A DNA stretch of 64,000 bases from Nitrospirales bacterium (GCA_031315865.1 JALDRJ010000002.1:1276001-1340000); one strand, 5' to 3'. Numbered from the stretch's first letter, positions 1-64,000 are shown. A program made the numbers and translations. Notes: generated from the letters alone by a model not told the origin.

Positions 1-279
1 GCCGAAGCGTCGTTTATCGGCTGTAAACAGATGCCCTGTAAAGTACCACCATTCTGTCAAAAAACGTTCATGGGCGCCATGATCATGGGGAAATTGAAAT
101 GTGTATCCAGGCTGAGCCTGTTGATAGGTTGATGGGCTCTCTCTTGCTTCGTTTTTGGCCAAAAGATTGGGAGGAAAGAGAACAAGCAGGATCGATGTGA
201 TGGCCCAGGTGAGGCACAGGGAAAAACCCAGTGGACGAAAAACGGCAGACTCTGAAGCGAGATGAGGCGAATTATGCAT
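1..279 (-). CDS. N-terminal part of a CrtC/AttH-like (lipocalin-like) secreted protein, cut by the window edge
   Basis: Only the first 93 codons are present; the gene continues off the left edge on the minus strand. ATG is at 279. A hydrophobic stretch at about residues 18-38 suggests export. Residues 58-82 hold an aromatic motif (FPHDHG, then EWWYFTGHL) typical of the start of carotenoid 1,2-hydratase CrtC / AttH-type secreted 'hydrolase' proteins. That family is often found beside ABC exporters. The family assignment rests on this motif alone; the catalytic part is outside the window. A direct repeat of GGCCGGCTT lies at the start codon. Confidence 0.6.
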   Translation of the reverse strand, partial: MHNSPHLASESAVFRPLGFSLCLTWAITSILLVLFPPNLLAKNEARESPSTYQQAQPGYTFQFPHDHGAHERFLTEWWYFTGHLFTADKRRFG

Positions 280-417
280 GGCCGGCTTGGCCGGCTTATA
301 GCATGGAGTCTGAACATCCGCAAATCTTTTTAAATTATGTGTTACGAACGATTTTGGCGAGATGAGCTTTCGGTTGCTAGCGTTGACATTGAAGAAAACC
401 CTCGGCTATCGTAGCTC

Positions 418-1083
418 ATGTTTTCAGACTCTCATTCTACTCCCATTGGGACCTTTCGAATCCCTGAAGTCGTCCCATTTTTCCCGCTGCCGAATGTGGT
501 GTTTTTTCCGCACACCTACCTGCCTCTTCATATTTTTGAGCCGCGCTATCGAGAAATGGTCGAGGATACGGCTTCCAGGGGTGATTGTATTGGAATGGCA
601 CTTCTCAAAGACGGGTGGGAAAGTCAGTATTATCAATCCCCTCCTATTTATGACCTGGGATGTGTGGGACGCCTGGTCAGTGTCAATTCACTTTCAGATG
701 GACGGTTTAATGTTATCTTGAAAGGACTCAGCCGCTGCCGGTATTTTGAACAATCCGTCACTACATCTTATCGTCAGGCCAAGCTTCAAGTTCTGCCTGA
801 TACCATCGAATCATTAAAGCTCGAACCTTCGGTACGGGCGCAACTGATTGACGTGGCGGAATGTTATCTGAGACAGAAAAAGGCCGACGACCTGAGTCAA
901 CTGATTTCATCTGAAGATATGAACGATGGTGTCTTGGTCAACAGTTTATCAGCCGGGTTGGATCTGACAGCGAATGAAAAGCAGTTTTTGCTCGAAGCAG
1001 GGCATCTCACCCAACGTGCTCGCCGCTTAGCAGACTTCCTCAAGTTCAAACTCGCCGATATTCAGTCCTCCGCTCAAGGATAG
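418..1083 (+). CDS. LON substrate-binding-domain protein (stand-alone)
   Basis: 221 aa. It matches the N-terminal substrate-recognition domain of Lon protease (PF02190) without the AAA or protease parts. The visible motifs are FPLPNVVFFP at about 22-31, the HIFEPRYR motif at about 38-45, and an internal GRL..V....DGRFNV strand pattern. The helical C-terminal half resembles the Lon N-domain bundle. Stand-alone LON-domain proteins are common and their role is unclear; they may present substrates or adaptors. The stop is 5 nt from the ABC ATPase GTG, so the two genes are probably co-transcribed. Confidence 0.85.
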   Translation: MFSDSHSTPIGTFRIPEVVPFFPLPNVVFFPHTYLPLHIFEPRYREMVEDTASRGDCIGMALLKDGWESQYYQSPPIYDLGCVGRLVSVNSLSDGRFNVILKGLSRCRYFEQSVTTSYRQAKLQVLPDTIESLKLEPSVRAQLIDVAECYLRQKKADDLSQLISSEDMNDGVLVNSLSAGLDLTANEKQFLLEAGHLTQRARRLADFLKFKLADIQSSAQG

Positions 1084-1088
1084 GTTCT

Positions 1089-2069
1089 GTGACTACCTCA
1101 TCAGTTGCGATAGAAGTCGTAGGTCTGTGCAAAACGTATGAGAATCTGGCCGCCGTCCAAGATTTATCACTCACGGTAAATACGGGAGAAATATTTGGTC
1201 TGCTCGGCCCGAATGGAGCCGGTAAGAGTACGACTCTTCGGATTCTCATCACGACCCTCAAGCCCACGAGTGGAAAGGCGACGATTCTGGGGCATGATGT
1301 CCTGACCGAGGCGGATACCGTCAGGCAACTTATCGGCTATGTGCCGCAAGAAAGGGCGATTGATAGATTTTTGACCGGACGTGAGCATTTGCTGCTCTTG
1401 GGAGATCTCTATCATCTCCCGAAGGAAGAATCTGTCAGACGTATTCAAGAGTTACTCAAATTGGTGGACTTGGAAGATCACGCAGATCGAGTGGCGAAAA
1501 CCTATTCCGGAGGTATGAAGCGAAAACTCGATATTGCCTGTGGTCTCTTGCCAAACCCACGAGTCCTTTTTTTGGATGAACCAACGCTTGGCTTAGATGT
1601 CCAAAGTCGGTTGAATGTCTGGGAATACGTACGGCGTTTACGTGAACAGGGCATGACGATCGTGATGACGACCAATTATTTGGATGAAGCTGACCAGTTA
1701 TGTGATCGAATCGCCATCATTGATGGTGGGAGGATTCGAACCATTGGTTCGCCCAAAGAACTGAAGGCCGGACTAGGGGGAGACGGAGTCTCGCTATCAC
1801 TTCGTGACACCGAGCCTGCCTTGCTGGAAAAACTGGCTGGGGAGATTAAAGGTCTGTCCTTTATCCGGTCGGTCCGACCGCATGCCCGGGGATTAGACAT
1901 TCGCGTTGAGGCTCCTGAAAAGGCCTTGCCCGCGTTATTCGAAGTAACGAACCGTCTGGGGTGCAAGCTTGAGGGCGTGGAATATCATCGTCCCCGGCTT
2001 GATGATGTGTTCATCAATTTTACCGGGCATTCTATCGACGAGACTCCGCAGCCTGCGGATCAGGATTAG
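1089..2069 (+). CDS. ABC transporter ATP-binding protein, DrrA type
   Basis: 326 aa; GTG start 5 nt after the previous stop. It is the nucleotide-binding subunit of an ABC-2 exporter. Walker A GPNGAGKST is at 40-48, the signature YSGGM at 139-143, Walker B LFLDEP at 160-165 and the D-loop GLD at 168-170. The switch histidine of the H-loop is replaced by Asn196 (TTNYLDEADQL). DrrA-type antibiotic or lipid exporters often carry Gln or another residue here, so this is family-consistent rather than a defect. The C-terminal ~90 residues form the DrrA accessory domain. The next gene encodes the matching permease. Confidence 0.93.
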   Translation: MTTSSVAIEVVGLCKTYENLAAVQDLSLTVNTGEIFGLLGPNGAGKSTTLRILITTLKPTSGKATILGHDVLTEADTVRQLIGYVPQERAIDRFLTGREHLLLLGDLYHLPKEESVRRIQELLKLVDLEDHADRVAKTYSGGMKRKLDIACGLLPNPRVLFLDEPTLGLDVQSRLNVWEYVRRLREQGMTIVMTTNYLDEADQLCDRIAIIDGGRIRTIGSPKELKAGLGGDGVSLSLRDTEPALLEKLAGEIKGLSFIRSVRPHARGLDIRVEAPEKALPALFEVTNRLGCKLEGVEYHRPRLDDVFINFTGHSIDETPQPADQD

Positions 2070-2155
2070 GCCGTCAGACCGTGCATGATCGACCACGCGT
2101 CGTCAAATCGGTAAGTCGTGGAGTAAAAGCTCTAGAAGGAATAAGAGGGTAGAAC

Positions 2156-2935
2156 ATGCAGAATCAAATACAAGAAGTGTTGGCGCTCACGAATCGATGG
2201 GTCAAGCGACTCAGTCGAGAGAAATTTAGCATGTTGTTCACTCTCGTCCAACCCATGCTCTTTTGGCTGATTTTTTTTGGAAGTCTTTTTCAACGAGCCG
2301 CGGATGTTCAGGTGGTCCAGGCTCCGAATTACATCAGTTTTTTGGCGGCTGGTGTCGTTGTCATGACGGTCTTGAATAATGGGTTGGCTGGAGGCGTCGA
2401 TTTACTCTTCGATAAAGAAAACGGATTTTTAGAACGTTTGATGGCCACGCCTATTCGTCGTTCTTCCGTCATTCTGAGCCGTTTCTTGTTCGTGATGGCA
2501 ATCACGGCCATGCAGATTTTGGTTATCCTTGGTGTCGCCTTCTTTTTTGGCGTGCGTCCTGAAACTGGGCTGTTGGGTATTGCCGCCATCCTGTTTATCG
2601 GTATGTTATTCGGTGTGGGATTAACGGCCATTTCGATGGCCATGGCCTTTTCTGTCAAAAGCCATGGTGACTTTTTTTCTGTCTTAGGGTTTCTTTCCCT
2701 TCCAATGATCTTTCTCAGCTCGGCTTTAGTCCCCCTTTCGGCCATGCCCGGATGGATGCAGGCTCTCGCCTCTCTCAATCCTATGACCTGGGTAATTGAT
2801 GCGGTTCGTCCGTTAATCTTGACTGGATGGGGAGCAGCTCTTCCTCAAATCTTAATCGCCGTCGCTGTCTTGGTCGTTTTTGATGCCTTGTGCCTCTATG
2901 GAGGCGCCAAAGCGTTCAAGAAAACGGTGGGATAA
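2156..2935 (+). CDS. ABC-2 type transporter permease, DrrB type
   Basis: 259 aa integral membrane protein with about six hydrophobic segments. They include LFTLVQPMLFWLIFFGSLF near the N-terminus and a last segment at about 225-245. It belongs to the ABC2_membrane family (PF01061 type) and pairs with the DrrA-like ATPase 86 nt upstream. The exported substrate cannot be read from sequence. The ATG at 2156 follows a GGAATAAGAGGGTAGAAC leader, a modest Shine-Dalgarno region. The gap to the ATPase holds no other gene. Confidence 0.92.
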   Translation: MQNQIQEVLALTNRWVKRLSREKFSMLFTLVQPMLFWLIFFGSLFQRAADVQVVQAPNYISFLAAGVVVMTVLNNGLAGGVDLLFDKENGFLERLMATPIRRSSVILSRFLFVMAITAMQILVILGVAFFFGVRPETGLLGIAAILFIGMLFGVGLTAISMAMAFSVKSHGDFFSVLGFLSLPMIFLSSALVPLSAMPGWMQALASLNPMTWVIDAVRPLILTGWGAALPQILIAVAVLVVFDALCLYGGAKAFKKTVG

Positions 2936-2984
2936 TTCACCGTCTTTACGGCCATTACCTCTCTCGAACATTCCGGTTGGACCT

Positions 2985-3845
2985 ATGGACAACGATTCGT
3001 CAACGGAACGGAAAATCCAAGCCCTTCTTCGTCTCCTGACAGATCCGAACCCCAAGATTGCTGCAACGATTCAACAGGAGCTTGTCAGGATGGGACAAAC
3101 GGCTTTGCCATTTCTTGAACATTCCGATTTCACCGAACAGGGGCTAGCGACTCGAGTTGAAGAAATTCGCGAAGATATTCGATTTTCTGTGATTCGTAGA
3201 GAATTGGAGCGACTCCTTGCGGATGAGCAATCCCTCAATTTGGAATCTGGAACGTTTTTGCTTGCCCGTTCGGCGTATCCCAATCTTGACGTAGAGTCGT
3301 ATATTCGCCAACTTGATGCGTTGGCCGACGAGGTACGTCCCCGCATCCATTCAACGTTACCGCCAGAAGATGCCAGCCTGATTCTTTGTGAATATCTTTT
3401 TCGGGAGAAGGGGTTCTGCGGGAACCGGGAGCTGTACTATGACCCGGAGAATAGCTTTTTAAATCGTGTGCTTGATCGTCGAACGGGAATTCCTATCACG
3501 CTGTGCGCGCTCTATTTGTTCATTTCCGGTCGTTTAGGTATTCCTTGTGCCGGTGTCGGGATGCCGGGGCATTTTGTGGTCGGCATCGAGGAAACCGATC
3601 CGGCGTTGTTTATCGATTGTTTTAACGGAGGAGTGTTTCTTCAGGCGAAAGATTGTGAACGGTTTTTAACGGAAGCTGGAATCGGGTTTGATGACTCCTT
3701 CCTCAGTCGGACACCGAATGACTTGATCTTGGCGAGGATGATCAGGAACCTGATAAGCATTCATGAAAAACAGGATCAGGCCAAGCAGGTCGAGCGTTGG
3801 CATTCGCTGATTGCTGCGTTGGAACGTACGCCGGAGATCGAATAG
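2985..3845 (+). CDS. SirB1-family transglutaminase-like protein
   Basis: 286 aa using ATG 2985; the frame stays open upstream into the permease gene, but 2985 avoids that overlap. The central region is the transglutaminase-like core of SirB1 proteins (PF13369). Motifs are an NxxEYLF-like segment (LCEYLFREKGFCGN), SFLNRVLDRRTGIPITL, and the GMPGHFVVG histidine motif followed by FIDCFNGG. The C-terminus is TPR-like. SirB1-like proteins occur in many bacteria without a fixed biochemical role. The position directly after the ABC permease suggests the same transcript. Confidence 0.85.
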   Translation: MDNDSSTERKIQALLRLLTDPNPKIAATIQQELVRMGQTALPFLEHSDFTEQGLATRVEEIREDIRFSVIRRELERLLADEQSLNLESGTFLLARSAYPNLDVESYIRQLDALADEVRPRIHSTLPPEDASLILCEYLFREKGFCGNRELYYDPENSFLNRVLDRRTGIPITLCALYLFISGRLGIPCAGVGMPGHFVVGIEETDPALFIDCFNGGVFLQAKDCERFLTEAGIGFDDSFLSRTPNDLILARMIRNLISIHEKQDQAKQVERWHSLIAALERTPEIE

Positions 3846-3853
3846 CCCTTGAA

Positions 3854-3994
3854 GGGCACCTCTAAAAACTTTCCTTTTCCGCGATGGTGGCGTCAACCAC
3901 GTGCTCAAATCCTCATGTATTGAGGCATACACTGCGGTTTTCCGCACGCGGTTTCCTTGCCCTCACAGAAAAATCCTAGTTTTTAGAGATGTCC
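3854..3994. repeat. 141-bp MITE-like element with 17-bp terminal inverted repeats
   Basis: The left end is GGGCACCTCTAAAAACT at 3854-3870 and the right end AGTTTTTAGAGATGTCC at 3978-3994. They are inverted repeats matching at 15 of 17 positions. Inside are shorter inverted parts (CCACGTGC and GCACGCGG) that would fold a hairpin. There is no ORF. It sits between the SirB1-like gene and a convergent MBL gene, ending 8 nt before that gene's stop codon. The structure fits a non-autonomous mobile element or an intergenic fold-back repeat. No second copy was noticed in this window. Confidence 0.6.
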
Positions 3995-4002
3995 TGAATG
4001 GA

Positions 4003-4794
4003 CTACCATTTCAGTTTCATCAAATCTCGGGCTAAAGAGATCTTTCCGCGAAAGGCCCTGGCCGCCTGCTTTTTCACGTCATATCGTTCGGCTACCGGAT
4101 AGAAATGCGTCAAGACGAGGCGTTTGACTCCAGCTTCCTGGGCAACTTTCCCGCAATCTCCAGCATGCATATGTGCCGCACCAGGGCGATTCCTTGGAAA
4201 GGAGCAGTCCAAAATGGCACAATCGACATCTCGACACAATTGCACCAGATTCGGTGAATAACAGGCATCGCCGGAATACGCGAAGCAGTGACCTTGATAT
4301 TCGACCCGGTATCCTAAGCACGTTTGTTTGTCTGTATGCGTCATGACCCTAGGGGTAATACGAGTCGTTCCAATCATGAAGGGACGGGCCTCCACTTCTT
4401 TGATTCTGACTCGAAAAGGGGCCTGGTCAAAGACAGGAAAAGTCTTCAGAATGCTACGAAAGAGATGTTTCGTTCCTTTTGGCCCAATGATGGTGAGATC
4501 GGGTCGGCTTTCAGTATATTGCGAGTGGCACACCGCATCAAAAAAGAAGGGAATGAAATCGGCAAAATGGTCGGCATGGTAATGGGTGAAAAGAAGGTAT
4601 TCCAGCCGATGGCGATTGAACCCGGTTTTTATCAGATTCGTTAATGTGCGAGGACCGAAGTCAATCAGAAAAGGTTGACTGGTTTGTACCAGGTAACCTG
4701 CTGCCGCGCGGCGAGGGTGAAGATTCGTACCAGAACCGAGAATCGTAACTTGCACTGGGCCTCCAATGGCGTTCACACTAAATATTGAAGACAA
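4003..4794 (-). CDS. MBL-fold metallo-hydrolase (RNase Z / phosphodiesterase-like)
   Basis: 263 aa from a TTG at 4794; a GTG at 4776 (just before NAIGGP) is an equally possible start and neither has a clear Shine-Dalgarno. The metal-binding motif is THYHADH (His71, His73, Asp75, His76), with a later SGDA aspartate and a C-terminal LTHFYP histidine. The overall pattern ILGSGT...IDFG...HYHADH resembles ribonuclease Z-like beta-lactamase-fold hydrolases. No flexible arm typical of true RNase Z is obvious, so a general phosphodiesterase or lactonase-like hydrolase is possible. It is probably cytosolic. Confidence 0.85.
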   Translation of the reverse strand: MSSIFSVNAIGGPVQVTILGSGTNLHPRRAAAGYLVQTSQPFLIDFGPRTLTNLIKTGFNRHRLEYLLFTHYHADHFADFIPFFFDAVCHSQYTESRPDLTIIGPKGTKHLFRSILKTFPVFDQAPFRVRIKEVEARPFMIGTTRITPRVMTHTDKQTCLGYRVEYQGHCFAYSGDACYSPNLVQLCRDVDCAILDCSFPRNRPGAAHMHAGDCGKVAQEAGVKRLVLTHFYPVAERYDVKKQAARAFRGKISLARDLMKLKW

Positions 4795-4821
4795 TTCGTG
4801 TCAAGCCTATGGGAATGTCTG

Positions 4822-5490
4822 ATGGGAAATGAACCAAGTCCTTCTGGTCAAGTCAATGTCCTAGCCGGACTGGCTATCCTAGGCCTCGTGGTTGGCGGTA
4901 TTTGGGTTTGGCATCATTTATCGTTCGATACGCAGGATTGGATTATCGATGACATCGTTCCTGTATTGCTCGTTCTCGTTGCAGTGGGTGCCGCACTGTG
5001 GGTGATTATTCGGAAATTTCAAGCGAAACGCCAGATCCGGCTGAGACGCGATCGCCTGATCAAACGATTCGAACAAGAAGCCTCCCCGAAGAAACGTCTG
5101 GACATTGCCTTTGTGCTGGTTGAACTCAATGACTACCAATTGGCTGGGTTGGAATCTATTGTTGAGCCAATGGCAGAGCTTTTTATTTCCACATTGAAAA
5201 CCGCGTTGGGTGACAAGCAGCACCGGATACGGGGCATGGCGGCGAGCTACCTCGGGGTTTTACAGTATCGGCCCGCGATTGCACTCTTGCTTCGTGCGCT
5301 CGAAGATGATCATGCCCATGTTCGTGCTTCAGCGGCGTTGGCTCTTGGCCGGATGCGCGCGATCGAGGCAAGAGGAAAACTGGAATATACGATGAAGGAG
5401 GATTGGGACCAAACCGTGAGAAGCCGCGCCCGTGAAGCCTTTGAACGAATTAGCCGGATCGACGGCCAGCCATTGGTAGAAAAGACGTAA
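4822..5490 (+). CDS. Membrane-anchored HEAT-repeat protein
   Basis: 222 aa from ATG 4822, preceded by GGGAA; a GTG at 4798 in the same frame would add 8 residues. Two hydrophobic segments at about 12-35 and 47-65 are followed by a basic linker. The C-terminal half consists of HEAT-like repeats (around RIRGMAASYLGVLQY, then HVRASAALALGRM). This arrangement suggests a membrane-bound protein-interaction scaffold. It is divergent from the MBL gene, with almost no spacing. Function unknown. Confidence 0.72.
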   Translation: MGNEPSPSGQVNVLAGLAILGLVVGGIWVWHHLSFDTQDWIIDDIVPVLLVLVAVGAALWVIIRKFQAKRQIRLRRDRLIKRFEQEASPKKRLDIAFVLVELNDYQLAGLESIVEPMAELFISTLKTALGDKQHRIRGMAASYLGVLQYRPAIALLLRALEDDHAHVRASAALALGRMRAIEARGKLEYTMKEDWDQTVRSRAREAFERISRIDGQPLVEKT

Positions 5491-5676
5491 GAGTTGTTTC
5501 GTACGACGTTGAATTGAAGTGTGGATTACAGGTGCCCTGGGCCACGATAGTTGAACAGGATTTTTACGGTTATAGGAGAGCTAGCCCACGGTAGAGGAAA
5601 AACGTAGTGGCAAATGCCATTGCAGCTTTCAGAGGGAAAGACGCACCAACTGAGAAACCGATTACAAGTGGGCTAG

Positions 5677-6324
5677 TTAGTTAATTTCGCGATTGAGGGC
5701 GGCTTGATCGGCAGGGGTAAAACGATATCCCTTGTTAAGCAGGATACTCATGCTGTTGGCTAATGTTTCAATTTCACCTTGGCGCTTCACCGTATCGAAT
5801 AGGCGATTCAAACTGGAGACGTATTGAGCTGAGGGAAGATGGGCTTCAAACGTCTGGCCGAAGGCTTCCATGACGTCGCGCAGTTCCTGACTCGTATATT
5901 CTTCATCATCATTTTTGTCTCCCACCAGCGCAAACTCGAAAAACGTTAAGCTCAATGACAAAGCTTGTTGAGTACGTGAAAAGGCTTCTCTCGCCTCATC
6001 GAGCCCTTTCGGGTATCGTGCCGGGCAATCGAAGTTTTCAGTGGATTGAAACATGACATCGTACGAAATGTTCTGAACTTGAGGGGTCTCATGTTTCTTG
6101 GGCTTTTTATAAAAAAAGAATGTGCAGGTCTGAGCAACGTAAAAGTCTTTTTTGTCTTGTAAGATTTGTTGACTAATGTGAGTCGTGAACCCACGGAACA
6201 CGTCTGTTCCTGCAGATCCAAGGGCTGGGGATTCCGGCATAGCACTGACTGAAAACGTCACGAATGCTACCAGCCCTAGGATCCATGTCTGCCATGCCTG
6301 AATGTTTGGTCGGATTCTACGCAT
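5677..6324 (-). CDS. Secreted protein of unknown function
   Basis: 215 aa. An N-terminal signal peptide (hydrophobic core at about 14-27, cleavage near SAMPES) indicates export. The mature part has a single Cys near TCTFFFY and another at FDCPARYP, suggesting a possible disulphide. The C-terminal half is helical. No family was recognised. The gene stands alone between a plus-strand HEAT gene and a divergent arginine-catabolism operon. Confidence 0.7.
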   Translation of the reverse strand: MRRIRPNIQAWQTWILGLVAFVTFSVSAMPESPALGSAGTDVFRGFTTHISQQILQDKKDFYVAQTCTFFFYKKPKKHETPQVQNISYDVMFQSTENFDCPARYPKGLDEAREAFSRTQQALSLSLTFFEFALVGDKNDDEEYTSQELRDVMEAFGQTFEAHLPSAQYVSSLNRLFDTVKRQGEIETLANSMSILLNKGYRFTPADQAALNREIN

Positions 6325-6469
6325 ATGAATGACCCTTGCCTTTCTTAAAAGTATACCAGTTAGCTTTTTTTCTTGCCAGGCTGGTTTCTAAACTTCAATA
6401 CTTCTCGTGCACGATAATCCGATGTTTTCTGAGATTTCGAACTGAAAAAAGCATGATACAATATTTCTG

Positions 6470-7717
6470 ATGGCTACACAGACAGTCCTCTTGAGTGGAC
6501 ATATTATCGATTCGCTAATCTTGGCGAAAGTGTTAGACACGATCGTCATGCTTGAAGGGACTTTTGACCTCCTAACGGTAGAAATCGGGAAGTCACGAGA
6601 AGAATCCTCCCATGTCAAAATTCAGATCCACGCAGCCACTTCCGATCGTCTCGCGGAGATCGTGGAAGCCATTCAACCCCATGGCGCGAGAATCGAGGAG
6701 GAGATCAATTGCTCGGTTCAAGCGGCTCCAGCCGATGGAGTCCTTCCCGACACGTTTTATGCTACGAGTCATCTGCCAACCCAGATTCGCGTGAATGGAG
6801 CTTGGATCGAAGTCGAAGGGACCGAGATGGATCTAGCCATTGCTGTCTGTGAGGAGACTGTGACTGCTCGAATGGTGCCGATGGCTGATGTGAAGAAAGG
6901 CGATCTCATCGTGACAGGGAGCGATGGTATTCGCGTTCTTCCGCTCGAGCGTCCGGAAGAGCGTGATGTATTCGGCTTTATGGAAGCCCAGGTTTCCTCC
7001 GAGCGCCCCTATCGTCCCGTCATCGGGGATATCGCCCGTCGAATGCGGGGAATAGCTCAGGAACGTCGGACCGGAAATTCCCCGCGAAAAGTGCTGTTGG
7101 CCGGGGGGCCGGCTATCGTCCATGCCGGTGGTCGGGAGGCGTTGGCGTGGCTCATAAACTCGGGGTACATTCATGTCTTGTTCTGCGGGAATGCCCTCGC
7201 GGCTCATGATATGGAAGCCAGTATATTTGGGACGTCGCTGGGGTACAATCTCGGGGCAGGGAGAACGGTTCCTCATGGTCATGAACATCATCTCCGAACC
7301 ATCAATCGAATACGGAGCATAAGGAGCATCGAGAAGGCCGTCAAAACAGGAGTCATTCGGGACGGTATCATGGCCGCATGCGTTCATCATGATGTGCATG
7401 TGGTCATGGCGGGGACGATTCGTGACGATGGTCCTTTGCCGGGAGTGATAACCGATTCGATGCAAGCTCAAGCCGCGATGAGAGCGGCCCTTCCCGGTGT
7501 CGACTTGGCGTTGCTGGTCGCATCAACGCTCCATGCCGTTGCGACCGGAAACTTGCTGCCGGCTATGGTTCCAACGGTTTGTGTGGATATCAATCCGGCG
7601 GTTCCGACAAAGCTGAGCGATCGCGGGAGCTTTCAAGCCGTGGGACTAGTGATGGACTCATCGTCGTTTCTTCGCGAATTGGCCAGGGAGTTAGGCTGGC
7701 AGGAGCAGAACTCGTGA
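6470..7717 (+). CDS. LOR/SDH-type ornithine cyclodeaminase (TIGR00300 family)
   Basis: 415 aa. It resembles the TIGR00300 / LOR-SDH proteins. Family knowledge places archaeal ornithine cyclodeaminase and the C-terminal half of the cyanobacterial arginine-to-proline enzyme AgrE/ArgZ there. The N-terminal ~100 residues form the small LOR/SDH domain. The remainder holds an NAD-binding-like region (VLLAGGPAIVHAGG) and a GTSLGYNLGAGRTVPHGHEHH motif. The stop overlaps by 4 nt the GTG of the next gene, an arginine-dihydrolase-like protein, so translation is probably coupled. The likely reaction is ornithine to proline plus ammonia. The alternative is another NAD-dependent amino-acid dehydrogenase role. 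Confidence 0.83.
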   Translation: MATQTVLLSGHIIDSLILAKVLDTIVMLEGTFDLLTVEIGKSREESSHVKIQIHAATSDRLAEIVEAIQPHGARIEEEINCSVQAAPADGVLPDTFYATSHLPTQIRVNGAWIEVEGTEMDLAIAVCEETVTARMVPMADVKKGDLIVTGSDGIRVLPLERPEERDVFGFMEAQVSSERPYRPVIGDIARRMRGIAQERRTGNSPRKVLLAGGPAIVHAGGREALAWLINSGYIHVLFCGNALAAHDMEASIFGTSLGYNLGAGRTVPHGHEHHLRTINRIRSIRSIEKAVKTGVIRDGIMAACVHHDVHVVMAGTIRDDGPLPGVITDSMQAQAAMRAALPGVDLALLVASTLHAVATGNLLPAMVPTVCVDINPAVPTKLSDRGSFQAVGLVMDSSSFLRELARELGWQEQNS

Positions 7718-8514
7718 GCAGGCTACTGATGTGCCGGCCGGAGTATTTTGGGGTGGAATACGAGATTAATCCCTGGATGCGGATATCCAACGCCTCTGAT
7801 TCCTCAAGATGTCTAACGCAATGGCAAGCGCTGGTTCAAGTTCTCAACCAAGATCTGGGAGTCGAGATAGAGTTGATCGAGCCCCAGAAAGGATTACCGG
7901 ATTTAGTGTTCACCGCGAATGCAGGTGTTGTTGCCCGAGGGAAAGCGGTTCCTAGCCGCTTTCGTCATCCTGAACGTCAACAGGAAGAGCAGCATTTTGA
8001 GCGATGGTTTGACGTGCATGAGTTGGAAGTGATTCGGTTGGATTCTGACCTGTATTTCGAAGGGGCAGGAGACCTCTTGGGGTTCTCAGATGTGTGGTTC
8101 GGAGGATATCGACAACGGAGCGATATCCGAGCGTATACCGTCCTCACGGCGATCTTTCAGAAGGAAATTCTTCCACTCGAACTCGTCGATGCAAAGTTTT
8201 ATCACCTTGATACATGTTTCTGCCCTCTCAGTGGAGGTGAATTGCTGTATTATCCGGGAGCCTTCGACTCCTATGCGCGAACGGTTATTGAATCACGTCT
8301 CGAGAAGAAACGACGATTACCCGTTCCCGGTGAGGAAGCGGAACGCTTTGCCTGCAATGCCGTGTGCGTCGGGCGGCATGTCGTACTTCCGAAGGGCTGT
8401 CCGACAACCATGAGGTTGCTCGAAAGCCATGGGTACAAGACCCATCCGCTTGAATTGGACGAATTCATGAAAGCGGGAGGGTCAGCCAAATGTCTCACCC
8501 TTGCCTTAGATTGA
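7714..8514 (+). CDS. Arginine dihydrolase-like amidinotransferase-fold enzyme (ArgZ/AgrE N-domain type)
   Basis: 266 aa from GTG 7714, overlapping the previous stop. It belongs to the guanidine-modifying (GME/DDAH/amidinotransferase) superfamily. Visible key elements are YEINPWM at 16-22, LPDLVFTANAG at 61-71, YFEGAGD at 114-120, HLDTCF at 164-169 (catalytic His164) and the C-terminal GGSAKC with Cys260. The family pattern INPWM plus FTANAG is that of cyanobacterial arginine dihydrolases, and Asn69 sits where those enzymes carry a diagnostic Asn. Predicted reaction: arginine to ornithine, CO2 and two ammonia. Dimethylarginine hydrolase activity is the main alternative. Confidence 0.82.
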   Translation: MSRLLMCRPEYFGVEYEINPWMRISNASDSSRCLTQWQALVQVLNQDLGVEIELIEPQKGLPDLVFTANAGVVARGKAVPSRFRHPERQQEEQHFERWFDVHELEVIRLDSDLYFEGAGDLLGFSDVWFGGYRQRSDIRAYTVLTAIFQKEILPLELVDAKFYHLDTCFCPLSGGELLYYPGAFDSYARTVIESRLEKKRRLPVPGEEAERFACNAVCVGRHVVLPKGCPTTMRLLESHGYKTHPLELDEFMKAGGSAKCLTLALD

Positions 8515-8518
8515 TTCG

Positions 8519-8833
8519 ATGACCAACACAGAACCCTACTTCGAACTTGAATCTGATCCGGCCCTGCAACGTCATATCAAGATCGAGAGAGAGCGGGCAC
8601 GGAAACTACGAAAAACATCATGGTGGCGGGAGTTAATCGCGAAAGGGCTCTGTCATTACTGTCAACAAGCATATCCTCCTGCCGAATTGACGATGGATCA
8701 TATCGTTCCGCTGGCGCGAAGAGGCAAAAGCTCCAAAGGCAATGTGGTGCCATCTTGTCGGCCATGCAATGGAAAAAAAAATCTGGAAACTCCGGTTGAA
8801 ACGATCTTAAATACACTCAAGCCTTCCCCCTGA
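8519..8833 (+). CDS. HNH endonuclease-domain protein
   Basis: 104 aa. Compact HNH nuclease with two CxxC knuckles (Cys45/Cys48 and Cys80/Cys83) flanking the catalytic DHIVPLARRG segment (Asp60-His61) and Asn75 (KGNVVPSCRPCN). The ATG is 4 nt after the preceding stop, so it may be read through from the arginine genes. Stand-alone HNH proteins of this size are common and may act in DNA repair or defence. Nothing nearby settles which. Confidence 0.88.
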   Translation: MTNTEPYFELESDPALQRHIKIERERARKLRKTSWWRELIAKGLCHYCQQAYPPAELTMDHIVPLARRGKSSKGNVVPSCRPCNGKKNLETPVETILNTLKPSP

Positions 8834-9150
8834 ATCCCCTTCCTCAATGGTTGAGTCAACCATTAAGAACAACGTGCTGTAACAGGTAAGAACGGTTACA
8901 GACTTGGCTTTTCATAGAATTGACTTCATCTAAACTCACTTATTCGTCCCTTCAAATTTTTGATTTATAGCGAATCCACATACGTTCCAATCGATACAGG
9001 CGACACACCCCGCGCGGTACGACGTTGAACCAGGCGGAAGTTATCTGAAACGGCTATAACCTGCTGCTGTTCGAGGAAAACAAAGCTTTGTATTTAATTC
9101 TTTACGGAATAACTCCGATGTGAGTATAGGAAACTGTATCATTCCTCTGT
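8834..9150. other. Intergenic region with hairpin and dispersed repeat copy
   Basis: No gene seen. It contains a 7-bp hairpin (AATGGTT/AACCATT, 8846-8864) just after the HNH gene without a strong T-run, and then the repeat copy described at 8966-9059. The promoter of the Tad-like group should lie downstream of the repeat. Confidence 0.6.
8966..9059 (+). repeat. Dispersed ~93-bp repeat, copy 1
   Basis: Aligns with 32536-32629 at about 87% identity, including a 26-bp identical core that starts CCCCGCGCGGTACGACG. It begins TTATAGCG and ends CGGCTATAA, which are near-inverted ends. In one frame both copies read through to a C-terminal peptide ending GSYLKRL followed by a stop. TAA here becomes TAG in the other copy, and several differences are synonymous. 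It could be a mobile repeat or the relic 3' end of a duplicated gene. Confidence 0.7.
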
Positions 9151-10497
9151 ATGAAGATGCAGTTTGATTTGCTATGTCGAGGTAAGGTTGACGTCTATCT
9201 AGAGATGAGGACACAGATCTCAATGTGCAGACATCTACATAATCAAAAAGGCGGATTCCTCATACTGGGGGCGATTTTTATCGCCCTCCTTTTTGGGTTT
9301 GCCGCATTGGGTATAGAAGTCGGACGATGGTTCGCCGTGAAAGCCGAGATGGCGAAGGCGGTTGACGCCGCCTCTCTGGCAGGGGCGACGCATTTTACCA
9401 ATCCAAATATTCAAGATAAACAACTATTCATTCAACGGATGGCCCAGGCGAATTTTTATGATGGGATCTTGGGGACGGACGAATACACGACATTTACCGT
9501 GACGACGAGCAACACGGGAAAGGTCACGATCAATGGACAAGCCAATGTTCTCAATACAGTCAGCAAGGCGCTTTTCTCAGCAGGGACCGTCCCCGTGGCT
9601 GCGTTGGGTGCCGCGCGGCTTGGGGGTGCAGAAATCGGCTTAGTCTTGGACGTTTCGGGCTCAATGTACGGAACGCCCATTAGTGATCTGAAAAGTGCTG
9701 CAAAGCAGTTTCTTGATAATTTCGAAGATACGGAGGATCGTAATAAGTTTGGGCTTGTGGCCTTTGCGCATGGGGCAGAAGTGAGATATCCCCTTCAAGA
9801 TTATTATTACAATGATCTTGCGGGAACGTCTGGATACATTAATGCTCTCACTGCAGTGGGGGGAACGAATACTGAGTATGCCTTGGAACGAGCCAAAAAT
9901 GATCTGGGTTATACCGACCAAACAGGCGTTCCGGATGATGAACGACTCGATCAGTACATTATATTTATCTCGGATGGCAATCCGACAGCCTTTACGGGAT
10001 CCTTTACGCGAGATGGAAACGAAATTCAGGCAGTGGCCTATGCCTCGTCAGATTCCTCCAGAGTGCTCTATGACCCCAATATGCAATCACAATCTTTGGG
10101 TATTGCCCAATACGAAACAGGAGATGGATTGCCCGTAGCATCAACCGCTTGTACAGGGCTTAATACAAAATGGCATGTGTTCAGTGATCCTGTGTATGGA
10201 ATGACCAATTACAACAGCATTTTAGGGACTTCCAATCCTATTCAATGTGGTATTACTAGGGGCAATATTAAATTGTATGTGGATGAAATAATAAAACAAA
10301 TGGCGATCGATCATGCCACCGAAATCAAGAATCAAGGTATTCTCATTTACTCCATCGGGTTCGGAGGTATGGACCTGGCATTTCTGAATGCCATTTCAAG
10401 TGGGCCAGAATATACCTTCCCTGCAGCTAGTTCTTCAGAATTGCAGGACCTTCTTCAAATCATTGCGAACCGCCTAAAACTAAGGCTCCTTGAATAG
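9151..10497 (+). CDS. TadG-like protein with von Willebrand factor A domain
   Basis: 448 aa from the first in-frame ATG; ATG 9208 or 9223 would give a shorter N-terminus and cannot be excluded. A Tad-like N-terminal hydrophobic helix lies at about 35-57, preceded by a GG motif (QKGGFLILGAIF). A VWA domain follows from about 162, with the MIDAS motif DVSGS (Asp167, Ser169, Ser171). An insertion rich in Asn, Ser and Thr is followed by the closing IYSIGFGG strand. TadG-family pseudopilin-like proteins act in Flp pilus or surface-adhesion systems. The next two genes are TadE-like. No Tad secretion ATPase or prepilin peptidase is seen in this window. Confidence 0.83.
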   Translation: MKMQFDLLCRGKVDVYLEMRTQISMCRHLHNQKGGFLILGAIFIALLFGFAALGIEVGRWFAVKAEMAKAVDAASLAGATHFTNPNIQDKQLFIQRMAQANFYDGILGTDEYTTFTVTTSNTGKVTINGQANVLNTVSKALFSAGTVPVAALGAARLGGAEIGLVLDVSGSMYGTPISDLKSAAKQFLDNFEDTEDRNKFGLVAFAHGAEVRYPLQDYYYNDLAGTSGYINALTAVGGTNTEYALERAKNDLGYTDQTGVPDDERLDQYIIFISDGNPTAFTGSFTRDGNEIQAVAYASSDSSRVLYDPNMQSQSLGIAQYETGDGLPVASTACTGLNTKWHVFSDPVYGMTNYNSILGTSNPIQCGITRGNIKLYVDEIIKQMAIDHATEIKNQGILIYSIGFGGMDLAFLNAISSGPEYTFPAASSSELQDLLQIIANRLKLRLLE

Positions 10498-10574
10498 TCT
10501 GAGCGAGTGAACCTGTGAAAGCACTCTATTTCAACCCGTGTTCGACTTGTGAACTATAAAGAAAACTTCAAGGT

Positions 10575-11057
10575 ATGTTTTCAATGAAGAAGCCGCATGG
10601 TCATACAGCTCTTGAATTTTCGTTGATGCTTCCGTTGTTTTTATTCGCGGCCATGGCGGTTACGGAATTCGGCTGGTTCTATCTTCATCAACATGTGTTG
10701 CAGTATGCCACCCGAGAAGGGATGCGCGTGGGCCTGCTTGGCGTGACCTTGGAAGATGAGAGCAATAACCCTCTGACGCGGGAGAAATCGATCGTCAAAG
10801 CGATAAACGATCAGACGTTCTCAGTGATGAAAATTGACCCGAGTAAAATATGGATATTCCCTGTCGGATCAGATTATTCCGATCCGACGAGTTGGGATAC
10901 GAATCCTGTCAATGCGGGGGCAGGCGGGGCATACATGCGAGTGCGTGTTCAGTACGAACATCAATTTCTGACACCATTTCTTGACACGTTCTTCTCTCAT
11001 AGTGGATCGGGCATAATTCTGGCTGCTGAAGGAACTTATCGTAATGAAGATTTTTAA
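10575..11057 (+). CDS. TadE-family pseudopilin-like protein
   Basis: 160 aa. The N-terminal pattern GHTALEFSLMLPLFLFAAMAV followed by TEFGWFYLHQH and an ATREGMRVG segment is typical of TadE-like proteins (PF07811): one transmembrane helix and a small extracytoplasmic domain. ATG at 10575 may be replaced by ATG 10584 (MKKPHG). The stop overlaps the next TadE-like gene by 14 nt. It probably forms a minor surface-pilus or secretion-associated subunit with the TadG-like protein upstream. Confidence 0.83.
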   Translation: MFSMKKPHGHTALEFSLMLPLFLFAAMAVTEFGWFYLHQHVLQYATREGMRVGLLGVTLEDESNNPLTREKSIVKAINDQTFSVMKIDPSKIWIFPVGSDYSDPTSWDTNPVNAGAGGAYMRVRVQYEHQFLTPFLDTFFSHSGSGIILAAEGTYRNEDF

Positions 11058-11652
11058 GACTTTCAGAAGAAGTAAAGCGATTGGCCACTCTCTAGAAAAC
11101 AACAGAGGCATCGTCGCCATGGAAGGCCTGTTCATCATGATGGTCTTTTTGGCCTTGGCCTTTGGCATCGTGGAATTCGGCTCGATCATTCATGCTCAAA
11201 CGACTGTGACGCACATTGCCCGGGAAGGAGGGAATCTGGCTTCTCGAGACTATAATGCGGGTGAGGACCTTTTAGATCTGTTGGTCTCTTCGAGTTCTTC
11301 ACTGGACTTCAGTCAAAACCCTGGCTCTTATAAAATGTATCTCCTTTCCGTCGATGCTGGCGATGCAACCAATAATAATCCAACATGCGCGACGATTTCC
11401 CAACGAGGGACGCTAGCGGGAAGCCATGTTGTTTCACCGCAGACTGAACTACATTGTGGTCTGACCCCTGAGCTAGCGACCTATCTCACCCACGATGGAA
11501 CCAGCGTACCGATCGATCGGCTCACGATTGTGAAGGTCTATTATCACCATCACCCGATGACGCCACTCGGTGGAGTACTGGCTGCATCGATGTTCGGTGG
11601 AAGTCGGCACGAGAATGGAGACATCATCCTCACGAGCAAGTCAATCTTTTAA
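11044..11652 (+). CDS. Second TadE-family protein
   Basis: 202 aa, start overlapping the preceding gene. It has an N-terminal TadE signature (NRGIVAMEGLFIMMVFLALAF with the conserved Glu, then GIVEFGSIIHAQ and THIAREGGNLASR). A longer extracellular part carries two Cys (PTCATIS and LHCGLTP) that could pair. The three TadG/TadE/TadE genes form one operon-like block on the plus strand, ending at a convergent protease gene. Confidence 0.82.
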   Translation: MKIFKTFRRSKAIGHSLENNRGIVAMEGLFIMMVFLALAFGIVEFGSIIHAQTTVTHIAREGGNLASRDYNAGEDLLDLLVSSSSSLDFSQNPGSYKMYLLSVDAGDATNNNPTCATISQRGTLAGSHVVSPQTELHCGLTPELATYLTHDGTSVPIDRLTIVKVYYHHHPMTPLGGVLAASMFGGSRHENGDIILTSKSIF

Positions 11653-11664
11653 ATGTGACGTCAT

Positions 11665-12351
11665 TTATCGGCGCATCATCGCCACCCACCGCCAGAGATT
11701 GAGCAAGCTCGCCATGGACCCTGCGACGTAGGTCAGCGCGGCGGCCCTTAAGATTGTTCTCGCATCTACGAGATCTTCCCGGGACAAATACCCTCCCCGT
11801 TCCAAGACTGGAAGCGCCCGCTTGAAACTCGCATCCCATTCGACTGGCAGAGTCAACAGATGGATCAGTGTTCCGACACCCATCGTGGCGATGCCCGCGC
11901 ACATGACCAAGATCCCCGCTCCAGGAGCGCGTGTGATCCCCGCGACGAGTGGTATGCCCAGCATGACGAACGCGCCAACTTTCTCGGCACCCTGTGCTAT
12001 CCGAACGAACCGTGTGCGTTCTTTCAGGGGCGCGTAGCCGGCTTGGTCTTGAAGGGCGTGACCGACTTCATGGGCCGCGATCGTGGCGGCGGTCAAGGAT
12101 TTGCCATGGAAGTTCTCAGGGGTTAGTCTGATGATTTTCTTGATGGGATCATAGTGGTCGCTGGTGTCGGTCGTTTCAACCTGGACCTGTTCCAAACGAA
12201 ATCGATCCAGTAGATGTCTCGCCAATTCGCCTCCGGTTCCCGGAAAGTCTTCTCTCAACTTGCTGTGCTGCGCGAAGACTCGTTTGATCCACAACTGGGG
12301 ACCGACGAATACCGCGGCCAGCACTACGAGAAACAGGAGAAGGCGAATCAT
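11665..12351 (-). CDS. Membrane zinc metallopeptidase, YugP type
   Basis: 228 aa from ATG 12351; an upstream in-frame TTG at 12402 would extend it. It has an N-terminal membrane helix (IRLLLFLVVLAAVFVG) and the zinc motif HEVGHALQ near residues 95-102, preceded by TAATIAA. Two further hydrophobic segments and a C-terminal helix with LTYVAGSMASLLNLW follow. This layout matches the YugP / PF04298 membrane protease family. The Glu of HExxH is the catalytic base by family knowledge. Substrate unknown. Confidence 0.87.
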   Translation of the reverse strand: MIRLLLFLVVLAAVFVGPQLWIKRVFAQHSKLREDFPGTGGELARHLLDRFRLEQVQVETTDTSDHYDPIKKIIRLTPENFHGKSLTAATIAAHEVGHALQDQAGYAPLKERTRFVRIAQGAEKVGAFVMLGIPLVAGITRAPGAGILVMCAGIATMGVGTLIHLLTLPVEWDASFKRALPVLERGGYLSREDLVDARTILRAAALTYVAGSMASLLNLWRWVAMMRR

Positions 12352-12478
12352 CGGAACGCCGCGATGGGTAAAAGTTGAGCGGTAGGCCGGAATAGGAAGC
12401 AATCAGAAGACATGCGATGAAGAGAGACGCGAGAATTCAAATCATGACTGAGACCGGATGCATCGGGATTCGCCAAGA

Positions 12479-13948
12479 CTACGAGGAACAGCTCACGATA
12501 ATCGGTGCACTCCCGGGAGCCGGAGGCAACGCGTACTGTTCCATGCCTGGATGCTCCGTGAACGGTTCGCCTAAGAGCATGAGTAAACGATCGATCTCGG
12601 AATAGTCTTGTTCTCTTGTGGCGAGTTCGATGGCCTGTTGCGCGAGATGGTTGCGGAGTACGTACTTGGGGTTGATTCGGTTCATGCGTTGCCGCCGTTC
12701 AGGGTCCTGGCTTTTCTCTGCCTGAAGACGGTCCCGGTATCGTACGGCCCAATCATCGAAAGCTTCTCGATGAAGAAATTGGTCTCTGATCGCAGTGTGC
12801 CCATCAGCTGAGTTCTGTTGAAACCCGCCCAGAGACCGGAAACTATTTGTATAATCGGCCCGGCTCGAATCCATGAGATTCAACAAATCCGTGACGAGTT
12901 TATCGTCGCCCACATGGTGTTCGAGCAAGCCAAGCTTTCCCCTCATGAGATCGGCGTATGTGTTGAGCATGGCTCTCTCGTATATTTCCGGTGCCGCGTG
13001 AGAGTCCGTCTGCTCAAGAAGAGGTGACATCGCCTTCGCGAGCGCCCGAATATTCCAATATCCAATGTCAGGCTGATTTTGAAAGGCATACCGCCCTTGA
13101 TGATCGGAATGATTGCAGATGAATGCGGGGTTATAGGATTCCATGAAGCCATAGGGCCCGTAATCGAGCGTTAATCCCAGAATTGACATATTGTCGGTAT
13201 TCATCACCCCATGAGACCAGCCAACAGCCTGCCATCGAGCGATCATCTCGCCTGTTCGAACCGCCACTTCATGTAGAAGTTGTGCGTAACGGTTTTCCGC
13301 ATCTAAGAGATGGGGATAATCATGGGCAATGACGAAGTCCGCGAGGGTTTTTAGGTATTCATACTGCCCGCGATAATAAAAGACTTCAAAGGTGCCAAAA
13401 CGGACATGACTTGGAGCCATTCTGAGCAACATAGCGCCTGGCTCTGGTCGTTCACGCCAGACAACTTCCTCTCCACTCACGATACACAAGCTACGGGTCG
13501 TGGGAATCCCCAGTCCGTGCATGGCCTCCCCACAAAGGTACTCGCGTATCGTCGAACGGAGGACGGCCCGTCCATCTCCATCGCGGGAAAACCTCGTCAG
13601 CCCCGCTCCCTTTAATTGTAAATCCCATGTCTCCCCCTTGGCGTTGCGAACCTCTCCCAGCAGGATTGCCCGGCCATCGCCTAACTGCGGCACGTAGTGC
13701 CCGAATTGATGACCCGCATACAGCATGGCCAGGGGATCGCTCCCTGGTAAGGATTTCCCACCGGAGAAAAACGCCGGAAAATCGGAACGCGCGTGCTCAT
13801 CCGGGTCGAGATCAATGATCTCGGCTGTCCGGGGGTTAAAGCTCACCAATCGCGGGTTGGGAAACGGAGTGGGTTGGACTCGTTGATAAAACGCTTCGGG
13901 TAAACGAGCGTAGGTGTTATCGAAAGTTAAATGTTCAAGGGACTTCAT
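12479..13948 (-). CDS. selO: Protein adenylyltransferase SelO (YdiU/UPF0061)
   Basis: 489 aa, the usual bacterial size. SelO is a pseudokinase-fold enzyme that transfers AMP to Ser/Thr/Tyr of proteins, linked to redox homeostasis. Visible motifs: YAGHQFGHYVPQLGDGRA, the LQLKGAGLTRFSRDGDGRA nucleotide region, RSTIREYL, and HGVMNTDNMSILG followed by DYGPYGFME (metal and base residues). The C-terminus ends in VSCSS; its Cys is equivalent to the selenocysteine of animal SelO and the Cys of E. coli YdiU. It is a single gene, transcribed toward the protease. Confidence 0.97.
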   Translation of the reverse strand: MKSLEHLTFDNTYARLPEAFYQRVQPTPFPNPRLVSFNPRTAEIIDLDPDEHARSDFPAFFSGGKSLPGSDPLAMLYAGHQFGHYVPQLGDGRAILLGEVRNAKGETWDLQLKGAGLTRFSRDGDGRAVLRSTIREYLCGEAMHGLGIPTTRSLCIVSGEEVVWRERPEPGAMLLRMAPSHVRFGTFEVFYYRGQYEYLKTLADFVIAHDYPHLLDAENRYAQLLHEVAVRTGEMIARWQAVGWSHGVMNTDNMSILGLTLDYGPYGFMESYNPAFICNHSDHQGRYAFQNQPDIGYWNIRALAKAMSPLLEQTDSHAAPEIYERAMLNTYADLMRGKLGLLEHHVGDDKLVTDLLNLMDSSRADYTNSFRSLGGFQQNSADGHTAIRDQFLHREAFDDWAVRYRDRLQAEKSQDPERRQRMNRINPKYVLRNHLAQQAIELATREQDYSEIDRLLMLLGEPFTEHPGMEQYALPPAPGSAPIIVSCSS

Positions 13949-14052
13949 CGCAGCGACTCGTACAACATTGTTGAACCATATTATACCTTTTACGGATACG
14001 AGTTTGGCTACCCCGTTATTACAGGCCTGGCGGTTCCTGCTTGAGGACAGAC

Positions 14053-14385
14053 TTACGTGATGATGAATAGAGCCTCGTTGGGATTGTTCAGGAATTTCTT
14101 AATGGCAGATTCTTCGCGGATAAACAGGTCATAGATGTGCATTGTCGAACAATTCCCAATTCGTAATTGAATCACTTTAGGTGGGCGGCCACGAAGGAGG
14201 CTTCTGCGCAAGAAGTCAGCGTCTTTGGTAACGATGGTGAATCGTTACTCTGAGGCTAGTTTCCAAATGGCCTCGTCATCATTTCCAGTCAGACCAAAAT
14301 CTTTGACATGCTTTGAACCGGGGTATTGTTGAGCAAGGCTTAGGACGAGTTTATACGAAAGATTCTGGTCAAAGACCAGTTTCAT
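14053..14385 (-). pseudogene. DUF5615 PIN-like toxin gene broken by an in-frame stop
   Basis: Starting at ATG 14385 (overlapping the DUF433 stop as ATGA) the frame encodes a DUF5615-type PIN-like protein: KLVFDQNLS, then HVKDFGL and EAIWKLASE. It is then stopped by TAA at 14245-14247 (codon 47). Immediately after, the same frame continues with perfect family sequence (RFTIVTKDADF, SLLRGRPPKVI, RIGNCST) to a normal end at 14053. A single C-to-A change of a Tyr codon would explain it. The product would lose the second conserved acidic site, so the toxin is probably inactive unless read through. Confidence 0.85.
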
Positions 14386-14606
14386 ACGTGAGCCACGGAA
14401 AGTTTTTTCTCACGATCGGCAGCAAAAGCGAGACAGGCGCGTATATCCTCTTTTGTCAGTTCTGGGAAATCACCGATGATTTCATCCTCGGTCATCCCCG
14501 ATGCCAGATATTCCAGAACATCAGAGACCGTTATGCGCATCCCCCGAATACAGGGCTTGCCACTGCGCTTTCCTGGCTCAAGAGTGATGATACCTGTGTA
14601 GTCCAT
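14382..14606 (-). CDS. DUF433 antitoxin-like protein
   Basis: 74 aa. A DUF433 domain with the typical segments KPCIRGMRITVSDVLEYL, GMTEDEII and DFPELTKEDIRACLAFAADRE. DUF433 proteins are small winged-helix-like DNA-binding partners of DUF5615 PIN-like toxins. Here the stop overlaps the start of such a toxin gene, which carries a nonsense codon. The antitoxin itself looks intact. Confidence 0.9.
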   Translation of the reverse strand: MDYTGIITLEPGKRSGKPCIRGMRITVSDVLEYLASGMTEDEIIGDFPELTKEDIRACLAFAADREKKLSVAHV

Positions 14607-14674
14607 AGTGGTATGGTATCGTTCCAGTCCAAAATGACAACCGGACTACCCTGTATTTCACAGCTACTCATACG

Positions 14675-15004
14675 TCACCGCATGAGGAAGCGGGAAAGCA
14701 GGAGATCTTCGATATTCCGTCGTGAGTCGAGCACTGAGACCACGAAGGCAACTTGCGCAGATACACGATAGATGAGTCTCCAGGGAGCGATGATCAACTC
14801 TCTGTATTGTATGATCCCTTGCTCTTTTAGCTCCGGGACAACACGACCTCGCAGGGGGCTATGAGTCAGGGTAGAGGCAGATTTTTTGATTTTCTGTAAT
14901 ATCTTTCGTGCTTGAGACGGATTATCTTGAGCAATATAGGAGACAATTCCTTGTAAATCCTTTTCAGCAGTCTCTGCCCAAATCACCTCATAGGACTGCT
15001 TCAT
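14675..15004 (-). CDS. ParE/RelE-family toxin
   Basis: 109 aa. A RelE/ParE-superfamily fold with YEVIWAETAEKDLQGIVSYIA at the start (split here for reference: helix 1 and 2), SPLRGRVVPEL in the middle, YRELIIAPWRLIYRV, and the C-terminal VVSVLDSRR. The ATG overlaps the antitoxin stop by 4 nt, giving the usual antitoxin-first operon. It could act on gyrase (ParE) or ribosome-bound mRNA (RelE); sequence alone does not decide. A truncated relative of its 3' end lies at 15451-15562. Confidence 0.9.
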   Translation of the reverse strand: MKQSYEVIWAETAEKDLQGIVSYIAQDNPSQARKILQKIKKSASTLTHSPLRGRVVPELKEQGIIQYRELIIAPWRLIYRVSAQVAFVVSVLDSRRNIEDLLLSRFLMR

Positions 15005-15276
15005 AAACCACGTAACTGCGCTTCCAACTTCTTGAACACGTCTGCTTGTTCCCTGGTCTTGTTCTTCTTGATATCGTCTTCACCTTGAGAAATTAATTTC
15101 AATAGCCCCAATGCATTCCTCATATTTTCGTAGCTTTGCGGGTCCTGCAATACGGCCTTGGGCTCGCCATTTTGCGTAATCACAACCGGACGATGCGTGG
15201 TATTGATTTGATCCAGCAAGGCGGCGGCGTTCGCCTTCAGGTAGGTGACTGGCTTGATGTCTGAGGAAATTTTCAT
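15001..15276 (-). CDS. Phd/YefM-family antitoxin
   Basis: 91 aa from ATG 15276, chosen because GGAGG lies 6 nt upstream; an adjacent ATG at 15279 would add one Met. It shows the Phd/YefM DNA-binding pattern: KPVTYLKANAAALLDQI, RPVVITQNGEPKAVLQD, SYENMRNALGLLKL. A charged C-terminal tail probably binds the toxin. It is likely to repress its own operon from sites in the AT-rich region just upstream; the 15280-15360 stretch contains short imperfect palindromes but no certain operator. Confidence 0.92.
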   Translation of the reverse strand: MKISSDIKPVTYLKANAAALLDQINTTHRPVVITQNGEPKAVLQDPQSYENMRNALGLLKLISQGEDDIKKNKTREQADVFKKLEAQLRGL

Positions 15277-15450
15277 CATGTGCCTCCGTGGTCTTATTAT
15301 CGTATCATATTCAGTCCGTTAGCACTATGCTTATAGCTCCTGCAGCTTGAGTCGTACAATTCATTCATTTTAAATAAGATTTTCTCTCGGTCCCACGGGT
15401 AACGAACTGAGCAAGGCAGATGCTGGGAAATTCAAAGTAACAAAATCAGT

Positions 15451-15562
15451 CGTCACCGCATGAGGAAGCGGGAGAGTAGGAGCTCTTCCATATCCCGTCG
15501 TGAGTTCAGCACCGAGACCACGAAGGCAACTTGCGTAGATACACGATAGACGAATCTCCAGG
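15451..15562 (-). pseudogene. Truncated ParE/RelE toxin relic (3' end only)
   Basis: On the minus strand this encodes the last ~37 residues of a ParE-type toxin (WRFVYRV, VAFVVSVLNSRR, LLLSRFLMR stop). It aligns with the end of the intact toxin at 14673-14783. Substitutions are mostly conservative (Asp to Asn, Ile-Glu to Met-Glu). There is no start or antitoxin. It is a decayed partial duplicate or the remains of a second toxin-antitoxin module. Confidence 0.75.
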
Positions 15563-15579
15563 AATGAGGGACACTGATA
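15561..15579 (+). repeat. 19-bp direct repeat, copy A
   Basis: GGAATGAGGGACACTGATA; matches 18 of 19 positions of the copy at 17029-17047. The two copies bracket the lipoprotein gene and lie at the edge of the toxin relic, as short scars of a mobile or repeat element might. Confidence 0.5.
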
Positions 15580-15880
15580 AGTCAATGTGGCTCCAAGGCG
15601 AGGGTGGGCTTGTTCTCGGAAGGGTGTCCCTGTTCAAGCTTGAGGAGGACAATGCCTACCGAAACGATCGATAAAGAATATAACAACAAAAGACTTGTCC
15701 TATACACCGTACACGAGACTTCGAAGGCAACCCTTGATGACGCAAAAAACGTTCACCTGCATCATCGTACATTGACATTTTCTTCAAACCTGTAACAATA
15801 CGTTCCCTTATAAAGGTTGTGACCTTCAGAGAAGTGAAGTCTCTACGACAGACCCGATATTCATAGTAGGTAGGCCTACA

Positions 15881-16822
15881 ATGATTCCGCGCATCCAAGC
15901 AAAACTCGCAATCGTTTTTGTGGCCTTTACTTTGACCGCATTATTAACTGCTTGTGTTATAACTGACCACCAATTGAGGGAGTATCGAGCGGCTGAGGAA
16001 GCTCGTTTGGAAGAATCTCAACGACGAGGAGGGAAAGGTTATCAGCCCGTTGAGCCCATTCCTATCCGTGTCGCAACAGGACAAGAGTACAACTCCAAGG
16101 AAGAGAACATTTCCAATCAACGACTTCTTCGAGCCTTACCTAATGAGTCGATGAGACTGGCCATCGGTCAATTGCATCAAGGAGGTGGCATTAGCTACGG
16201 TCCTTTTGCCCTGGCCCTTAAAAACAAGAACTATATGGTGATTCTTGATTATATTAAGTACTACACGAAATCAATGCGAGTGATTGCAACATCTGAAGAT
16301 CCAAGTTTCCGGAAGTTTGCGATAATGGAAGAAGATCAAGAACTGCCTGAAGGTGTCACAGCAATGGCTATTCCCATTTATCTAGGCGTGGGATTGCGTT
16401 TACAAGCTGCTGTAACGGTTCTCGAAAGTGGGGTGAATCTTGGCAGTCTTTATGGATTAGGTTTAGCAGCTCAACAAGAGAGAATCGTAGGGACGTTGCA
16501 CATTCAGACCCTAGGAATTAGTGGAGAGTCTATCTCTCCTTTGCTACCCATGCCGAGTGAGATCAATGTCTCCACCATTCAAGCGGCCATTCAAGCTCTG
16601 GCAACTATCAAATCTAAACTCTACGACCCATCAACGATCCAAAGACAAGACAATAAAAAATCATCTACAAATTTAAGAGCCGAACGAGTCACGATCGTTC
16701 CTGCAATTGTCGGTCTCGAAGATTACTTTGGAGAAGAAGGGAGCAAAGAACAATTCATTTCCAACCTACTCAAAGAGCCCATACAGCTTGATATATCTCA
16801 ATTTGAAAGAACCCTAGACTGA
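15881..16822 (+). CDS. Predicted lipoprotein of unknown function
   Basis: 313 aa. A signal peptide ends in the lipobox LLTAC (Cys at about residue 25), so the protein is probably anchored in the envelope. After a charged linker, the middle part alternates hydrophobic strands and contains an LGVGLRLQAAVTVLESGVNL segment that could be amphipathic beta-structure or a membrane-contacting region. No known family was recognised. It is flanked by repeat-bearing spacers, upstream of the small acidic protein and CHAT genes. Confidence 0.7.
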   Translation: MIPRIQAKLAIVFVAFTLTALLTACVITDHQLREYRAAEEARLEESQRRGGKGYQPVEPIPIRVATGQEYNSKEENISNQRLLRALPNESMRLAIGQLHQGGGISYGPFALALKNKNYMVILDYIKYYTKSMRVIATSEDPSFRKFAIMEEDQELPEGVTAMAIPIYLGVGLRLQAAVTVLESGVNLGSLYGLGLAAQQERIVGTLHIQTLGISGESISPLLPMPSEINVSTIQAAIQALATIKSKLYDPSTIQRQDNKKSSTNLRAERVTIVPAIVGLEDYFGEEGSKEQFISNLLKEPIQLDISQFERTLD

Positions 16823-17272
16823 TGTTCAAGGTTGCTCTTATCCTCCATCGTACTTGTAAGTCGCTTTCAATGATTGGCGGTAAATCATATAGGTAAGCAA
16901 TGGGCCTATCCTTACAATGTTAGAAGTTCTGTAGTCTGGGTATACATATGCTACATCCAGAAAAGTAAAGGGGGCAAATCTTTTTCTGCCATATTCCTCC
17001 TCGACAGTTAAAGCTCAGCCACTCTGATGGAATAAGGGACACTGATACGTTCATAACGTAATGCCTTATCCTACCTCGGCCTTGATCTTCGTCGGTGTCC
17101 GATTCTATGGGCGTGGTTGAATGACCGCTTGCCTTATCATCCCAAGACTTGACAGATTTGTCAGGATCGTGCAGCCTCTTTCAGATCAGGACGCTCGAAG
17201 CGTGACCACGGACATCTCATGAGCTTTTCCCGATCGTAGATCATCAAGCCATTGTACCTTATACTTCACACG
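16823..17272. other. Intergenic region carrying direct-repeat copy B
   Basis: About 450 bases without a recognisable gene. It holds the second copy of the 19-bp repeat at 17029-17047. No promoter or terminator could be called with confidence. Confidence 0.5.
17029..17047 (+). repeat. 19-bp direct repeat, copy B
   Basis: GGAATAAGGGACACTGATA, one mismatch to the copy at 15561-15579. Confidence 0.5.
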
Positions 17273-17563
17273 ATGAATGATCTTCACGAACTTTGGCAGA
17301 TACATCAGGAGGCGCAATGGCCTGATTCTTTAGGCGGATCAGAAGGTGAGCTGATGATGTTAGATACCGTCATCGTGGGATGTATCACCTACTATGTGGA
17401 AGAAAACGAATTGGATACTCAAAGGGTCGGGATACTGGAGGACAGTCTCTCGGAACTCGATCAATTGTTGCCGGATATTCCCGATGAAGCCACGGCATAC
17501 TTTTTGCGGTTACAACAATTGGGTTTTCTGATCCTTAACGAAACTCCAAAGGGCCAGGCCTAG
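17273..17563 (+). CDS. Small acidic protein of unknown function
   Basis: 96 aa from ATG 17273 (a TTG at 17252 is an alternative). Strongly acidic and helical (MNDLHELWQIHQEAQWPD, SLSELDQLLPDI). It has no signal peptide. It precedes the CHAT gene by about 90 nt on the same strand and could belong to that transcript. No family recognised. Confidence 0.55.
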   Translation: MNDLHELWQIHQEAQWPDSLGGSEGELMMLDTVIVGCITYYVEENELDTQRVGILEDSLSELDQLLPDIPDEATAYFLRLQQLGFLILNETPKGQA

Positions 17564-17650
17564 GTTGGGGGAATTCATGTTATGAATGCTCACGCCCAAG
17601 GCAATCGAGAGTAAACTCCATCACGCGTCAGCAAACAGGGACTGAGCCTG

Positions 17651-20017
17651 ATGATGAGTAGGGTGCACAGGAAGCTTATGGTCAAGATACGGCCACGTCA
17701 GCGCCTTCTTCTACCGCTGCTAGTTTTTGCCAGTTTATCCATCCTCGTAGTTGCATCTTCCTCCAGCCTGGCCGACTCCCGATTAAGTGCTCAGGCGATG
17801 GAAGCCGGTCAAGTGGCATTCTCAAAGGGCCACTTCGCTGAGGCGGCGCAAGCCTGGGAACGGGCAGCTCGCGAATTCGAGAACGACGGGCAATCCGATC
17901 AGCAGGCTCGTGCGCTTCTGTATTATTCTGAGGCTCTTTATTACCTGGGACACTACCGAAAAGCCGCAGGTTCGCTCGACTTAGCGCTGCAACTGGCCAG
18001 CCAATCTCACAACCAGCCGCTCCTTGCCCAGATCCTTGGACGATTAGGCAATGTGGCCTTTGCTTTAGATCTTCAACAAGATGCCGAGCGGTATCTCACG
18101 CAGGGCTTGTCTCTCGCGAGAAGCATAGAAGATTCTGCACTAGTGGCCGCGATTTTAAACGATCGCGGCAATGTCTTGGCTTCACAAGGCCTCTATAACA
18201 AAGCCCTTGGTTCATTCACCGAATCGACTATCCTGGCGGATGCGATCGGTCATCATTCTCTCGCCGTGACAGCTCTCATCAATGCCGCATGGAGCTCATT
18301 GTTCGAAGGCCAACTCACGGCGAGTAAGGATCGTCTGGATCTTGCCTCCACGCAGGTGACCCTTCTTCAAGATTCTCATGAAAAAGCTCAAGAATTGTTG
18401 AGTATCGGACTTGCTTATGATCGTCTCCGGAAATTACTTCAGTCGTCCAACGTCAAATTAACTCGTCAATCTGCCGAGGCATTTCAAAAATCAGCAGAGT
18501 TGGCTCATCGGCTTCGAGATCATCGGACAGCATCGTATGGATGGGGACATTTAGGAACGTTGTACGAAGCCGAAGGACGGTATGATGAGGCGTTGGATTT
18601 GACTCGACGAGCCATTCAGGCGGCGCAACAAGTCGCGGTTCCGGAATCCCTGTACCTGTGGGAATGGCAAACTGGCCGCTTGCTAAAAGCGCAAGGAAAG
18701 ATCGATGAGTCTATCCTGGCGTATCGTCGCGCCATCTATACGTTGCAGCCGATTCGTCGGGAAGTCACTCGTGGGTTTCATCAGCAATACGAATCATTCC
18801 GTTCCTCCATTGGTCCCCTGTTTTTTGAACTCGTCGATTTGTTGCTCACCCAAGCCGATCAGACGCGTTCAGCCCTTGAGTATCAGCGTCTTCTGGGAAA
18901 TGCCCGACGCACGATGGAGCAATTGAAGACCGCTGAGCTCCAGGACTATTTTCGTGATAATTGCGTTGCATCCTTGTTGGAAAAACGATCGAATGTCGAT
19001 GAAATCGTGAAAAATTTAAAGCATACGGCCGTCGTCTATCCGATCCTCCTGCCCGATCGAGTGGAGTTACTCGTCAGCGTCCATAATGGCGAGAAAGCCG
19101 AGTTCAAGCGGGAACGGGTGGCGGTGACGCAGCAAGAATTAGCGAAACAAGTGCGAGTCTTGCGCAGGTATTTAGAAAAGCGAACGACGCGCGAATATCT
19201 GCCCCATGCCCAACAGGTTTATTCGTGGCTTATTCAACCGATTCGCCATTATCTCGCGCAATTCGAAATTCACACGCTGGTCTTCGTGCCGGATGGACCG
19301 ATTCGAACGATCCCTCTTGGGGCCCTGCATGATGGCAAGGAATTTCTCATCGAACAGTACGCGTTAGCGATCACGCCTGGCATTGTGCTGACCGACCCAC
19401 AACCGATCAATCGTGAGACCATTAAAATGTTGTCCGTGGGGTTAACCGATTCTGTTCAAGGGTTTCCCTCCCTGCCGAACGTTGCGGAAGAAATTCAGAC
19501 ACTCACAGAACTCTACGGCGGACGGGTGCTTCTCAATCAGCAATTTCGTGTCGACGAACTTGAGTATGAAATGAAAGATGAACGACCGACGATCGTGCAT
19601 ATCGCCTCTCATGCGAAGTTCGAAGACGAGGCCAAAAATACCTTCCTCCTGGCATTCGACGGCAAGTTGACGATGGATCGATTGAATGAATTGATCGGTC
19701 TGTATCAATTCCGGGAAACGCCTTTGGACTTGTTAACGTTAAGCGCCTGCGAGACCGCTGCCGGTGATGACCGTGCGGCGCTGGGGCTGGCCGGTGTGGC
19801 GGTGAAAGCCGGCGCGCGCAGTGCGCTGGCGACGCTCTGGTTTATCAATGACAAGGCGACATCCGAGTTAATCACCGAATTCTATCGTCAATTGCAAGAT
19901 GCATCGCTTTCCAAGGCCGCGGCGTTACAGAAGGCCAAGCGGAAACTGATCAAGCATCCAACCTATCAACATCCCGGCTATTGGTCGCCATTCCTCCTGA
20001 TCAATAATTGGCTGTAA
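17651..20017 (+). CDS. TPR-CHAT protein (caspase-like protease with TPR repeats)
   Basis: 788 aa. After a basic N-terminus, a hydrophobic segment at about 20-38 suggests a signal or anchor. TPR repeats run from about 45 to 380 (e.g. AEAAQAWERAAREF, ALYYLGHYRKAAGSLDLAL). The C-terminal CHAT domain carries the caspase-like dyad: His654 in IVHIASHAKFE and Cys700 in LSACETAAGDDRAALGLAG. It ends with the typical GYWSPFLLIN. CHAT proteins are regulated peptidases or scaffolds. The CHASE2 cyclase starts 16 nt downstream, so the two are an operon. ATG 17651 is used; ATG 17654 or 17678 are possible. Confidence 0.9.
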   Translation: MMSRVHRKLMVKIRPRQRLLLPLLVFASLSILVVASSSSLADSRLSAQAMEAGQVAFSKGHFAEAAQAWERAAREFENDGQSDQQARALLYYSEALYYLGHYRKAAGSLDLALQLASQSHNQPLLAQILGRLGNVAFALDLQQDAERYLTQGLSLARSIEDSALVAAILNDRGNVLASQGLYNKALGSFTESTILADAIGHHSLAVTALINAAWSSLFEGQLTASKDRLDLASTQVTLLQDSHEKAQELLSIGLAYDRLRKLLQSSNVKLTRQSAEAFQKSAELAHRLRDHRTASYGWGHLGTLYEAEGRYDEALDLTRRAIQAAQQVAVPESLYLWEWQTGRLLKAQGKIDESILAYRRAIYTLQPIRREVTRGFHQQYESFRSSIGPLFFELVDLLLTQADQTRSALEYQRLLGNARRTMEQLKTAELQDYFRDNCVASLLEKRSNVDEIVKNLKHTAVVYPILLPDRVELLVSVHNGEKAEFKRERVAVTQQELAKQVRVLRRYLEKRTTREYLPHAQQVYSWLIQPIRHYLAQFEIHTLVFVPDGPIRTIPLGALHDGKEFLIEQYALAITPGIVLTDPQPINRETIKMLSVGLTDSVQGFPSLPNVAEEIQTLTELYGGRVLLNQQFRVDELEYEMKDERPTIVHIASHAKFEDEAKNTFLLAFDGKLTMDRLNELIGLYQFRETPLDLLTLSACETAAGDDRAALGLAGVAVKAGARSALATLWFINDKATSELITEFYRQLQDASLSKAAALQKAKRKLIKHPTYQHPGYWSPFLLINNWL

Positions 20018-20033
20018 CCGGACAGGTCTGCCC

Positions 20034-21965
20034 ATGACAGGCTTGCGTGAGCTCTTCCGTTCCACTCCGGTTCGAATGCTTCTCATCGGTCTGCTCGTGG
20101 GATTGCTCGTCGTGCTCTGTCGCGAATCGGGAATGCTGGAGCCGACGGAACTGTCGGTCTATGATTGGACGGTCAGATTCGCGTCATCTTCGGCGGTCTC
20201 AGATCCCCCCATTGTGTTGGTGACGATCACGGAAGACGATCTTCAGCGTCTTGGCTGGCCGGTGCCTGATCAGTACATCGCGAAAGCCTTGAACATGCTT
20301 GCTGGCTATGGAGCCCGGTCTATCGGACTCGATCTTTACCGGGATCGAGAAGTCTTCCCTGGGCGAGAAGCCTTACACGAGGTGTTGGTTCAACATCACA
20401 ATATCGTGGCGGTCATGAAATTTCCAGACGAGACCGGAGCCGGGATTCCGGGACCGCCAATTCTACGCGGGACGGATCAGATCGGCTTTAACGACATTAT
20501 GGTCGACCCTGGAGGCATTGTTCGCAGGGCTGTTCTCTTTTTAGAGAATGAAGAAGAAACAACGATGTCCTTCCCGTTAGCAGTCGCGCTGAAATATTTG
20601 CAAGCAGAAGGCATCGCGCCGGAAGCTGACCCGAGTCATCCCGAGTGGATGAAACTCGGCGGGACAACCATTCCACGATTTCAATCACGGGATGGCGCGT
20701 ATATGGGGATTGATTCGGGCGGCTATCAAATGCTGGTGAAATATCTGGGGGCGCAGTATGCCTTTATGCGGGTTTCTCTCGGTCGTGTGATCTCCGGAGA
20801 AGTTCAACGTGAAACGATTGAGGATAAAGTGGTCATTGTGGGATCTGCCGCAGAGAGCGTCAGAGATGATTTCTATACGCCCTTTAGCGTTGGACGGGAT
20901 GGAAATCAACAGATTCCTGGGATTGAGCTGCATGCACACCTCGTGAGCCAGTACATCCGCATGGCCTTGTATGGGGAGCCTCCCATTCGGTCGCTGTCAG
21001 AAGGAGTAGAGGCGGGCTGGATTATCATATGGGGCTGCCTCGGAGCTCTGGCAGCCCTGTGGACCGTCTCTCCGTGGAGAATTGTCCTTATACTGGGCGG
21101 CGGAGTGAGCGTTCTGACTCTGATCGCCTACTGGGCGATTCTTGGCCACTGGTGGATTCCTCTGTTGCCGCCAGCCATGAGTTGGCTGATCGCAGGAGGC
21201 ATCGCGACCGCATGGATGTCAACGCGTCATCAACGGGAGAAAGCCTGGTTGATGCGGCTATTCTCGCAGCATGTATCAAAGGAAGTGGCCGACGCCGTCT
21301 GGTCTGCAAAAGAACAGGTCCTGGAAGACGGACGAATTCGACCGCAAAAACTCATCAGTACGGTCTTTTTTGCTGATGTAGCAGGATTTTCCAGCATTGC
21401 CGAACGATTAGCTCCCTCGCCATTGATGGAGTGGTTGAACACGTATTTACGGGCGATGACTCAAGTCATCGTCTCTCATCAAGGGGTGGTCGATGATTTT
21501 TTCGGTGACGGCATCAAAGCGAATTTTGGAGTGCCAGTGCCACGCCTCACACAGGATGAAATTCGGCGGGATGCGGTGAATGCCGTGCAGGCTGGGTTGG
21601 CTTTGATCAGTGAGTTCGATCAGATTAATCAGGCACGCAAGCAGGCGGGGATTCCTGTCGGTCACGTGAGGATAGGCATCGCGACGGGACCGGTTGTGGT
21701 CGGGACTGTGGGAGGGACGGAACGGGTAAAGTACACGACCGTCGGAGACGTCGTGAATATTGCCGCCCGATTAGAGCAATATGCGAAAGAGACTCATCGT
21801 GATGACCGGCATCCCTGTCTCTATCTTTCAGAAGACACTCGACGCTTTCTTGACCAACGTTGGAACATTGAAGATTTGGGAGTTGTCCGTCTTCCTGGAA
21901 AGCACGAGCCGGTCAAGGTGTACCGGGTGCTCAACGGGTCTCAGGAGCATATCGCGTCGCCATAG
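20034..21965 (+). CDS. CHASE2-domain adenylate/guanylate cyclase
   Basis: 643 aa. An N-terminal membrane helix (MLLIGLLVGLLVVLC) is followed by an extracytoplasmic CHASE2 sensor (about 35-310; DWTVRF, IGLDLYRDRE). Three transmembrane helices (about 325-395) and a class III nucleotide cyclase domain complete it (about 440-625). Metal-binding aspartates are visible in FFADVAGFSSIAERL and FFGDGIKANFG; TTVGDVVNIAARLEQ is the late catalytic motif. Substrate choice (ATP or GTP) cannot be fixed. It probably converts an envelope signal into a cyclic nucleotide. It is coupled to the CHAT gene and converges with a sigma-54-type regulator. Confidence 0.93.
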   Translation: MTGLRELFRSTPVRMLLIGLLVGLLVVLCRESGMLEPTELSVYDWTVRFASSSAVSDPPIVLVTITEDDLQRLGWPVPDQYIAKALNMLAGYGARSIGLDLYRDREVFPGREALHEVLVQHHNIVAVMKFPDETGAGIPGPPILRGTDQIGFNDIMVDPGGIVRRAVLFLENEEETTMSFPLAVALKYLQAEGIAPEADPSHPEWMKLGGTTIPRFQSRDGAYMGIDSGGYQMLVKYLGAQYAFMRVSLGRVISGEVQRETIEDKVVIVGSAAESVRDDFYTPFSVGRDGNQQIPGIELHAHLVSQYIRMALYGEPPIRSLSEGVEAGWIIIWGCLGALAALWTVSPWRIVLILGGGVSVLTLIAYWAILGHWWIPLLPPAMSWLIAGGIATAWMSTRHQREKAWLMRLFSQHVSKEVADAVWSAKEQVLEDGRIRPQKLISTVFFADVAGFSSIAERLAPSPLMEWLNTYLRAMTQVIVSHQGVVDDFFGDGIKANFGVPVPRLTQDEIRRDAVNAVQAGLALISEFDQINQARKQAGIPVGHVRIGIATGPVVVGTVGGTERVKYTTVGDVVNIAARLEQYAKETHRDDRHPCLYLSEDTRRFLDQRWNIEDLGVVRLPGKHEPVKVYRVLNGSQEHIASP

Positions 21966-21982
21966 CCTATGAGACGGTTTAT

Positions 21983-23536
21983 TCATTCTTCTCGTCCCGA
22001 ATTCGTGAGAATGCCCAGCCGTTTCATTTTTTTGATAAGCCCCTGTCGACTGATGCCCAGCCGTTTGGCTGTCTGCACTTGATTGAAATGGCAAGCGCGT
22101 AACGCGTCGCGAATCATCTTTTCTTCGAGTTGAGCGACGGCCCGCGGAAGAGAAGATGCCAGACGACTGCCTGTCACGCGGCCTTGTGAACGAATCGTGG
22201 CATCAAGATCTGGCTCGGAAATCACGATGCGTCTCTGGGTCGCCACGATCCGCTTCATCTCGTTCTCGAGTTCTCGCACGTTGCCGGGCCAGGCGTATGT
22301 TTGCAGGAGGCGTTGGGCGTTCATCGTCAGGCGCTTTTCCTCCTTCCCGGTCCTCTGGCAATAGAGAGTCAGAAAATGAGCGGCAAGAAGAGGAATATCT
22401 TCCGGGATATCTCGTAGGGACGGGGTGTGAATATGGACGACTTTCAGTCGATAATACAAATCCTTCCGAAAGGCGCCTTTTTTGATCGAATCATCAAGCT
22501 GTTGGTTCGTTGCCGCAAGCACTCTCACGTCAAGCGTGCGATCGGTTCTTCCCCCGACGGGTTGTAATGTTCGTTCTTGGAGAACGCGTAATATTTTGGC
22601 TTGTGCATTCAGGCTCAGGTCGCCGATTTCATCAAGAAACAGCGTGCCTTCATTGGCCTGCTCGAATTTCCCACTCTTCGCCTCGACTCCCGTCGCGACG
22701 CCCCGTTGAATCCCAAACAGTTCACTTTCGACCAAAGGCTCGGGAATGGCCGCACAATTCAAGGCGACAAAGGGTTTTTGCCGTCTCATGCTGTTGTCAT
22801 GTATCGCTTTGGCCACGAGTTCTTTGCCTGTTCCACTCTCACCCGTGATCAGGACATCGACCGCGGTATCGCGAATTTGATCAATCAGTCTGACGATGCT
22901 TTGGATAGGCGGACTGACTCCGATCAGGTTTTGGGTGGCAAAGCGCCTTTCGACTTCTTTACGGAGGTGAGCATTCTCATCGATGAGATGCTGTCGTTGT
23001 TGTTTCAGTTCTTGAACGGTACGGGTCGATTCGATGCTTAACACCGCTTGTTCGGCCAGTGTGATGGCGACGGATTCATCGTGAGAAGTGAATGAACCGC
23101 CTTTTTTGTTGATGATTTCCAGCACGCCCAGAACTTCGCCTTCATGAGTCTGAAGAGGAATGGCCAACAAGTTTCGGGTTTTTTTCTTGGCCTGGAGATC
23201 GACTTCGTCATAAAACCGGGAATCATGCTGTACATCAGGCACATTTTGCACTTCTCGGTTGAGGACCGCCGCACCGGCGATTCCAAGACGGGCATCAAAG
23301 CGGATGGTTTCGCCATCGAGTGCGACGTATGACCAGAGTTCACACAGGTCCCGGTCGAGCAGTAGAAGGCTGGCGTCTTGTGCGGCCAGCAATTGTTTGG
23401 CTTCTTTCGCGATGAGCAGGAGTAAAGAGGGTAATTCCTGCTCGGTTCTCATCTTTCGACAGAGGGATAAGACCGACTGAAGCGAAGGAGTGGAGATGTC
23501 AGCGCCTGTCAGTTTGCGGTCTGTGGTGATGGACAT
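21983..23536 (-). CDS. GAF-type sigma-54 activator-like regulator with variant GAFTGA loop
   Basis: 517 aa from ATG 23536 (a TTG at 23548 is possible). A GAF sensor occupies about 25-185, an AAA+ domain about 215-445 and a Fis-type HTH about 465-510 (LRACHFNQVQTAKRLGISRQG, split for reference). Walker A is GESGTGKE and Walker B LFLDEIGDL. The sigma-54-contact loop, normally GAFTGA, reads GVATGV (nt 22685-22702). It may therefore act with altered sigma-54 coupling, or with another mechanism. The divergent DUF928 gene carries palindromes and a sigma-54-like promoter upstream, and is the natural target. Confidence 0.92.
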   Translation of the reverse strand: MSITTDRKLTGADISTPSLQSVLSLCRKMRTEQELPSLLLLIAKEAKQLLAAQDASLLLLDRDLCELWSYVALDGETIRFDARLGIAGAAVLNREVQNVPDVQHDSRFYDEVDLQAKKKTRNLLAIPLQTHEGEVLGVLEIINKKGGSFTSHDESVAITLAEQAVLSIESTRTVQELKQQRQHLIDENAHLRKEVERRFATQNLIGVSPPIQSIVRLIDQIRDTAVDVLITGESGTGKELVAKAIHDNSMRRQKPFVALNCAAIPEPLVESELFGIQRGVATGVEAKSGKFEQANEGTLFLDEIGDLSLNAQAKILRVLQERTLQPVGGRTDRTLDVRVLAATNQQLDDSIKKGAFRKDLYYRLKVVHIHTPSLRDIPEDIPLLAAHFLTLYCQRTGKEEKRLTMNAQRLLQTYAWPGNVRELENEMKRIVATQRRIVISEPDLDATIRSQGRVTGSRLASSLPRAVAQLEEKMIRDALRACHFNQVQTAKRLGISRQGLIKKMKRLGILTNSGREE

Positions 23537-23639
23537 GATAAGGATCAAGCCTTATACGTTGATTGCATGATGGCTTTGGCTACATCGCCTTTTGTTCTGT
23601 TTTTATATAACGGCAACACGAAAATCTCAGTCAACGAAT

Positions 23640-23656
23640 TGTCTACATCGTAGACA
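23640..23656. promoter_or_regulatory. Perfect palindrome TGTCTAC-N3-GTAGACA, upstream activator-site candidate
   Basis: 7-3-7 perfect inverted repeat, about 236 nt upstream of the predicted start of transcription for the DUF928 gene and about 104 nt from the regulator start codon. The size fits a dimeric Fis-type HTH site. Confidence 0.6.
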
Positions 23657-23660
23657 TATT

Positions 23661-23677
23661 TGGTCACAAAGTAAACA
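23661..23677. promoter_or_regulatory. Degenerate third copy of the palindromic site
   Basis: TGGTCAC-AAA-GTAAACA; centre is 21 nt (two helical turns) from the perfect site. It shares the AAA spacer and most right-arm bases with the 23732 site. It is weaker and may be chance. Confidence 0.3.
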
Positions 23678-23731
23678 ATACAAGAAAGTCCTGTCAAAAT
23701 CTGATGCCCATTGGTGGACTAAGAGAAACGT

Positions 23732-23748
23732 TGTCTACAAAGTGGACA
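23732..23748. promoter_or_regulatory. Near-perfect palindrome TGTCTAC-N3-GTGGACA
   Basis: Same left arm as 23640-23656, one mismatch in the right arm. Centre is 92 nt from the first site and about 144 nt upstream of the predicted transcription start, a usual distance for an enhancer-type activator site. Confidence 0.6.
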
Positions 23749-23857
23749 TGAGATCATTATATTTCATGCTAAATATTTTTTGTACTGAGGTGATGAGAAG
23801 CGGGAAGGTAAGAGTTGTCGCCGGCTTCACCGCTATATGTATGGCTTGTGCGAAGCA

Positions 23858-23872
23858 TGGCATGATCGTTGC
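23858..23872 (+). promoter_or_regulatory. Sigma-54-type promoter candidate for the DUF928 gene
   Basis: TGGCATG-ATCG-TTGC has the GG and GC doublets exactly 10 nt apart and matches the consensus TGGCACG-N4-TTGC at all but one fixed base. The predicted start is near 23884, giving a leader of about 170 nt before ATG 24053. Confidence 0.55.
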
Positions 23873-24052
23873 CTATTTAATTAAGGACCTATAAAGAATG
23901 CGATATACAAAACATCATCGTTTGCCATCTTTCCTGGAAATATGCTTCGATGAGTTGATGTGATGGCATTCGCCGTAGGGTTTACATATATGCAATGGGT
24001 TTCATAAATACATAATCTGGTGAATGGAGTATTTGACAGGAGGTCTTTCATC

Positions 24053-24937
24053 ATGACGTGTCAAAGGCATTACATCACGCTGATGGCTTTTCTTACCGGT
24101 GTCATCATTACTGTTGGATCGCACGATCCTGCATCAGCACAAATGGTGCAAGAGATCAAGGCGTATCGCCCATCGGATAGCAAGATGACGTGGTGTGGAC
24201 ATCGGTTGTTATTGAAGGACGTGACGTCTACGAAGCCCTTGAAAATGCCGGTGTATAAGCCGCCGAAGGGAATAGGCGCGCCAGGTGGACGAGTCGGAGG
24301 CGGCACTCGAGGGGGAGAGGACCCCAATATGTTGCGGTTGTTTGCCCTGGTGCCTGATCATTTAGGATTGACGATTCGGGAGCAGCCTTCTTTGTATTGG
24401 TACGTGTCGAGGAGCGCCCCTCATCGCTTGGTCTTAACCATCAATCATGAAGAGTTGGTGAAACCGGTCTTTGAACAGACCATTGCCGAAACGGTTGAAG
24501 CAGGCATTCATTCGGTAAACTTGCAAGACCTGAATGTCAGACTTGAGCTGGAAAAGGAATATCGATGGTTTGTCGAGCTAGCCCTCGATGCTGACTATCC
24601 TGCCCGCAACACGGTAGCTGGCGGACGGATCAAACGAATTGCGCCGCCAGAAACGTTATTAGCAAAACTTCGGGAAGCGGAGCGCCAAGAAGTGACGTCG
24701 ATCTATTCCGAAGGCGGGTTGTGGTATGAAGCGCTTGCTTCCATTTCGAATTTAATCGACAGGCATCCAGGCAATCCGGTCTATCCCACCTGGCGTAATT
24801 TTCTTTTTCAGCAAGTAGAATTGGACGAGATTGCTTCGGAGCAGGATATCGCTGGCGTGTTCGACGATTCCACGTTCTTGCCTGGCGAGTACGAAGAGTC
24901 GGGAATTCCGACGCTCGTTGGACATACGAGAAAGTAA
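24053..24937 (+). CDS. DUF928-domain secreted protein
   Basis: 294 aa from ATG 24053, chosen because AGGAGG is 9-10 nt upstream. A signal peptide covers residues 1-30 (ends near ASAQ). The body matches DUF928 proteins: LFALVPDHLGLTIREQPSLYWYVS is the typical opening strand set, followed by the hallmark 'L...YRWFVELALD' and 'ALASISNLIDRHPGN' parts. DUF928 proteins are secreted. From family context, they often accompany CHAT and CHASE2 proteins in cyanobacteria; that is also the case here. It is divergent from the bEBP-like regulator and probably controlled by it. Confidence 0.82.
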   Translation: MTCQRHYITLMAFLTGVIITVGSHDPASAQMVQEIKAYRPSDSKMTWCGHRLLLKDVTSTKPLKMPVYKPPKGIGAPGGRVGGGTRGGEDPNMLRLFALVPDHLGLTIREQPSLYWYVSRSAPHRLVLTINHEELVKPVFEQTIAETVEAGIHSVNLQDLNVRLELEKEYRWFVELALDADYPARNTVAGGRIKRIAPPETLLAKLREAERQEVTSIYSEGGLWYEALASISNLIDRHPGNPVYPTWRNFLFQQVELDEIASEQDIAGVFDDSTFLPGEYEESGIPTLVGHTRK

Positions 24938-25202
24938 ATCGTCTGAGGACCATAGATGCTGGTTTCAGGGGTATGTGGATTTCCCTCTCCCTGTCCACGT
25001 TGCCGAGTATCATGTGATGTGAGTGCTGGCCCTCTTCGTTCTTGAATAAATTCAGGGGCCGTAGAAATCTTCACTCGTGTAACCAATACCTGCCCCGTAC
25101 GAAACGTACAAACAACATTCTCTTCAGCGACTTTCAGTTCTTCCTTCTGTCTCGTATTATACGTCCACGAATGATAGCCAGGTTTTAGGCTTAGCCATTT
25201 CT

Positions 25203-26444
25203 ATGGCAAAACGAGTGTGTCGTATGCGTATGCCTACGAAGAACGAAAGGCTCCCCGGGAAGTGGTCAGATGACCAATTCTTGGATGGTCTGCGAATGCT
25301 AGCTGATCGCGATGCGGATCGTTGCTTTGAGCACCTTCGAGATGAATTGAAGGAGACGGATTTTTTTGACCTGTTTAAGGAATTGAACCGAAATGATTCG
25401 TTTCTCTCGGAGAATATTCCAAGGCCGTTGTCAGAGTTTTTTCATGCTTCCATGCAGGTTCCCCTTATTGACGGGGAACCCATCGACCATGACCGCATAA
25501 GGCGGGGCCAGCAGGTATTTATGACGCATGCGATGCCGACTGCGCTGGTCCTCTTGGCGAAGAGTTTGCCAGAAGGATATGCCGCACCCAGTCTGTCACG
25601 GGTGCTCAGCCTGTCCAATAATCTCACGCATCATCCATACCGCCGATTACTGGGTGTACTGCAAATGGTCATCAACGTCTCAACCGTTGGGGGGTTTACG
25701 CCTTCAGGAAAAGCTCTCATCACGGTTCCTAAAATTCGACTACTCCATTCTGGAGTACGCAAGGTTGCGAGTGAGCACCTGGCGAATTATGAACGTCAGT
25801 TTGGCGTACCGATCAATCTAGAAGATATGCTGGGAACGGTGATGGGATTCTCGTATTTAGTGATCGTGGGTCTTCAGCGATTGCAGATCGGACTGTCGGA
25901 CGGTGAAGCCGAAGACTATTTTTACCTGTGGCGTATTTTTGGGCAAATGATGGGGATCCACCCTGAAGGGCAGCCAAACAATAGTGAATATATCCCACAA
26001 AACCTGAGCGAGGCCAAAGAGTTTTACGAGTCGTACCAACGAAGGCACTATGTGAACGTCGAGGACAATCCAGAAGGGCAGCAGTTAGCCGTCGTTCACC
26101 TGAATCTTCTTCATGATTTATTGCCACAGACGCCGTTGCGGCGATTGGGAATGCAGATAGTTCCAAGGGTCTACATGGAGGAATTGATCGGGAAACAAGG
26201 CTGTGAGCGGATCGGAATTAAGCCGGTTCCGTCACTCGTTCTCACAAAATGGCTCATCAAGACCTTTCCGTACATCTGGAGTCGTCTGTGGAACGTCGTT
26301 GACCGGGTAGACCCGTCTCAACACCTGCATGAAAATATCAGCCGCCTCTTTTTTCAGGGTCTCATCAATCGGGAATTTGATGGAGAGGTCACGTTTAACA
26401 TTCCTGATACCTTAGAAGAAGTCAAGACACTGCATATCCGCTAG
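25203..26444 (+). CDS. DUF2236 / Lcp-MpaB-type haem oxygenase
   Basis: 413 aa. It belongs to the ER-bound-oxygenase MpaB / rubber oxygenase Lcp catalytic family. Recognisable parts are HAMPTALVLLAKSLPEGYA near 100, KIRLLHSGVRKV (a family His that ligates haem b in Lcp), the PINLEDMLGTVMGF motif, and EDYFYLWRIFGQMMGI. Lcp cleaves polyisoprene using O2; MpaB acts on a meroterpenoid tail. No signal peptide is evident from ATG 25203, so it may be cytosolic. It begins a plus-strand row of four oxidative-enzyme genes. The substrate is unknown. Confidence 0.82.
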   Translation: MAKRVCRMRMPTKNERLPGKWSDDQFLDGLRMLADRDADRCFEHLRDELKETDFFDLFKELNRNDSFLSENIPRPLSEFFHASMQVPLIDGEPIDHDRIRRGQQVFMTHAMPTALVLLAKSLPEGYAAPSLSRVLSLSNNLTHHPYRRLLGVLQMVINVSTVGGFTPSGKALITVPKIRLLHSGVRKVASEHLANYERQFGVPINLEDMLGTVMGFSYLVIVGLQRLQIGLSDGEAEDYFYLWRIFGQMMGIHPEGQPNNSEYIPQNLSEAKEFYESYQRRHYVNVEDNPEGQQLAVVHLNLLHDLLPQTPLRRLGMQIVPRVYMEELIGKQGCERIGIKPVPSLVLTKWLIKTFPYIWSRLWNVVDRVDPSQHLHENISRLFFQGLINREFDGEVTFNIPDTLEEVKTLHIR

Positions 26445-26548
26445 CCAATGACAGGTCTGTTCGTTCACTCACACCTCAGCGGATTAGGAGTGTGACGGAA
26501 CCTGCGTTTCAAAGAAAACCCCCTTCGAATGCGATCTTTCAGCTTGGA

Positions 26549-26566
26549 TGTATCCGTTTGGATACA
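26549..26566. promoter_or_regulatory. Palindrome TGTATCC-N4-GGATACA
   Basis: Perfect 7-bp arms, 4-nt spacer, followed by a further half-site GTATC at 26571. It lies 300 nt upstream of the RoxA-like start codon and could be an operator or activator site. It differs in sequence from the palindromes at 23640-23748. Confidence 0.45.
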
Positions 26567-26695
26567 TGGTGTATCTGAATCAGTTCATGTGATGACGGTC
26601 TTGAACCCTCTGGACAATTTTCCCATAAGGACCTACCATGCGAATGATGAGTGGCTTTAAATAGGTCCGTGAATTTCGTCAACAGATTGTATGAA

Positions 26696-26710
26696 TGGCG
26701 TATGATCTGC
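26696..26710 (+). promoter_or_regulatory. Weak sigma-54-like promoter candidate upstream of the RoxA-like gene
   Basis: TGGCGTA-TGAT-CTGC has GG and GC doublets with the required 10-nt spacing. Such a match is expected several times by chance in a window of this size, so it is only suggestive. Confidence 0.25.
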
Positions 26711-26866
26711 ACTGACCCTTTATTCGGATACGGACTTGAAGTACTCGCTAGCCGTTATGAGGAAGATGAACATTTCTATGCAGGCCTCAGTATGATTCCA
26801 CTCGACGCGTTGAATTTTCTCACACAGATATAGCATCAAGACTGTTTGCAAGGAGGCATTATCGTT

Positions 26867-29152
26867 ATGAATTCGAACACAAGGGTCATAGGGGTTTTTC
26901 TGCTCGTCGCTCTGTTGTGCCTACCCGGTTGCAGCCTGTTTCGATCGGCAGCGCAAGATGAAGCCATGCAACAGGGCAAGACGGTTGCGGATTTTCCTGA
27001 GACGGATGTTGATGTGTTTCGAGACATGGACGGCGGCATTGCTCTGACGCCCGATGAAGTGAAAGGCCGAAATACCTGGATGTTATGGACAGGAGGCAAT
27101 CAGGCATTTTGGGACTATCTCGCTAATCATAGTTATGGAAACTTGGACTTCTTGAAGATCCTTTCGTCCTATCCCAAGCCTGACAAAAATGGGAAAACGT
27201 ACTACTACAGTCGTGACAATCGATTTTCGTACTTAGGGCTGATGAACGAACCGGGTTTCCGAAAAGCCACCGTGCCGGACCCGGAGTTTGGTCTCTACCT
27301 TGATGAGCGTATCGAGGATGAGCCATTGGGGGTTGATCAAAAGATTTACGGAAAATCTTCAGGCATTGTCGGCCTGCGCTTGTTCCTCAACCCGAAATTT
27401 GACAAAACGCATTCTGACTATGATCAGGATGTCGTGAATGTCTGGGATGCCGAACGATATTATACTGACCCGGACTATTACTTGGACAAAAGCCTCGAAC
27501 GACCCTACCGGGTTGGAATGTCCTGTGCCTTTTGCCATGTCGGTCCCCATCCACTCAATCCTCCGGCGGACCCCGAAAACCCCAAATGGGAAAACCTCTC
27601 AACCAACGTAGGCGCGCAATACTTTTGGATCGGCAGAATTTTTATTGCTCACCCCGATGAAGAAAATTTTGCATGGCAATTATTCAACAGTTCGCCACCA
27701 GGAGCGTTGGATACCTCGATTATCGCGACCGACAACATCAACAATCCGCGAACGATGAATGCCATTTATGAAGTAGGGGCCAGGCTGGCCACAGGAGAAG
27801 AAGAAGACATTACCGGAGGAGCGTTGGCGGTTCCGGGAACGCAACCGCGCATGGTCGTTCCACATATTCTCAAGGGTGGGGAGGATTCGATCGGTATTCT
27901 CGGGGCGCTGAGCAGGGTCTATATCAACATTGGTGAATTTCATCAGGAATGGATTAAACATTTTAAACCCATCGTCGGCGGAAAAAAACAATCGCCAATG
28001 GATGTCGCCACGGCCAAAGAAAATTCGGTTTACTGGCAGGCGACGGAGCAGCGGGTCGAAAATCTGGCCCTGTTTTTCCTCAAAGCCGCGGGTGCGCATC
28101 GCCTAAAGGATGCACCTGGGGGAGAGGCCTATTTGACCAAGGATGAATCCGTCCTCGCGCGTGGGAAATTAGTCTTTGCCGATAATTGCGCGGCCTGTCA
28201 TTCGAGTAAGCTACCCAAGCCGCACACCACCGTAAAGCCGTATGACCGTTTCTTCAATAAGTGGGTGCAGTCGAATGACTTTAAACAAAAAATGCGCAAA
28301 ATGGTCCTGGAGCCCGATTTTCTTGACCATAACTACCTTTCGAATGAGCATCGTTATTCCGTGGCCGATCTCAAAACGAACGCCTGCGCCGCACTGGCCA
28401 CCAACGGTCTGCGCGACCATGTTTGGGATAATTTTACGTCTGAGACTTACAAGACGCTGCCCGCGGTCGGAACGATCAAAGTTCATCACCCACTCACAGG
28501 GGAAGCGTCTTCTTATGAAATGCCAGGCGGTGGTCGAGGATACTATCGTTCACCTTCACTCGTGAGTCTGTGGAGCACCGCTCCTTACCTGCATAATAAT
28601 GCCATCGGAAAGTTTACGAATGATCCATCCGTCGCGGGAAGGATGGAAGCTTTCCAAGACGGAATAGAAAAGCTCTTATGGCCTGAGAAACGATTCAAGT
28701 CAGACTGTCAGGAAAAATGGGGATTACCCTGGTGTCCGCCAATATACCGAACCACCAAAGAAAGTTACTTGAAGATTAACCAGGAATATCTCCCAGACAT
28801 TCTCAAGTTAAAGCTTTTGAAAAAGGGAGAGGAAGAACTCAGGATTGGTCCAATCCCCAAAGGCACCCCCGTGAATCTGCTCGCCAACATTAATAACGAA
28901 CTCTCTTTTGGCGATCCGGTTCGACTCGCGCGACTGGTGAAGGTGTTAATCAAAGTCAAAGCCGGACTCAAACGTATAAAAGCCGAAAACCTCAATGAAG
29001 AAGAAAGCCTTGTGCTACTCAAAGAATTGGTGCCGGACCTGCTGGAGGTCAACAAGTGTACCGACTTTATCGTGGATCGTGGTCATGAATACGGCAGTCA
29101 TTTGAGCGACGACGATAAGAATGCGCTCATTGAATTCCTGAAAACTCTATAG
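26867..29152 (+). CDS. RoxA-like dihaem cytochrome c lipoprotein
   Basis: 761 aa from ATG 26867 (AGGAGG 10 nt upstream). A lipobox (LCLPGC, Cys22) anchors it outside the cytoplasmic membrane. Two c-type haem motifs, CAFCH at 220-224 and CAACH at 441-445, lie 221 residues apart. That is close to the ~200 of rubber oxygenase RoxA/RoxB, with VGPHPLNPPADP beside the first. RoxA and dihaem cytochrome c peroxidases share a fold, so peroxidase function is the alternative. It is longer than RoxA because of a C-terminal helical extension. It lies between the Lcp-like and GMC genes, with 58 nt to the latter. Confidence 0.8.
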   Translation: MNSNTRVIGVFLLVALLCLPGCSLFRSAAQDEAMQQGKTVADFPETDVDVFRDMDGGIALTPDEVKGRNTWMLWTGGNQAFWDYLANHSYGNLDFLKILSSYPKPDKNGKTYYYSRDNRFSYLGLMNEPGFRKATVPDPEFGLYLDERIEDEPLGVDQKIYGKSSGIVGLRLFLNPKFDKTHSDYDQDVVNVWDAERYYTDPDYYLDKSLERPYRVGMSCAFCHVGPHPLNPPADPENPKWENLSTNVGAQYFWIGRIFIAHPDEENFAWQLFNSSPPGALDTSIIATDNINNPRTMNAIYEVGARLATGEEEDITGGALAVPGTQPRMVVPHILKGGEDSIGILGALSRVYINIGEFHQEWIKHFKPIVGGKKQSPMDVATAKENSVYWQATEQRVENLALFFLKAAGAHRLKDAPGGEAYLTKDESVLARGKLVFADNCAACHSSKLPKPHTTVKPYDRFFNKWVQSNDFKQKMRKMVLEPDFLDHNYLSNEHRYSVADLKTNACAALATNGLRDHVWDNFTSETYKTLPAVGTIKVHHPLTGEASSYEMPGGGRGYYRSPSLVSLWSTAPYLHNNAIGKFTNDPSVAGRMEAFQDGIEKLLWPEKRFKSDCQEKWGLPWCPPIYRTTKESYLKINQEYLPDILKLKLLKKGEEELRIGPIPKGTPVNLLANINNELSFGDPVRLARLVKVLIKVKAGLKRIKAENLNEEESLVLLKELVPDLLEVNKCTDFIVDRGHEYGSHLSDDDKNALIEFLKTL

Positions 29153-29210
29153 ATCCCAGTGCGAAAGATACGATCAAAGCCCGGCAAGCCAAAAATGAGA
29201 AGCCTCGAAC

Positions 29211-31265
29211 ATGAGCGAGCACGATAAACAATCGGAAATGCTGAACTCAGACTTGACGCGTCGGAGCTTTGGAAAGCGCTGTGCTGCCTTTATGTCCACG
29301 GTCGTGGCGTTTCTCAGTGGATGTTCGTTCTTGGGAGGGCGTGGGACCTCACAGCCGCCAAGGGCAGGGATTACCTGCGCCGACCCTGTCGGGGGAACAC
29401 AAGATTATGAGTACATCGTCGTAGGGTCGGGTGCTGGAGGCGGGCCACTTGCCGCGAATCTCGCCAAGGCCGGTCATCGGGTCTTACTCCTTGAAGCGGG
29501 TAAGGGGGGAGACGTTCCAGGGCAAGATTCGCTCATTTATCAAGTCCCGGCATTCCATGGGTTAGCTTCGGAAGAACCTTCTCAGTCTTGGGACTTCTTT
29601 GTCCGGCATTACGAATCGGAAGGGAGGCAAGCGCGTGATGACAAGTACTTCAAGGACAAGGATGGCGTCTTGTACCCTCGGGCAGGAACGCTTGGGGGCT
29701 GTACCGCTCATCATGCCATGATCACCATCTATCCGCATAAGAGTGACTGGGACGATCTGGCCACGCTCACGGGAGATGCGTCGTGGTCGGATGACAACAT
29801 GCGAAAGTATTTTGAGAGACTTGAGCGATGTCAATATGTCGATGAACCAGGAGAAGGAAATGACAATCCTACTCGTCATGGGTTCGATGGGTGGTTGACG
29901 ACTGTGACAGCCGATCCCAAGCTGGTCGTGGGAGATCGTTCTCTCAAAAAGCTCATTAAAGCGACTTTGACTGAGTCTATTTTTAACGTCAACGGGTTCA
30001 AGGGGTTTATCAGCCGGGTGAAATTGAAACTCAAAGGCCACCTCGACCCGAATGATTGGCGTTGGCGGCAAGCAGGAAAAAGTCCGGAAGGGCTCGTGTT
30101 CACGCCCCTCTCTGTGAATGAAGGCAAGCGAGTCGGGACCAGAGAATATATTCGAACCGTGCAGCAAGCCTGTCCCAACAATCTGACCGTCAAGACAGGG
30201 GCACTGGTGGCCCGAGTGCTGTTTGAGGAAGACGCTGATGGCAGGAAAAGAGCAACCGGTGTGGAATATTTGGAAGGCCCGCATCTCTATCGAGCGGACC
30301 CTCGAGTCAATCCTACCCCGAATGCGGGCATCCGAACGACCGTCCAATGCACTCGGGAAGTGATTCTGTCGGGCGGAGCTTTCAACACGCCGCAAATGTT
30401 GATGTTGTCGGGAATCGGACCAAAATCCGAGCTAGCCAAGCACGGTATCGATGTGCAGGTCGATCTCCCCGGAGTGGGTCGAAATCTTCAAGACCGGTAT
30501 GAAGTCGGAATTGTCAGTGAAATGAAGAAGGATTTTTCCATCCTTGAAGGCGGAACATTCGCCCCACCCGGTCCTGACGAGGCGCCAGACCCGATATTGC
30601 AAGATTGGAAGAAAGGCCAAGGAGTCTACACGACCAATGGCGCTGTCCTGTCGCTCATCAAGCGTTCCGACGCGAGCCGTCCGGACCCCGACCTGTTTAT
30701 CTTCGGACTGGTCGGCTATTTTCGAGGGTATTACCCGGGGTACTCCAAAGATGCAGCCATGAATAAAAATTACTTTACGTGGGCGGTACTCAAAGCCCAC
30801 ACGCAGAACCGGGGTGGCGTAGTGAGGCTGCGTTCGAACGACCCGAGGGACACCCCCGACATTAATTTTCGCTATTTTGACGAAGGTACCGCGGGGTGGG
30901 AAGAAGACCTGGATTCGGTCGTGGACGGTATCAAGACTGCGCGACGGATTATGCAACGGGCGGACAGTGTCGTGGAAAGAGAGTTGATTCCCGGGCCTGA
31001 GCATGACAACGACGAACGCCTCCGGCAATTCGTGAAAGACAACGCCTGGGGCCATCATGCTTCATGTACATGCAAAATTGGGCCAACAGATGATCCAATG
31101 GCCGTCGTGGATGGCAATTTCCGGGTCCATGGCACGGCGAATTTGCGGGTGGTCGATGCCTCGGTGTTTCCCAGAATTCCTGGGTTTTTTATCGTGACTT
31201 CGGTGTATATGATCAGTGAAAAAGCCACTGACGTCATTCTTGAAGAGGCGAAGCATGCCACATGA
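29211..31265 (+). CDS. GMC-family flavoprotein oxidoreductase with Tat/lipoprotein signal
   Basis: 684 aa. The N-terminus has a twin-arginine motif (TRRSFGKR) and LSGCS, suggesting folded export and lipid anchoring. The FAD-binding motif VVGSGAGGGPLAANL starts at about 67, followed by LLLEAG; GTLGGCTAHHAMI is the GMC signature. The C-terminal active-site region has WGHHASCTCKIG and a final IPGFFIVTSVYMISEKA helix. GMC enzymes oxidise alcohols, aldehydes or sterols. Placed between a RoxA-like cytochrome and a catalase-like protein, it may oxidise their products and pass electrons or peroxide to them. Substrate not predictable. Confidence 0.92.
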   Translation: MSEHDKQSEMLNSDLTRRSFGKRCAAFMSTVVAFLSGCSFLGGRGTSQPPRAGITCADPVGGTQDYEYIVVGSGAGGGPLAANLAKAGHRVLLLEAGKGGDVPGQDSLIYQVPAFHGLASEEPSQSWDFFVRHYESEGRQARDDKYFKDKDGVLYPRAGTLGGCTAHHAMITIYPHKSDWDDLATLTGDASWSDDNMRKYFERLERCQYVDEPGEGNDNPTRHGFDGWLTTVTADPKLVVGDRSLKKLIKATLTESIFNVNGFKGFISRVKLKLKGHLDPNDWRWRQAGKSPEGLVFTPLSVNEGKRVGTREYIRTVQQACPNNLTVKTGALVARVLFEEDADGRKRATGVEYLEGPHLYRADPRVNPTPNAGIRTTVQCTREVILSGGAFNTPQMLMLSGIGPKSELAKHGIDVQVDLPGVGRNLQDRYEVGIVSEMKKDFSILEGGTFAPPGPDEAPDPILQDWKKGQGVYTTNGAVLSLIKRSDASRPDPDLFIFGLVGYFRGYYPGYSKDAAMNKNYFTWAVLKAHTQNRGGVVRLRSNDPRDTPDINFRYFDEGTAGWEEDLDSVVDGIKTARRIMQRADSVVERELIPGPEHDNDERLRQFVKDNAWGHHASCTCKIGPTDDPMAVVDGNFRVHGTANLRVVDASVFPRIPGFFIVTSVYMISEKATDVILEEAKHAT

Positions 31266-31314
31266 AACGGAAGAGATAAAGATAGGTGGCGAATCATCCA
31301 GGGAGATAGACAGT

Positions 31315-32442
31315 ATGAAGACCTTGATTCATAAGGCAAGACAATACGTGTTTTGGACGATGGCTATTGGTCTTGCCCTTCTTGTCATCGGAGGGTGTGC
31401 ACACCGGACTGGACTCAAGTTAGGGCAAGAACAGGAACCGCCCGACGAAAAACAAACTATTGAGAATATTAAAAGCTTGCTGTCTACTCAACTAGCCAAG
31501 CAGTATGAAGGCAAAGAGTTTCTGCGCGATACGCATCCCAAGTCCAATGGCTGTGTCAAAGCCCGGTTTATCGTCGATCCGGAGATTCCTGAGAAGTTTC
31601 AAGTCGGAGTGTTTGAGAAAGGTCATTCCTACCCGGCATGGCTGAGGTTTTCCAATTCAGCCCCGGAAGTCACTCCGGACCAAGACCAAGACTTTCGCGG
31701 GTTGGCCATCAAGCTGTTTGATGTAAAAGGTGAACGACTCCCGATTCCCGGTGATGAACAACACACGCAGGATTTTCTCTTTATCGCTTTTCCCGGTTTT
31801 TTTGCCGGAACCCCGAAGGATTTTTTCGAGTTCTTTGATGGAGAGTTTAACGGCGGCCCTCTGGCGACCAAGGCTTACTTTGCGAAGCGGCCGCGGGCTC
31901 TCAGAAATACCCTCAAAGGACGGAAACAATTCGCCAACCCGTTAGAGATTACGTGGTTTAGTGTGGCGCCCTTTCAACTCGGGGCTCCAAACCCCGACGG
32001 TTCCGCGCTGGCCGTGAAATACAAGGTGAAGTCTTGCATCGAGCGGCAAAGTCCGCTTCCAGACCAGCCATCAGATGACTATCTTGAAGAAGCCATGGCC
32101 AGGGATTTAGCCCGAGGCGACTGGTGCTTGGAATTCCTGATTCAAGTCCAACAGGATCCCGATACAATGCCCGTCGAGGATACGCTGGCCGTATGGGATG
32201 AGGAAAAAGCGCCGTTCACGAAAGTGGCGACTATTCAAATTCCCCGGCAAACGTTTACCTCTGATGCGCAGAAACTCTTCTGCGAAGACCTTTCCTTTAA
32301 TCCCTGGCATGGGCTTACGGTACATAAGCCACTGGGGGGCATTAATCGCGCGCGCCGCGATGAAATGAAAGCCATTTCCGACCTTCGCCTCAAACAGCGG
32401 GGCGTGACCCGCACAGAACCCACCGGACTTGAAACATTTTGA
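31315..32442 (+). CDS. Catalase-like haem lipoprotein (y4iL/allene-oxide-synthase-like)
   Basis: 375 aa from ATG 31315 (GGGAG upstream). A lipobox (IGGC, Cys24) indicates an exported lipoprotein. The catalase-like core shows DTHPKSNGCVKARF (distal-His region), WLRFSNSAP and DFRGLAIKLFDV. A C-terminal SFNPWHGLTVHKPLGGINRAR motif follows; it is typical of small catalase-like proteins and lacks the classical proximal-Tyr motif. Members of this group are related to allene oxide synthase domains acting on fatty-acid hydroperoxides. It starts 49 nt after the GMC stop, so it is in the same operon. Confidence 0.85.
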   Translation: MKTLIHKARQYVFWTMAIGLALLVIGGCAHRTGLKLGQEQEPPDEKQTIENIKSLLSTQLAKQYEGKEFLRDTHPKSNGCVKARFIVDPEIPEKFQVGVFEKGHSYPAWLRFSNSAPEVTPDQDQDFRGLAIKLFDVKGERLPIPGDEQHTQDFLFIAFPGFFAGTPKDFFEFFDGEFNGGPLATKAYFAKRPRALRNTLKGRKQFANPLEITWFSVAPFQLGAPNPDGSALAVKYKVKSCIERQSPLPDQPSDDYLEEAMARDLARGDWCLEFLIQVQQDPDTMPVEDTLAVWDEEKAPFTKVATIQIPRQTFTSDAQKLFCEDLSFNPWHGLTVHKPLGGINRARRDEMKAISDLRLKQRGVTRTEPTGLETF

Positions 32443-32535
32443 GACGACAGTGAACCCTCTCAGAATGAGAATCGTCACGCCTTTGTCGCTCGATTCCTGG
32501 CGTTTCAGTCAGAAAATGATTTTCGTTTTTCAGGC

Positions 32536-32629
32536 TATAGCGAATCCAATTAAGTTCCAGACGATACATACGACAAACCCCGCGCGGTACGACGTTGAAC
32601 CAGACGGAAGTTATTTGAAACGGCTGTAG
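32536..32629 (+). repeat. Dispersed ~93-bp repeat, copy 2
   Basis: About 87% identical to 8966-9059. It ends CGGCTGTAG, 6 nt before the GTG of the potassium-channel gene. In the frame that ends in GSYLKRL, it forms the 3' part of a short open reading frame without recognised function. Confidence 0.7.
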
Positions 32630-32635
32630 AGCGTA

Positions 32636-33700
32636 GTGGCACAAGAACGTTCTCAATCAAGACCGGCGGAACCGGGAAGCCTTTCCTGGCGGCGCGTCGT
32701 CTTCATGCCGGAAGATGTGAACCCGCGGCGTACCCTCCTCTTACGAATCATCTTAGTCGTCGCCCTCCTACTGTCTCTGTTTGTCGTTCTCCTGCTTGAT
32801 CGGGATGGACTGATAGATCACTCAGATGGCGAAGTGTCTTTTGTCGATGTCATCTATTTCACGATGGTTACCATCACGACGGTGGGTTATGGCGATATTG
32901 TTCCGGTCACCCCTCGCGCGCGGCTCATCGACGCGCTCGTCATTACGCCGGTTCGGATCTTTATCTGGGTTCTGTTTCTCGGAACGGCTTACCAACTGGC
33001 CCTTAGACAATTTTCAGAAGGATTTCGCATGGCAAAACTTCACGCAAACCTGCACCAACACATTATTGTCTGTGGATATGGTCATACAGGGAATGCAGCC
33101 GTTAAGGAATTGCTGGCCAAAGGCACTCCCAAAGAGCAAATCCTGGTAATCGACCCTCAAGATGACCGAGTTCGTGCAGCCGTGAAACTGGGCGTCGCGG
33201 CTCTTCGGGGTGATGCGACCAAGGAAGGCCTTTTGAAAGATGTGGCTCTTGTCAATCAGGCACGGGCGGTAATTATTTCAGCGGGTCGTGACGATGCCAA
33301 TGCGTTGATTCTCCTCACCGTTCGTCACTTGGCTCCATCTTGCCGTGTGATTATGAGCGCCAAGGAACAGGAAAATGTCAAACTTTTCCGCCAGGGAGGT
33401 GCTCAACGCATTATTTCACCATCGACCTATGGGGGGTACCTGTTGGCCGCAGCGGTCAATCAAAGACATATGACCCAATACATGGAAGATTTATTGACGG
33501 CGGGCGGGCGAGTCAATCTGGTGGAAGAAGCTGTCCGAGACGAAGATGTGGGAAAGACTCCGGCCGATCTTAAACCGGATGTCCTGCTATGCGTATTCCG
33601 CCAGGGTAGCACGCTTTCACCCTGGGAATTCAAGGAAAATGAATGCCTTGAGCCGGGGGATGTATTGCTCCTCCTCAAACAAGCTCAAGAAACCACGTAA
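32636..33700 (+). CDS. Two-helix potassium channel with RCK (TrkA-N/C) domain
   Basis: 354 aa from GTG 32636; ATG 32705 (just before PEDVNPRR) is another possible start. There are two membrane helices around a pore loop containing the K+ selectivity filter TVGYGD (with VTITTVGYGDIVPVTP). A cytosolic RCK domain follows with the Rossmann motif VCGYGHTGNAAV and a C-terminal TrkA-C-like module. This MthK-like layout gives a ligand-gated K+ channel; the ligand may be Ca2+ or a nucleotide. It stands alone, directly downstream of the dispersed repeat. Confidence 0.94.
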   Translation: MAQERSQSRPAEPGSLSWRRVVFMPEDVNPRRTLLLRIILVVALLLSLFVVLLLDRDGLIDHSDGEVSFVDVIYFTMVTITTVGYGDIVPVTPRARLIDALVITPVRIFIWVLFLGTAYQLALRQFSEGFRMAKLHANLHQHIIVCGYGHTGNAAVKELLAKGTPKEQILVIDPQDDRVRAAVKLGVAALRGDATKEGLLKDVALVNQARAVIISAGRDDANALILLTVRHLAPSCRVIMSAKEQENVKLFRQGGAQRIISPSTYGGYLLAAAVNQRHMTQYMEDLLTAGGRVNLVEEAVRDEDVGKTPADLKPDVLLCVFRQGSTLSPWEFKENECLEPGDVLLLLKQAQETT

Positions 33701-33751
33701 GTGCACGTGATTTCCGCACATGATTTTCTGGATCTTCGCGGCTGACAGAAA

Positions 33752-34543
33752 TCACTGGTTCAGGAGTCGCAGTCCATTATCCATGATCAGAAACACCCCC
33801 GTCAGGCCGACGAGCATGGCAAAGTTTGACCGTAAGGTTTTTTCCTTCATTTTTTGAGCGACTCGGGTGCCCACAAGCATACCCAACAGACTCCCGGCTA
33901 TCACGAAACCCGTTAGCTGAATATCCAAGTGGCTCCTATCCAAATGACCGATGATCCCTCCGATTGAGATGAGCGCGATAATTAATAATGACGTGCCCAC
34001 AGCCATGCGGACGGGAAAACCCATGACAAACATGAGAACCGGAACGATGACAAATCCTCCGCCAATACCGAAGAATCCTGTTAAGAGTCCAACGCCCATT
34101 CCGATCGTCATCGCTTTAACCGCACAACTGACCGAGCAATGTTGCGCACATTCTGCAGAGGCGTTCTTCTGATGTCCATGGTTTCCTGGCCACATCAACC
34201 AAAAACTAATCGAGACTAATAACAGGCCAAAAATAAGCAGGATGACATCCTCTTGAACCAAACGATGTCCCTGCGCCCCCAACCAAGCGCCCATCATTCC
34301 CGTGCCGCTGAACAGAAACGCGATCAGCCCCTTCACGTTGCCATATCGGTTTTCGCTCCAAGCGCCGAATAGCGCCGAATAGCCCACGACCACCAAGGAC
34401 ATGGCGGTCGCGTGTTGAACAGGAATCCCCACGATATAGACCAACAAGGGAATGGCAATGAGGGAGCCTCCTCCACCGGTTGCGCCAAGCAACAAGCCGA
34501 CCACGCCACCGGAACCCACGGCTAAAATGGTCTGAGAAATCAT
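33752..34543 (-). CDS. TauE/SafE-family permease with Cys/His-rich loop
   Basis: 263 aa from ATG 34543; the upstream part of the frame lacks membrane character. Eight or so hydrophobic helices occur in two TauE repeats, each starting with a Gly-rich signature (LLLGATGGGGSLIAIPLLV; GLLTGFFGIGGGFVIVPVL). The family exports sulfite, sulfoacetate or other organosulfur anions. Between the repeats is an unusual His/Cys-rich stretch (NHGHQKNASAECAQHCSVSC) that could bind metal. Divergent from endonuclease III. Confidence 0.9.
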   Translation of the reverse strand: MISQTILAVGSGGVVGLLLGATGGGGSLIAIPLLVYIVGIPVQHATAMSLVVVGYSALFGAWSENRYGNVKGLIAFLFSGTGMMGAWLGAQGHRLVQEDVILLIFGLLLVSISFWLMWPGNHGHQKNASAECAQHCSVSCAVKAMTIGMGVGLLTGFFGIGGGFVIVPVLMFVMGFPVRMAVGTSLLIIALISIGGIIGHLDRSHLDIQLTGFVIAGSLLGMLVGTRVAQKMKEKTLRSNFAMLVGLTGVFLIMDNGLRLLNQ

Positions 34544-34769
34544 GCAGCAATACTGTCCAAGGCAAGGAGCGTATCCGAAAGCACAGGATCGGACAGGAGT
34601 GTTCGGTGTTCTATCCTCAATGGATTTGGTTAGAAGGGTGACACATGAATGAGTTGCACTTCGTCTTTCCTGTACCAACACTGTCTGGAGCCTCTCAACA
34701 GTCCAGAGATGGACGAGAGGAGGATGGACAAGGAAAGTTTAGCTGATAGATAATCTACCCCAGAAAACC

Positions 34770-35450
34770 ATGAAAGCCAAGGTATCACCGATTCAGGAAG
34801 AAACCCGTCAGGACACAATACGCCGGGTCCGGAATATCCTTAACACGCTTGAGAAGACGTATCCTCGAACGACGCTGGCGTTGGATTTCTCGACCCCGCT
34901 GGAACTCCTGATTGCCTTGATCCTCGCGGCTCAATGTCACGATGTGTTAGTCAATCAGGTCACGGTTCCCTTGTTCAAAAAGTACCGTACTCCTCTAGAC
35001 TGGGCCAATCTAGATCCATCCATTCTCGAGCAAGAGATTCGCAAGGTGACCTTTTACCGGAACAAAACCAAGTCGATCCAGAAATGTTGCCAGGACTTGG
35101 TGGATCGATTCGGTGGAACCGTGCCTGAAACACTCGAAGACCTCATGTCCTTGCCGGGTGTCGGGCGAAAGACCGCCAATGTGCTACGAGGCAATGCAAT
35201 GGGGCAGCCGGCGATCGGCGTCGATCGTCATGTTGGCCGTATTTCGCAAGTATTGGGTTTAACCAAAGAGAAAGATCCAGACAAGATTGAAGCTGATTTA
35301 AACCCCATCGTTTCCGACAAACACAAAGTACAATTTTGTCATCTGCTCCAAATCCATGGTCGGACCATCTGCTTGGCAAGAAAACCCAAATGTGTAGAAT
35401 GTCCAGTCAATCGATATTGTCCGTATCCATCCACATATGGTGAATCATGA
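34770..35450 (+). CDS. nth: Endonuclease III (DNA glycosylase/AP lyase)
   Basis: 226 aa. Base-excision-repair glycosylase for oxidised pyrimidines. The helix-hairpin-helix [10 protein letters not shown] carries the catalytic Lys (at about 131), followed by GVDRHVGR with the catalytic Asp. The [4Fe-4S] motif C-x6-C-x2-C-x5-C is complete at the C-terminus ([10 protein letters not shown].....C). The N-terminal substrate loop reads LAAQCHD rather than the more usual LSAQTTD. The stop overlaps the ttcA start (ATGA), so the two genes are translationally coupled. Confidence 0.96.
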
Positions 35451-36286
35451 ATTCTTTCTCGACTCTTGAATCACGGACCGGAGAGCCTCCAGCCGACCGT
35501 ATTCTGACGAAACTTTCTGAGGAAGGCGAAAAACTTCAGACGCGTCTGTGTCGTCGGGTGGGACAGGCTATCGCAGATTACGGCATGATCGAGGAAGACG
35601 ATAAGGTGATGGTGTGTCTTTCAGGTGGGAAAGACAGCTATGGGTTACTCGACATACTTCTAGCTATCCGGCCTCGCGCCCCGATTCATTTTGAGATCGT
35701 CGCGGTCAATCTCGATCAGAAACAACCGGGCTTCCCCGTTCATGTTTTGCCCGACTACCTGACGAAACGCGGCGTCCCGTTCCACATCGAAGAGCAAGAC
35801 ACCTATTCAGTCGTGAAAGAGCTCATTCCTGAAGGCCAGACGACGTGCTCGCTGTGCTCTCGTCTGAGGCGTGGCCACCTGTATCGTGTGGCCTCTGAGT
35901 TAGGCGCCACGAAGATTGCCCTTGGTCATCATCGGGATGATCTTATCGAAACACTCCTGTTAAATCTGTTGTTTGGTGGAAAGATGAGGACCATGCCACC
36001 CAAGTTGTTGTCAGATGATGGACGACATGTGGTCATCCGTCCACTGATCAACGTGGAGGAGGAGGATTTGGCTCATTATGCCAAGCTGAGAGCATTTCCC
36101 CTCATTCCCTGCAACCTGTGCGGGTCGCAAGAAAACTTGAAACGCAAAGACGTAAAGTCCCTGCTCACTGAATGGGAGGCTCGATTTCCTGGTTGTAAAG
36201 ATTCGATCTTTGCGTCACTCTCGAATGTCCTTCCCGAACACCTTCTTGATCAGAGGCTATTCGACTTCTCGGCTCTCCGCAAATGA
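35447..36286 (+). CDS. ttcA: tRNA 2-thiocytidine(32) synthetase TtcA
   Basis: 279 aa. An ATP-pyrophosphatase-fold tRNA thiolase. The PP-loop is [14 protein letters not shown], the first CxxC is in [13 protein letters not shown] and the second Cys pair in CNLCGSQEN; TtcA enzymes hold a [4Fe-4S] cluster on these cysteines. It also shows [19 protein letters not shown] and [18 protein letters not shown]. It starts inside the nth stop codon. A hairpin terminator follows at 36343-36370. Confidence 0.95.
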
Positions 36287-36342
36287 CAGGGATAGAAAGA
36301 CAGCCTCAACGGCTATAACGAACAGATCTATCATTGTTCAGT

Positions 36343-36382
36343 GGAATAGTAGCTTCGTTCGGACTATTCCTGGGGCTTTTTA
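36343..36382 (+). terminator. Terminator after ttcA
   Basis: GGAATAGT (36343-36350) pairs with ACTATTCC (36363-36370), followed by TGGGGCTTTTTAA. It lies between converging genes and reaches the stop codon of the minus-strand gene. Confidence 0.7.
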
Positions 36383-37213
36383 ATGCGTAAGAAGGTGCAT
36401 GCTCGCTTTCACCCCCTGTTCCATAATCGTTTTGACTTTCCCCTGTTGGAGTTCGACGTACTTTTTGGCTACCAGGTCACTTGCTCGTATGATCAAAGCC
36501 GTGAATCCTTCAAGATGCCAAAAGGAAGGCTCGATGACTGGGGGGAGACTTTCTTTGGGGGGATAGGGCCAGAGGGAGACGTAAAAATACGGATCCGCGA
36601 AGGTGGCATCACCCGGCGAAAGCCCGATGCCGATGGTCGCCTTCTCCGAAGTTCCTTTTTGCTCAAGAGTTAGCAGAGTCGCAATATCGAAGAAATGCGG
36701 CCAGCAACGGACTGGAGAGGCTTCCGAATAGGCGGCACGAATGGCTTCAAGGATAGGTGCAGCATTGTTGTAATATTTTGCTAACTCTTCTCGACTTTTT
36801 TTGTCCGCTGATCCATACGCCATGCTTGAATCGAGAGGGTGCTTGTCCAGGGTATACGGGCCAGGCTTATCCAATTTTTTCGGATCAAGGTTGTGACGTT
36901 CAACAAGTTCAGCCAGCCAAGTTCCTACGGAACTCTCTGTTTGCCCGATAAGGCAGAACGATTCCTCCCCTTGTCTCGACTGTCCAATGATGGTCAGATC
37001 CGTTAGGTGCAGACCTACCGTGAGGTCAGAGGATAGAGGTCGACCCATCAACGCTTGCGAATGAGAGTCCCATGACATAGTGGTGTGACTGTCGTCAGGC
37101 TCAGGTTGGCAATATGCCCGTGTGGCACGTGCGACCCACTGCGCGGCATGGTGAGCCTCAAGACGCGCATCAAGAAGTTCTCCTGGAGGTACTTCGCCTA
37201 GTGTTTTCCACAT
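36380..37213 (-). CDS. Conserved protein of unknown function
   Basis: 277 aa, soluble, no signal peptide. Notable parts are the N-terminal LEAHHAAQWVARATRAY and the central VRCWPHFFDIATLLTL. Further on are GIGLSPGDATFADPYFYVSLWPYPP and a C-terminal SFWHLEGFTALIIRASDL. The spaced aromatic and His residues suggest a binding pocket. I have seen similar patterns in unnamed bacterial proteins but cannot name a function. It is downstream (minus strand) of the Rieske-ThDP gene, about 110 nt away. Confidence 0.75.
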   Translation of the reverse strand: MWKTLGEVPPGELLDARLEAHHAAQWVARATRAYCQPEPDDSHTTMSWDSHSQALMGRPLSSDLTVGLHLTDLTIIGQSRQGEESFCLIGQTESSVGTWLAELVERHNLDPKKLDKPGPYTLDKHPLDSSMAYGSADKKSREELAKYYNNAAPILEAIRAAYSEASPVRCWPHFFDIATLLTLEQKGTSEKATIGIGLSPGDATFADPYFYVSLWPYPPKESLPPVIEPSFWHLEGFTALIIRASDLVAKKYVELQQGKVKTIMEQGVKASMHLLTH

Positions 37214-37327
37214 AATCGCTCCTTATCGAAAAAAGTTACGCATATCCCGTCGTTCGTCTCTCGCAGGAAGAGACTGCTCATTATTTTCGATGAGGTCCTA
37301 TTCCGCTCGAGGAAAATCTATTTTTAT

Positions 37328-39334
37328 TTATACCAATTCAGGGTCTGATATGATTTCAACCAATGCTGGTCCCTCGAAAGCGATGGCTTCCTTGATGGCC
37401 TCATCAAGTTGGTCAAGCGAGGTAACACGTCGTCCATGTCCCCCGCAGAGCTTGGCGTACTCCGCAAAGTTGGGATTATGAAGAGAGGTTTGCCACACGG
37501 TCCATTCACCGGCCCGTTGCTCCTTAGTAATTTTTCCAAGCTGACTGTTATTCAATAAAATATGCGTGATATCCATCCCATACTTCACTGCGGTCGTAAA
37601 CTCGGCCAAATATTGACCAAATCCGCCATCGCCGCTGACAGAGATCACTTTACGCCCCCGATGCTCTTCCCAGTCTTGCGTGGCCGCCCAAGCTCCCATC
37701 GCCGCCGGAAAGGCAAAGCCGATCGACCCGAGATATCCCGACATTAAGACACGTTGTTCGCTACATTCAAAATAGCGTCCGAATGAATACGTGTTATTGC
37801 CAACATCCACGGCGATGACGGCATCCGAAGGAGCCATTCGGGAAAGCGCGGCAAATATCGAGGCAGAATTCATACCCTGATTTCGATCATCTTGCGTGCG
37901 GCTCTTCTTTTCTTCACGCCACATCTTCCAACGCTCGGTGAGCTCAGGCCTTTGATCGGTCGCGGGTAAGGTTTCCGGGAGTCTTGACAGGATTTGCCTT
38001 GCCGTCACACCAATCTCTCCCCAGACTGGAACTGTGACGGGATGGAATTTCCCAAGCGCCATCGCTTCAAAATCAACCTGGATGATGGGTTTGGATGGCT
38101 CAATGCCGGTATGATTAGAAAAAGAGGAGCCGAACGCCAAAATGATGTCGCATTCGTTCATAAACCAACTGGCGATCGGCGTTCCCGATCGGCCAAGTAC
38201 GCCTGCAGCAAGCGGATGTGAGTCTGGAATCAGCCCTTTCCCTTTAAAAGTTGTGAGAACGGGCGCATGCAATCGTTCTGCAAGGGCGATAATGTCCGGC
38301 ATGGAATCCCGTGCCCCATATCCCACGATAATAATGGGGCGAGCGGCCTTTGACAAAAGTGTCACGGACTCGCTGAGCGAATCTTCGGAGGGAGCAATAT
38401 CAGTGACCGGCAGGCGGCCGGCAGGTTTGGAGATTTTGACATCTTCGGCCGCTGGAATGGTTTGCACATTGTCAGGAAAAATAAGATGGGCCACATCACG
38501 CTGCACTATCGCATTTTTACAAGCCAACGCCATCAATTCAGAATGTTTTGAAGAATGCAGGACCGTATGGCTGAAGCGAGCAACAGCTTGAAACGCAGAG
38601 GCCAGATCGATTTCCTGAAAAGCGCCAGGCCCTAACACCTGCACATCGACTTGACCCGTGAGCGCCAATACTGGGGCGCGATCGACTTTTGCGTCCCACA
38701 GGCCAGTTATGAGATTTGTTGCCCCCGGTCCCGCGATAGACAAACAGGCTGCTGGATGCCCACTGAGCTTGGCATAGCCGGAGCAGGCGAACGCCGCCGC
38801 TCCCTCATGGCGAATGCCGATATAGGTCAGGTTGCCCTTGGTTTCCTGTACACGCAACGCGTCGGCCAGGCCAAGGTTGGAATGCCCGACCATCCCGAAC
38901 ACGCGCTTTATCCCCCATTTCACCATCGTTTCCGCCATGACGTCACTTATGGTTCGCTGATGCTCCGGTATGTGAGGAAGTCCGACATAAATCGCTCCAT
39001 CACGAACTTCGACCGGAAAAAGCTCCTGACCACTATCCTCATGACCTCCAGGAGGTTTTCCCGTCAACGGGTCAAAGTCCCATCCATGCCAAGGACAACG
39101 TAGCCAACATTTTCCGTCGACCCCCGTTTCGATCGATCCCTCACCGAGAGGGCCGCCTTGATGGGGACACCGATTGTCCATGGCGGTGAATGTCCCTTGA
39201 AAATGCACCAGCGCAAGAGATTTGGTTCCCGCAGTCACAGTCTTGACCCTGCCATCAGGTAAATCATGTAAGCTGCCGACCTGATGCCATTCTATTTTGT
39301 CTGGATTTTGCGATCTGTTAACCTCACCGGACAT
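37328..39334 (-). CDS. Rieske-ThDP fusion enzyme (pyruvate oxidase/acetolactate synthase-like)
   Basis: 668 aa. Residues ~15-120 are a Rieske [2Fe-2S] domain with CPHQGGPL (Cys56, His58) and CPWHGWDF (Cys80, His83). From ~128 it is a full three-domain thiamine-diphosphate enzyme. Glu177 in IRHEGAAAFACSGYAKL activates ThDP, a central domain follows (PIIIVGYGARD), and a C-terminal Mg-ThDP motif SGDGGFGQ...LNN completes it. This kind of enzyme decarboxylates a 2-oxo acid. An attached Rieske cluster could feed electrons out, as in ferredoxin-coupled oxidation. Divergent from a second Rieske fusion. Substrate unknown. Confidence 0.92.
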   Translation of the reverse strand: MSGEVNRSQNPDKIEWHQVGSLHDLPDGRVKTVTAGTKSLALVHFQGTFTAMDNRCPHQGGPLGEGSIETGVDGKCWLRCPWHGWDFDPLTGKPPGGHEDSGQELFPVEVRDGAIYVGLPHIPEHQRTISDVMAETMVKWGIKRVFGMVGHSNLGLADALRVQETKGNLTYIGIRHEGAAAFACSGYAKLSGHPAACLSIAGPGATNLITGLWDAKVDRAPVLALTGQVDVQVLGPGAFQEIDLASAFQAVARFSHTVLHSSKHSELMALACKNAIVQRDVAHLIFPDNVQTIPAAEDVKISKPAGRLPVTDIAPSEDSLSESVTLLSKAARPIIIVGYGARDSMPDIIALAERLHAPVLTTFKGKGLIPDSHPLAAGVLGRSGTPIASWFMNECDIILAFGSSFSNHTGIEPSKPIIQVDFEAMALGKFHPVTVPVWGEIGVTARQILSRLPETLPATDQRPELTERWKMWREEKKSRTQDDRNQGMNSASIFAALSRMAPSDAVIAVDVGNNTYSFGRYFECSEQRVLMSGYLGSIGFAFPAAMGAWAATQDWEEHRGRKVISVSGDGGFGQYLAEFTTAVKYGMDITHILLNNSQLGKITKEQRAGEWTVWQTSLHNPNFAEYAKLCGGHGRRVTSLDQLDEAIKEAIAFEGPALVEIISDPELV

Positions 39335-39583
39335 TGTTCTACCCTTTCTTGGCCGTTAGAAATTTACAGACAACCGTCGGAGCGAGTTTCGTTATAATAC
39401 TGGGCGAACGTATGGGCTGCAATTCTAAACGTCAGAATGACAGATATTAAACGGGATTCGAATTTATGTATCGTTCTTGTAGATCAATCCATGTTACACA
39501 TTCAAGACCGTTTGTGTAGAAATTATCCAAATTAAAAAGCTCATGAATTTTCAAGATCGAAAAATTCAGGAGGGAGAGTGAAC
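39335..39583. promoter_or_regulatory. Divergent promoter region of the two Rieske-fusion genes
   Basis: AT-rich 249-nt gap serving both genes. AGGAGGGAG at 39568-39576 is the ribosome-binding site for the plus-strand gene, GAAAGGGT the one for the minus-strand gene. No certain -35/-10 pair could be assigned. Confidence 0.45.
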
Positions 39584-41191
39584 ATGCACAAAGTATCGAT
39601 TGCAGAATGGAATTCGCTGAACGATCGAAGACCGGCCTATGCGTTGGTGGCCAATGTGGACCTTGTTGTCATCCGGTACGATGATCAGGTGTCTGTCCTC
39701 TATGGGCGCTGTTTGCACCGAGGAGCGCTCTTGGCCGATGGTCGCGTTGAAGACAAAAATTTGATTTGTGGACTCCACGGGTGGGACTTTCAGTACGAAA
39801 CCGGGATCAGCGCCTACAACAATGAGGAACGGTTACAGAAGTTCAATGCCTGGATCGAGCACGGACAAGTGTGGGTCGATGAAGATGAGGTCGCTCACTG
39901 GGAACGGAACCATCCTCAGCCCTTTAATCGCCAAGAATATCTCGGGACTTATGCGGATACTCATCCTGCCCAAGAAGAACCCTTTGTCGGATTTATTCAA
40001 GATTATGCCGCACATGGCCTTGAAAAGACTGGTCCTCATGGAGTGCTCGCGGCCATGGGGGTCTCCCGGACGGAGCTTCCCTCATGGGACGATATTCAGT
40101 TTGTGACTGCACAGCTCGCCACACCGCCTCAACTTGATAACGCTCAGGTCGGAACAGAAGTTGTGATTGGTCCAAACGCCAAGAAGCCACTGACGCTCAA
40201 AATCCCCATTTTCGTATCAGACATGAGTTTCGGTGCCTTGTCCGAAGAGGCCAAGACAGCGCTCGCACGAGGAGCAGAAATGGTGGGTACCGGAATCTGC
40301 TCAGGCGAAGGCGGCATGCTCGCTGAAGAACAAGCCGAAAACTCGAGGTATTTTTATGAATTGGCATCCGGCCGGTTTGGATTTGCCATGGAAAAAGTGA
40401 AAAAATGTCAGGCCTTTCATTTCAAAGGAGGACAAGGAGCCAAAACCGGTACGGGAGGGCATTTGCCAGGACCGAAAGTCAAAGGCAAAATCGCGATAGT
40501 CCGGGGGCTCAAAGAAGGTGAGCCAGCGGTTTCTCCACCGCGCTTCCCCGATTGGACCGATGTTTCACAGATTCGCGATTTTGCGACGAAAGTGCGAGCT
40601 GAGACAGACGGGATCCCCATCGGCTATAAACTTTCAGCGCAACATATTGAAAAGGATATAGATGCGGCTCTGGATGTGGGAGTCGATTATATTATTCTCG
40701 ACGGACGTGGTGGCGGAACCGGTGCCGCTCCTATCATCTTCCGCGATAACATATCCGTCCCTACCATTCCTGCGCTCGCCAGAGCACGCCGTCACTTGAA
40801 TCGAATCGGTCGCCAAGATGTGACATTAGTCATCACCGGAGGACTTCGTAAACCGGCAGATTTCGCAAAGGCGCTGGCGCTTGGGGCCGACGCCATCGCC
40901 GTTTCGAACTCAGCCATGCAAGCCATTGGCTGTCTCGGTATGCGAGCCTGCCATACCAACAATTGTCCCGTCGGCATCGCCACGCAAAACGAGCACTTAC
41001 GTGCTCGTTTCATCGTAGAAGAATCGGCGAAGCGGTTGGCTCGCTTTTTTGAAACTTCAGTGAAATTGATGAGCTTGCTGGCCAGGGCCTGTGGACATAC
41101 ACATTTGAATCAATTCTGCCTCGATGACCTTACGACATTTAAAAAGACCATATCAGAACTCTCGGGTGTTCCCTATGGCGGCGTGAGTTAA
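39584..41191 (+). CDS. Rieske-glutamate-synthase-like FMN fusion protein
   Basis: 535 aa from ATG 39584, 10 nt after AGGAGG; GTG 39578 is too close to the ribosome-binding site. Residues 1-~100 are a Rieske domain with CLHRGALL (Cys43, His45) and CGLHGWDF (Cys62, His65). From ~150 it is the FMN-binding central domain of glutamate synthase (PF01645): SDMSFGALSEEAK, ICSGEGGMLAEE, FKGGQGAKTGTGGHLPG, ILDGRGGGTGAAP. A [3Fe-4S] motif Cys450-x5-Cys456-x4-Cys461 is intact. No glutaminase domain is present, so ammonia must come from elsewhere or the reaction differs. Confidence 0.93.
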   Translation: MHKVSIAEWNSLNDRRPAYALVANVDLVVIRYDDQVSVLYGRCLHRGALLADGRVEDKNLICGLHGWDFQYETGISAYNNEERLQKFNAWIEHGQVWVDEDEVAHWERNHPQPFNRQEYLGTYADTHPAQEEPFVGFIQDYAAHGLEKTGPHGVLAAMGVSRTELPSWDDIQFVTAQLATPPQLDNAQVGTEVVIGPNAKKPLTLKIPIFVSDMSFGALSEEAKTALARGAEMVGTGICSGEGGMLAEEQAENSRYFYELASGRFGFAMEKVKKCQAFHFKGGQGAKTGTGGHLPGPKVKGKIAIVRGLKEGEPAVSPPRFPDWTDVSQIRDFATKVRAETDGIPIGYKLSAQHIEKDIDAALDVGVDYIILDGRGGGTGAAPIIFRDNISVPTIPALARARRHLNRIGRQDVTLVITGGLRKPADFAKALALGADAIAVSNSAMQAIGCLGMRACHTNNCPVGIATQNEHLRARFIVEESAKRLARFFETSVKLMSLLARACGHTHLNQFCLDDLTTFKKTISELSGVPYGGVS

Positions 41192-41209
41192 GCGAGGCCG
41201 GTTGGAGAA

Positions 41210-41641
41210 GTGACTGCTCAACGTGATGAGGGATTCTCAAAGAAGAGTCCTCTCATGCCGATCGGGCTGACGGTTCTCGGCATACTCATCCTTCCTATAT
41301 TTCTGTATTCCAATGCTCCCGAAGGACCGATCAAAGAAGGCGATATCGTATTCTCCACTGGCCGGCATCGAGCGCACTTTGTCGAACCAACCCAGTATCA
41401 GGACTCGGGTTTTCAGGGTTTTTGCGTGCTGGAGCCTCGAACGCAGTTACTCGTCATGCAACAACCGGCGACACGACCCGATGGAAGCTTTATTGCCCGT
41501 CCTCTTGACCGTTCGGTTCATGAATTTCCCGACTGCCCTGCAAGGGCTGACCTTGTGCTTCACTCTCATCAAGTCACACTGCAAAGCGATACATGGAGCG
41601 AAATCAAAGATACTCTGGGAAAGATCTTTTCTTTCGAGTGA
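41210..41641 (+). CDS. Membrane-anchored protein of unknown function
   Basis: 143 aa from GTG 41210, 18 nt after the Rieske-FMN gene, so probably co-transcribed. One transmembrane helix (about 16-34, LTVLGILILPIFLYS) is followed by a small domain with two Cys (FCVLEPR and FPDCPARADL), possibly disulphide-bonded outside the cell. No family recognised. Confidence 0.6.
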   Translation: MTAQRDEGFSKKSPLMPIGLTVLGILILPIFLYSNAPEGPIKEGDIVFSTGRHRAHFVEPTQYQDSGFQGFCVLEPRTQLLVMQQPATRPDGSFIARPLDRSVHEFPDCPARADLVLHSHQVTLQSDTWSEIKDTLGKIFSFE

Positions 41642-41684
41642 AAAGAGATCCCTTGGGAATGGCGACGTAGAAGCGGGGAACGTC

Positions 41685-42236
41685 CTACTTGAGCTTCGTC
41701 GCAAACTGCTGGCGGAATTTGGCCACCTTAGGATTGATGAGGTAGGCGCAATAGGGTTGCGACGGATTTCGAGCGAAATATTCTTGATGATAGTCTTCTG
41801 CCAGATAGAATGTCTCGGCTGGAACGACTTGGGTCACGATTGGACGGTCGAAGATTTTCTCATCGGTAAATGCTGCGATGACCTCTTGGGCCACTTTCTG
41901 TTGTTCCGGTGAGTGATAAAAAATGACCGATCGATATTGTGTGCCGACATCATTGCCTTGCTGGTTGAGTGTCGTTGGATCATGGATGGCGAAGAAAATC
42001 TCGAGCAATTCCCGATATGAAATGATCGTAGGATCAAACGTGACTTGAACGACTTCGGCATGTCCGGTGTTCCCCATGCACACGGCTTCATACGTCGGAT
42101 TCTGAGCGGCTCCGCCCATATAGCCTGACTCCACTGACTCGACACCCTTTAATTGATCGTAGGCGGCTTCCAAACACCAAAAACATCCGCCGCCTAACGT
42201 TGCGATCTCTTTGCCTTGTTTGTCGGTATCAGTCAT
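41685..42236 (-). CDS. msrA: Peptide methionine sulfoxide reductase MsrA
   Basis: 183 aa. Reduces methionine-S-sulfoxide. The catalytic motif GCFWCLE is at 17-23, followed by YMGGAAQNPTYEAVCMGNTGHAEVVQV (split for reference) and the substrate motif FFAIHDPTTLNQQGNDVGTQYRS. It has no signal peptide, so cytosolic. There is no MsrB next to it. Converges with the small membrane protein gene. Confidence 0.97.
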   Translation of the reverse strand: MTDTDKQGKEIATLGGGCFWCLEAAYDQLKGVESVESGYMGGAAQNPTYEAVCMGNTGHAEVVQVTFDPTIISYRELLEIFFAIHDPTTLNQQGNDVGTQYRSVIFYHSPEQQKVAQEVIAAFTDEKIFDRPIVTQVVPAETFYLAEDYHQEYFARNPSQPYCAYLINPKVAKFRQQFATKLK

Positions 42237-42360
42237 TATGGGTTCCTTTCATTCAGAATAAGATGATCCGTATTAGACTAAGCAAGAATGAAATTGTTAC
42301 AACCGTTTATAGCATCTGCTCTCATTGTTCGGCTATCTCTCAAAAAATGATAGATCATCT

Positions 42361-43158
42361 ATGTATATCGTCTGGGCCACTGATATCCATTTGAACTTTC
42401 TGAATAAGCCTGGACGAGAGCAATTTCTCCGCTCCATCGTGCAACATGATCCAGATGCCGTGTTCATTACGGGTGATATTGCCGAAGCGCCGACATTGCA
42501 TTTTCATCTACAAGAAATGCAAGAAGCTATTCAGAAGCCCATCTATTTCGTGCTCGGTAATCATGATTATTATTACGGATCGATTCAAGACGTACGAAGT
42601 GCCATGCGGCATCTCTCTGAATCACGGCAAGGCCTGACATACTTGGATGGCAGCCAGGTTATCCAGTTGACGAAGAATACGGGGTTAGTCGGCCAGGATG
42701 GGTGGGGAGATGGCCGGCTTGGCAATGCCGAACAGACTCCCGTCCGGCTCAATGATTTTCGATTGATAGAGGAACTCAAAATATTGGAGTATGGTCAACT
42801 TCTTGAGCGGCTTGGAAAGTTAGGCGACGAGTCTGCTGCATCGATTCGCGAGACGCTATCAGAAGCACTGGGCCTGTATGAGCACGTGGTCTTCCTGACC
42901 CATGTTCCGCCGTTTAAGGAAGCCTGTTGGTATCAAGGTCAAGTGGGGAACGACGACTGGCTGCCGTTTTTTACCTGCAAAGCTGTCGGGGACGTATTGT
43001 CTGAACTCATGAAAGAGCGAGTTGACCGTCAACTAACCGTCTTGTGCGGGCATACGCATCATGAAGGGATAGCGCAAATTCTGCCAAACCTTCGTGTCTG
43101 CACCGGCTCAGCGGACTATGGGGCTCCGTATGTTCAAGACGTACTGAAAATAGATTAA
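42361..43158 (+). CDS. Calcineurin-like metallophosphoesterase
   Basis: 265 aa from ATG 42361, which precedes the first motif; the frame is open 36 nt further up. All five metal motifs of the family are visible: ATDIHLNF (D-x-H), ITGDIAEA (GD), LGNHDYYYG (GNHD), LTHVPPF (H) and GHTHHEG (GHTH). Two metal ions hydrolyse a phosphoester; the substrate (nucleotide, nucleic acid or phosphoprotein) is not clear. It is followed by a bidirectional terminator at 43216-43241. Confidence 0.93.
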   Translation: MYIVWATDIHLNFLNKPGREQFLRSIVQHDPDAVFITGDIAEAPTLHFHLQEMQEAIQKPIYFVLGNHDYYYGSIQDVRSAMRHLSESRQGLTYLDGSQVIQLTKNTGLVGQDGWGDGRLGNAEQTPVRLNDFRLIEELKILEYGQLLERLGKLGDESAASIRETLSEALGLYEHVVFLTHVPPFKEACWYQGQVGNDDWLPFFTCKAVGDVLSELMKERVDRQLTVLCGHTHHEGIAQILPNLRVCTGSADYGAPYVQDVLKID

Positions 43159-43215
43159 CCGTTCGTTAAAGACTGCCAATTTCTCAAGACGCGGATTGGG
43201 TTCACAAATCATAAA

Positions 43216-43241
43216 AAAGGCCGCCATTGCTAGCGGCCTTT
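43216..43241. terminator. Bidirectional intrinsic terminator
   Basis: Nine-bp perfect stem AAAGGCCGC/GCGGCCTTT with an 8-nt loop, followed by a T-rich run on the plus strand and an A-run upstream (T-run on the minus strand). It separates the convergent phosphoesterase and secreted-protein genes. Confidence 0.88.
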
Positions 43242-43287
43242 GAAGATTTTTAGTCCCTCAAGTGAGCGGACGAGTCAGAGAAGCTGT

Positions 43288-44226
43288 TCATTTATGTTCC
43301 TCATGTGACTCTTGATGCTCATGCGTGACTTGAATGTCGACCGTGGCCCCTTCTTTTTCAAGAACGGGTTTTCCGAATCGATAGTTGGGGTTCATGGTGT
43401 TGTGAGCCATCCGCTTGTCTCGAGGATTCTCGAAGCGCATCGTGGTTTTGAGGGTATCATTTGCCAGCACCACAACTTTGGTATCTAAGAATCCGCCCAT
43501 ACCGGGATGCCAGGCGATCATGGTGTAGACGCCTTCGGGAATGTCGGGAATGGTGAAGTTTCCCTCGCCATCGGTAATGGCATAATAGGGATTCTGTACG
43601 GCCAATCCCCACGACTGCATATAGGTGTGAAACCCGCATTCCAAGTAAAAAATCCGACGGCCTCGTGAAAAGTTCACTTTATCGATCATGGCTTCGCCAG
43701 GGTTATGCTGATGATCCATGAGCAGATTCTTGGGATGATGCGGGTTGAGTCGTAAGGGGCGATGCATCATGACTTTAGACCCAAACGGAGCTGTTTCGTA
43801 GACCTGGACATCATGAATGATCGGGTCCATGTTGATAATGTGCATCGGTTGTTGATCTTTGACCGCCATCACCCATGGTTTGAAGACACAATCCTCCACG
43901 GTCACCTTTGCCGGCTCCGTTTGAGGGAAGGGTTTGCCTGTTTGAATATCCTCCAAAAACACGACGGTATTCTTAAGGCCGCCATCAGGCCCAACCTCGA
44001 ACTCATCCACGACGCGCCATCCGGTTCCTGTCGAGATACGGCCACAGAATGCGGTATCAGGGTTGGTCACTAAGCTATACGCGAGTGCCGGGGGTTTTTT
44101 GCCATCCAAGATGACTTTCCCGGTAATCGTTCCACCATTCGTTACAGGCTCTTCTGTATAAGACCAGCCAGGCATGACTGAGGTAAAGATGAATAGGAAA
44201 CTGAGTAGACTAGCATAGCGTTTCAT
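43288..44226 (-). CDS. Secreted CarboxypepD-regulatory/cupredoxin-like protein
   Basis: 312 aa from ATG 44226 (AAAGGAT upstream). Signal peptide at 1-23. The body begins GGTITGKVILDGKKP (a CarboxypepD_reg-like strand pair) and has AFCGRIS with a first Cys. Then come HIINMDPIIHDVQVYE and ECGFHTYMQSWGLAVQNPYYA, a Cys-His-Met arrangement resembling a copper site; a second carboxypeptidase-regulatory-like strand pair (DGEGNFTIPDIPEGVYTMIAWHPG) follows. The C-terminus is His/Glu-rich. It may bind metal in the periplasm. Related proteins are common in Nitrospira-type genomes, but function is unknown. Confidence 0.75.
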   Translation of the reverse strand: MKRYASLLSFLFIFTSVMPGWSYTEEPVTNGGTITGKVILDGKKPPALAYSLVTNPDTAFCGRISTGTGWRVVDEFEVGPDGGLKNTVVFLEDIQTGKPFPQTEPAKVTVEDCVFKPWVMAVKDQQPMHIINMDPIIHDVQVYETAPFGSKVMMHRPLRLNPHHPKNLLMDHQHNPGEAMIDKVNFSRGRRIFYLECGFHTYMQSWGLAVQNPYYAITDGEGNFTIPDIPEGVYTMIAWHPGMGGFLDTKVVVLANDTLKTTMRFENPRDKRMAHNTMNPNYRFGKPVLEKEGATVDIQVTHEHQESHEEHK

Positions 44227-44724
44227 TGTGATATCCTTTGAATGGGGGAAGTGTTGAACGTAAGACAAACAGTCAGATGCTTGATCGTCACATAAGTCAT
44301 CCTACGAGATCTCTGGTCTAGTTTTCTAGTCCTTTCGGATGGGTCGTTCATACCATGAAAATACCGTTGTCCAAGGTGTTTGACAAGACGTGATCGTAAT
44401 GCGTCGGGCAGGTTCTATAGGGCTGGGCGTCTTGCCTTCAATGCCGCCATATGTTGGCGGTTTTGTCAACGGCCCCCTCAAAGAAACGAGAGCCGGCAGT
44501 CCATTTGCCTTACCCAAGGCGGTGTGATACGGTAATTTTCACTTTAGCGCATTGGGCCTGCGTTATCGTGTCTAGATGATTTGAGGTCCGTGAATCGTTG
44601 TTGTTTCTCCTGGGAGTTTACTCGAAAGCCTGACCTAAGCCGCGCCATCCCCTCTGCGTCTTTGGCTCGTTCTTTCCTACTTCGTCGAGTCCAACACACA
44701 TCATGTTTCAAAAGGAGATTTTCT
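44227..44724. other. Leader and spacer before the RRM gene
   Basis: No coding gene supported. A small hairpin CCGCCA/TGGCGG at 44444-44460 followed by TTTTGTC may stop transcription on the plus strand. The 44580-44724 segment probably forms a long 5' untranslated leader of the RRM gene, as is usual for cold-inducible RNA-binding proteins. Confidence 0.45.
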
Positions 44725-45042
44725 ATGAGTTTGAAGATTTATGTGGGCGGCTTGCCGTATTCCACGAGTGAAGCGGAGCTAAGCGATCTTTTTGCCGCTC
44801 ACGGGGCTGTTGATTCCGTTAAAATCATTACGGACAAATTTACGGGGCAGTCGCGCGGATTTGGGTTCGTTGAAATGTCGAGTGGAGAAGAAGGGAATGC
44901 GGCCATTGCGGCGTTGAATGGTTCTGAATTAGGCGGAAGAACGTTGACCGTTAACGAGGCACGGCCACAAGAACCACGATCTTCTGGAGGACGTCGAGGG
45001 TTTGGTGGAGGAGGCGGAGGTAATCGGCGAGACCGATGGTAA
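44725..45042 (+). CDS. Small RRM RNA-binding protein with glycine-rich tail
   Basis: 105 aa from ATG 44725 (AAAGGAG 7-8 nt upstream). One RRM covers ~1-82: RNP2 IYVGGLPY and RNP1 SRGFGFVEM are canonical, including the aromatic residues that stack on RNA. A short Gly/Arg-rich tail (GGRRGFGGGGGGNRRDRW) follows. Such proteins resemble cyanobacterial Rbp RNA chaperones induced by cold. A strong hairpin terminator ends the gene. Confidence 0.96.
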   Translation: MSLKIYVGGLPYSTSEAELSDLFAAHGAVDSVKIITDKFTGQSRGFGFVEMSSGEEGNAAIAALNGSELGGRTLTVNEARPQEPRSSGGRRGFGGGGGGNRRDRW

Positions 45043-45088
45043 GGTCCTCTCAACCCTTGTTTATGACATAAGAATCTCAGAATTACCG

Positions 45089-45136
45089 AAACATGCACGA
45101 GCCTCTCGTTTCTGAACAGAGGTTCGCGCATGTTTT
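45089..45136. terminator. Terminator after the RRM gene
   Basis: 18-nt arms (45089-45106 and 45118-45135) pair at 16 positions around an 11-nt loop and run into TTTT. It lies between convergent genes and may serve both. Confidence 0.8.
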
Positions 45137-45200
45137 ACCTGCTCGAAGTTACTCACCCGGCAGATACCCTTCATCACGACTCGATACGTAAGATACGCCA

Positions 45201-47036
45201 TCACGCCTTCTTGGCAGCATTCCGTACAGCGCGGCGTTCGTTATCAGTCAAATGGCGTTTCCTGAGACGAATGTGTTTAGGCGTTACTTCTACGAGTTCA
45301 TCATCCTCGATGAATTCCAGGGCAAACTCTAGTGTGAGCTCCCGTGGGGGGATAAGATTGATGGCTTCATCAGAGCCCGCCGCTCTAATGTTGGTCAACT
45401 TTTTTTCACGAATGGCGTTGACCACCAGGTCTTGTCCTTTGTTGTTCACGCCAAGGATCATACCTTCATACAGTGCCTCGCCAGGATGAATGAAAATTTC
45501 CCCACGATCCTGCAGACCCCAGAGTGCATACGCGACTGCATTGCCAGGGCCATGTGAAATCTGAACTCCTGCGGCGCGGTGGGGTACTTCTCCTTTATAT
45601 GGCTGATATTCGTAAAAAATTTGAGACATGACTCCCGTGCCCCTGGTCATCATCAACAGTTCACTGCGAAAGCCCATTAAGGCTCGAGAGGCAATCCGGA
45701 ACACCATCCGGATCGTCCCGACCGTACTCTGTTGCAGGTCTTTCAGTTCGGCCCGTCTGGTCCCAAGAGCCTCGATCACCGAACCTTGATATCCAGGGTC
45801 AACTTCAATCACGACTTCTTCAATAGGTTCCAACAGGTCGCCATCGACTTCTTTGAAGATCACTTTGGGGGGGGAGACCTCTAATTCGTACCCTTCCCGT
45901 CGCATGGTCTCGATGAGAATGGATAAATGTAATTCGCCCCGTCCCGAGACAGTAAATCGTTCACCGCCATCTGCTTCTTCCACTTTAATCCCGACATTCA
46001 TCATGGCTTCATGAGCCAACCGCTCTCGAATGTGACGAGAGGTCAGAAACCGTCCTCCGTCTTTCCCCGAGAGCGGACTCGTGTTGTGCGAGAAATTCAT
46101 GGAGATGGTGGGCTCATCGATATTCACGGTTGGTAGAGCAATTGGACGTTCGGGAGAAGCCAATGTTTCCCCAACACGGACATCATCAACACCCGCGAGC
46201 GAAATAATGTCACCGGCTTGAGCCTGCTCACGTTCAACCCGAACCAGTCCTTGGTAGGCGAGAAGCTTGGTCACTTTATTTTTTCTCACCGTCCCGTCCC
46301 GTTTCACTAACGCGACCTGTTCGCCGGTACGAATAGTGCCATGGACGATACGTCCGACCGCAATTCGCCCGATATAGGTATCGTAGTCCAGGATCGTGAC
46401 GAGCATTTGAAAAGGCAGTTCAGGATCGGCCACTGGCGGAAGGACTCGATGGACGATGGTATCCAGCAATGGCTTCATGTCTTGCGGTTCTTCGTCTAAT
46501 TCGGTGGTGGCGAGCCCATCTTTGCCAGAGGCATAGACGATGGGGAAGTCTAATTGCTCGTCTGTGGCGTTCAATTCACAGAATAAATCGAAGGTTTGAT
46601 TCACGACTTCGGTTGGTCGAGCATTGGGACGGTCTATTTTGTTGATCACGACAATCGGTTTCAGGTGCAGCTCGAGTGATTTCTTCAGTACAAATTTGGT
46701 CTGTGGCATCGGCCCTTCAAAGGCATCAACCAGGAGCAAGACGCCGTCGACCATCCGGAGAATCCGTTCGACTTCACTCCCAAAGTCCGCGTGTCCAGGT
46801 GTATCCACGAGATTAATCTGAGTCTCTTTGTACCGAAGCGACGCGTTTTTCGAGAAGATCGTGATCCCTCGTTCTTTTTCGAGCGGATTGGAGTCCATGA
46901 TGACGGCTTCGCCTTCCTTGAAGACATAGGCACCTGTTTGTTGAAGCAGCGCATCGACGAGCGTCGTCTTTCCGTGATCCACATGCGCAATAATGGCGAC
47001 ATTCCGCATGTCCTTGCGTCGTTTTTGTTGAGGCAT
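45201..47036 (-). CDS. typA: Ribosome-associated GTPase TypA/BipA
   Basis: 611 aa, normal family length. A translational GTPase: G1 [10 protein letters not shown]2 with [14 protein letters not shown]3 DTPGHADF, G4 NKIDRP and G5 YASGKDG are all intact. The remainder has EF-G domains II, III and V and the BipA-specific C-terminal domain (ending in lysine- and arginine-rich [13 protein letters not shown]-like sequence). It assists 50S assembly and stress adaptation. ATG 47036; a second ATG at 47009 precedes RNVAIIAHV. It shares the terminator with the RRM gene. Confidence 0.97.
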
Positions 47037-47372
47037 ACTCGTTACTCCGGACTTAACGTTTTGTACATGAAAGAAGGACTGCCAAACTTTCGTGCTGGCC
47101 AGCGTGTGTTAGACGATGATGTCCGAGGGACTCTAAAAACCGTTCAATGTCGTCTGTGAAGAATCATTCGGCATGCAACCAGCAAGACTCGCTGGAGGAG
47201 GGTTCGTTCCATACAGGACAATGACTACCTCAACATATCCTATGAGAAGCGCTCATGCAACTCGTCGCGCAAGCTTCGTCCACTTCAGAGCCATGCGCCC
47301 CTTAGTGGGCAAACTCTGAGTAAATGAAACACGCCAGATACGTGTGTCAGCGATGTGAGGAGCCTAGGATTT
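47037..47372. other. Intergenic spacer
   Basis: 336 bases between typA and a small minus-strand gene. I see no gene, hairpin terminator or repeat that can be supported. The typA promoter should lie here. Confidence 0.5.
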
Positions 47373-47732
47373 CTATTTTTTCTCGGATTGGCTGGCCTTG
47401 TAGGCCTTATCTTGAGCTTCCCAGTCAAGTCGAAGCCGTTCGGACATGGCTTTTGTTTTGTCCAATCGCTCGTTCATCAGATCCAACGTCCGATCATGAG
47501 CGACCGCCGCTTCGGTCAGAGCGGAAGAGTAGTACTTATCACAGAGGACGCGAATGGCCTCAGCATTCGGCGAGGCGATTCGGCGAGCCTTGCAGTAGGC
47601 CAGACCCGCTTCTGTCAGCGTTGCGCCATCGGCCTCAATGAGCGGGCTGAAGCCGACAGGGACATCCTCTCCTGTAAATTTATGCACTGTGCCAAATTCA
47701 CCAATAGCATACCGAGCCTTCTCGCTACTCAT
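47373..47732 (-). CDS. Small protein of unknown function
   Basis: 119 aa from ATG 47732 (AAGGAG 10 nt upstream). The frame is open further up but without a ribosome-binding site. It is acidic and helical at the C-terminus (TLDLMNERLDKTKAMSERLRLDWEAQDKAYKA) with two Cys (AYCKARRI, VLCDKYY). No family recognised. It stands alone. Confidence 0.6.
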   Translation of the reverse strand: MSSEKARYAIGEFGTVHKFTGEDVPVGFSPLIEADGATLTEAGLAYCKARRIASPNAEAIRVLCDKYYSSALTEAAVAHDRTLDLMNERLDKTKAMSERLRLDWEAQDKAYKASQSEKK

Positions 47733-48136
47733 CGTGTCTGCTCCTTTATATGTGTATGATTTTGAGGTAACAACGGTCCATGAATCCCTTCTCTTTACCA
47801 TCCCCTCTAAGACCATGTCGGTCTTTGGACGAGGTCCCCAACGATAAACGCGAGGCGTAGTGTACTCGTTTTGCCAGCAATGTCTCAATGCTTCAAGATT
47901 ATTACTCCAAAAACACGTATACTGGTTTGACATTACGGGTATGCTCTTGTAATGTCTAAGGTATTCGATATTGAATCGGTCCGGCGATATTGATGCCAGT
48001 AACAACTTCGGGCCCCGCGATCGTATCGCGACCAGATCCTGCTCGGAGCGGACTTCCTTCCAAAATTCTGACTCCCTCGGTTTTCTGACCCCGTGTAAAT
48101 ACGATCCTCTTCTTTAATCAAGCGAGGAATACCGCT
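47733..48136. other. Intergenic spacer upstream of the DEAD-box helicase
   Basis: 404 bases, possibly a long leader of the helicase transcript. No small gene or clear regulatory element could be supported. Confidence 0.45.
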
Positions 48137-49423
48137 ATGTCTAGTTCTGAGTCTACGTCTGAGTTATCATCATTTGAAACTCTTGGTTTATCCCAGTCTC
48201 TGCTACGAGATCTTGCAAAAGCTGAATTTCGGGAACCGACACCGATACAGGCAAAAGCCATCCCGCCGGCCCTTGAGGGCCGTGACGTGCTTGGATGTGC
48301 CCAAACCGGTACTGGCAAAACGGCAGCCTTCATCATTCCCATGATTGAAAGGCTTGCCAAAGGCCAGAAAGGCGCACCGCGCGGATTAGTCCTGGCGCCG
48401 ACCAGAGAATTAGCGATTCAAATTCAACAAACCGTGGATCGTCTGGGGCGATCGTGCCGAATTTTCGCGACCACTATCGTGGGCGGAAGCGATATGAATG
48501 CACAGATACGAGGGCTACGGCAACGCCCGGATATCATCGTTGCGACTCCGGGTCGACTTCTTGATCACATGTGGCAAGGGACCATTCGATTCACTCAACT
48601 TCAAATCGTGGTGTTAGATGAAGCGGATCGTATGCTCGACATGGGGTTTGCCCCTCAGCTTAATCAAATCATGGAAGCGGTGCCGGAGGAACGGCAGACA
48701 CTGCTCTTTTCTGCGACGATGCCCTCCAATCTTGGAGATCTGGCCCGGATGTCGTTAAAGGATCCGGTTCGCGCCATGGTCTCAAAGCCGGCTACGCTAG
48801 CGAGTGGTGTCACGCAAACCCTGCATCATACGACTTCCTCTGATAAAACACCACTGTTGCTTTCGCTCTTGAAGGGAAAAGGGGAGTCTGTTCTAGTGTT
48901 TACAAGGACAAAGCACCGGGCTGACCGGTTGGGCGAAACGTTGGAACGTGATGGCCATCGTGTTGCCGTGCTGCATGGCGGGCGCCGGCTCGGACAGCGA
49001 CGTGCTGCTTTAGAGGGGTTTCGCCGGGGAAGGTTTAAAGTGCTTGTCGCGACAGATATCGCCGCTCGTGGGTTGGATGTCGCGAACATCGCCCATGTTA
49101 TCAATTATGATCTGCCCAATGTGCCGGAAGACTATGTGCATCGCCTCGGCCGTACGGCACGCATGAAAGCCGTAGGAAGCGCCACTAGTTTCGTCACCGT
49201 TGAGGACTCGCGACATATCCGTGAGATCGAGAGGCTCTTGGGCCAGACGGTTCCTTCCGCGCCGGGGAGCCGGCCTCGATTCAAACCTGTACTCCAGAAC
49301 AAGGAACAGCGCACTCGTTCTGGTTTTAGCCGAAGCGGGTCTCGTCATGAGCACGATCAATTCCGTCGTTTCGGCTCAACCCGACGACATGGTGGTCAAA
49401 GACCGGCGTCATCCGCACGGTAG
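48137..49423 (+). CDS. DEAD-box RNA helicase (RhlE/CsdA type)
   Basis: 428 aa. Complete motif set: Q-motif PTPIQAKAIPPAL, motif I AQTGTGKT, Ia PTRELAIQ, II DEAD, III SAT, IV VLVFTRTKHRAD, V TDIAARGLD and VI HRLGRTAR. A basic C-terminal tail (KPVLQNKEQRTRSGF, then RRHGGQRPASS) probably binds RNA. Likely roles are rRNA processing, mRNA unwinding and cold response; pairing with the nearby RRM protein is plausible. The next gene starts 51 nt downstream. Confidence 0.96.
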   Translation: MSSSESTSELSSFETLGLSQSLLRDLAKAEFREPTPIQAKAIPPALEGRDVLGCAQTGTGKTAAFIIPMIERLAKGQKGAPRGLVLAPTRELAIQIQQTVDRLGRSCRIFATTIVGGSDMNAQIRGLRQRPDIIVATPGRLLDHMWQGTIRFTQLQIVVLDEADRMLDMGFAPQLNQIMEAVPEERQTLLFSATMPSNLGDLARMSLKDPVRAMVSKPATLASGVTQTLHHTTSSDKTPLLLSLLKGKGESVLVFTRTKHRADRLGETLERDGHRVAVLHGGRRLGQRRAALEGFRRGRFKVLVATDIAARGLDVANIAHVINYDLPNVPEDYVHRLGRTARMKAVGSATSFVTVEDSRHIREIERLLGQTVPSAPGSRPRFKPVLQNKEQRTRSGFSRSGSRHEHDQFRRFGSTRRHGGQRPASSAR

Positions 49424-49473
49424 ACAAATCTCGTTATCCCTATGCTCAATCTTGACTCTGCTTCTTCACTGTC

Positions 49474-50817
49474 ATGAAGAAGTGGAGTCTTGTCAAACCA
49501 CGCCTCAAACATTATTCGGTCTTTTCCCTGCACTCTCAATCTTTTCATCGAATACTCACACGGGTGGTTGATGTTAATACGCGGGAAATCCCTGCACTTC
49601 TCTGGTCTTTTGCCTATTTCTTCTGTGTCTTAGCGGCTTACTATATTGTTCGCCCCGTACGTGATGAAATGGGTGTCTTGGCCGGAATTCACAAGCTCCC
49701 TGGGTTTTTTTTCATGGTCTTTCTCACCATGCTTGCTGTCGTGCCTCTCTTTGGCTGGGCAGCCAGTCGTCTGACGATTCGACGGCTTCTCCCGACCATT
49801 TATGGGTTTTTTGTCCTCAATCTTGTTGGATTTTTTATCGCTCTTCAGGCTGGATCAAATCTGACGACACTTGCCCCGGTCTTTTTTGTCTGGGTCAGCG
49901 TGTTCAATCTATTCGTCGTATCGGTCTTTTGGAGCTTCATGGCGGATATTTTTTCCACCGACGGGGCACGAAGGCTCTTTGGTTTCATCTCTGCCGGAGG
50001 AAGTCTTGGAGCTATTAGCGGCCCATTGTTTACGGCAATAGCGGTAAAAGGACTCGGAGTGACGAGTTTGTTGCTAGTCTCTTCGGCATTATTGCTTATG
50101 GCGGTGGTCTGTATCTTCGCGTTACTCGTCTGGTATCGCACGTGTCATGGAGAGGATCTCGGTGCGAAACATCTCGCGTCTTCGGCTTCTTCCGATTCAC
50201 CGGCAAGTCTCTGGGTCGGACTGGTCCGAATTGCCCACTCCCGCTACCTCCAGGCGATTTGTGTCTATTTGGTGTGTTACTCCATCCTTTCAACCTTTCT
50301 CTATTCCCAACAAACGATCCTGATTCCGCAAGTCGTTCCGGACTCAGAAGACCGGTTGCGACTCTTCGCCTCATTTGATTTGGTGGTAAACACACTGACC
50401 ATTTGCATCCAATTGTTCGTGACCGGGCGATTACTTCCCTCTCTTGGGGTCACGGTCATGCTCATGGCGATGCCGATATTGAACTTCGTGGGGTTTGGAG
50501 TGTTTGGAATACTGACGATTTTACCGGTGCTGCTCGGCTTCGGGATTTTGCGAAGAGCGGGGGAGTTTTCAATCGCCAAACCTGCGCGGGAAACGCTTTT
50601 TACGGTGGTGCCTCGTGTGGAGAAATATCAAGCGAAAAATGTCATCGATACGGTGGTTCATCGTGGAGGAGATGTGACTGGTACGTGGGTGGGCTCTGCT
50701 CTTCACAATCTTGGTCTATCGATCTCGCAGATGTCGTTTGTCGCGCTCCCCATTGTTCTCGTGTGGTTGTTGACTGGAAGGTTCTTAGGCCGGCGGCATG
50801 AGAAATACCAAGTCTGA
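49474..50817 (+). CDS. NTP/NDP-exchange-type MFS transporter
   Basis: 447 aa with about 12 hydrophobic segments. Its beginning, EIPALLWSFAYFFCVLAAYYIVRPVRDEMGV (split), and the segment STDGARRLFGFISAGGSLGAISGP resemble AAA-family ATP:ADP antiporters and related MFS proteins; these are also found in free-living bacteria, where the substrate is uncertain. NTP/NDP exchange is therefore a family label rather than a proven activity. The first ~30 residues are atypical, so translation may start later (for example at a GTG near 49564). Confidence 0.8.
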   Translation: MKKWSLVKPRLKHYSVFSLHSQSFHRILTRVVDVNTREIPALLWSFAYFFCVLAAYYIVRPVRDEMGVLAGIHKLPGFFFMVFLTMLAVVPLFGWAASRLTIRRLLPTIYGFFVLNLVGFFIALQAGSNLTTLAPVFFVWVSVFNLFVVSVFWSFMADIFSTDGARRLFGFISAGGSLGAISGPLFTAIAVKGLGVTSLLLVSSALLLMAVVCIFALLVWYRTCHGEDLGAKHLASSASSDSPASLWVGLVRIAHSRYLQAICVYLVCYSILSTFLYSQQTILIPQVVPDSEDRLRLFASFDLVVNTLTICIQLFVTGRLLPSLGVTVMLMAMPILNFVGFGVFGILTILPVLLGFGILRRAGEFSIAKPARETLFTVVPRVEKYQAKNVIDTVVHRGGDVTGTWVGSALHNLGLSISQMSFVALPIVLVWLLTGRFLGRRHEKYQV

Positions 50818-50869
50818 CGTATCCCCATCCGCTCCAGCGGACGAAAAGCCGAATCACAACCGGGGCCGG

Positions 50870-51268
50870 TCATAATTTTATCGTCGGGTCAGACTCATGC
50901 ACAACGAGGAGGCCACGCATGATTGGATGAAACGTACAGTGGTAGGGATACATCCCCGGAGATAATTCTTCCAAGAGGAAAGTTTGGCTGGGACCAACGG
51001 GACCTGAATCAAACGCACATCGTTCTCCAGCTTTACAACCATCATGGGTAATCGAGTGGATAGTGGCCGTGGGGTTTTCCCAGGATATGGAGATTCCATT
51101 CGGAACTTGAGCCACGGCAGGGGAATAATATGGCGAAAAAGTGCCCATGACGATTCGTTGGGCTGGAGGTACGCCCGAGGCCAAGGCGCTAACGAATGTC
51201 AAACACACCAATAGGGGAACGATTGTCGACATTCTCCGATGGAGATAAGACGAAGCGATGTTTCTCAT
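50870..51268 (-). CDS. Secreted cupredoxin (plastocyanin/azurin-like)
   Basis: 132 aa. Signal peptide at the N-terminus (VPLLVCLTFVSALASG). Mononuclear copper ligands are visible: His in SITHDGC and the C-terminal YHCTFHPIMRG (Cys, His, Met). This is a type 1 copper protein for periplasmic electron transfer. It also contains GCKAGERCAFDSG with two Cys. It lies next to a monohaem cytochrome c gene on the same strand. Confidence 0.9.
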   Translation of the reverse strand: MRNIASSYLHRRMSTIVPLLVCLTFVSALASGVPPAQRIVMGTFSPYYSPAVAQVPNGISISWENPTATIHSITHDGCKAGERCAFDSGPVGPSQTFLLEELSPGMYPYHCTFHPIMRGLLVVHESDPTIKL

Positions 51269-51414
51269 ATTTCATGCCCTGTTTATCGAATTGTTTGTCT
51301 TTCACTTCCATCATACACCCTAGGGGGTGTGGAATGTCGAACCATCAAGCAATACTCTTATCGATGCCTTTCTTCTCATGTTTTCATCACGGGAGATTGG
51401 GGTAGGGATATTCG

Positions 51415-51849
51415 TTACGGGGTCCTAAACGATCGAACATAGAGCAATACATGCCAGGCTTCCTCTTCTGTCAGCACTAACGGCACGAATGAAGCCATGT
51501 CTGTCCCTGGGCTTCCATTTTTTAGAATCCAAAACAATTCGCCATCGGTTCGAGCAGCTTGCCAGACTGTATCCGTAAAATCTCTAGGAAGCTTTCCGCG
51601 CAACCCGGGAATATGTCCGAGGCCTTTCCCATCTTTTCCATGACAGGTGACGCAAAACGCTTTGCCATGAAAAATCTTCCTTCCAATCTCAATATGCTCA
51701 GGAGTCGAGGGAAACGGATTTTCCCAGGACTTGGCTTGCTCGATCTGGTCAGCCGGCACGCGAGGTTTGAGTACGGCCTGATCTGCAGCCCAGGTGGTGG
51801 TGGTACTGATAATCACTCCGATGACAACAGCTTGCCCTATTCGCTTCAC
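51415..51849 (-). CDS. Secreted monohaem cytochrome c
   Basis: 144 aa from GTG 51849, preferred because GGGAGGA lies 8 nt upstream; earlier frame extension lacks one. A signal peptide (residues 1-21, ending AADQ) precedes a class I cytochrome c domain. Its haem motif is CVTCH, preceded by GRKIFHGKAF; a Met in PGTDMASF is the likely sixth ligand, and EEEAWHVLLYVRSF is the C-terminal helix. Periplasmic electron carrier. The hairpin of the preceding DUF1264 gene at 51898 lies upstream. Confidence 0.92.
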   Translation of the reverse strand: MKRIGQAVVIGVIISTTTTWAADQAVLKPRVPADQIEQAKSWENPFPSTPEHIEIGRKIFHGKAFCVTCHGKDGKGLGHIPGLRGKLPRDFTDTVWQAARTDGELFWILKNGSPGTDMASFVPLVLTEEEAWHVLLYVRSFRTP

Positions 51850-51897
51850 GGTACGAATCCTCCCTACAGTAAGATTGTCGATTCGTATAAGAACTGG

Positions 51898-51921
51898 GAA
51901 GGGAGGCATTCGCCTCCCTTC
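51898..51921 (-). terminator. Hairpin between cytochrome c and DUF1264 genes
   Basis: Perfect 10-bp stem GAAGGGAGGC/GCCTCCCTTC with a 4-nt loop. It lies just beyond the minus-strand DUF1264 stop, but lacks a pure T-run, so it may be a weak terminator or an mRNA-stabilising hairpin. Confidence 0.7.
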
Positions 51922-51935
51922 GTTATGACCGCAGA

Positions 51936-52454
51936 TTATTTGGGCTGATTGAAGATATGGCCTAAGGATTGTGGATAGGTGACCGTCCCATCAGGAAACT
52001 CTTTGCCCTTCTGCCAGAGATGAAAAATGACCCCATCTGTCTTGGCGGCGGCGTCGGCGATGGCTTTTACTTTCTCTGGGTCTTCAATGTCTAAAATTTG
52101 GACGCGTCCCGTGGCGATTTCTTGCTCATGATCATGGAAATAACGATGCCATTGGATCAATGGGAGCTGTCGTGAAAGATCCTTGGCGACAAAATACTCA
52201 ATAGCTACCAGAGGAGCTTGGGCATCTGTCGTCTCGAACAAGAGACATTGTAAAATCTTATCCGAGATGCCTTTGCAATAGTGATGAAATGGGCCACCAG
52301 GGGTTCCGTCAGGCATGAGGTGTGGAGCCTGTACATGGATATCATATCCAGTAGCAGGGCCAGGCTCGCTACTTACGGCTGGTGTGGTCATACAGCCCAT
52401 CGCCACAAAACTTAGCGCACAGACAAACATGAGTGACCGAATTGAACGTCGCAT
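51936..52454 (-). CDS. DUF1264 lipoprotein (oil-body-associated-protein-like)
   Basis: 172 aa from ATG 52454 (GGAGG 5 nt upstream). The lipobox VAMGC gives Cys near residue 21. The body fits DUF1264 / OBAP: GPATGYDIHVQAPHLMPDG, GPFHHYCKGISDKILQCLLFET, LVAIEYFVAK, IQWHRYFHDHEQEIATGRVQ (quoted in parts). In plants OBAPs associate with lipid bodies. In bacteria the role is unknown. The conserved HHYC and His/Cys residues could bind a metal or ligand. Confidence 0.82.
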   Translation of the reverse strand: MRRSIRSLMFVCALSFVAMGCMTTPAVSSEPGPATGYDIHVQAPHLMPDGTPGGPFHHYCKGISDKILQCLLFETTDAQAPLVAIEYFVAKDLSRQLPLIQWHRYFHDHEQEIATGRVQILDIEDPEKVKAIADAAAKTDGVIFHLWQKGKEFPDGTVTYPQSLGHIFNQPK

Positions 52455-52539
52455 TGCAACCTCCTTAGTGTAATGAATAAAAAACACCCGGCATCCGCGT
52501 CATCCGCCAATTATACGTGACTGACTCTCTGACCTGAAG

Positions 52540-52722
52540 TTACGCGACATTTTCTTCCGTTGGGATTGTCTGCTGATCCTTGGCGACTCGTTTTTGCAAA
52601 ATTAACGGATCAACGGTCGCGCCACAATTCAAACACCGCCAAATTGGAAGATCAAAGATTGCCTCATCCGGACCATATATTCGGTCAAAGACCATTAAAC
52701 CTTCACATCGTTTACATTTCAT
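52540..52722 (-). CDS. Small zinc-ribbon protein
   Basis: 60 aa. Two CxxC knuckles (MKCKRCEG and WRCLNCGA) about 27 residues apart form a likely zinc ribbon; the remainder is charged. Small proteins of this sort often act as nucleic-acid or protein adaptors. It lies between the rhodanese and DUF1264 genes on the minus strand and may be transcribed with the rhodanese gene. Confidence 0.75.
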   Translation of the reverse strand: MKCKRCEGLMVFDRIYGPDEAIFDLPIWRCLNCGATVDPLILQKRVAKDQQTIPTEENVA

Positions 52723-52796
52723 CCTTCACCTCTCTTTTCTCTCCTCATGCGAGGAGCGACCTTACTGACGCCCTATGCGCCAGTCTATATTTCGAT

Positions 52797-53357
52797 TCAT
52801 ACAACGTAGCCTCTCTGATTAAAGGGAAGCCTGGAGAGCAGCATGCCCATGAGACAAGAATCCTTCCAACCGGCATGAATCAACCCGGCGCCGACAACTG
52901 CAGGGATCATGAGAAGCCAGGGACTGAAGAACGCGCCTAAGGCCGTTCCTCCTATGATCAGGGTTCCTGCTGCCATTCTTACTTGACCCTCCAGTGAAAT
53001 GCTCCTTCGTCCACGGGTCACAGGCCTACCGTCAGCGATCCATTTTGTGACTCCTCCCTCGAGAATACGAACATTCGTGATTCCATGGATCACAAACTCA
53101 TCATACGCTAGCTTCACTCTATTCTGAGTGCGACAGACCAAAATCAAACGCTGATGTCTTGAGAGCTCTCTTAATTCAGGTAAGAACGTTTCGAGATCAG
53201 TCAAGGGGATATTGCGTGATCCGGGAATATGAACTTCTTCGAATTCACGTGGAGTTCGCACATCGATCATCAGTTGAGCAATTGTATCGTGTCCGAAATC
53301 TCTGTCTAATCGATCAATATTTTGAATGGCGCTATTCCTATTTACGATTGTTTCCAT
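52797..53357 (-). CDS. Rhodanese-domain protein with membrane DUF2892-like tail
   Basis: 186 aa. The N-terminal rhodanese domain (~15-115) has LMIDVRTPREFEEVHIPGSRNIPL (quoted in parts) and the catalytic loop CRTQNR, with Cys near 91 as the sulfur-accepting residue. The C-terminal part (RMAAGTLIIGGTALGAFFSPWLLMIPAVVGAGLIHAG) is two membrane helices of the DUF2892 type, followed by a Cys in GWKDSCLMG. It may transfer sulfur at the membrane. A sigma-54-like promoter lies at 53472-53486 and a bEBP gene immediately upstream. Confidence 0.9.
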   Translation of the reverse strand: METIVNRNSAIQNIDRLDRDFGHDTIAQLMIDVRTPREFEEVHIPGSRNIPLTDLETFLPELRELSRHQRLILVCRTQNRVKLAYDEFVIHGITNVRILEGGVTKWIADGRPVTRGRRSISLEGQVRMAAGTLIIGGTALGAFFSPWLLMIPAVVGAGLIHAGWKDSCLMGMLLSRLPFNQRGYVV

Positions 53358-53471
53358 CGTGAACCCCTTACCGTGCGGAGGTTGTTATTTTTGTCCACTG
53401 AAGCGTATCTGAATTCACCGTAATTGACAGAAGACCACAATATCACTTTACCAGAGCATTCCTATGTTAAA

Positions 53472-53486
53472 GCATGAACCATGCCA
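53472..53486 (-). promoter_or_regulatory. Sigma-54-type promoter candidate upstream of the rhodanese gene
   Basis: On the minus strand TGGCATG-GTTC-ATGC shows GG and GC doublets 10 nt apart and most of the consensus. The predicted start is near 53460, about 100 nt before the start codon. Confidence 0.45.
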
Positions 53487-53579
53487 ATATTTTCCATGTG
53501 ATTCTATTTTAAAACATAATAGTATCAATTATTTATGTATAGGTGATGTATGAGAAATCAGGAAGGATTAATAGGAAAT

Positions 53580-53597
53580 GTTAAGTGTTAACTTAAC
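53580..53597. promoter_or_regulatory. Palindrome GTTAAGT-GTTA-ACTTAAC, activator-site candidate
   Basis: Perfect 7-bp arms with a 4-nt spacer, followed by another GTTTAAC half-site. It is located just after the PAS-type activator gene and about 129 nt upstream of the predicted rhodanese transcription start. Confidence 0.5.
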
Positions 53598-53606
53598 GTT
53601 TAACGA

Positions 53607-55007
53607 TTACTGTAAAGGGAGAGGGAGGGTTAAGGCTTGAATTCCAAACTTCTGGAGTTTTTTCCAGAGCGTGACACGGCTCATTCCGAGTAGCCTGGCG
53701 GCTTCGAGTTTGCGGCCATGTGTTTCTCTTAAGGCGGAGAGGATACGATCCCGTTCTTCTTTATGGTCAGAAACGTCAGAAGGGTGAGATGATTGAGTGT
53801 TTGGTTTGGCATCCAGAGTGCGAATTTCCGGAGGCAGGTCCAGTAGGGTTAGACAGTCCCCTTCAACGGTTACAAAAGCATGTTCAATCGCATTGCGTAA
53901 TTCCCTCACGTTGCCGGGCCAAGAGTATTTCACGAGATGGTGCATGGCATCCTGTGAGATTTCATCGACAGAGCGCTGGTACACCTTGGCGTATTCTTCG
54001 ATGAAGTGTTTGACGAGTAATGGAATATCTTCTCTTCTCTCGCTTAAGGGAGGAATCGTGATTTCGAACACGCGAATGCGATAATAAAAATCCTCGCGTA
54101 TTTCCCCGCTCGATAGCGCCGACTTTAATTTTTTATTCGTGGCCGTGATCAAACGGACATTCACTTTTACGACCCGTTCATCTCCGACCCGTCGGATTTC
54201 TCCTTCTTGCAAGACACGCAGAAGTTTGAGTTGAAGGACTGGGCTGGTATCACCGATTTCGTCCAAAAACAGCGTACCCCCATCTGCCGCTTGAAAAACT
54301 CCGACTTTGTCGCGGATAGCTCCCGTGAATGCGCCTTTGACATGTCCAAAGAGCTCGCTTTCCAGCAATGTTTCAGGGATGGCTGAACAATTAATGGCAA
54401 AGAATGGCTGATCTTTTCGACAGCTTAGAGCGTGAATCGCTCGAGCGGCCAATTCCTTTCCAGTTCCTGATTCTCCGGTGAGCAACACAGAGACGTCGCT
54501 CTGCGCCGCTAGACGAAGCCGGCGAAAGACTTCTTGCATGACCTGGCTTTTCCCGACAAGCTGTTGGAAGGCATCGCGGGACTTTGTCTGTTCCTCGAGC
54601 ACAGCAATTTTTTCGTTGCTCAAGATAAATGAGGTGAGGTCGGTAAACGTGCCGATCGCGCCCATGACTTTCCCTTGCTCATCCCGAAGCACGGAGACAT
54701 TTCCATACAGGTAGAGCTCTCGGCCGTTTTTGCCCAAGACTTTGCATTCTTGGTTACAAATTCCCCACGGATAGGGGGTGGGATTATCCAAAAATTCGGT
54801 AAGTTTGCTAAAGCCTTTACAGTTTTGCCCCTCGAGTAAATGGCAGGATTGTCCGACGACATCTTGGCTGGAATACCCGGTGATTCGTGCAGCCCCGGCA
54901 CTCCATGCGACAATGTGACCGCTCGAGTCCACGGTGAATACTCCATCTGCCATGACATCGACCATATTGCTGAGAATGCCAGGATTCTTCCTGAAATCGA
55001 GTTCCAT
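53607..55007 (-). CDS. PAS-type sigma-54-dependent activator
   Basis: 466 aa. A PAS domain (~12-120) with DGVFTVDSSGHIVAWSAGAARITGYS (in parts) and two PAS Cys-x-Cys-like loops (GQSCHLLEGQNC; NQECKVLG) may sense a ligand or metal. The AAA+ domain has Walker A GESGTGKE and the canonical GAFTGA sigma-54 loop, LFLDEIGD, and a Fis-type HTH at the C-terminus (ARLLGMSRVTLWKKL). It has no response-regulator receiver domain. The downstream rhodanese gene carries a matching sigma-54-like promoter and palindrome and is its most likely target. Confidence 0.94.
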   Translation of the reverse strand: MELDFRKNPGILSNMVDVMADGVFTVDSSGHIVAWSAGAARITGYSSQDVVGQSCHLLEGQNCKGFSKLTEFLDNPTPYPWGICNQECKVLGKNGRELYLYGNVSVLRDEQGKVMGAIGTFTDLTSFILSNEKIAVLEEQTKSRDAFQQLVGKSQVMQEVFRRLRLAAQSDVSVLLTGESGTGKELAARAIHALSCRKDQPFFAINCSAIPETLLESELFGHVKGAFTGAIRDKVGVFQAADGGTLFLDEIGDTSPVLQLKLLRVLQEGEIRRVGDERVVKVNVRLITATNKKLKSALSSGEIREDFYYRIRVFEITIPPLSERREDIPLLVKHFIEEYAKVYQRSVDEISQDAMHHLVKYSWPGNVRELRNAIEHAFVTVEGDCLTLLDLPPEIRTLDAKPNTQSSHPSDVSDHKEERDRILSALRETHGRKLEAARLLGMSRVTLWKKLQKFGIQALTLPLPLQ

Positions 55008-55087
55008 GACTTTCTTATCTCACTTTGGAATCTTTGGGGCCTGATCTAAGCAAAATTTCTGGTTTAGAGAGATGGTTCTCCAGAAAA

Positions 55088-55118
55088 AACGGCCCCGACT
55101 TGTGAAGAAGGGGCCGTT
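55088..55118 (-). terminator. Intrinsic terminator of the secreted TPR-like protein gene
   Basis: Nine-bp perfect stem AACGGCCCC/GGGGCCGTT with a 13-nt loop; on the minus strand it is followed by TTTTTTCTG. Confidence 0.88.
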
Positions 55119-55154
55119 ACGACAACGTCAAAATATTAATCCCAAGCACGGAAT

Positions 55155-56882
55155 TTATTTGGCAGCGACTAAGGCTTGAAATGAGGGATCCGTGTTCACA
55201 AAACCTTTCAATGTATCGTTATTCAGCATATAAGCCCAAGCTTCCGGAGTGGCACCTGGCACCTGTTCAAACCAGCCTCGTGATTGTTTCAACAGCTCAA
55301 GCATGGCTTGTTTATCGAGTGGAACGCGAAATGCCAGACTGTAGGCCATGGCGTAGGTCGCGGTAAATTTATCGAGAGGATCTTCCATCATTCCAAGAGC
55401 GGTTTTTGCTTCTTCGTAGCCTTTAGGGAGGTCTGGATCATCTAGGTGCCGAGTCCATGCCACTTTGCCAATCCGTGACCATGCGAGCTCCAACAACAAT
55501 CGAGCTCGCAGTTCATGTTGGTCTGATGGTACCTCTGAGAGTAATTCTTGTGGCGATGAAATGGCGGCCCTTTGATCATTGATCCATTGATAGGCAAGCC
55601 CCAAACGACGACGATTTTCAAAGTCTCCGGGCTGGAGAGAGGACAGCATTTCCATCACAGGGATCATTCTATATAAGTAATCGGCTGCTTGAGGCTCGGA
55701 TTTCCCTCCCATTTCCATCGGAAGAGTTAAGTCCATTCGATCAGTTTGTGCCTGGACAGTCCAGTACAATTCGTTAAACCGTTGGGCCAATGGTTTCTGT
55801 TCAAGGTGCACACCATGGATTCGTTCCCCATATTTGAGAAGTCCAACGAACAAATGATCTGCAAAGACTTGTAGTGCATCTTGATATCGTGGGTCCACGA
55901 GTAAAATGCGATTGAGCAACATTAGGGACACATAATCATCAGAAGCTGATTTTGCTCGTTCAAGCCCTTCTTGTAATGAGCTGGTTGCATCACCAGGCCC
56001 CCACCACTCTGTTGAGTGTTGTACAAACCCCCCCGCCTCAATGACGAAGGGGATGGTTGTTCCGTGTGGTCCTTCAAGTGGGATATCTAAGACTGCGTGA
56101 TCAACCGGAAATCCAAATTGTTTGAGGTCCGATAAGACTACCCATTTGACTTTGACCGATTTGACGATTCCTTGTGGTTTTTTATAGGGAACAGCCCAGT
56201 CCTTCGATCCAGACGCATTTGAAACTGGTGCAGTCATGGGATTCGGGTAGTTAATTTTCACCGTGACCAAGTTCGTCGGGGCGGCGACGACAGGGCCGTC
56301 TTCTTGAACCTTGAATGAGGCATGCGGTATGGGGCCTACACGTAATTTTTCAATGGTATAGGGATCCTCGGGTTGCAGGACAGCTATTTGCTTCATGACG
56401 AAAAATGATGGAGCTAACTGTCGACTTCCGGTTTCAGCAATGTAAAACCGTTGGAAATCGGCAAAGTCTACGAGTTGTCCTTTCCCTGGCCATACCGCAT
56501 CGAGTGCTCGATCACGCTGTTGGATAGCGCGAGCATGGGCCTCATCTCGTCGCTTCGTACACCAATCATAAATCTGATCTGTGTCTGGTGGGAAACTGCC
56601 ATCAGATAATTTTGACTCCTGTTTCATCCTCAAAAGACAAACAAAGTCTCCCTGCCCGGCAGCGACAGAATTTCCTGTTGAGACCGACTCGGCATATGCC
56701 TTTACCGTATCGAAGAGGACAGTTTCGTTAACGTGAGAATTGCCTGCCGCAATGGCGGGTTGAAGGTGAGCGATAAGGCTTCCCATCAAGAGGCCTACGA
56801 TGACCATGGCATATCGGCTAGATTTTTGTAACACGGTGCTGTTAACTCTATTTGAATGAATTGAATTCAATGACTCTCTCAT
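55155..56882 (-). CDS. Large secreted protein of unknown function
   Basis: 575 aa from ATG 56882 (GGAAGGAG upstream). The signal peptide core is MVIVGLLMGSLIAHLQPAIAA near residues 25-45. The mature part has a Cys in FVCLLRM and one in DWCTKRR, a beta-rich middle region and a helical, TPR-like C-terminal half (LRARLLLELAWSRIGKVAW, GYEEAKTALGMM). It may be a periplasmic or outer-membrane-attached protein. No family recognised. It precedes a cupredoxin gene on the same strand. Confidence 0.75.
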   Translation of the reverse strand: MRESLNSIHSNRVNSTVLQKSSRYAMVIVGLLMGSLIAHLQPAIAAGNSHVNETVLFDTVKAYAESVSTGNSVAAGQGDFVCLLRMKQESKLSDGSFPPDTDQIYDWCTKRRDEAHARAIQQRDRALDAVWPGKGQLVDFADFQRFYIAETGSRQLAPSFFVMKQIAVLQPEDPYTIEKLRVGPIPHASFKVQEDGPVVAAPTNLVTVKINYPNPMTAPVSNASGSKDWAVPYKKPQGIVKSVKVKWVVLSDLKQFGFPVDHAVLDIPLEGPHGTTIPFVIEAGGFVQHSTEWWGPGDATSSLQEGLERAKSASDDYVSLMLLNRILLVDPRYQDALQVFADHLFVGLLKYGERIHGVHLEQKPLAQRFNELYWTVQAQTDRMDLTLPMEMGGKSEPQAADYLYRMIPVMEMLSSLQPGDFENRRRLGLAYQWINDQRAAISSPQELLSEVPSDQHELRARLLLELAWSRIGKVAWTRHLDDPDLPKGYEEAKTALGMMEDPLDKFTATYAMAYSLAFRVPLDKQAMLELLKQSRGWFEQVPGATPEAWAYMLNNDTLKGFVNTDPSFQALVAAK

Positions 56883-56970
56883 TACCCACGACTCCTTCCA
56901 GGATATAACACTAAAAAACGTTATAAACGCTCGCTTCTTACCTGCAAACCGCAAACCTTACCACACCATT

Positions 56971-57408
56971 CTATTCCCGCACCACTATGTCTCCACGCAT
57001 GACGTGACCTGGTAAATCGCAAAAAAATGGGTACTTCCCCGGTTTTTTCGGCGTGAACAGGATTTCCGTTTGTCCGGTTGAAGGAAGGAGGACACGTACA
57101 AGACCTTCCTTGCCGAACTGAGGGGCGCCATTGCCACTGACGTTGTGAGCGGTCCCGGCAAAAAGTCCTATTGGAACAAATGCGTGGAGCTCGGCATCTT
57201 TATTTCTCAGAATGAACCGCGTTTTTTCTCCGACGTTCAGGGAAATCAAATCAGGGAGAAATTTTCGAGTCTTAACGTCTATGACAACTTCATGAATTCG
57301 TGTCTCCTCGAACCCAGATGCCAGGACCGGGGTTATTCCAGTCCAGACGAAAAGAAACACAGCAATTATTATTCGAATTGGCATGTGACTAGAGTGCCGT
57401 CGATACAT
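56971..57408 (-). CDS. Secreted cupredoxin (CarboxypepD/Cu-binding type)
   Basis: 145 aa from ATG 57408; ATG 57384 would shorten it by 8 residues and neither has a good ribosome-binding site. Signal peptide (IIIAVFLFVWTGITPVLASG). Copper ligands are recognisable as His in AELHAFVP and the C-terminal FFCDLPGHVMRGDI (Cys, His, Met). This is a plastocyanin-like type 1 or purple copper domain. With the upstream-located secreted protein gene 88 nt away it may form a transcription unit. Confidence 0.87.
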   Translation of the reverse strand: MYRRHSSHMPIRIIIAVFLFVWTGITPVLASGFEETRIHEVVIDVKTRKFLPDLISLNVGEKTRFILRNKDAELHAFVPIGLFAGTAHNVSGNGAPQFGKEGLVRVLLPSTGQTEILFTPKKPGKYPFFCDLPGHVMRGDIVVRE

Positions 57409-57817
57409 GATATGATTTCAAAACTCATTGATTTTAAGTGAAATTTCAATTGTTGCTGTATTGATAATGATATGGAGCATGAAATGCTCTTAGTCTGTCG
57501 ATATTTATTCAGTATACATCGTGCTCGTTACGTTGGGAAAGCAACCTGCTTCTTGAATATTCGATCGATTGAGAGGCTGTATACGAAGCCTTTGTTTGAT
57601 TTACTTTTGAAGCCGGGAGGGGGATGTTACCCGCAGCGCTAAATGTTTTATTTATACAAGGGAGAGGTGCGAGCAGAGCTTAAACAAGGGGATGGTGGAA
57701 AAGGCCTTTTCCCGAAATGTCTCAAGAATCCAAGTAAGGAACCGATAAGCCTTAAATATGCGATGAAATTGACATTTTTTTCATACTATTCAACAATATA
57801 CAGGAAAATGTCATAAT
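57409..57817. other. Spacer with 16-bp perfect palindrome
   Basis: 409 bases with no gene. It contains GGAAAAGGCCTTTTCC (57697-57712), a perfect palindrome, and a smaller hairpin AGGCT/AGCCT near 57572-57590. A TTGACA at 57769-57774 could be a -35 element for the small membrane protein gene. Confidence 0.5.
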
Positions 57818-57991
57818 ATGCTCGGGTATTCCATTGAGTTGGTCATTGTGGGGATCATGCTATTTATTGGCATTGCTTTGTATGGGTGGTTGGACTATCG
57901 TCGCACCGTTCGTATCGGAAATTTTGGGTTGGCCATGGTTAAGAGCCGCCTTGACGAAGCTCGTCACTCAAAGAGCATTCACCCCCGTTGA
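57818..57991 (+). CDS. Small single-span membrane protein (57 aa)
   Basis: 57 aa, ATG 57818 with CAGGAAAA about 10-15 nt upstream. One hydrophobic helix (ELVIVGIMLFIGIALYGWL) is followed by a basic patch (DYRRTVRIGN) and a charged tail (KSRLDEARHSK), which fits a membrane-anchored small protein. The overlapping frame with another start gives a less protein-like product. Function unknown. Confidence 0.5.
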   Translation: MLGYSIELVIVGIMLFIGIALYGWLDYRRTVRIGNFGLAMVKSRLDEARHSKSIHPR

Positions 57992-58017
57992 CTGTGATTC
58001 ACAAAACCCAGAATCGT

Positions 58018-58224
58018 CTAGGCCATAGAGTCCTGTTGGTAGCGGGGCGAGCTATAGAATCCAGAGGGTTCTGATCTTCTAGGAGTTAATGAAACTTCCG
58101 AACGTAATTGGACAAGGTGTCCTTCGCAAATCGCATGGCTCACGCGAGGATCGGATTCCGATCCTCTGACTCCTAAGTAAGCGATCCTTCCTTCACTCGC
58201 ACACCATGAACACATAATCTTCAT
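58018..58224 (-). CDS. Small Cys/His-rich protein
   Basis: 68 aa, GAAGGAG ribosome-binding site. The start MKIMCSWCASEG gives a CxxC. VSHAICEGH adds Cys and His, a metal-binding-like arrangement seen in short proteins associated with signalling or thiol chemistry. The last ~25 residues are basic. Function unknown. Confidence 0.6.
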   Translation of the reverse strand: MKIMCSWCASEGRIAYLGVRGSESDPRVSHAICEGHLVQLRSEVSLTPRRSEPSGFYSSPRYQQDSMA

Positions 58225-58576
58225 CTAGAGACTCCTTCTCCGTCCATCACAAGCTTGGGATAGAAGCAAGATTCAGTCCACGCCAGGGTATTTTGAAAAC
58301 TCCCGATGTTTTCATGCTTTATTCATGTTCGTCGAACCGTCGCGCAGAATAGTTCAAACACAAGTTGTACATATTGATACAGAGTGAATCGATTTCGATA
58401 CGCTGAATGTATCCTCATGAACCGGGCGGTAGGGCTGCCACCACACTAGGCAGATAGCAAGCTTGTTAAAACTTTTAAATACGTTCCAGGAGCTAATGAT
58501 TGCGTAGTTTGGCTGGAAGAAGAGAGGACGAATCCTTGATTGTATTCAGGAGAAGAGCCCAGTATACTTGGGGGTC
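58225..58576. other. Intergenic spacer
   Basis: 352 bases with no gene. AT-rich parts probably hold promoters for the divergent small genes; no element is certain. Confidence 0.45.
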
Positions 58577-58861
58577 ATGAGTATTCGAAATCGAGCGGGT
58601 GAGTGGCAACCACTTACATTGGACATCACTCCAGAATTATGCGGGGTTTGTGGAGAAGGATTATCGCGAAACTTTACCCTGCTACGTGGTGGTTGGGAGA
58701 GGTGTAGCATTTGTGAACGATTCGTGCATCATAGTTGCTTGGTAAGTGGAAAAGTTTCGTTTTTAAAAAAACGGCCTCGAGTATGCCTTACATGCGAACC
58801 ACAGGTTAGAGAACCTGAAGCTGTTCTTCATGACGCGCGTTCCACCGCCCTTAAGTCATGA
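58577..58861 (+). CDS. Small zinc-finger protein (PHD/FYVE-like Cys pattern)
   Basis: 94 aa from ATG 58577 (GGGGG upstream). Cys pattern: LCGVCGE, then WERCSICERFVHHSCLVSG, then VCLTCEP, giving C-x2-C...C-x2-C...H-x2-C...C-x2-C, the layout of a PHD or similar cross-brace zinc finger. These are rare in bacteria, and the role is unknown. The stop overlaps the next gene by 4 nt. Confidence 0.7.
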   Translation: MSIRNRAGEWQPLTLDITPELCGVCGEGLSRNFTLLRGGWERCSICERFVHHSCLVSGKVSFLKKRPRVCLTCEPQVREPEAVLHDARSTALKS

Positions 58862-59202
58862 AGTCTTCAGCACGGACGTTACCGCTGACGGTATCCCGCC
58901 AGGGTTATAGCTCTCTCTTGATTCGATTTGTCATAGCTCCGCTGCTGTGCCTGTTTAGTGGGTTTCATACCATGGATTTTATCGTTGGTGGCCTCTATTC
59001 CTGGCCGCAAATGAGCCGGGTGATGGCCTTGACGCTCGCCGTGGTTATTCTTTCCTATGAATTTGTTTATAAGGAAGCGGGGCGCTGGTCCACTGGTCAC
59101 TCTGACGTTCAACATGGGTTGAAGGCTATTCTCTACTCATGTCTGCTTCCATACATTCTGGGTGTCGTGGTTCTCTTATCCCTTGTGATCAAATCTCAGT
59201 AA
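58858..59202 (+). CDS. Small membrane protein
   Basis: 114 aa, start overlapping the zinc-finger gene. It has about three hydrophobic segments (~20-40, 55-68, 88-110). DUF-like features are not recognised. Translational coupling suggests it works with the zinc-finger protein. Confidence 0.65.
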   Translation: MKSSARTLPLTVSRQGYSSLLIRFVIAPLLCLFSGFHTMDFIVGGLYSWPQMSRVMALTLAVVILSYEFVYKEAGRWSTGHSDVQHGLKAILYSCLLPYILGVVVLLSLVIKSQ

Positions 59203-59282
59203 CAACCTGACATCGGCTGTTTTCGTTTTTGTTTGCACATCAGGTCTTCATTGTCCAACTTTATCTTCGAAGGAGTAGGGGT

Positions 59283-59465
59283 ATGAAAAATGTTGAAATG
59301 AAAGTGGACGGGAACATGTTGACGATTACGGTCGATCTTTCTCAGGAGTTCGGCCCTTCTTCTTCCGGGAAAACGACGATTATTGCGACGACGGAAGGCA
59401 ATGTGACGATACCGGGACGGGAAGAAAAGATTGGATTGAATATTTATACCAAGAGAACTCCGTAG
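59283..59465 (+). CDS. Conserved small beta-rich protein
   Basis: 60 aa from ATG 59283 (GAAGGAG, then TAGGGGT). Alternating strands (VEMKVDGNMLTITVDLS, TTIIATTEGNVTIPG) with a central SSSGKTTI that resembles a P-loop only by chance. I recall similar small proteins in several phyla; function unknown. Confidence 0.65.
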   Translation: MKNVEMKVDGNMLTITVDLSQEFGPSSSGKTTIIATTEGNVTIPGREEKIGLNIYTKRTP

Positions 59466-59506
59466 TTGAAGACTGGACGCCAGGAAATGTGATCGTACCC
59501 CAAGGG

Positions 59507-62026
59507 CTAAGCGGTCGCAGGATGCAGTTCGTCCATCAGGGCTTTTCCAGTCCAACTCTCAGGGGCCTTCATGATTTGAGATGGAGGGCCTTCTGCGACA
59601 ATATGGCCTCCATGGTGGCCGCCTTCCGGACCGAGATCGATCACCCAATCCGCGTTTCGAATGACGTCCAGATTATGTTCGATGATGAGGACGGTATTGC
59701 CCGATTCGACCAATCGATCGAGGACTTCCAGGAGTTTTTGAATGTCCGCAAAATGTAATCCAGTCGTCGGTTCATCAAGAATATACAGGGTCCGCCCCGT
59801 TGCCCGTTTGGAGAGCTCCTTCGACAACTTCACGCGCTGAGCCTCTCCGCCTGAGAGTGTTGTGGCCGATTGACCGAGTTTAATGTAATGCAACCCGACA
59901 TCGGCCAACGTTTGTAGCTTCCCTCGGATGGAGGGAAAAGCGTCGAAAAACTCCAGGGCTTCAGCGACCGTCATGTCCAGGATGTCGGCGATCGTGTTGC
60001 CCTTGTACAATATATCCAGCGTCTCTCGGTTGTACCGCTTGCCTTTGCAGGCTTCGCACGTAACATAGACGTCGGGTAAAAAGTGCATTTCGATCTTGAT
60101 CAACCCATCTCCCTGACAGGCTTCACATCGTCCACCTTTGACGTTAAAGCTGTATCGCCCCGGTTTGTACCCACGGACCCTGGATTCTGGTAGATTCGCG
60201 AATAAATCGCGGATAAAACCAAACAGTCCGGTATACGTGGCGGGGTTTGAGCGTGGCGTCCTTCCGATCGGGGATTGATCGATATCGATGACTTTATCGA
60301 GCGCGTTGGCTCCGTTGAGTCGTGAACATCCATCCATTCGTGGTTTTTTTTGGTATAAAATCTGAGACAGACTGTGATAGAGGACTTCGACGACCAAGGT
60401 GCTTTTGCCGGAGCCCGAAACGCCTGTTACACATGTTAAAAGTCCTAGGGGGAAATTAACGGTGATGTTTTGTAAGTTGAATTTTTGGGCTCCTACGACC
60501 GTCAGCAGGCCTTTGGCAGAGCGATGACGGGGGGGAAGGCCAACACGCTGAGTCCCTCGCAAATATTGGCCGGTTAAGGACTGGGGATGTTTCATGATGA
60601 CGTTTGGCGGGCCTTCGGCGATGAGATGCCCGCCTTCGATTCCGGCGCCGGGCCCCAGGTCTACGAGGTGATCGGCATTCAACATGGTGTCGGCATCGTG
60701 TTCGACAACGACGACGGTGTTTCCCATGTCTCGAAGTCGGAGCAATGTGTTCAGTAGTCGCTGGTTATCCCGTTGATGAAGGCCGATACTGGGTTCATCG
60801 AGGATGTACAACACCCCGACGAGTCCAGAACCGATTTGCGTAGCGAGACGAATCCGTTGCCCTTCTCCTCCCGAAAGCGTACCGGCTGACCGGTCAAGCG
60901 TCAGGTATTCCAGGCCGACATTTCTTAAAAAATCCAATCGTTCCCGAATTTCTTTGAGAATTCGTTGTCCAATGATGCGCTCGCGGTCGTTCAAAGACAG
61001 CGTGTTGACGAATGAAGCCGCGTCTTGAATCGAGAGTTTCGTCACGTCCGCGATGGAGTGTTCGGCAATCTTGATGGCTAAACTTTCTGGTTTGAGTCGG
61101 GCTCCATCGCAAGCTTCGCAAGGAGAATGTTGCGTGGCGTCATCATAGCTCGGGCAACCTTGCGGAAGATGCACTCCAATTCCATCGCAGGCAGGGCAAG
61201 CTCCCTGTGGGCTATTGAATGAAAAAATTCTTGGAGTGATTTCCGGATAACTGATGCCACAACGAATACAAGCGGAATGTTCACTGTATAGAGTCGGATG
61301 ATTATCGTCCGTGAGCAGCCCCACCAACCCATCAGACAACTTGAGCGCGCCTTCAATGGACTCGGCTAATCGCCGGGAAAATGCCTGATCAGCCTTCATG
61401 ATTACACGGTCAACGACGATTTCAATCGTATGTTTCTGCTGTTTTTTAAGCGTGAGATTTGAAGAAAGTTCTGTCATCTCTCCATCAATGCGTGCCCGAA
61501 TGTAGCCGGCTCGACGGGCTTGTAGGAGCTCTTTTTTGTACTCGCCTTTTCTGCCTCGGACGATCGGCGCTAAAATTTGACATTTGGTGCCGACCGGTAA
61601 GGATTGCATAGACTCGACCATCTGTTGCACGGTTTGGGCGGTGATAGGGTCACCGCACTGATAGCAAAATGGACGACCTATGCGAGCAAAAAGGAGACGA
61701 AAGTAATCATAGATTTCAGTGACGGTTCCAACAGTGGAACGGGGGTTTCGGCTGGTGTTCTTCTGTTCAATGGAAATGGCGGGCGAGAGCCCCTCGATCG
61801 AGTCGACGTCCGGTTTTCCCATTTGCTCCAGGAATTGGCGAGCATAGGCTGACAACGACTCCACGTATCGACGCTGCCCTTCCGCATAAATCGTGTCGAA
61901 TGCGAGCGAGGACTTTCCCGAGCCACTCAACCCGGTGATCACGACGAACTGATCACGTGGAATCTCGAGGTCCAGGTTTTTGAGGTTGTGCTCGCGTGCA
62001 CCCTTGATCTGAATATTCTGGCTCAT
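59507..62026 (-). CDS. uvrA: UvrABC excinuclease subunit A, lacking the insertion domain
   Basis: 839 aa from ATG 62026 (the frame is open 18 codons further up). UvrA is the DNA-damage sensor of nucleotide excision repair. Walker A motifs are GLSGSGKSS (32-40) and GVSGSGKST; signature motifs LSGGEGQR and LSGGEAQR; UvrB-binding region ~118-240. The zinc modules are present. Between CPAC (277-280) and CEAC (303-306) only ~22 residues remain, where E. coli UvrA has about 120. The protein is therefore about 100 aa shorter than the usual 940, and the missing stretch corresponds to the insertion domain. Confidence 0.95.
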
Positions 62027-62235
62027 AGATGGGGTAGTCAGTATAGCATAAAAGAGAACATTGGCCCGGGAGGCAGCCATTTGACAGGAGAATATCCTTC
62101 ATTGACCGAGCCTGGGGCGTTCGATACAATCGTGACAGTTTGTTGAGTTCATCGCCCGAATACGGGGCGTCCCCGCGTCACGATGTTTGAGGCTTCATTC
62201 GCATATTCTTTTATCTATTTCTCCGGGAGTGACTC

Positions 62236-62787
62236 ATGAATCATGGAATTTGCCGGTACGTCAGAATTACCCTGATCATTGCATTGGTCCTTCAGAGCTC
62301 TCTGGCGGTTGCTGCGCGGTATGAGCTGACTCGCAATAGTATCCAAGACCCCAAAGTTCTCGATGCCGCTGATATTTCTCTCTACCAAGTGAAGTTGGGT
62401 GACCCTGAAGCGAAAGCTGTCGAATTGCTCATCGAAGAGAAAATTGCGGGGATTCGCGCTGAGCAAGAAGGAACGTTCATCCTGCTTTGGGATAAAAGCA
62501 AGCCCACGGGTGCGATGGCTGGTGTGCGCATTGTTGATGGGAAGGTTGACCTTATTTTTATGAATGACCGGTTCAGTCACAAAGTTCGCGGTATTTTCCG
62601 AACCGTTCTCACGGCGAAAACCGCTAAAGAAATTCGTGACTTACTGGGGAACGAAGACTTTCAGAACGAAACCTTAATGGGGGCCAAGCTCTTGTATGAA
62701 GAAAAAGGGTTTCTCGTCAACTTTCTCGATAGCAGCGTCAATGTGGAATTTTGTCTAGGCTGCTCTGATCTCTACAGTACATTCTGA
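62236..62787 (+). CDS. Secreted protein of unknown function
   Basis: 183 aa from ATG 62236 (GGGAG upstream). Signal peptide (ITLIIALVLQSSLAVAA). The mature part has mixed strands and helices and a C-terminal VEFCLGCSDLY CxxC pair. No family recognised. It is divergent from uvrA. Confidence 0.68.
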   Translation: MNHGICRYVRITLIIALVLQSSLAVAARYELTRNSIQDPKVLDAADISLYQVKLGDPEAKAVELLIEEKIAGIRAEQEGTFILLWDKSKPTGAMAGVRIVDGKVDLIFMNDRFSHKVRGIFRTVLTAKTAKEIRDLLGNEDFQNETLMGAKLLYEEKGFLVNFLDSSVNVEFCLGCSDLYSTF

Positions 62788-62939
62788 AAAACACGCCCAA
62801 CGACTCCTATACGGAATTGGTCTGACGGCTCTTTGACTTAGCGGTGACGGGGAGTCGTCATCCTTTCTCTATGCCCTAGAGTTCTTCGCATGACCGGCTG
62901 TAGGTACACAGATCGAGTGACCTTTCTCTAGAGCCAATC

Positions 62940-63962
62940 ATGAATGACCGGCTCCTCTCAAATCTAGAACATACAGAAGAACAAAGTCTCGAGGGGGCAT
63001 TGCGGCCGAAGCGCTTGGGCGAGTATATCGGCCAGCCACGCATGAAAGAGTCCCTGCGAATCTGTATCGAGGCGGCCACCCGGCGAGGAGAAGCCCTTGA
63101 TCACGCTATATTTTATGGCCCGCCAGGATTGGGAAAGACCACCATCGCCCATGTTATCGCCAATGAAATGGGAGGAAATATCCGTTCCACTTCTGGCCTG
63201 GTTCTGGCGCATGCGGGAGACTTGGCGGCTATCTTGGCTAATCTTCAGCCTAACGATGTTCTCTTTATCGACGAAATTCACCGTCTTCCTCCAGCCGTCG
63301 AAGAAGCTTTGTACCCTGCCATGGAAGATTTTCAGATGGACCTGGTGATCGGCCAAGGGCCATCGATCCGAACGATGAAACTGGACCTTCCCCCGTTCAC
63401 GCTCATCGGGGCGACGACCCGGGCTGGATCGCTGACTTCCCCTCTTCGTGACCGGTTTGGATTGGTGTACCGGCTTGACTTTTATTCGGCGGCGGAACTG
63501 CAACTCATCGTGACGCGAACAGCCGGGCTGCTTGACCTGGAGATTTATCCAGAAGCGGCGAATGAAGTGGCGCGGCGATCAAGGGGAACGCCTCGAATCG
63601 CGAATCGACTGATCAAACGGGCGCGGGATTTCGCCCAGGTGGAGGCGCAGGGAGTGCTTACTCGAGACGTTGCGGAAAAAGCCTTGGCTTGGCTCGGGGT
63701 TGATGCCGCAGGTTTCGATGATATGGACCGTCAAATTTTATTGACGATCATCGAAAAATTTAACGGAGGGCCTGTTGGAATCGACGCCCTTTCAGCTTCG
63801 GTTCAGGAAGAGAAGAGCACGATCGAGGATGTGTACGAACCATTCTTGATTCAATCCGGTTACCTTGCTCGAACCGCTCGGGGTCGGCAAGTCACAACAC
63901 TGGCGAGAGAACATTTTGGGCGGTCTGCCGGCCTGTTTTCATCATCTGACGGAAAAGCATAA
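62940..63962 (+). CDS. ruvB: Holliday junction ATP-dependent helicase RuvB
   Basis: 340 aa. AAA+ motor of the RuvABC branch-migration complex. The N-terminal [18 protein letters not shown] (in parts), Walker [10 protein letters not shown], Walker [10 protein letters not shown], sensor 1 [18 protein letters not shown], and the C-terminal winged helix ([29 protein letters not shown], in parts) are all normal. ruvA and ruvC are not adjacent in the window. Confidence 0.97.
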
Positions 63963-63972
63963 TGGGTTATTT

Positions 63973-64000
63973 ATGTTTCGAGATATCCTTCATATCGTGT
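63973..64000 (+). CDS. Possible start of the next gene, cut by the window edge
   Basis: ATG 63973 opens MFRDILHIV and runs off the end; a second ATG at 63962 opens another frame. Too short to identify. Confidence 0.25.

Follow-up and report, generated by a model that had tools for sequence, protein, structure and literature searches.

What chemistry is encoded by four neighbouring plus-strand genes in a Nitrospirales genome, and does it concern rubber? The genes lie in a 64,000-nt stretch of DNA, the whole of which is here called the window (Nitrospirales bacterium, GCA_031315865.1 JALDRJ010000002.1:1276001-1340000; cluster at 25203-32442), and the host is a nitrite-oxidising-type bacterium with a Nitrospirales-like genome. 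An earlier note had read the genes as a DUF2236/Lcp-MpaB-like enzyme, a RoxA-like dihaem lipoprotein, a twin-arginine GMC flavoprotein and a catalase-like lipoprotein, which together would form an envelope chain built around two paired rubber-oxygenase folds. We arrive at a different reading, to which we give a probability of roughly one half: the unit would be a periplasmic, membrane-anchored lipid oxidation module, with fatty acyl chains as its putative substrate.

Gene organization

All four ORFs are present where they had been reported (Table 1), and two of them probably start downstream of the listed position. The dihaem ORF, listed as 26846-29152 from a TTG at 26846, has a likelier start at the ATG at 26867, preceded by the ribosome-binding site (RBS) AAGGAGG; the catalase-like ORF, listed as 31216-32442, has a likelier start at the ATG at 31315, preceded by the RBS AGGGAG. 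The gap between the DUF2236 and dihaem genes is 422 bp, whereas those between the dihaem and GMC genes and between the GMC and catalase-like genes are 58 bp and about 49 bp, respectively, so that genes 2-4 look like one unit from which the DUF2236 gene is set apart. Thus, of the four-gene cluster proposed earlier, the operon-like part is genes 2-4, and the dihaem, GMC and catalase-like genes are probably co-transcribed as a three-gene unit in this lineage. Scans for sigma-54 and sigma-70 sites near the unit, including 26445-26866, returned no site clearly exceeding chance. Lipobox-like cysteines in the dihaem, GMC and catalase-like proteins, with no visible signal in the DUF2236 protein, agree with the claim that three of the four are lipid-anchored, as predicted from their sequences.

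Table 1. Coordinates of the cluster features, counted from the first nucleotide of the window
Feature	Position	Strand	Basis or remark
DUF2236 (Lcp/MpaB) haem protein, 413 aa	25203..26444	+	PF09995; unit membership uncertain
Intergenic region, 422 bp	26445..26866		Between DUF2236 gene and three-gene unit
Dihaem c-type lipoprotein, probable MauG/CCP superfamily, core gene 1	26867..29152	+	Haem motifs, fold, RBS
Haem-attachment motif 1, CAFCH (His231)	27524..27538	+	
Haem-attachment motif 2, CAACH (His452)	28187..28201	+	
His747, candidate distal ligand of haem 2	29084..29086	+	Invariant 51/51; aligns with RoxA C-terminal GH motif
GMC flavoprotein, core gene 2	29211..31265	+	Both Pfam GMC domains; N terminus Tat-type and lipobox-like
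Catalase-fold (y4iL/cAOS-type) lipoprotein	31315..32442	+	Profile and fold matches to cAOS

Two other features of the window deserve mention. Upstream, at 17651-24937, are genes for a CHAT-TPR protein, a CHASE2 adenylate cyclase, a GAF/sigma-54 activator and a DUF928 protein, conserved at the NPIRA02 and OFTM51 loci. A fusion of Rieske and thiamine-pyrophosphate enzyme domains (37328-39334, minus strand) neighbours a second Rieske fusion, to a glutamate-synthase FMN domain (39578-41191, plus strand).

The dihaem protein

The two CxxCH motifs are at residues 227-231 and 448-452, exactly the 221 residues apart that had been reported, and both are invariant in 51 homologues. His747 is equally invariant and aligns with the NGGHDF segment of RoxA (4b2n alignment). 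The protein shares with RoxA, RoxB and RoxC the two CxxCH motifs, a short C-terminal motif WATAPYxHN and a GH...LIEFLKTL end; it differs elsewhere in sequence, and only the short C-terminal motifs align with 4b2n. The active haem of RoxA is associated with Phe317 and Trp302. Trp369 of the window protein is invariant among its homologues, which does not imply equivalence to RoxA Trp302, given that the alignment with 4b2n is confined to the C-terminal motifs.

Profile searches assigned a cytochrome c domain (Pfam), with the RoxA-like family PF21419 at 21.6 bits, under its cut-off of 26.7. The NCBIfam rubber-oxygenase models scored 14.9 (RoxA), 22.8 (RoxB) and 23.0 bits (RoxC) against cut-offs of 900-1000. 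With all scores below cut-off, membership in RoxA, RoxB or RoxC was rejected. The AlphaFold2 model (pLDDT 82.9) aligned with MauG over residues 66-768 (VIA Z 9.4-9.6, about 260-270 residues aligned, rmsd about 4.3); Foldseek returned no match at E <= 0.001, its own E value being 0.035. The chains that the fold search aligned with the model do not include RoxA 4b2n, which is no evidence against kinship to RoxA. Judging from this model, the protein most likely belongs, as a large member, to the MauG/bacterial cytochrome c peroxidase (CCP) superfamily, with which it has the fold core in common and from which it differs in being twice the size, in its large insertions and in its pairing with a GMC protein. 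Its kinship to RoxA is remote: in the description "RoxA-like dihaem lipoprotein", the two haem motifs, the C-terminal His and a lipobox-like Cys stand, and the membership in RoxA does not. Separate genes for RoxA-like cytochromes are found near the dihaem gene on Rhizobium plasmids and in other genomes.

By analogy, the nearest functional precedent appears to be PA2077/PA2078 (FadCcp), the oleate diol synthase pair of P. aeruginosa, which are dihaem Ccp relatives of RoxA (PMC4496055). PA2077, an oleate 10S-dioxygenase located in the periplasm, converts oleate to its 10-hydroperoxide and depends on both haems (PMC4496055). Likened by published description rather than by sequence, these proteins and the window protein are periplasmic dihaem c-type members of the Ccp superfamily with a C-terminal His ligand, PA2077/PA2078 acting on fatty acids (PMC4496055). 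They differ in length (624-634 aa vs. 761 aa here) and in CxxCH spacing (245/235 vs. 221 residues), and PA2077/PA2078 have no reported GMC or catalase-like partner (PMC4496055).

Conservation of the dihaem-GMC pair

We surveyed the neighbourhoods of dihaem relatives in a scan of species genomes, which yielded 404 relatives. The best 80 were taken with flanks and combined with a locus of a related Nitrospirales genome (G187) and four Rhizobium/Sinorhizobium/Mesorhizobium plasmids, giving 85 loci, 51 of which have full flanks (>=5 kb on each side). Among the best 80, the closest named relatives come from Nitrospirales bacterium NPIRA02, OFTM51 and NPIRA04 (82-86% identity). Within this set of the best 80 plus five loci, a GMC gene is near the dihaem gene in 72/85 loci, or 47/51 when flanks are full, and it lies directly downstream on the same strand in 48 of the 85. 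The pair is seen in Nitrospirota, Acidobacteriota, Myxococcota/deltaproteobacteria and Alpha-, Beta- and Gammaproteobacteria. Pairwise distances of the two proteins are correlated across 35 adjacent pairs (r = 0.43, P = 0.001), the correlation over all 58 dihaem-GMC loci being only 0.23 (P = 0.005 after trimming). In 198 Nitrospirota genomes, a close dihaem homologue and a full-length GMC are confined to the same two genomes, with a GMC fragment alone in a third.

This conserved pairing is our strongest result, and the dihaem lipoprotein and the GMC flavoprotein are the core of the cluster and probably its functional unit. A literature search, which reached few subscription papers, found no description of a dihaem-GMC(-patatin-catalase) cluster.

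The GMC flavoprotein

The GMC gene matches both GMC domains (PF00732, GMC_oxred_N, 74.2 bits; PF05199, GMC_oxred_C, 109.4 bits), and the N terminus of its product has an RR motif and, after it, LSGC, which bears out the description as a twin-arginine GMC flavoprotein. It is the sole GMC gene in the host genome (3.78 Mb). Of the catalytic His plus His/Asn pair of GMC oxidases, only the first is kept across the clade: His616 is present in 56/56 partner GMCs, and the second catalytic residue, Asn in 8b7s, falls on Phe660, which is Phe in 55/55 proteins covering the site. The alignment therefore indicates that this subfamily departs from the canonical His/Asn and His/His GMC oxidases, and the invariant loss of the second residue suggests an enzyme specialised for its partnership and not an alcohol oxidase of the general kind.

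This loss bears on the main rival to the lipid oxidation module, a plain dehydrogenase: a periplasmic GMC would oxidise a small alcohol, sugar or polyol, with the dihaem cytochrome as a mere electron acceptor to the respiratory chain and the catalase-like protein in a protective role. Pairing of a GMC protein with a cytochrome c is a common dehydrogenase arrangement, and in our loci the GMC and dihaem genes are constant while phospholipases and peroxidases vary. Such an enzyme does not, however, account for the invariant Phe, for a dihaem protein far larger than electron-transfer cytochromes and with a MauG/CCP enzyme fold, or for the recurrence of lipid- and peroxide-acting neighbours (below), and we consider it rather unlikely.

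In the comparison of the window with loci L026-L105, the Nitrospirales GMCs have an RR motif and a lipobox, and most partner GMCs of other phyla begin near the FAD motif without a signal. Because the dihaem partner must be periplasmic, the mostly missing export signal in the other phyla poses a compartment puzzle and counts against the lipid oxidation module.

Lipid- and peroxide-acting neighbours

Within the 51 full-flank loci, a patatin-type phospholipase is near the pair in 19, a catalase-like protein in 19, a Dyp-type peroxidase-like protein in 18, a RoxA-like cytochrome in 12, an old yellow enzyme (OYE) in five, and an animal-haem-peroxidase family protein and a Tle1-like phospholipase in three each. 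Two orphan families accompany it as well, one of 433 aa (18/51) and one of 151 aa (26/51). The orphan families, exemplified by L065:4317-5618 and L085:18274-18729, respectively, have no Pfam match; they and a divergent Dyp-type peroxidase (L093:16037-17542) are recurrent neighbours of the pair in Acidobacteria and Alphaproteobacteria.

Beside the pair in the related Nitrospirales genome G187, an An_peroxidase gene (L019:10495-13677) matches plant fatty-acid alpha-dioxygenase (E = 3.6e-58), and homologues 53-55% identical to its product adjoin the pair at L034 and L038. No such homologue is present in the window cluster, which has no adjoining phospholipase or dioxygenase, a point against the lipid reading. 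On pNGR234a, a catalase-like gene is grouped with a patatin and a dihaem protein other than this one, and several plasmid-borne catalase-like genes adjoin "peroxidase" genes while others do not. The recurrence of lipid- and peroxide-acting neighbours favours a lipid, probably fatty-acyl, substrate.

We also looked for such enzymes elsewhere in the host genome. A patatin and a Tle1-like gene at L114:6491-11480 (C2, about 2.134-2.140 Mb) lie about 830 kb from the cluster; they are adjacent to each other and related to the phospholipases of dihaem-GMC clusters in other bacteria. The host has two An_peroxidases, neither near the cluster and neither clearly alike to alpha-dioxygenase (one 24% identical over 274 aa, the other with nothing significant). 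At L113:9294-11021 is a full-length animal-haem-peroxidase homologue (552 bits). A lipoxygenase search gave no match in the host genome or in the control genomes, and so says nothing on absence.

The catalase-fold lipoprotein

Pfam Catalase was sub-threshold on the fourth gene (17.5 vs. a cut-off of 25). A family profile had coral allene oxide synthase (cAOS, 1u5u) as its best match (5e-8), before true catalases, and cAOS came first in both fold rankings of the model (Z 25.6-26.2), with catalases within about 2 Z units. Together with a lipobox-like Cys, these matches confirm a catalase-like lipoprotein, best matched by y4iL-type "catalase family protein" and cAOS; the top rank of cAOS gives a lead but does not prove that the protein works as an AOS. 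Aligned with cAOS (1u5u/3dy5; residue assignments from PMC5617202), Arg104, Thr106-His107 and Arg144 correspond to R64, T66-H67 and R102, whereas, by sequence alignment only, the proximal Tyr353 column holds Met384 and the distal Asn137 column appears to hold Ala191. The proximal Tyr is kept in 16 members from other phyla, and in a Nostoc HK-01 homologue the His and the Tyr are both retained, together with an Asn; among the sequences examined, Met384 and Ala191 are combined only in the window protein and in NPIRA02. With the expected proximal Tyr lost, an active AOS step is uncertain, and the alignment makes catalytic competence in this lineage doubtful.

The same residue weighs on a second alternative, an oxidative-stress unit in which a MauG/CCP-like peroxidase and the catalase-fold protein clear H2O2 or lipid peroxides at the envelope with electrons fed by the GMC protein. 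The CCP fold, the catalase fold and the Dyp-type peroxidase neighbours are what such a unit would contain. Its catalase-like component is without the expected proximal Tyr, however, and the partners of the pair include phospholipases and, at three loci, alpha-dioxygenase, which are makers rather than removers of lipid peroxides. We regard the stress unit as unlikely, more so than the plain dehydrogenase.

The DUF2236 protein

That this gene encodes a DUF2236/Lcp-MpaB-like enzyme holds at the level of fold (PF09995, MPAB_Lcp_cat, 57.6 bits, cut-off 23; best PDB match LcpK30 5o1l, E = 9e-10), and by sequence the protein is a real, albeit distant, Lcp relative. In the 5o1l alignment, His182, Arg148, Arg179 and Arg186 correspond to the haem-ligand His198, Arg164, Arg195 and Arg202 of LcpK30, whereas Glu148, Lys167 and Thr168 are replaced by Leu131, Gly151 and Val152. 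Of the Lcp active-site residues Glu148, Arg164 and Thr168 (Lys167 being variable), Arg164 alone is kept. The roles of these residues in LcpK30 have been described (PMC5522427): Lys167 is only 59% conserved in Lcps, the Thr168Ala mutein has about 2% activity and Glu148 muteins have 2-20% (PMC5522427). Read by eye, the N terminus, MAKRVCRMRMPTKNERLPGKW, has no visible hydrophobic segment.

Just three of the loci examined, the syntenic Nitrospirales loci of the window, L026 and L027, have a DUF2236 gene close to the pair, and only one other of the 198 Nitrospirota genomes has even weak homologues. Because the CHAT, CHASE2-cyclase, DUF928 and sigma-54 genes are also common to these three loci, the adjacency may be inherited synteny. 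Comparative evidence gives no support to membership of the DUF2236 protein in the pathway; unlike the dihaem-GMC pair, it is not a conserved partner.

Read as a rubber or isoprenoid pathway, the earlier proposal would have oxygenases of the Lcp and RoxA types cleave a polyisoprene or another isoprenoid, with GMC and AOS-like steps to follow. The kept Arg164, Arg195, His198 and Arg202 equivalents and the adjacency in three loci fit it. The three replaced residues, the lack of a visible export signal and the absence of conserved co-occurrence all oppose it, as do the NCBIfam scores, which place the dihaem protein outside the RoxA/RoxB/RoxC models; the DUF2236 protein is in the right fold but has no lasting tie to the pair. 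The pairing of two rubber-oxygenase folds thus falls away, with one partner MauG/CCP-like and the other devoid of three LcpK30 residues, and we judge the isoprenoid chain highly improbable. An envelope oxidation chain as such stays plausible for lipids, through the conserved pair and its lipid- and peroxide-acting neighbours; membrane lipids are a likelier substrate of the cluster than rubber.

A candidate lipid oxidation module

How might the lipid oxidation module work? The fold, the neighbours and the PA2077 precedent would together suggest a substrate, a direction of electron flow and a product. The substrate would most likely be a fatty acyl chain, or an alcohol or (hydro)peroxide derived from one. 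The N-terminal haem, without an obvious distal His, would bind O2 or peroxide and oxygenate or peroxidise the acyl chain, and the C-terminal haem (His452, probably with His747) would shuttle electrons. Oxidation of the alcohol or aldehyde so formed would fall to the GMC protein, whose electrons may go to the dihaem partner. For the catalase-fold protein, a role in hydroperoxide binding or processing is possible, though its catalysis may be impaired here.

We suggest, tentatively and as a possibility with the odds against it, that an undescribed bacterial oxylipin-type pathway, shared across phyla, is built around the pair and has interchangeable modules: a phospholipase, an alpha-dioxygenase or dihaem oxygenase, a catalase-related hydroperoxide enzyme, an OYE reductase, a Dyp-like peroxidase and the two orphan proteins. 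This parts list resembles the plant octadecanoid route. To our knowledge, few bacterial oxylipin systems have been characterised. If the suggestion is true, it would define a set of genes, spread over several major groups of bacteria, through which bacterial lipid oxygenation can be tested, together with an unusual GMC subfamily without the second catalytic residue, and would point to an unrecognised lipid chemistry at the envelope of Nitrospirales.
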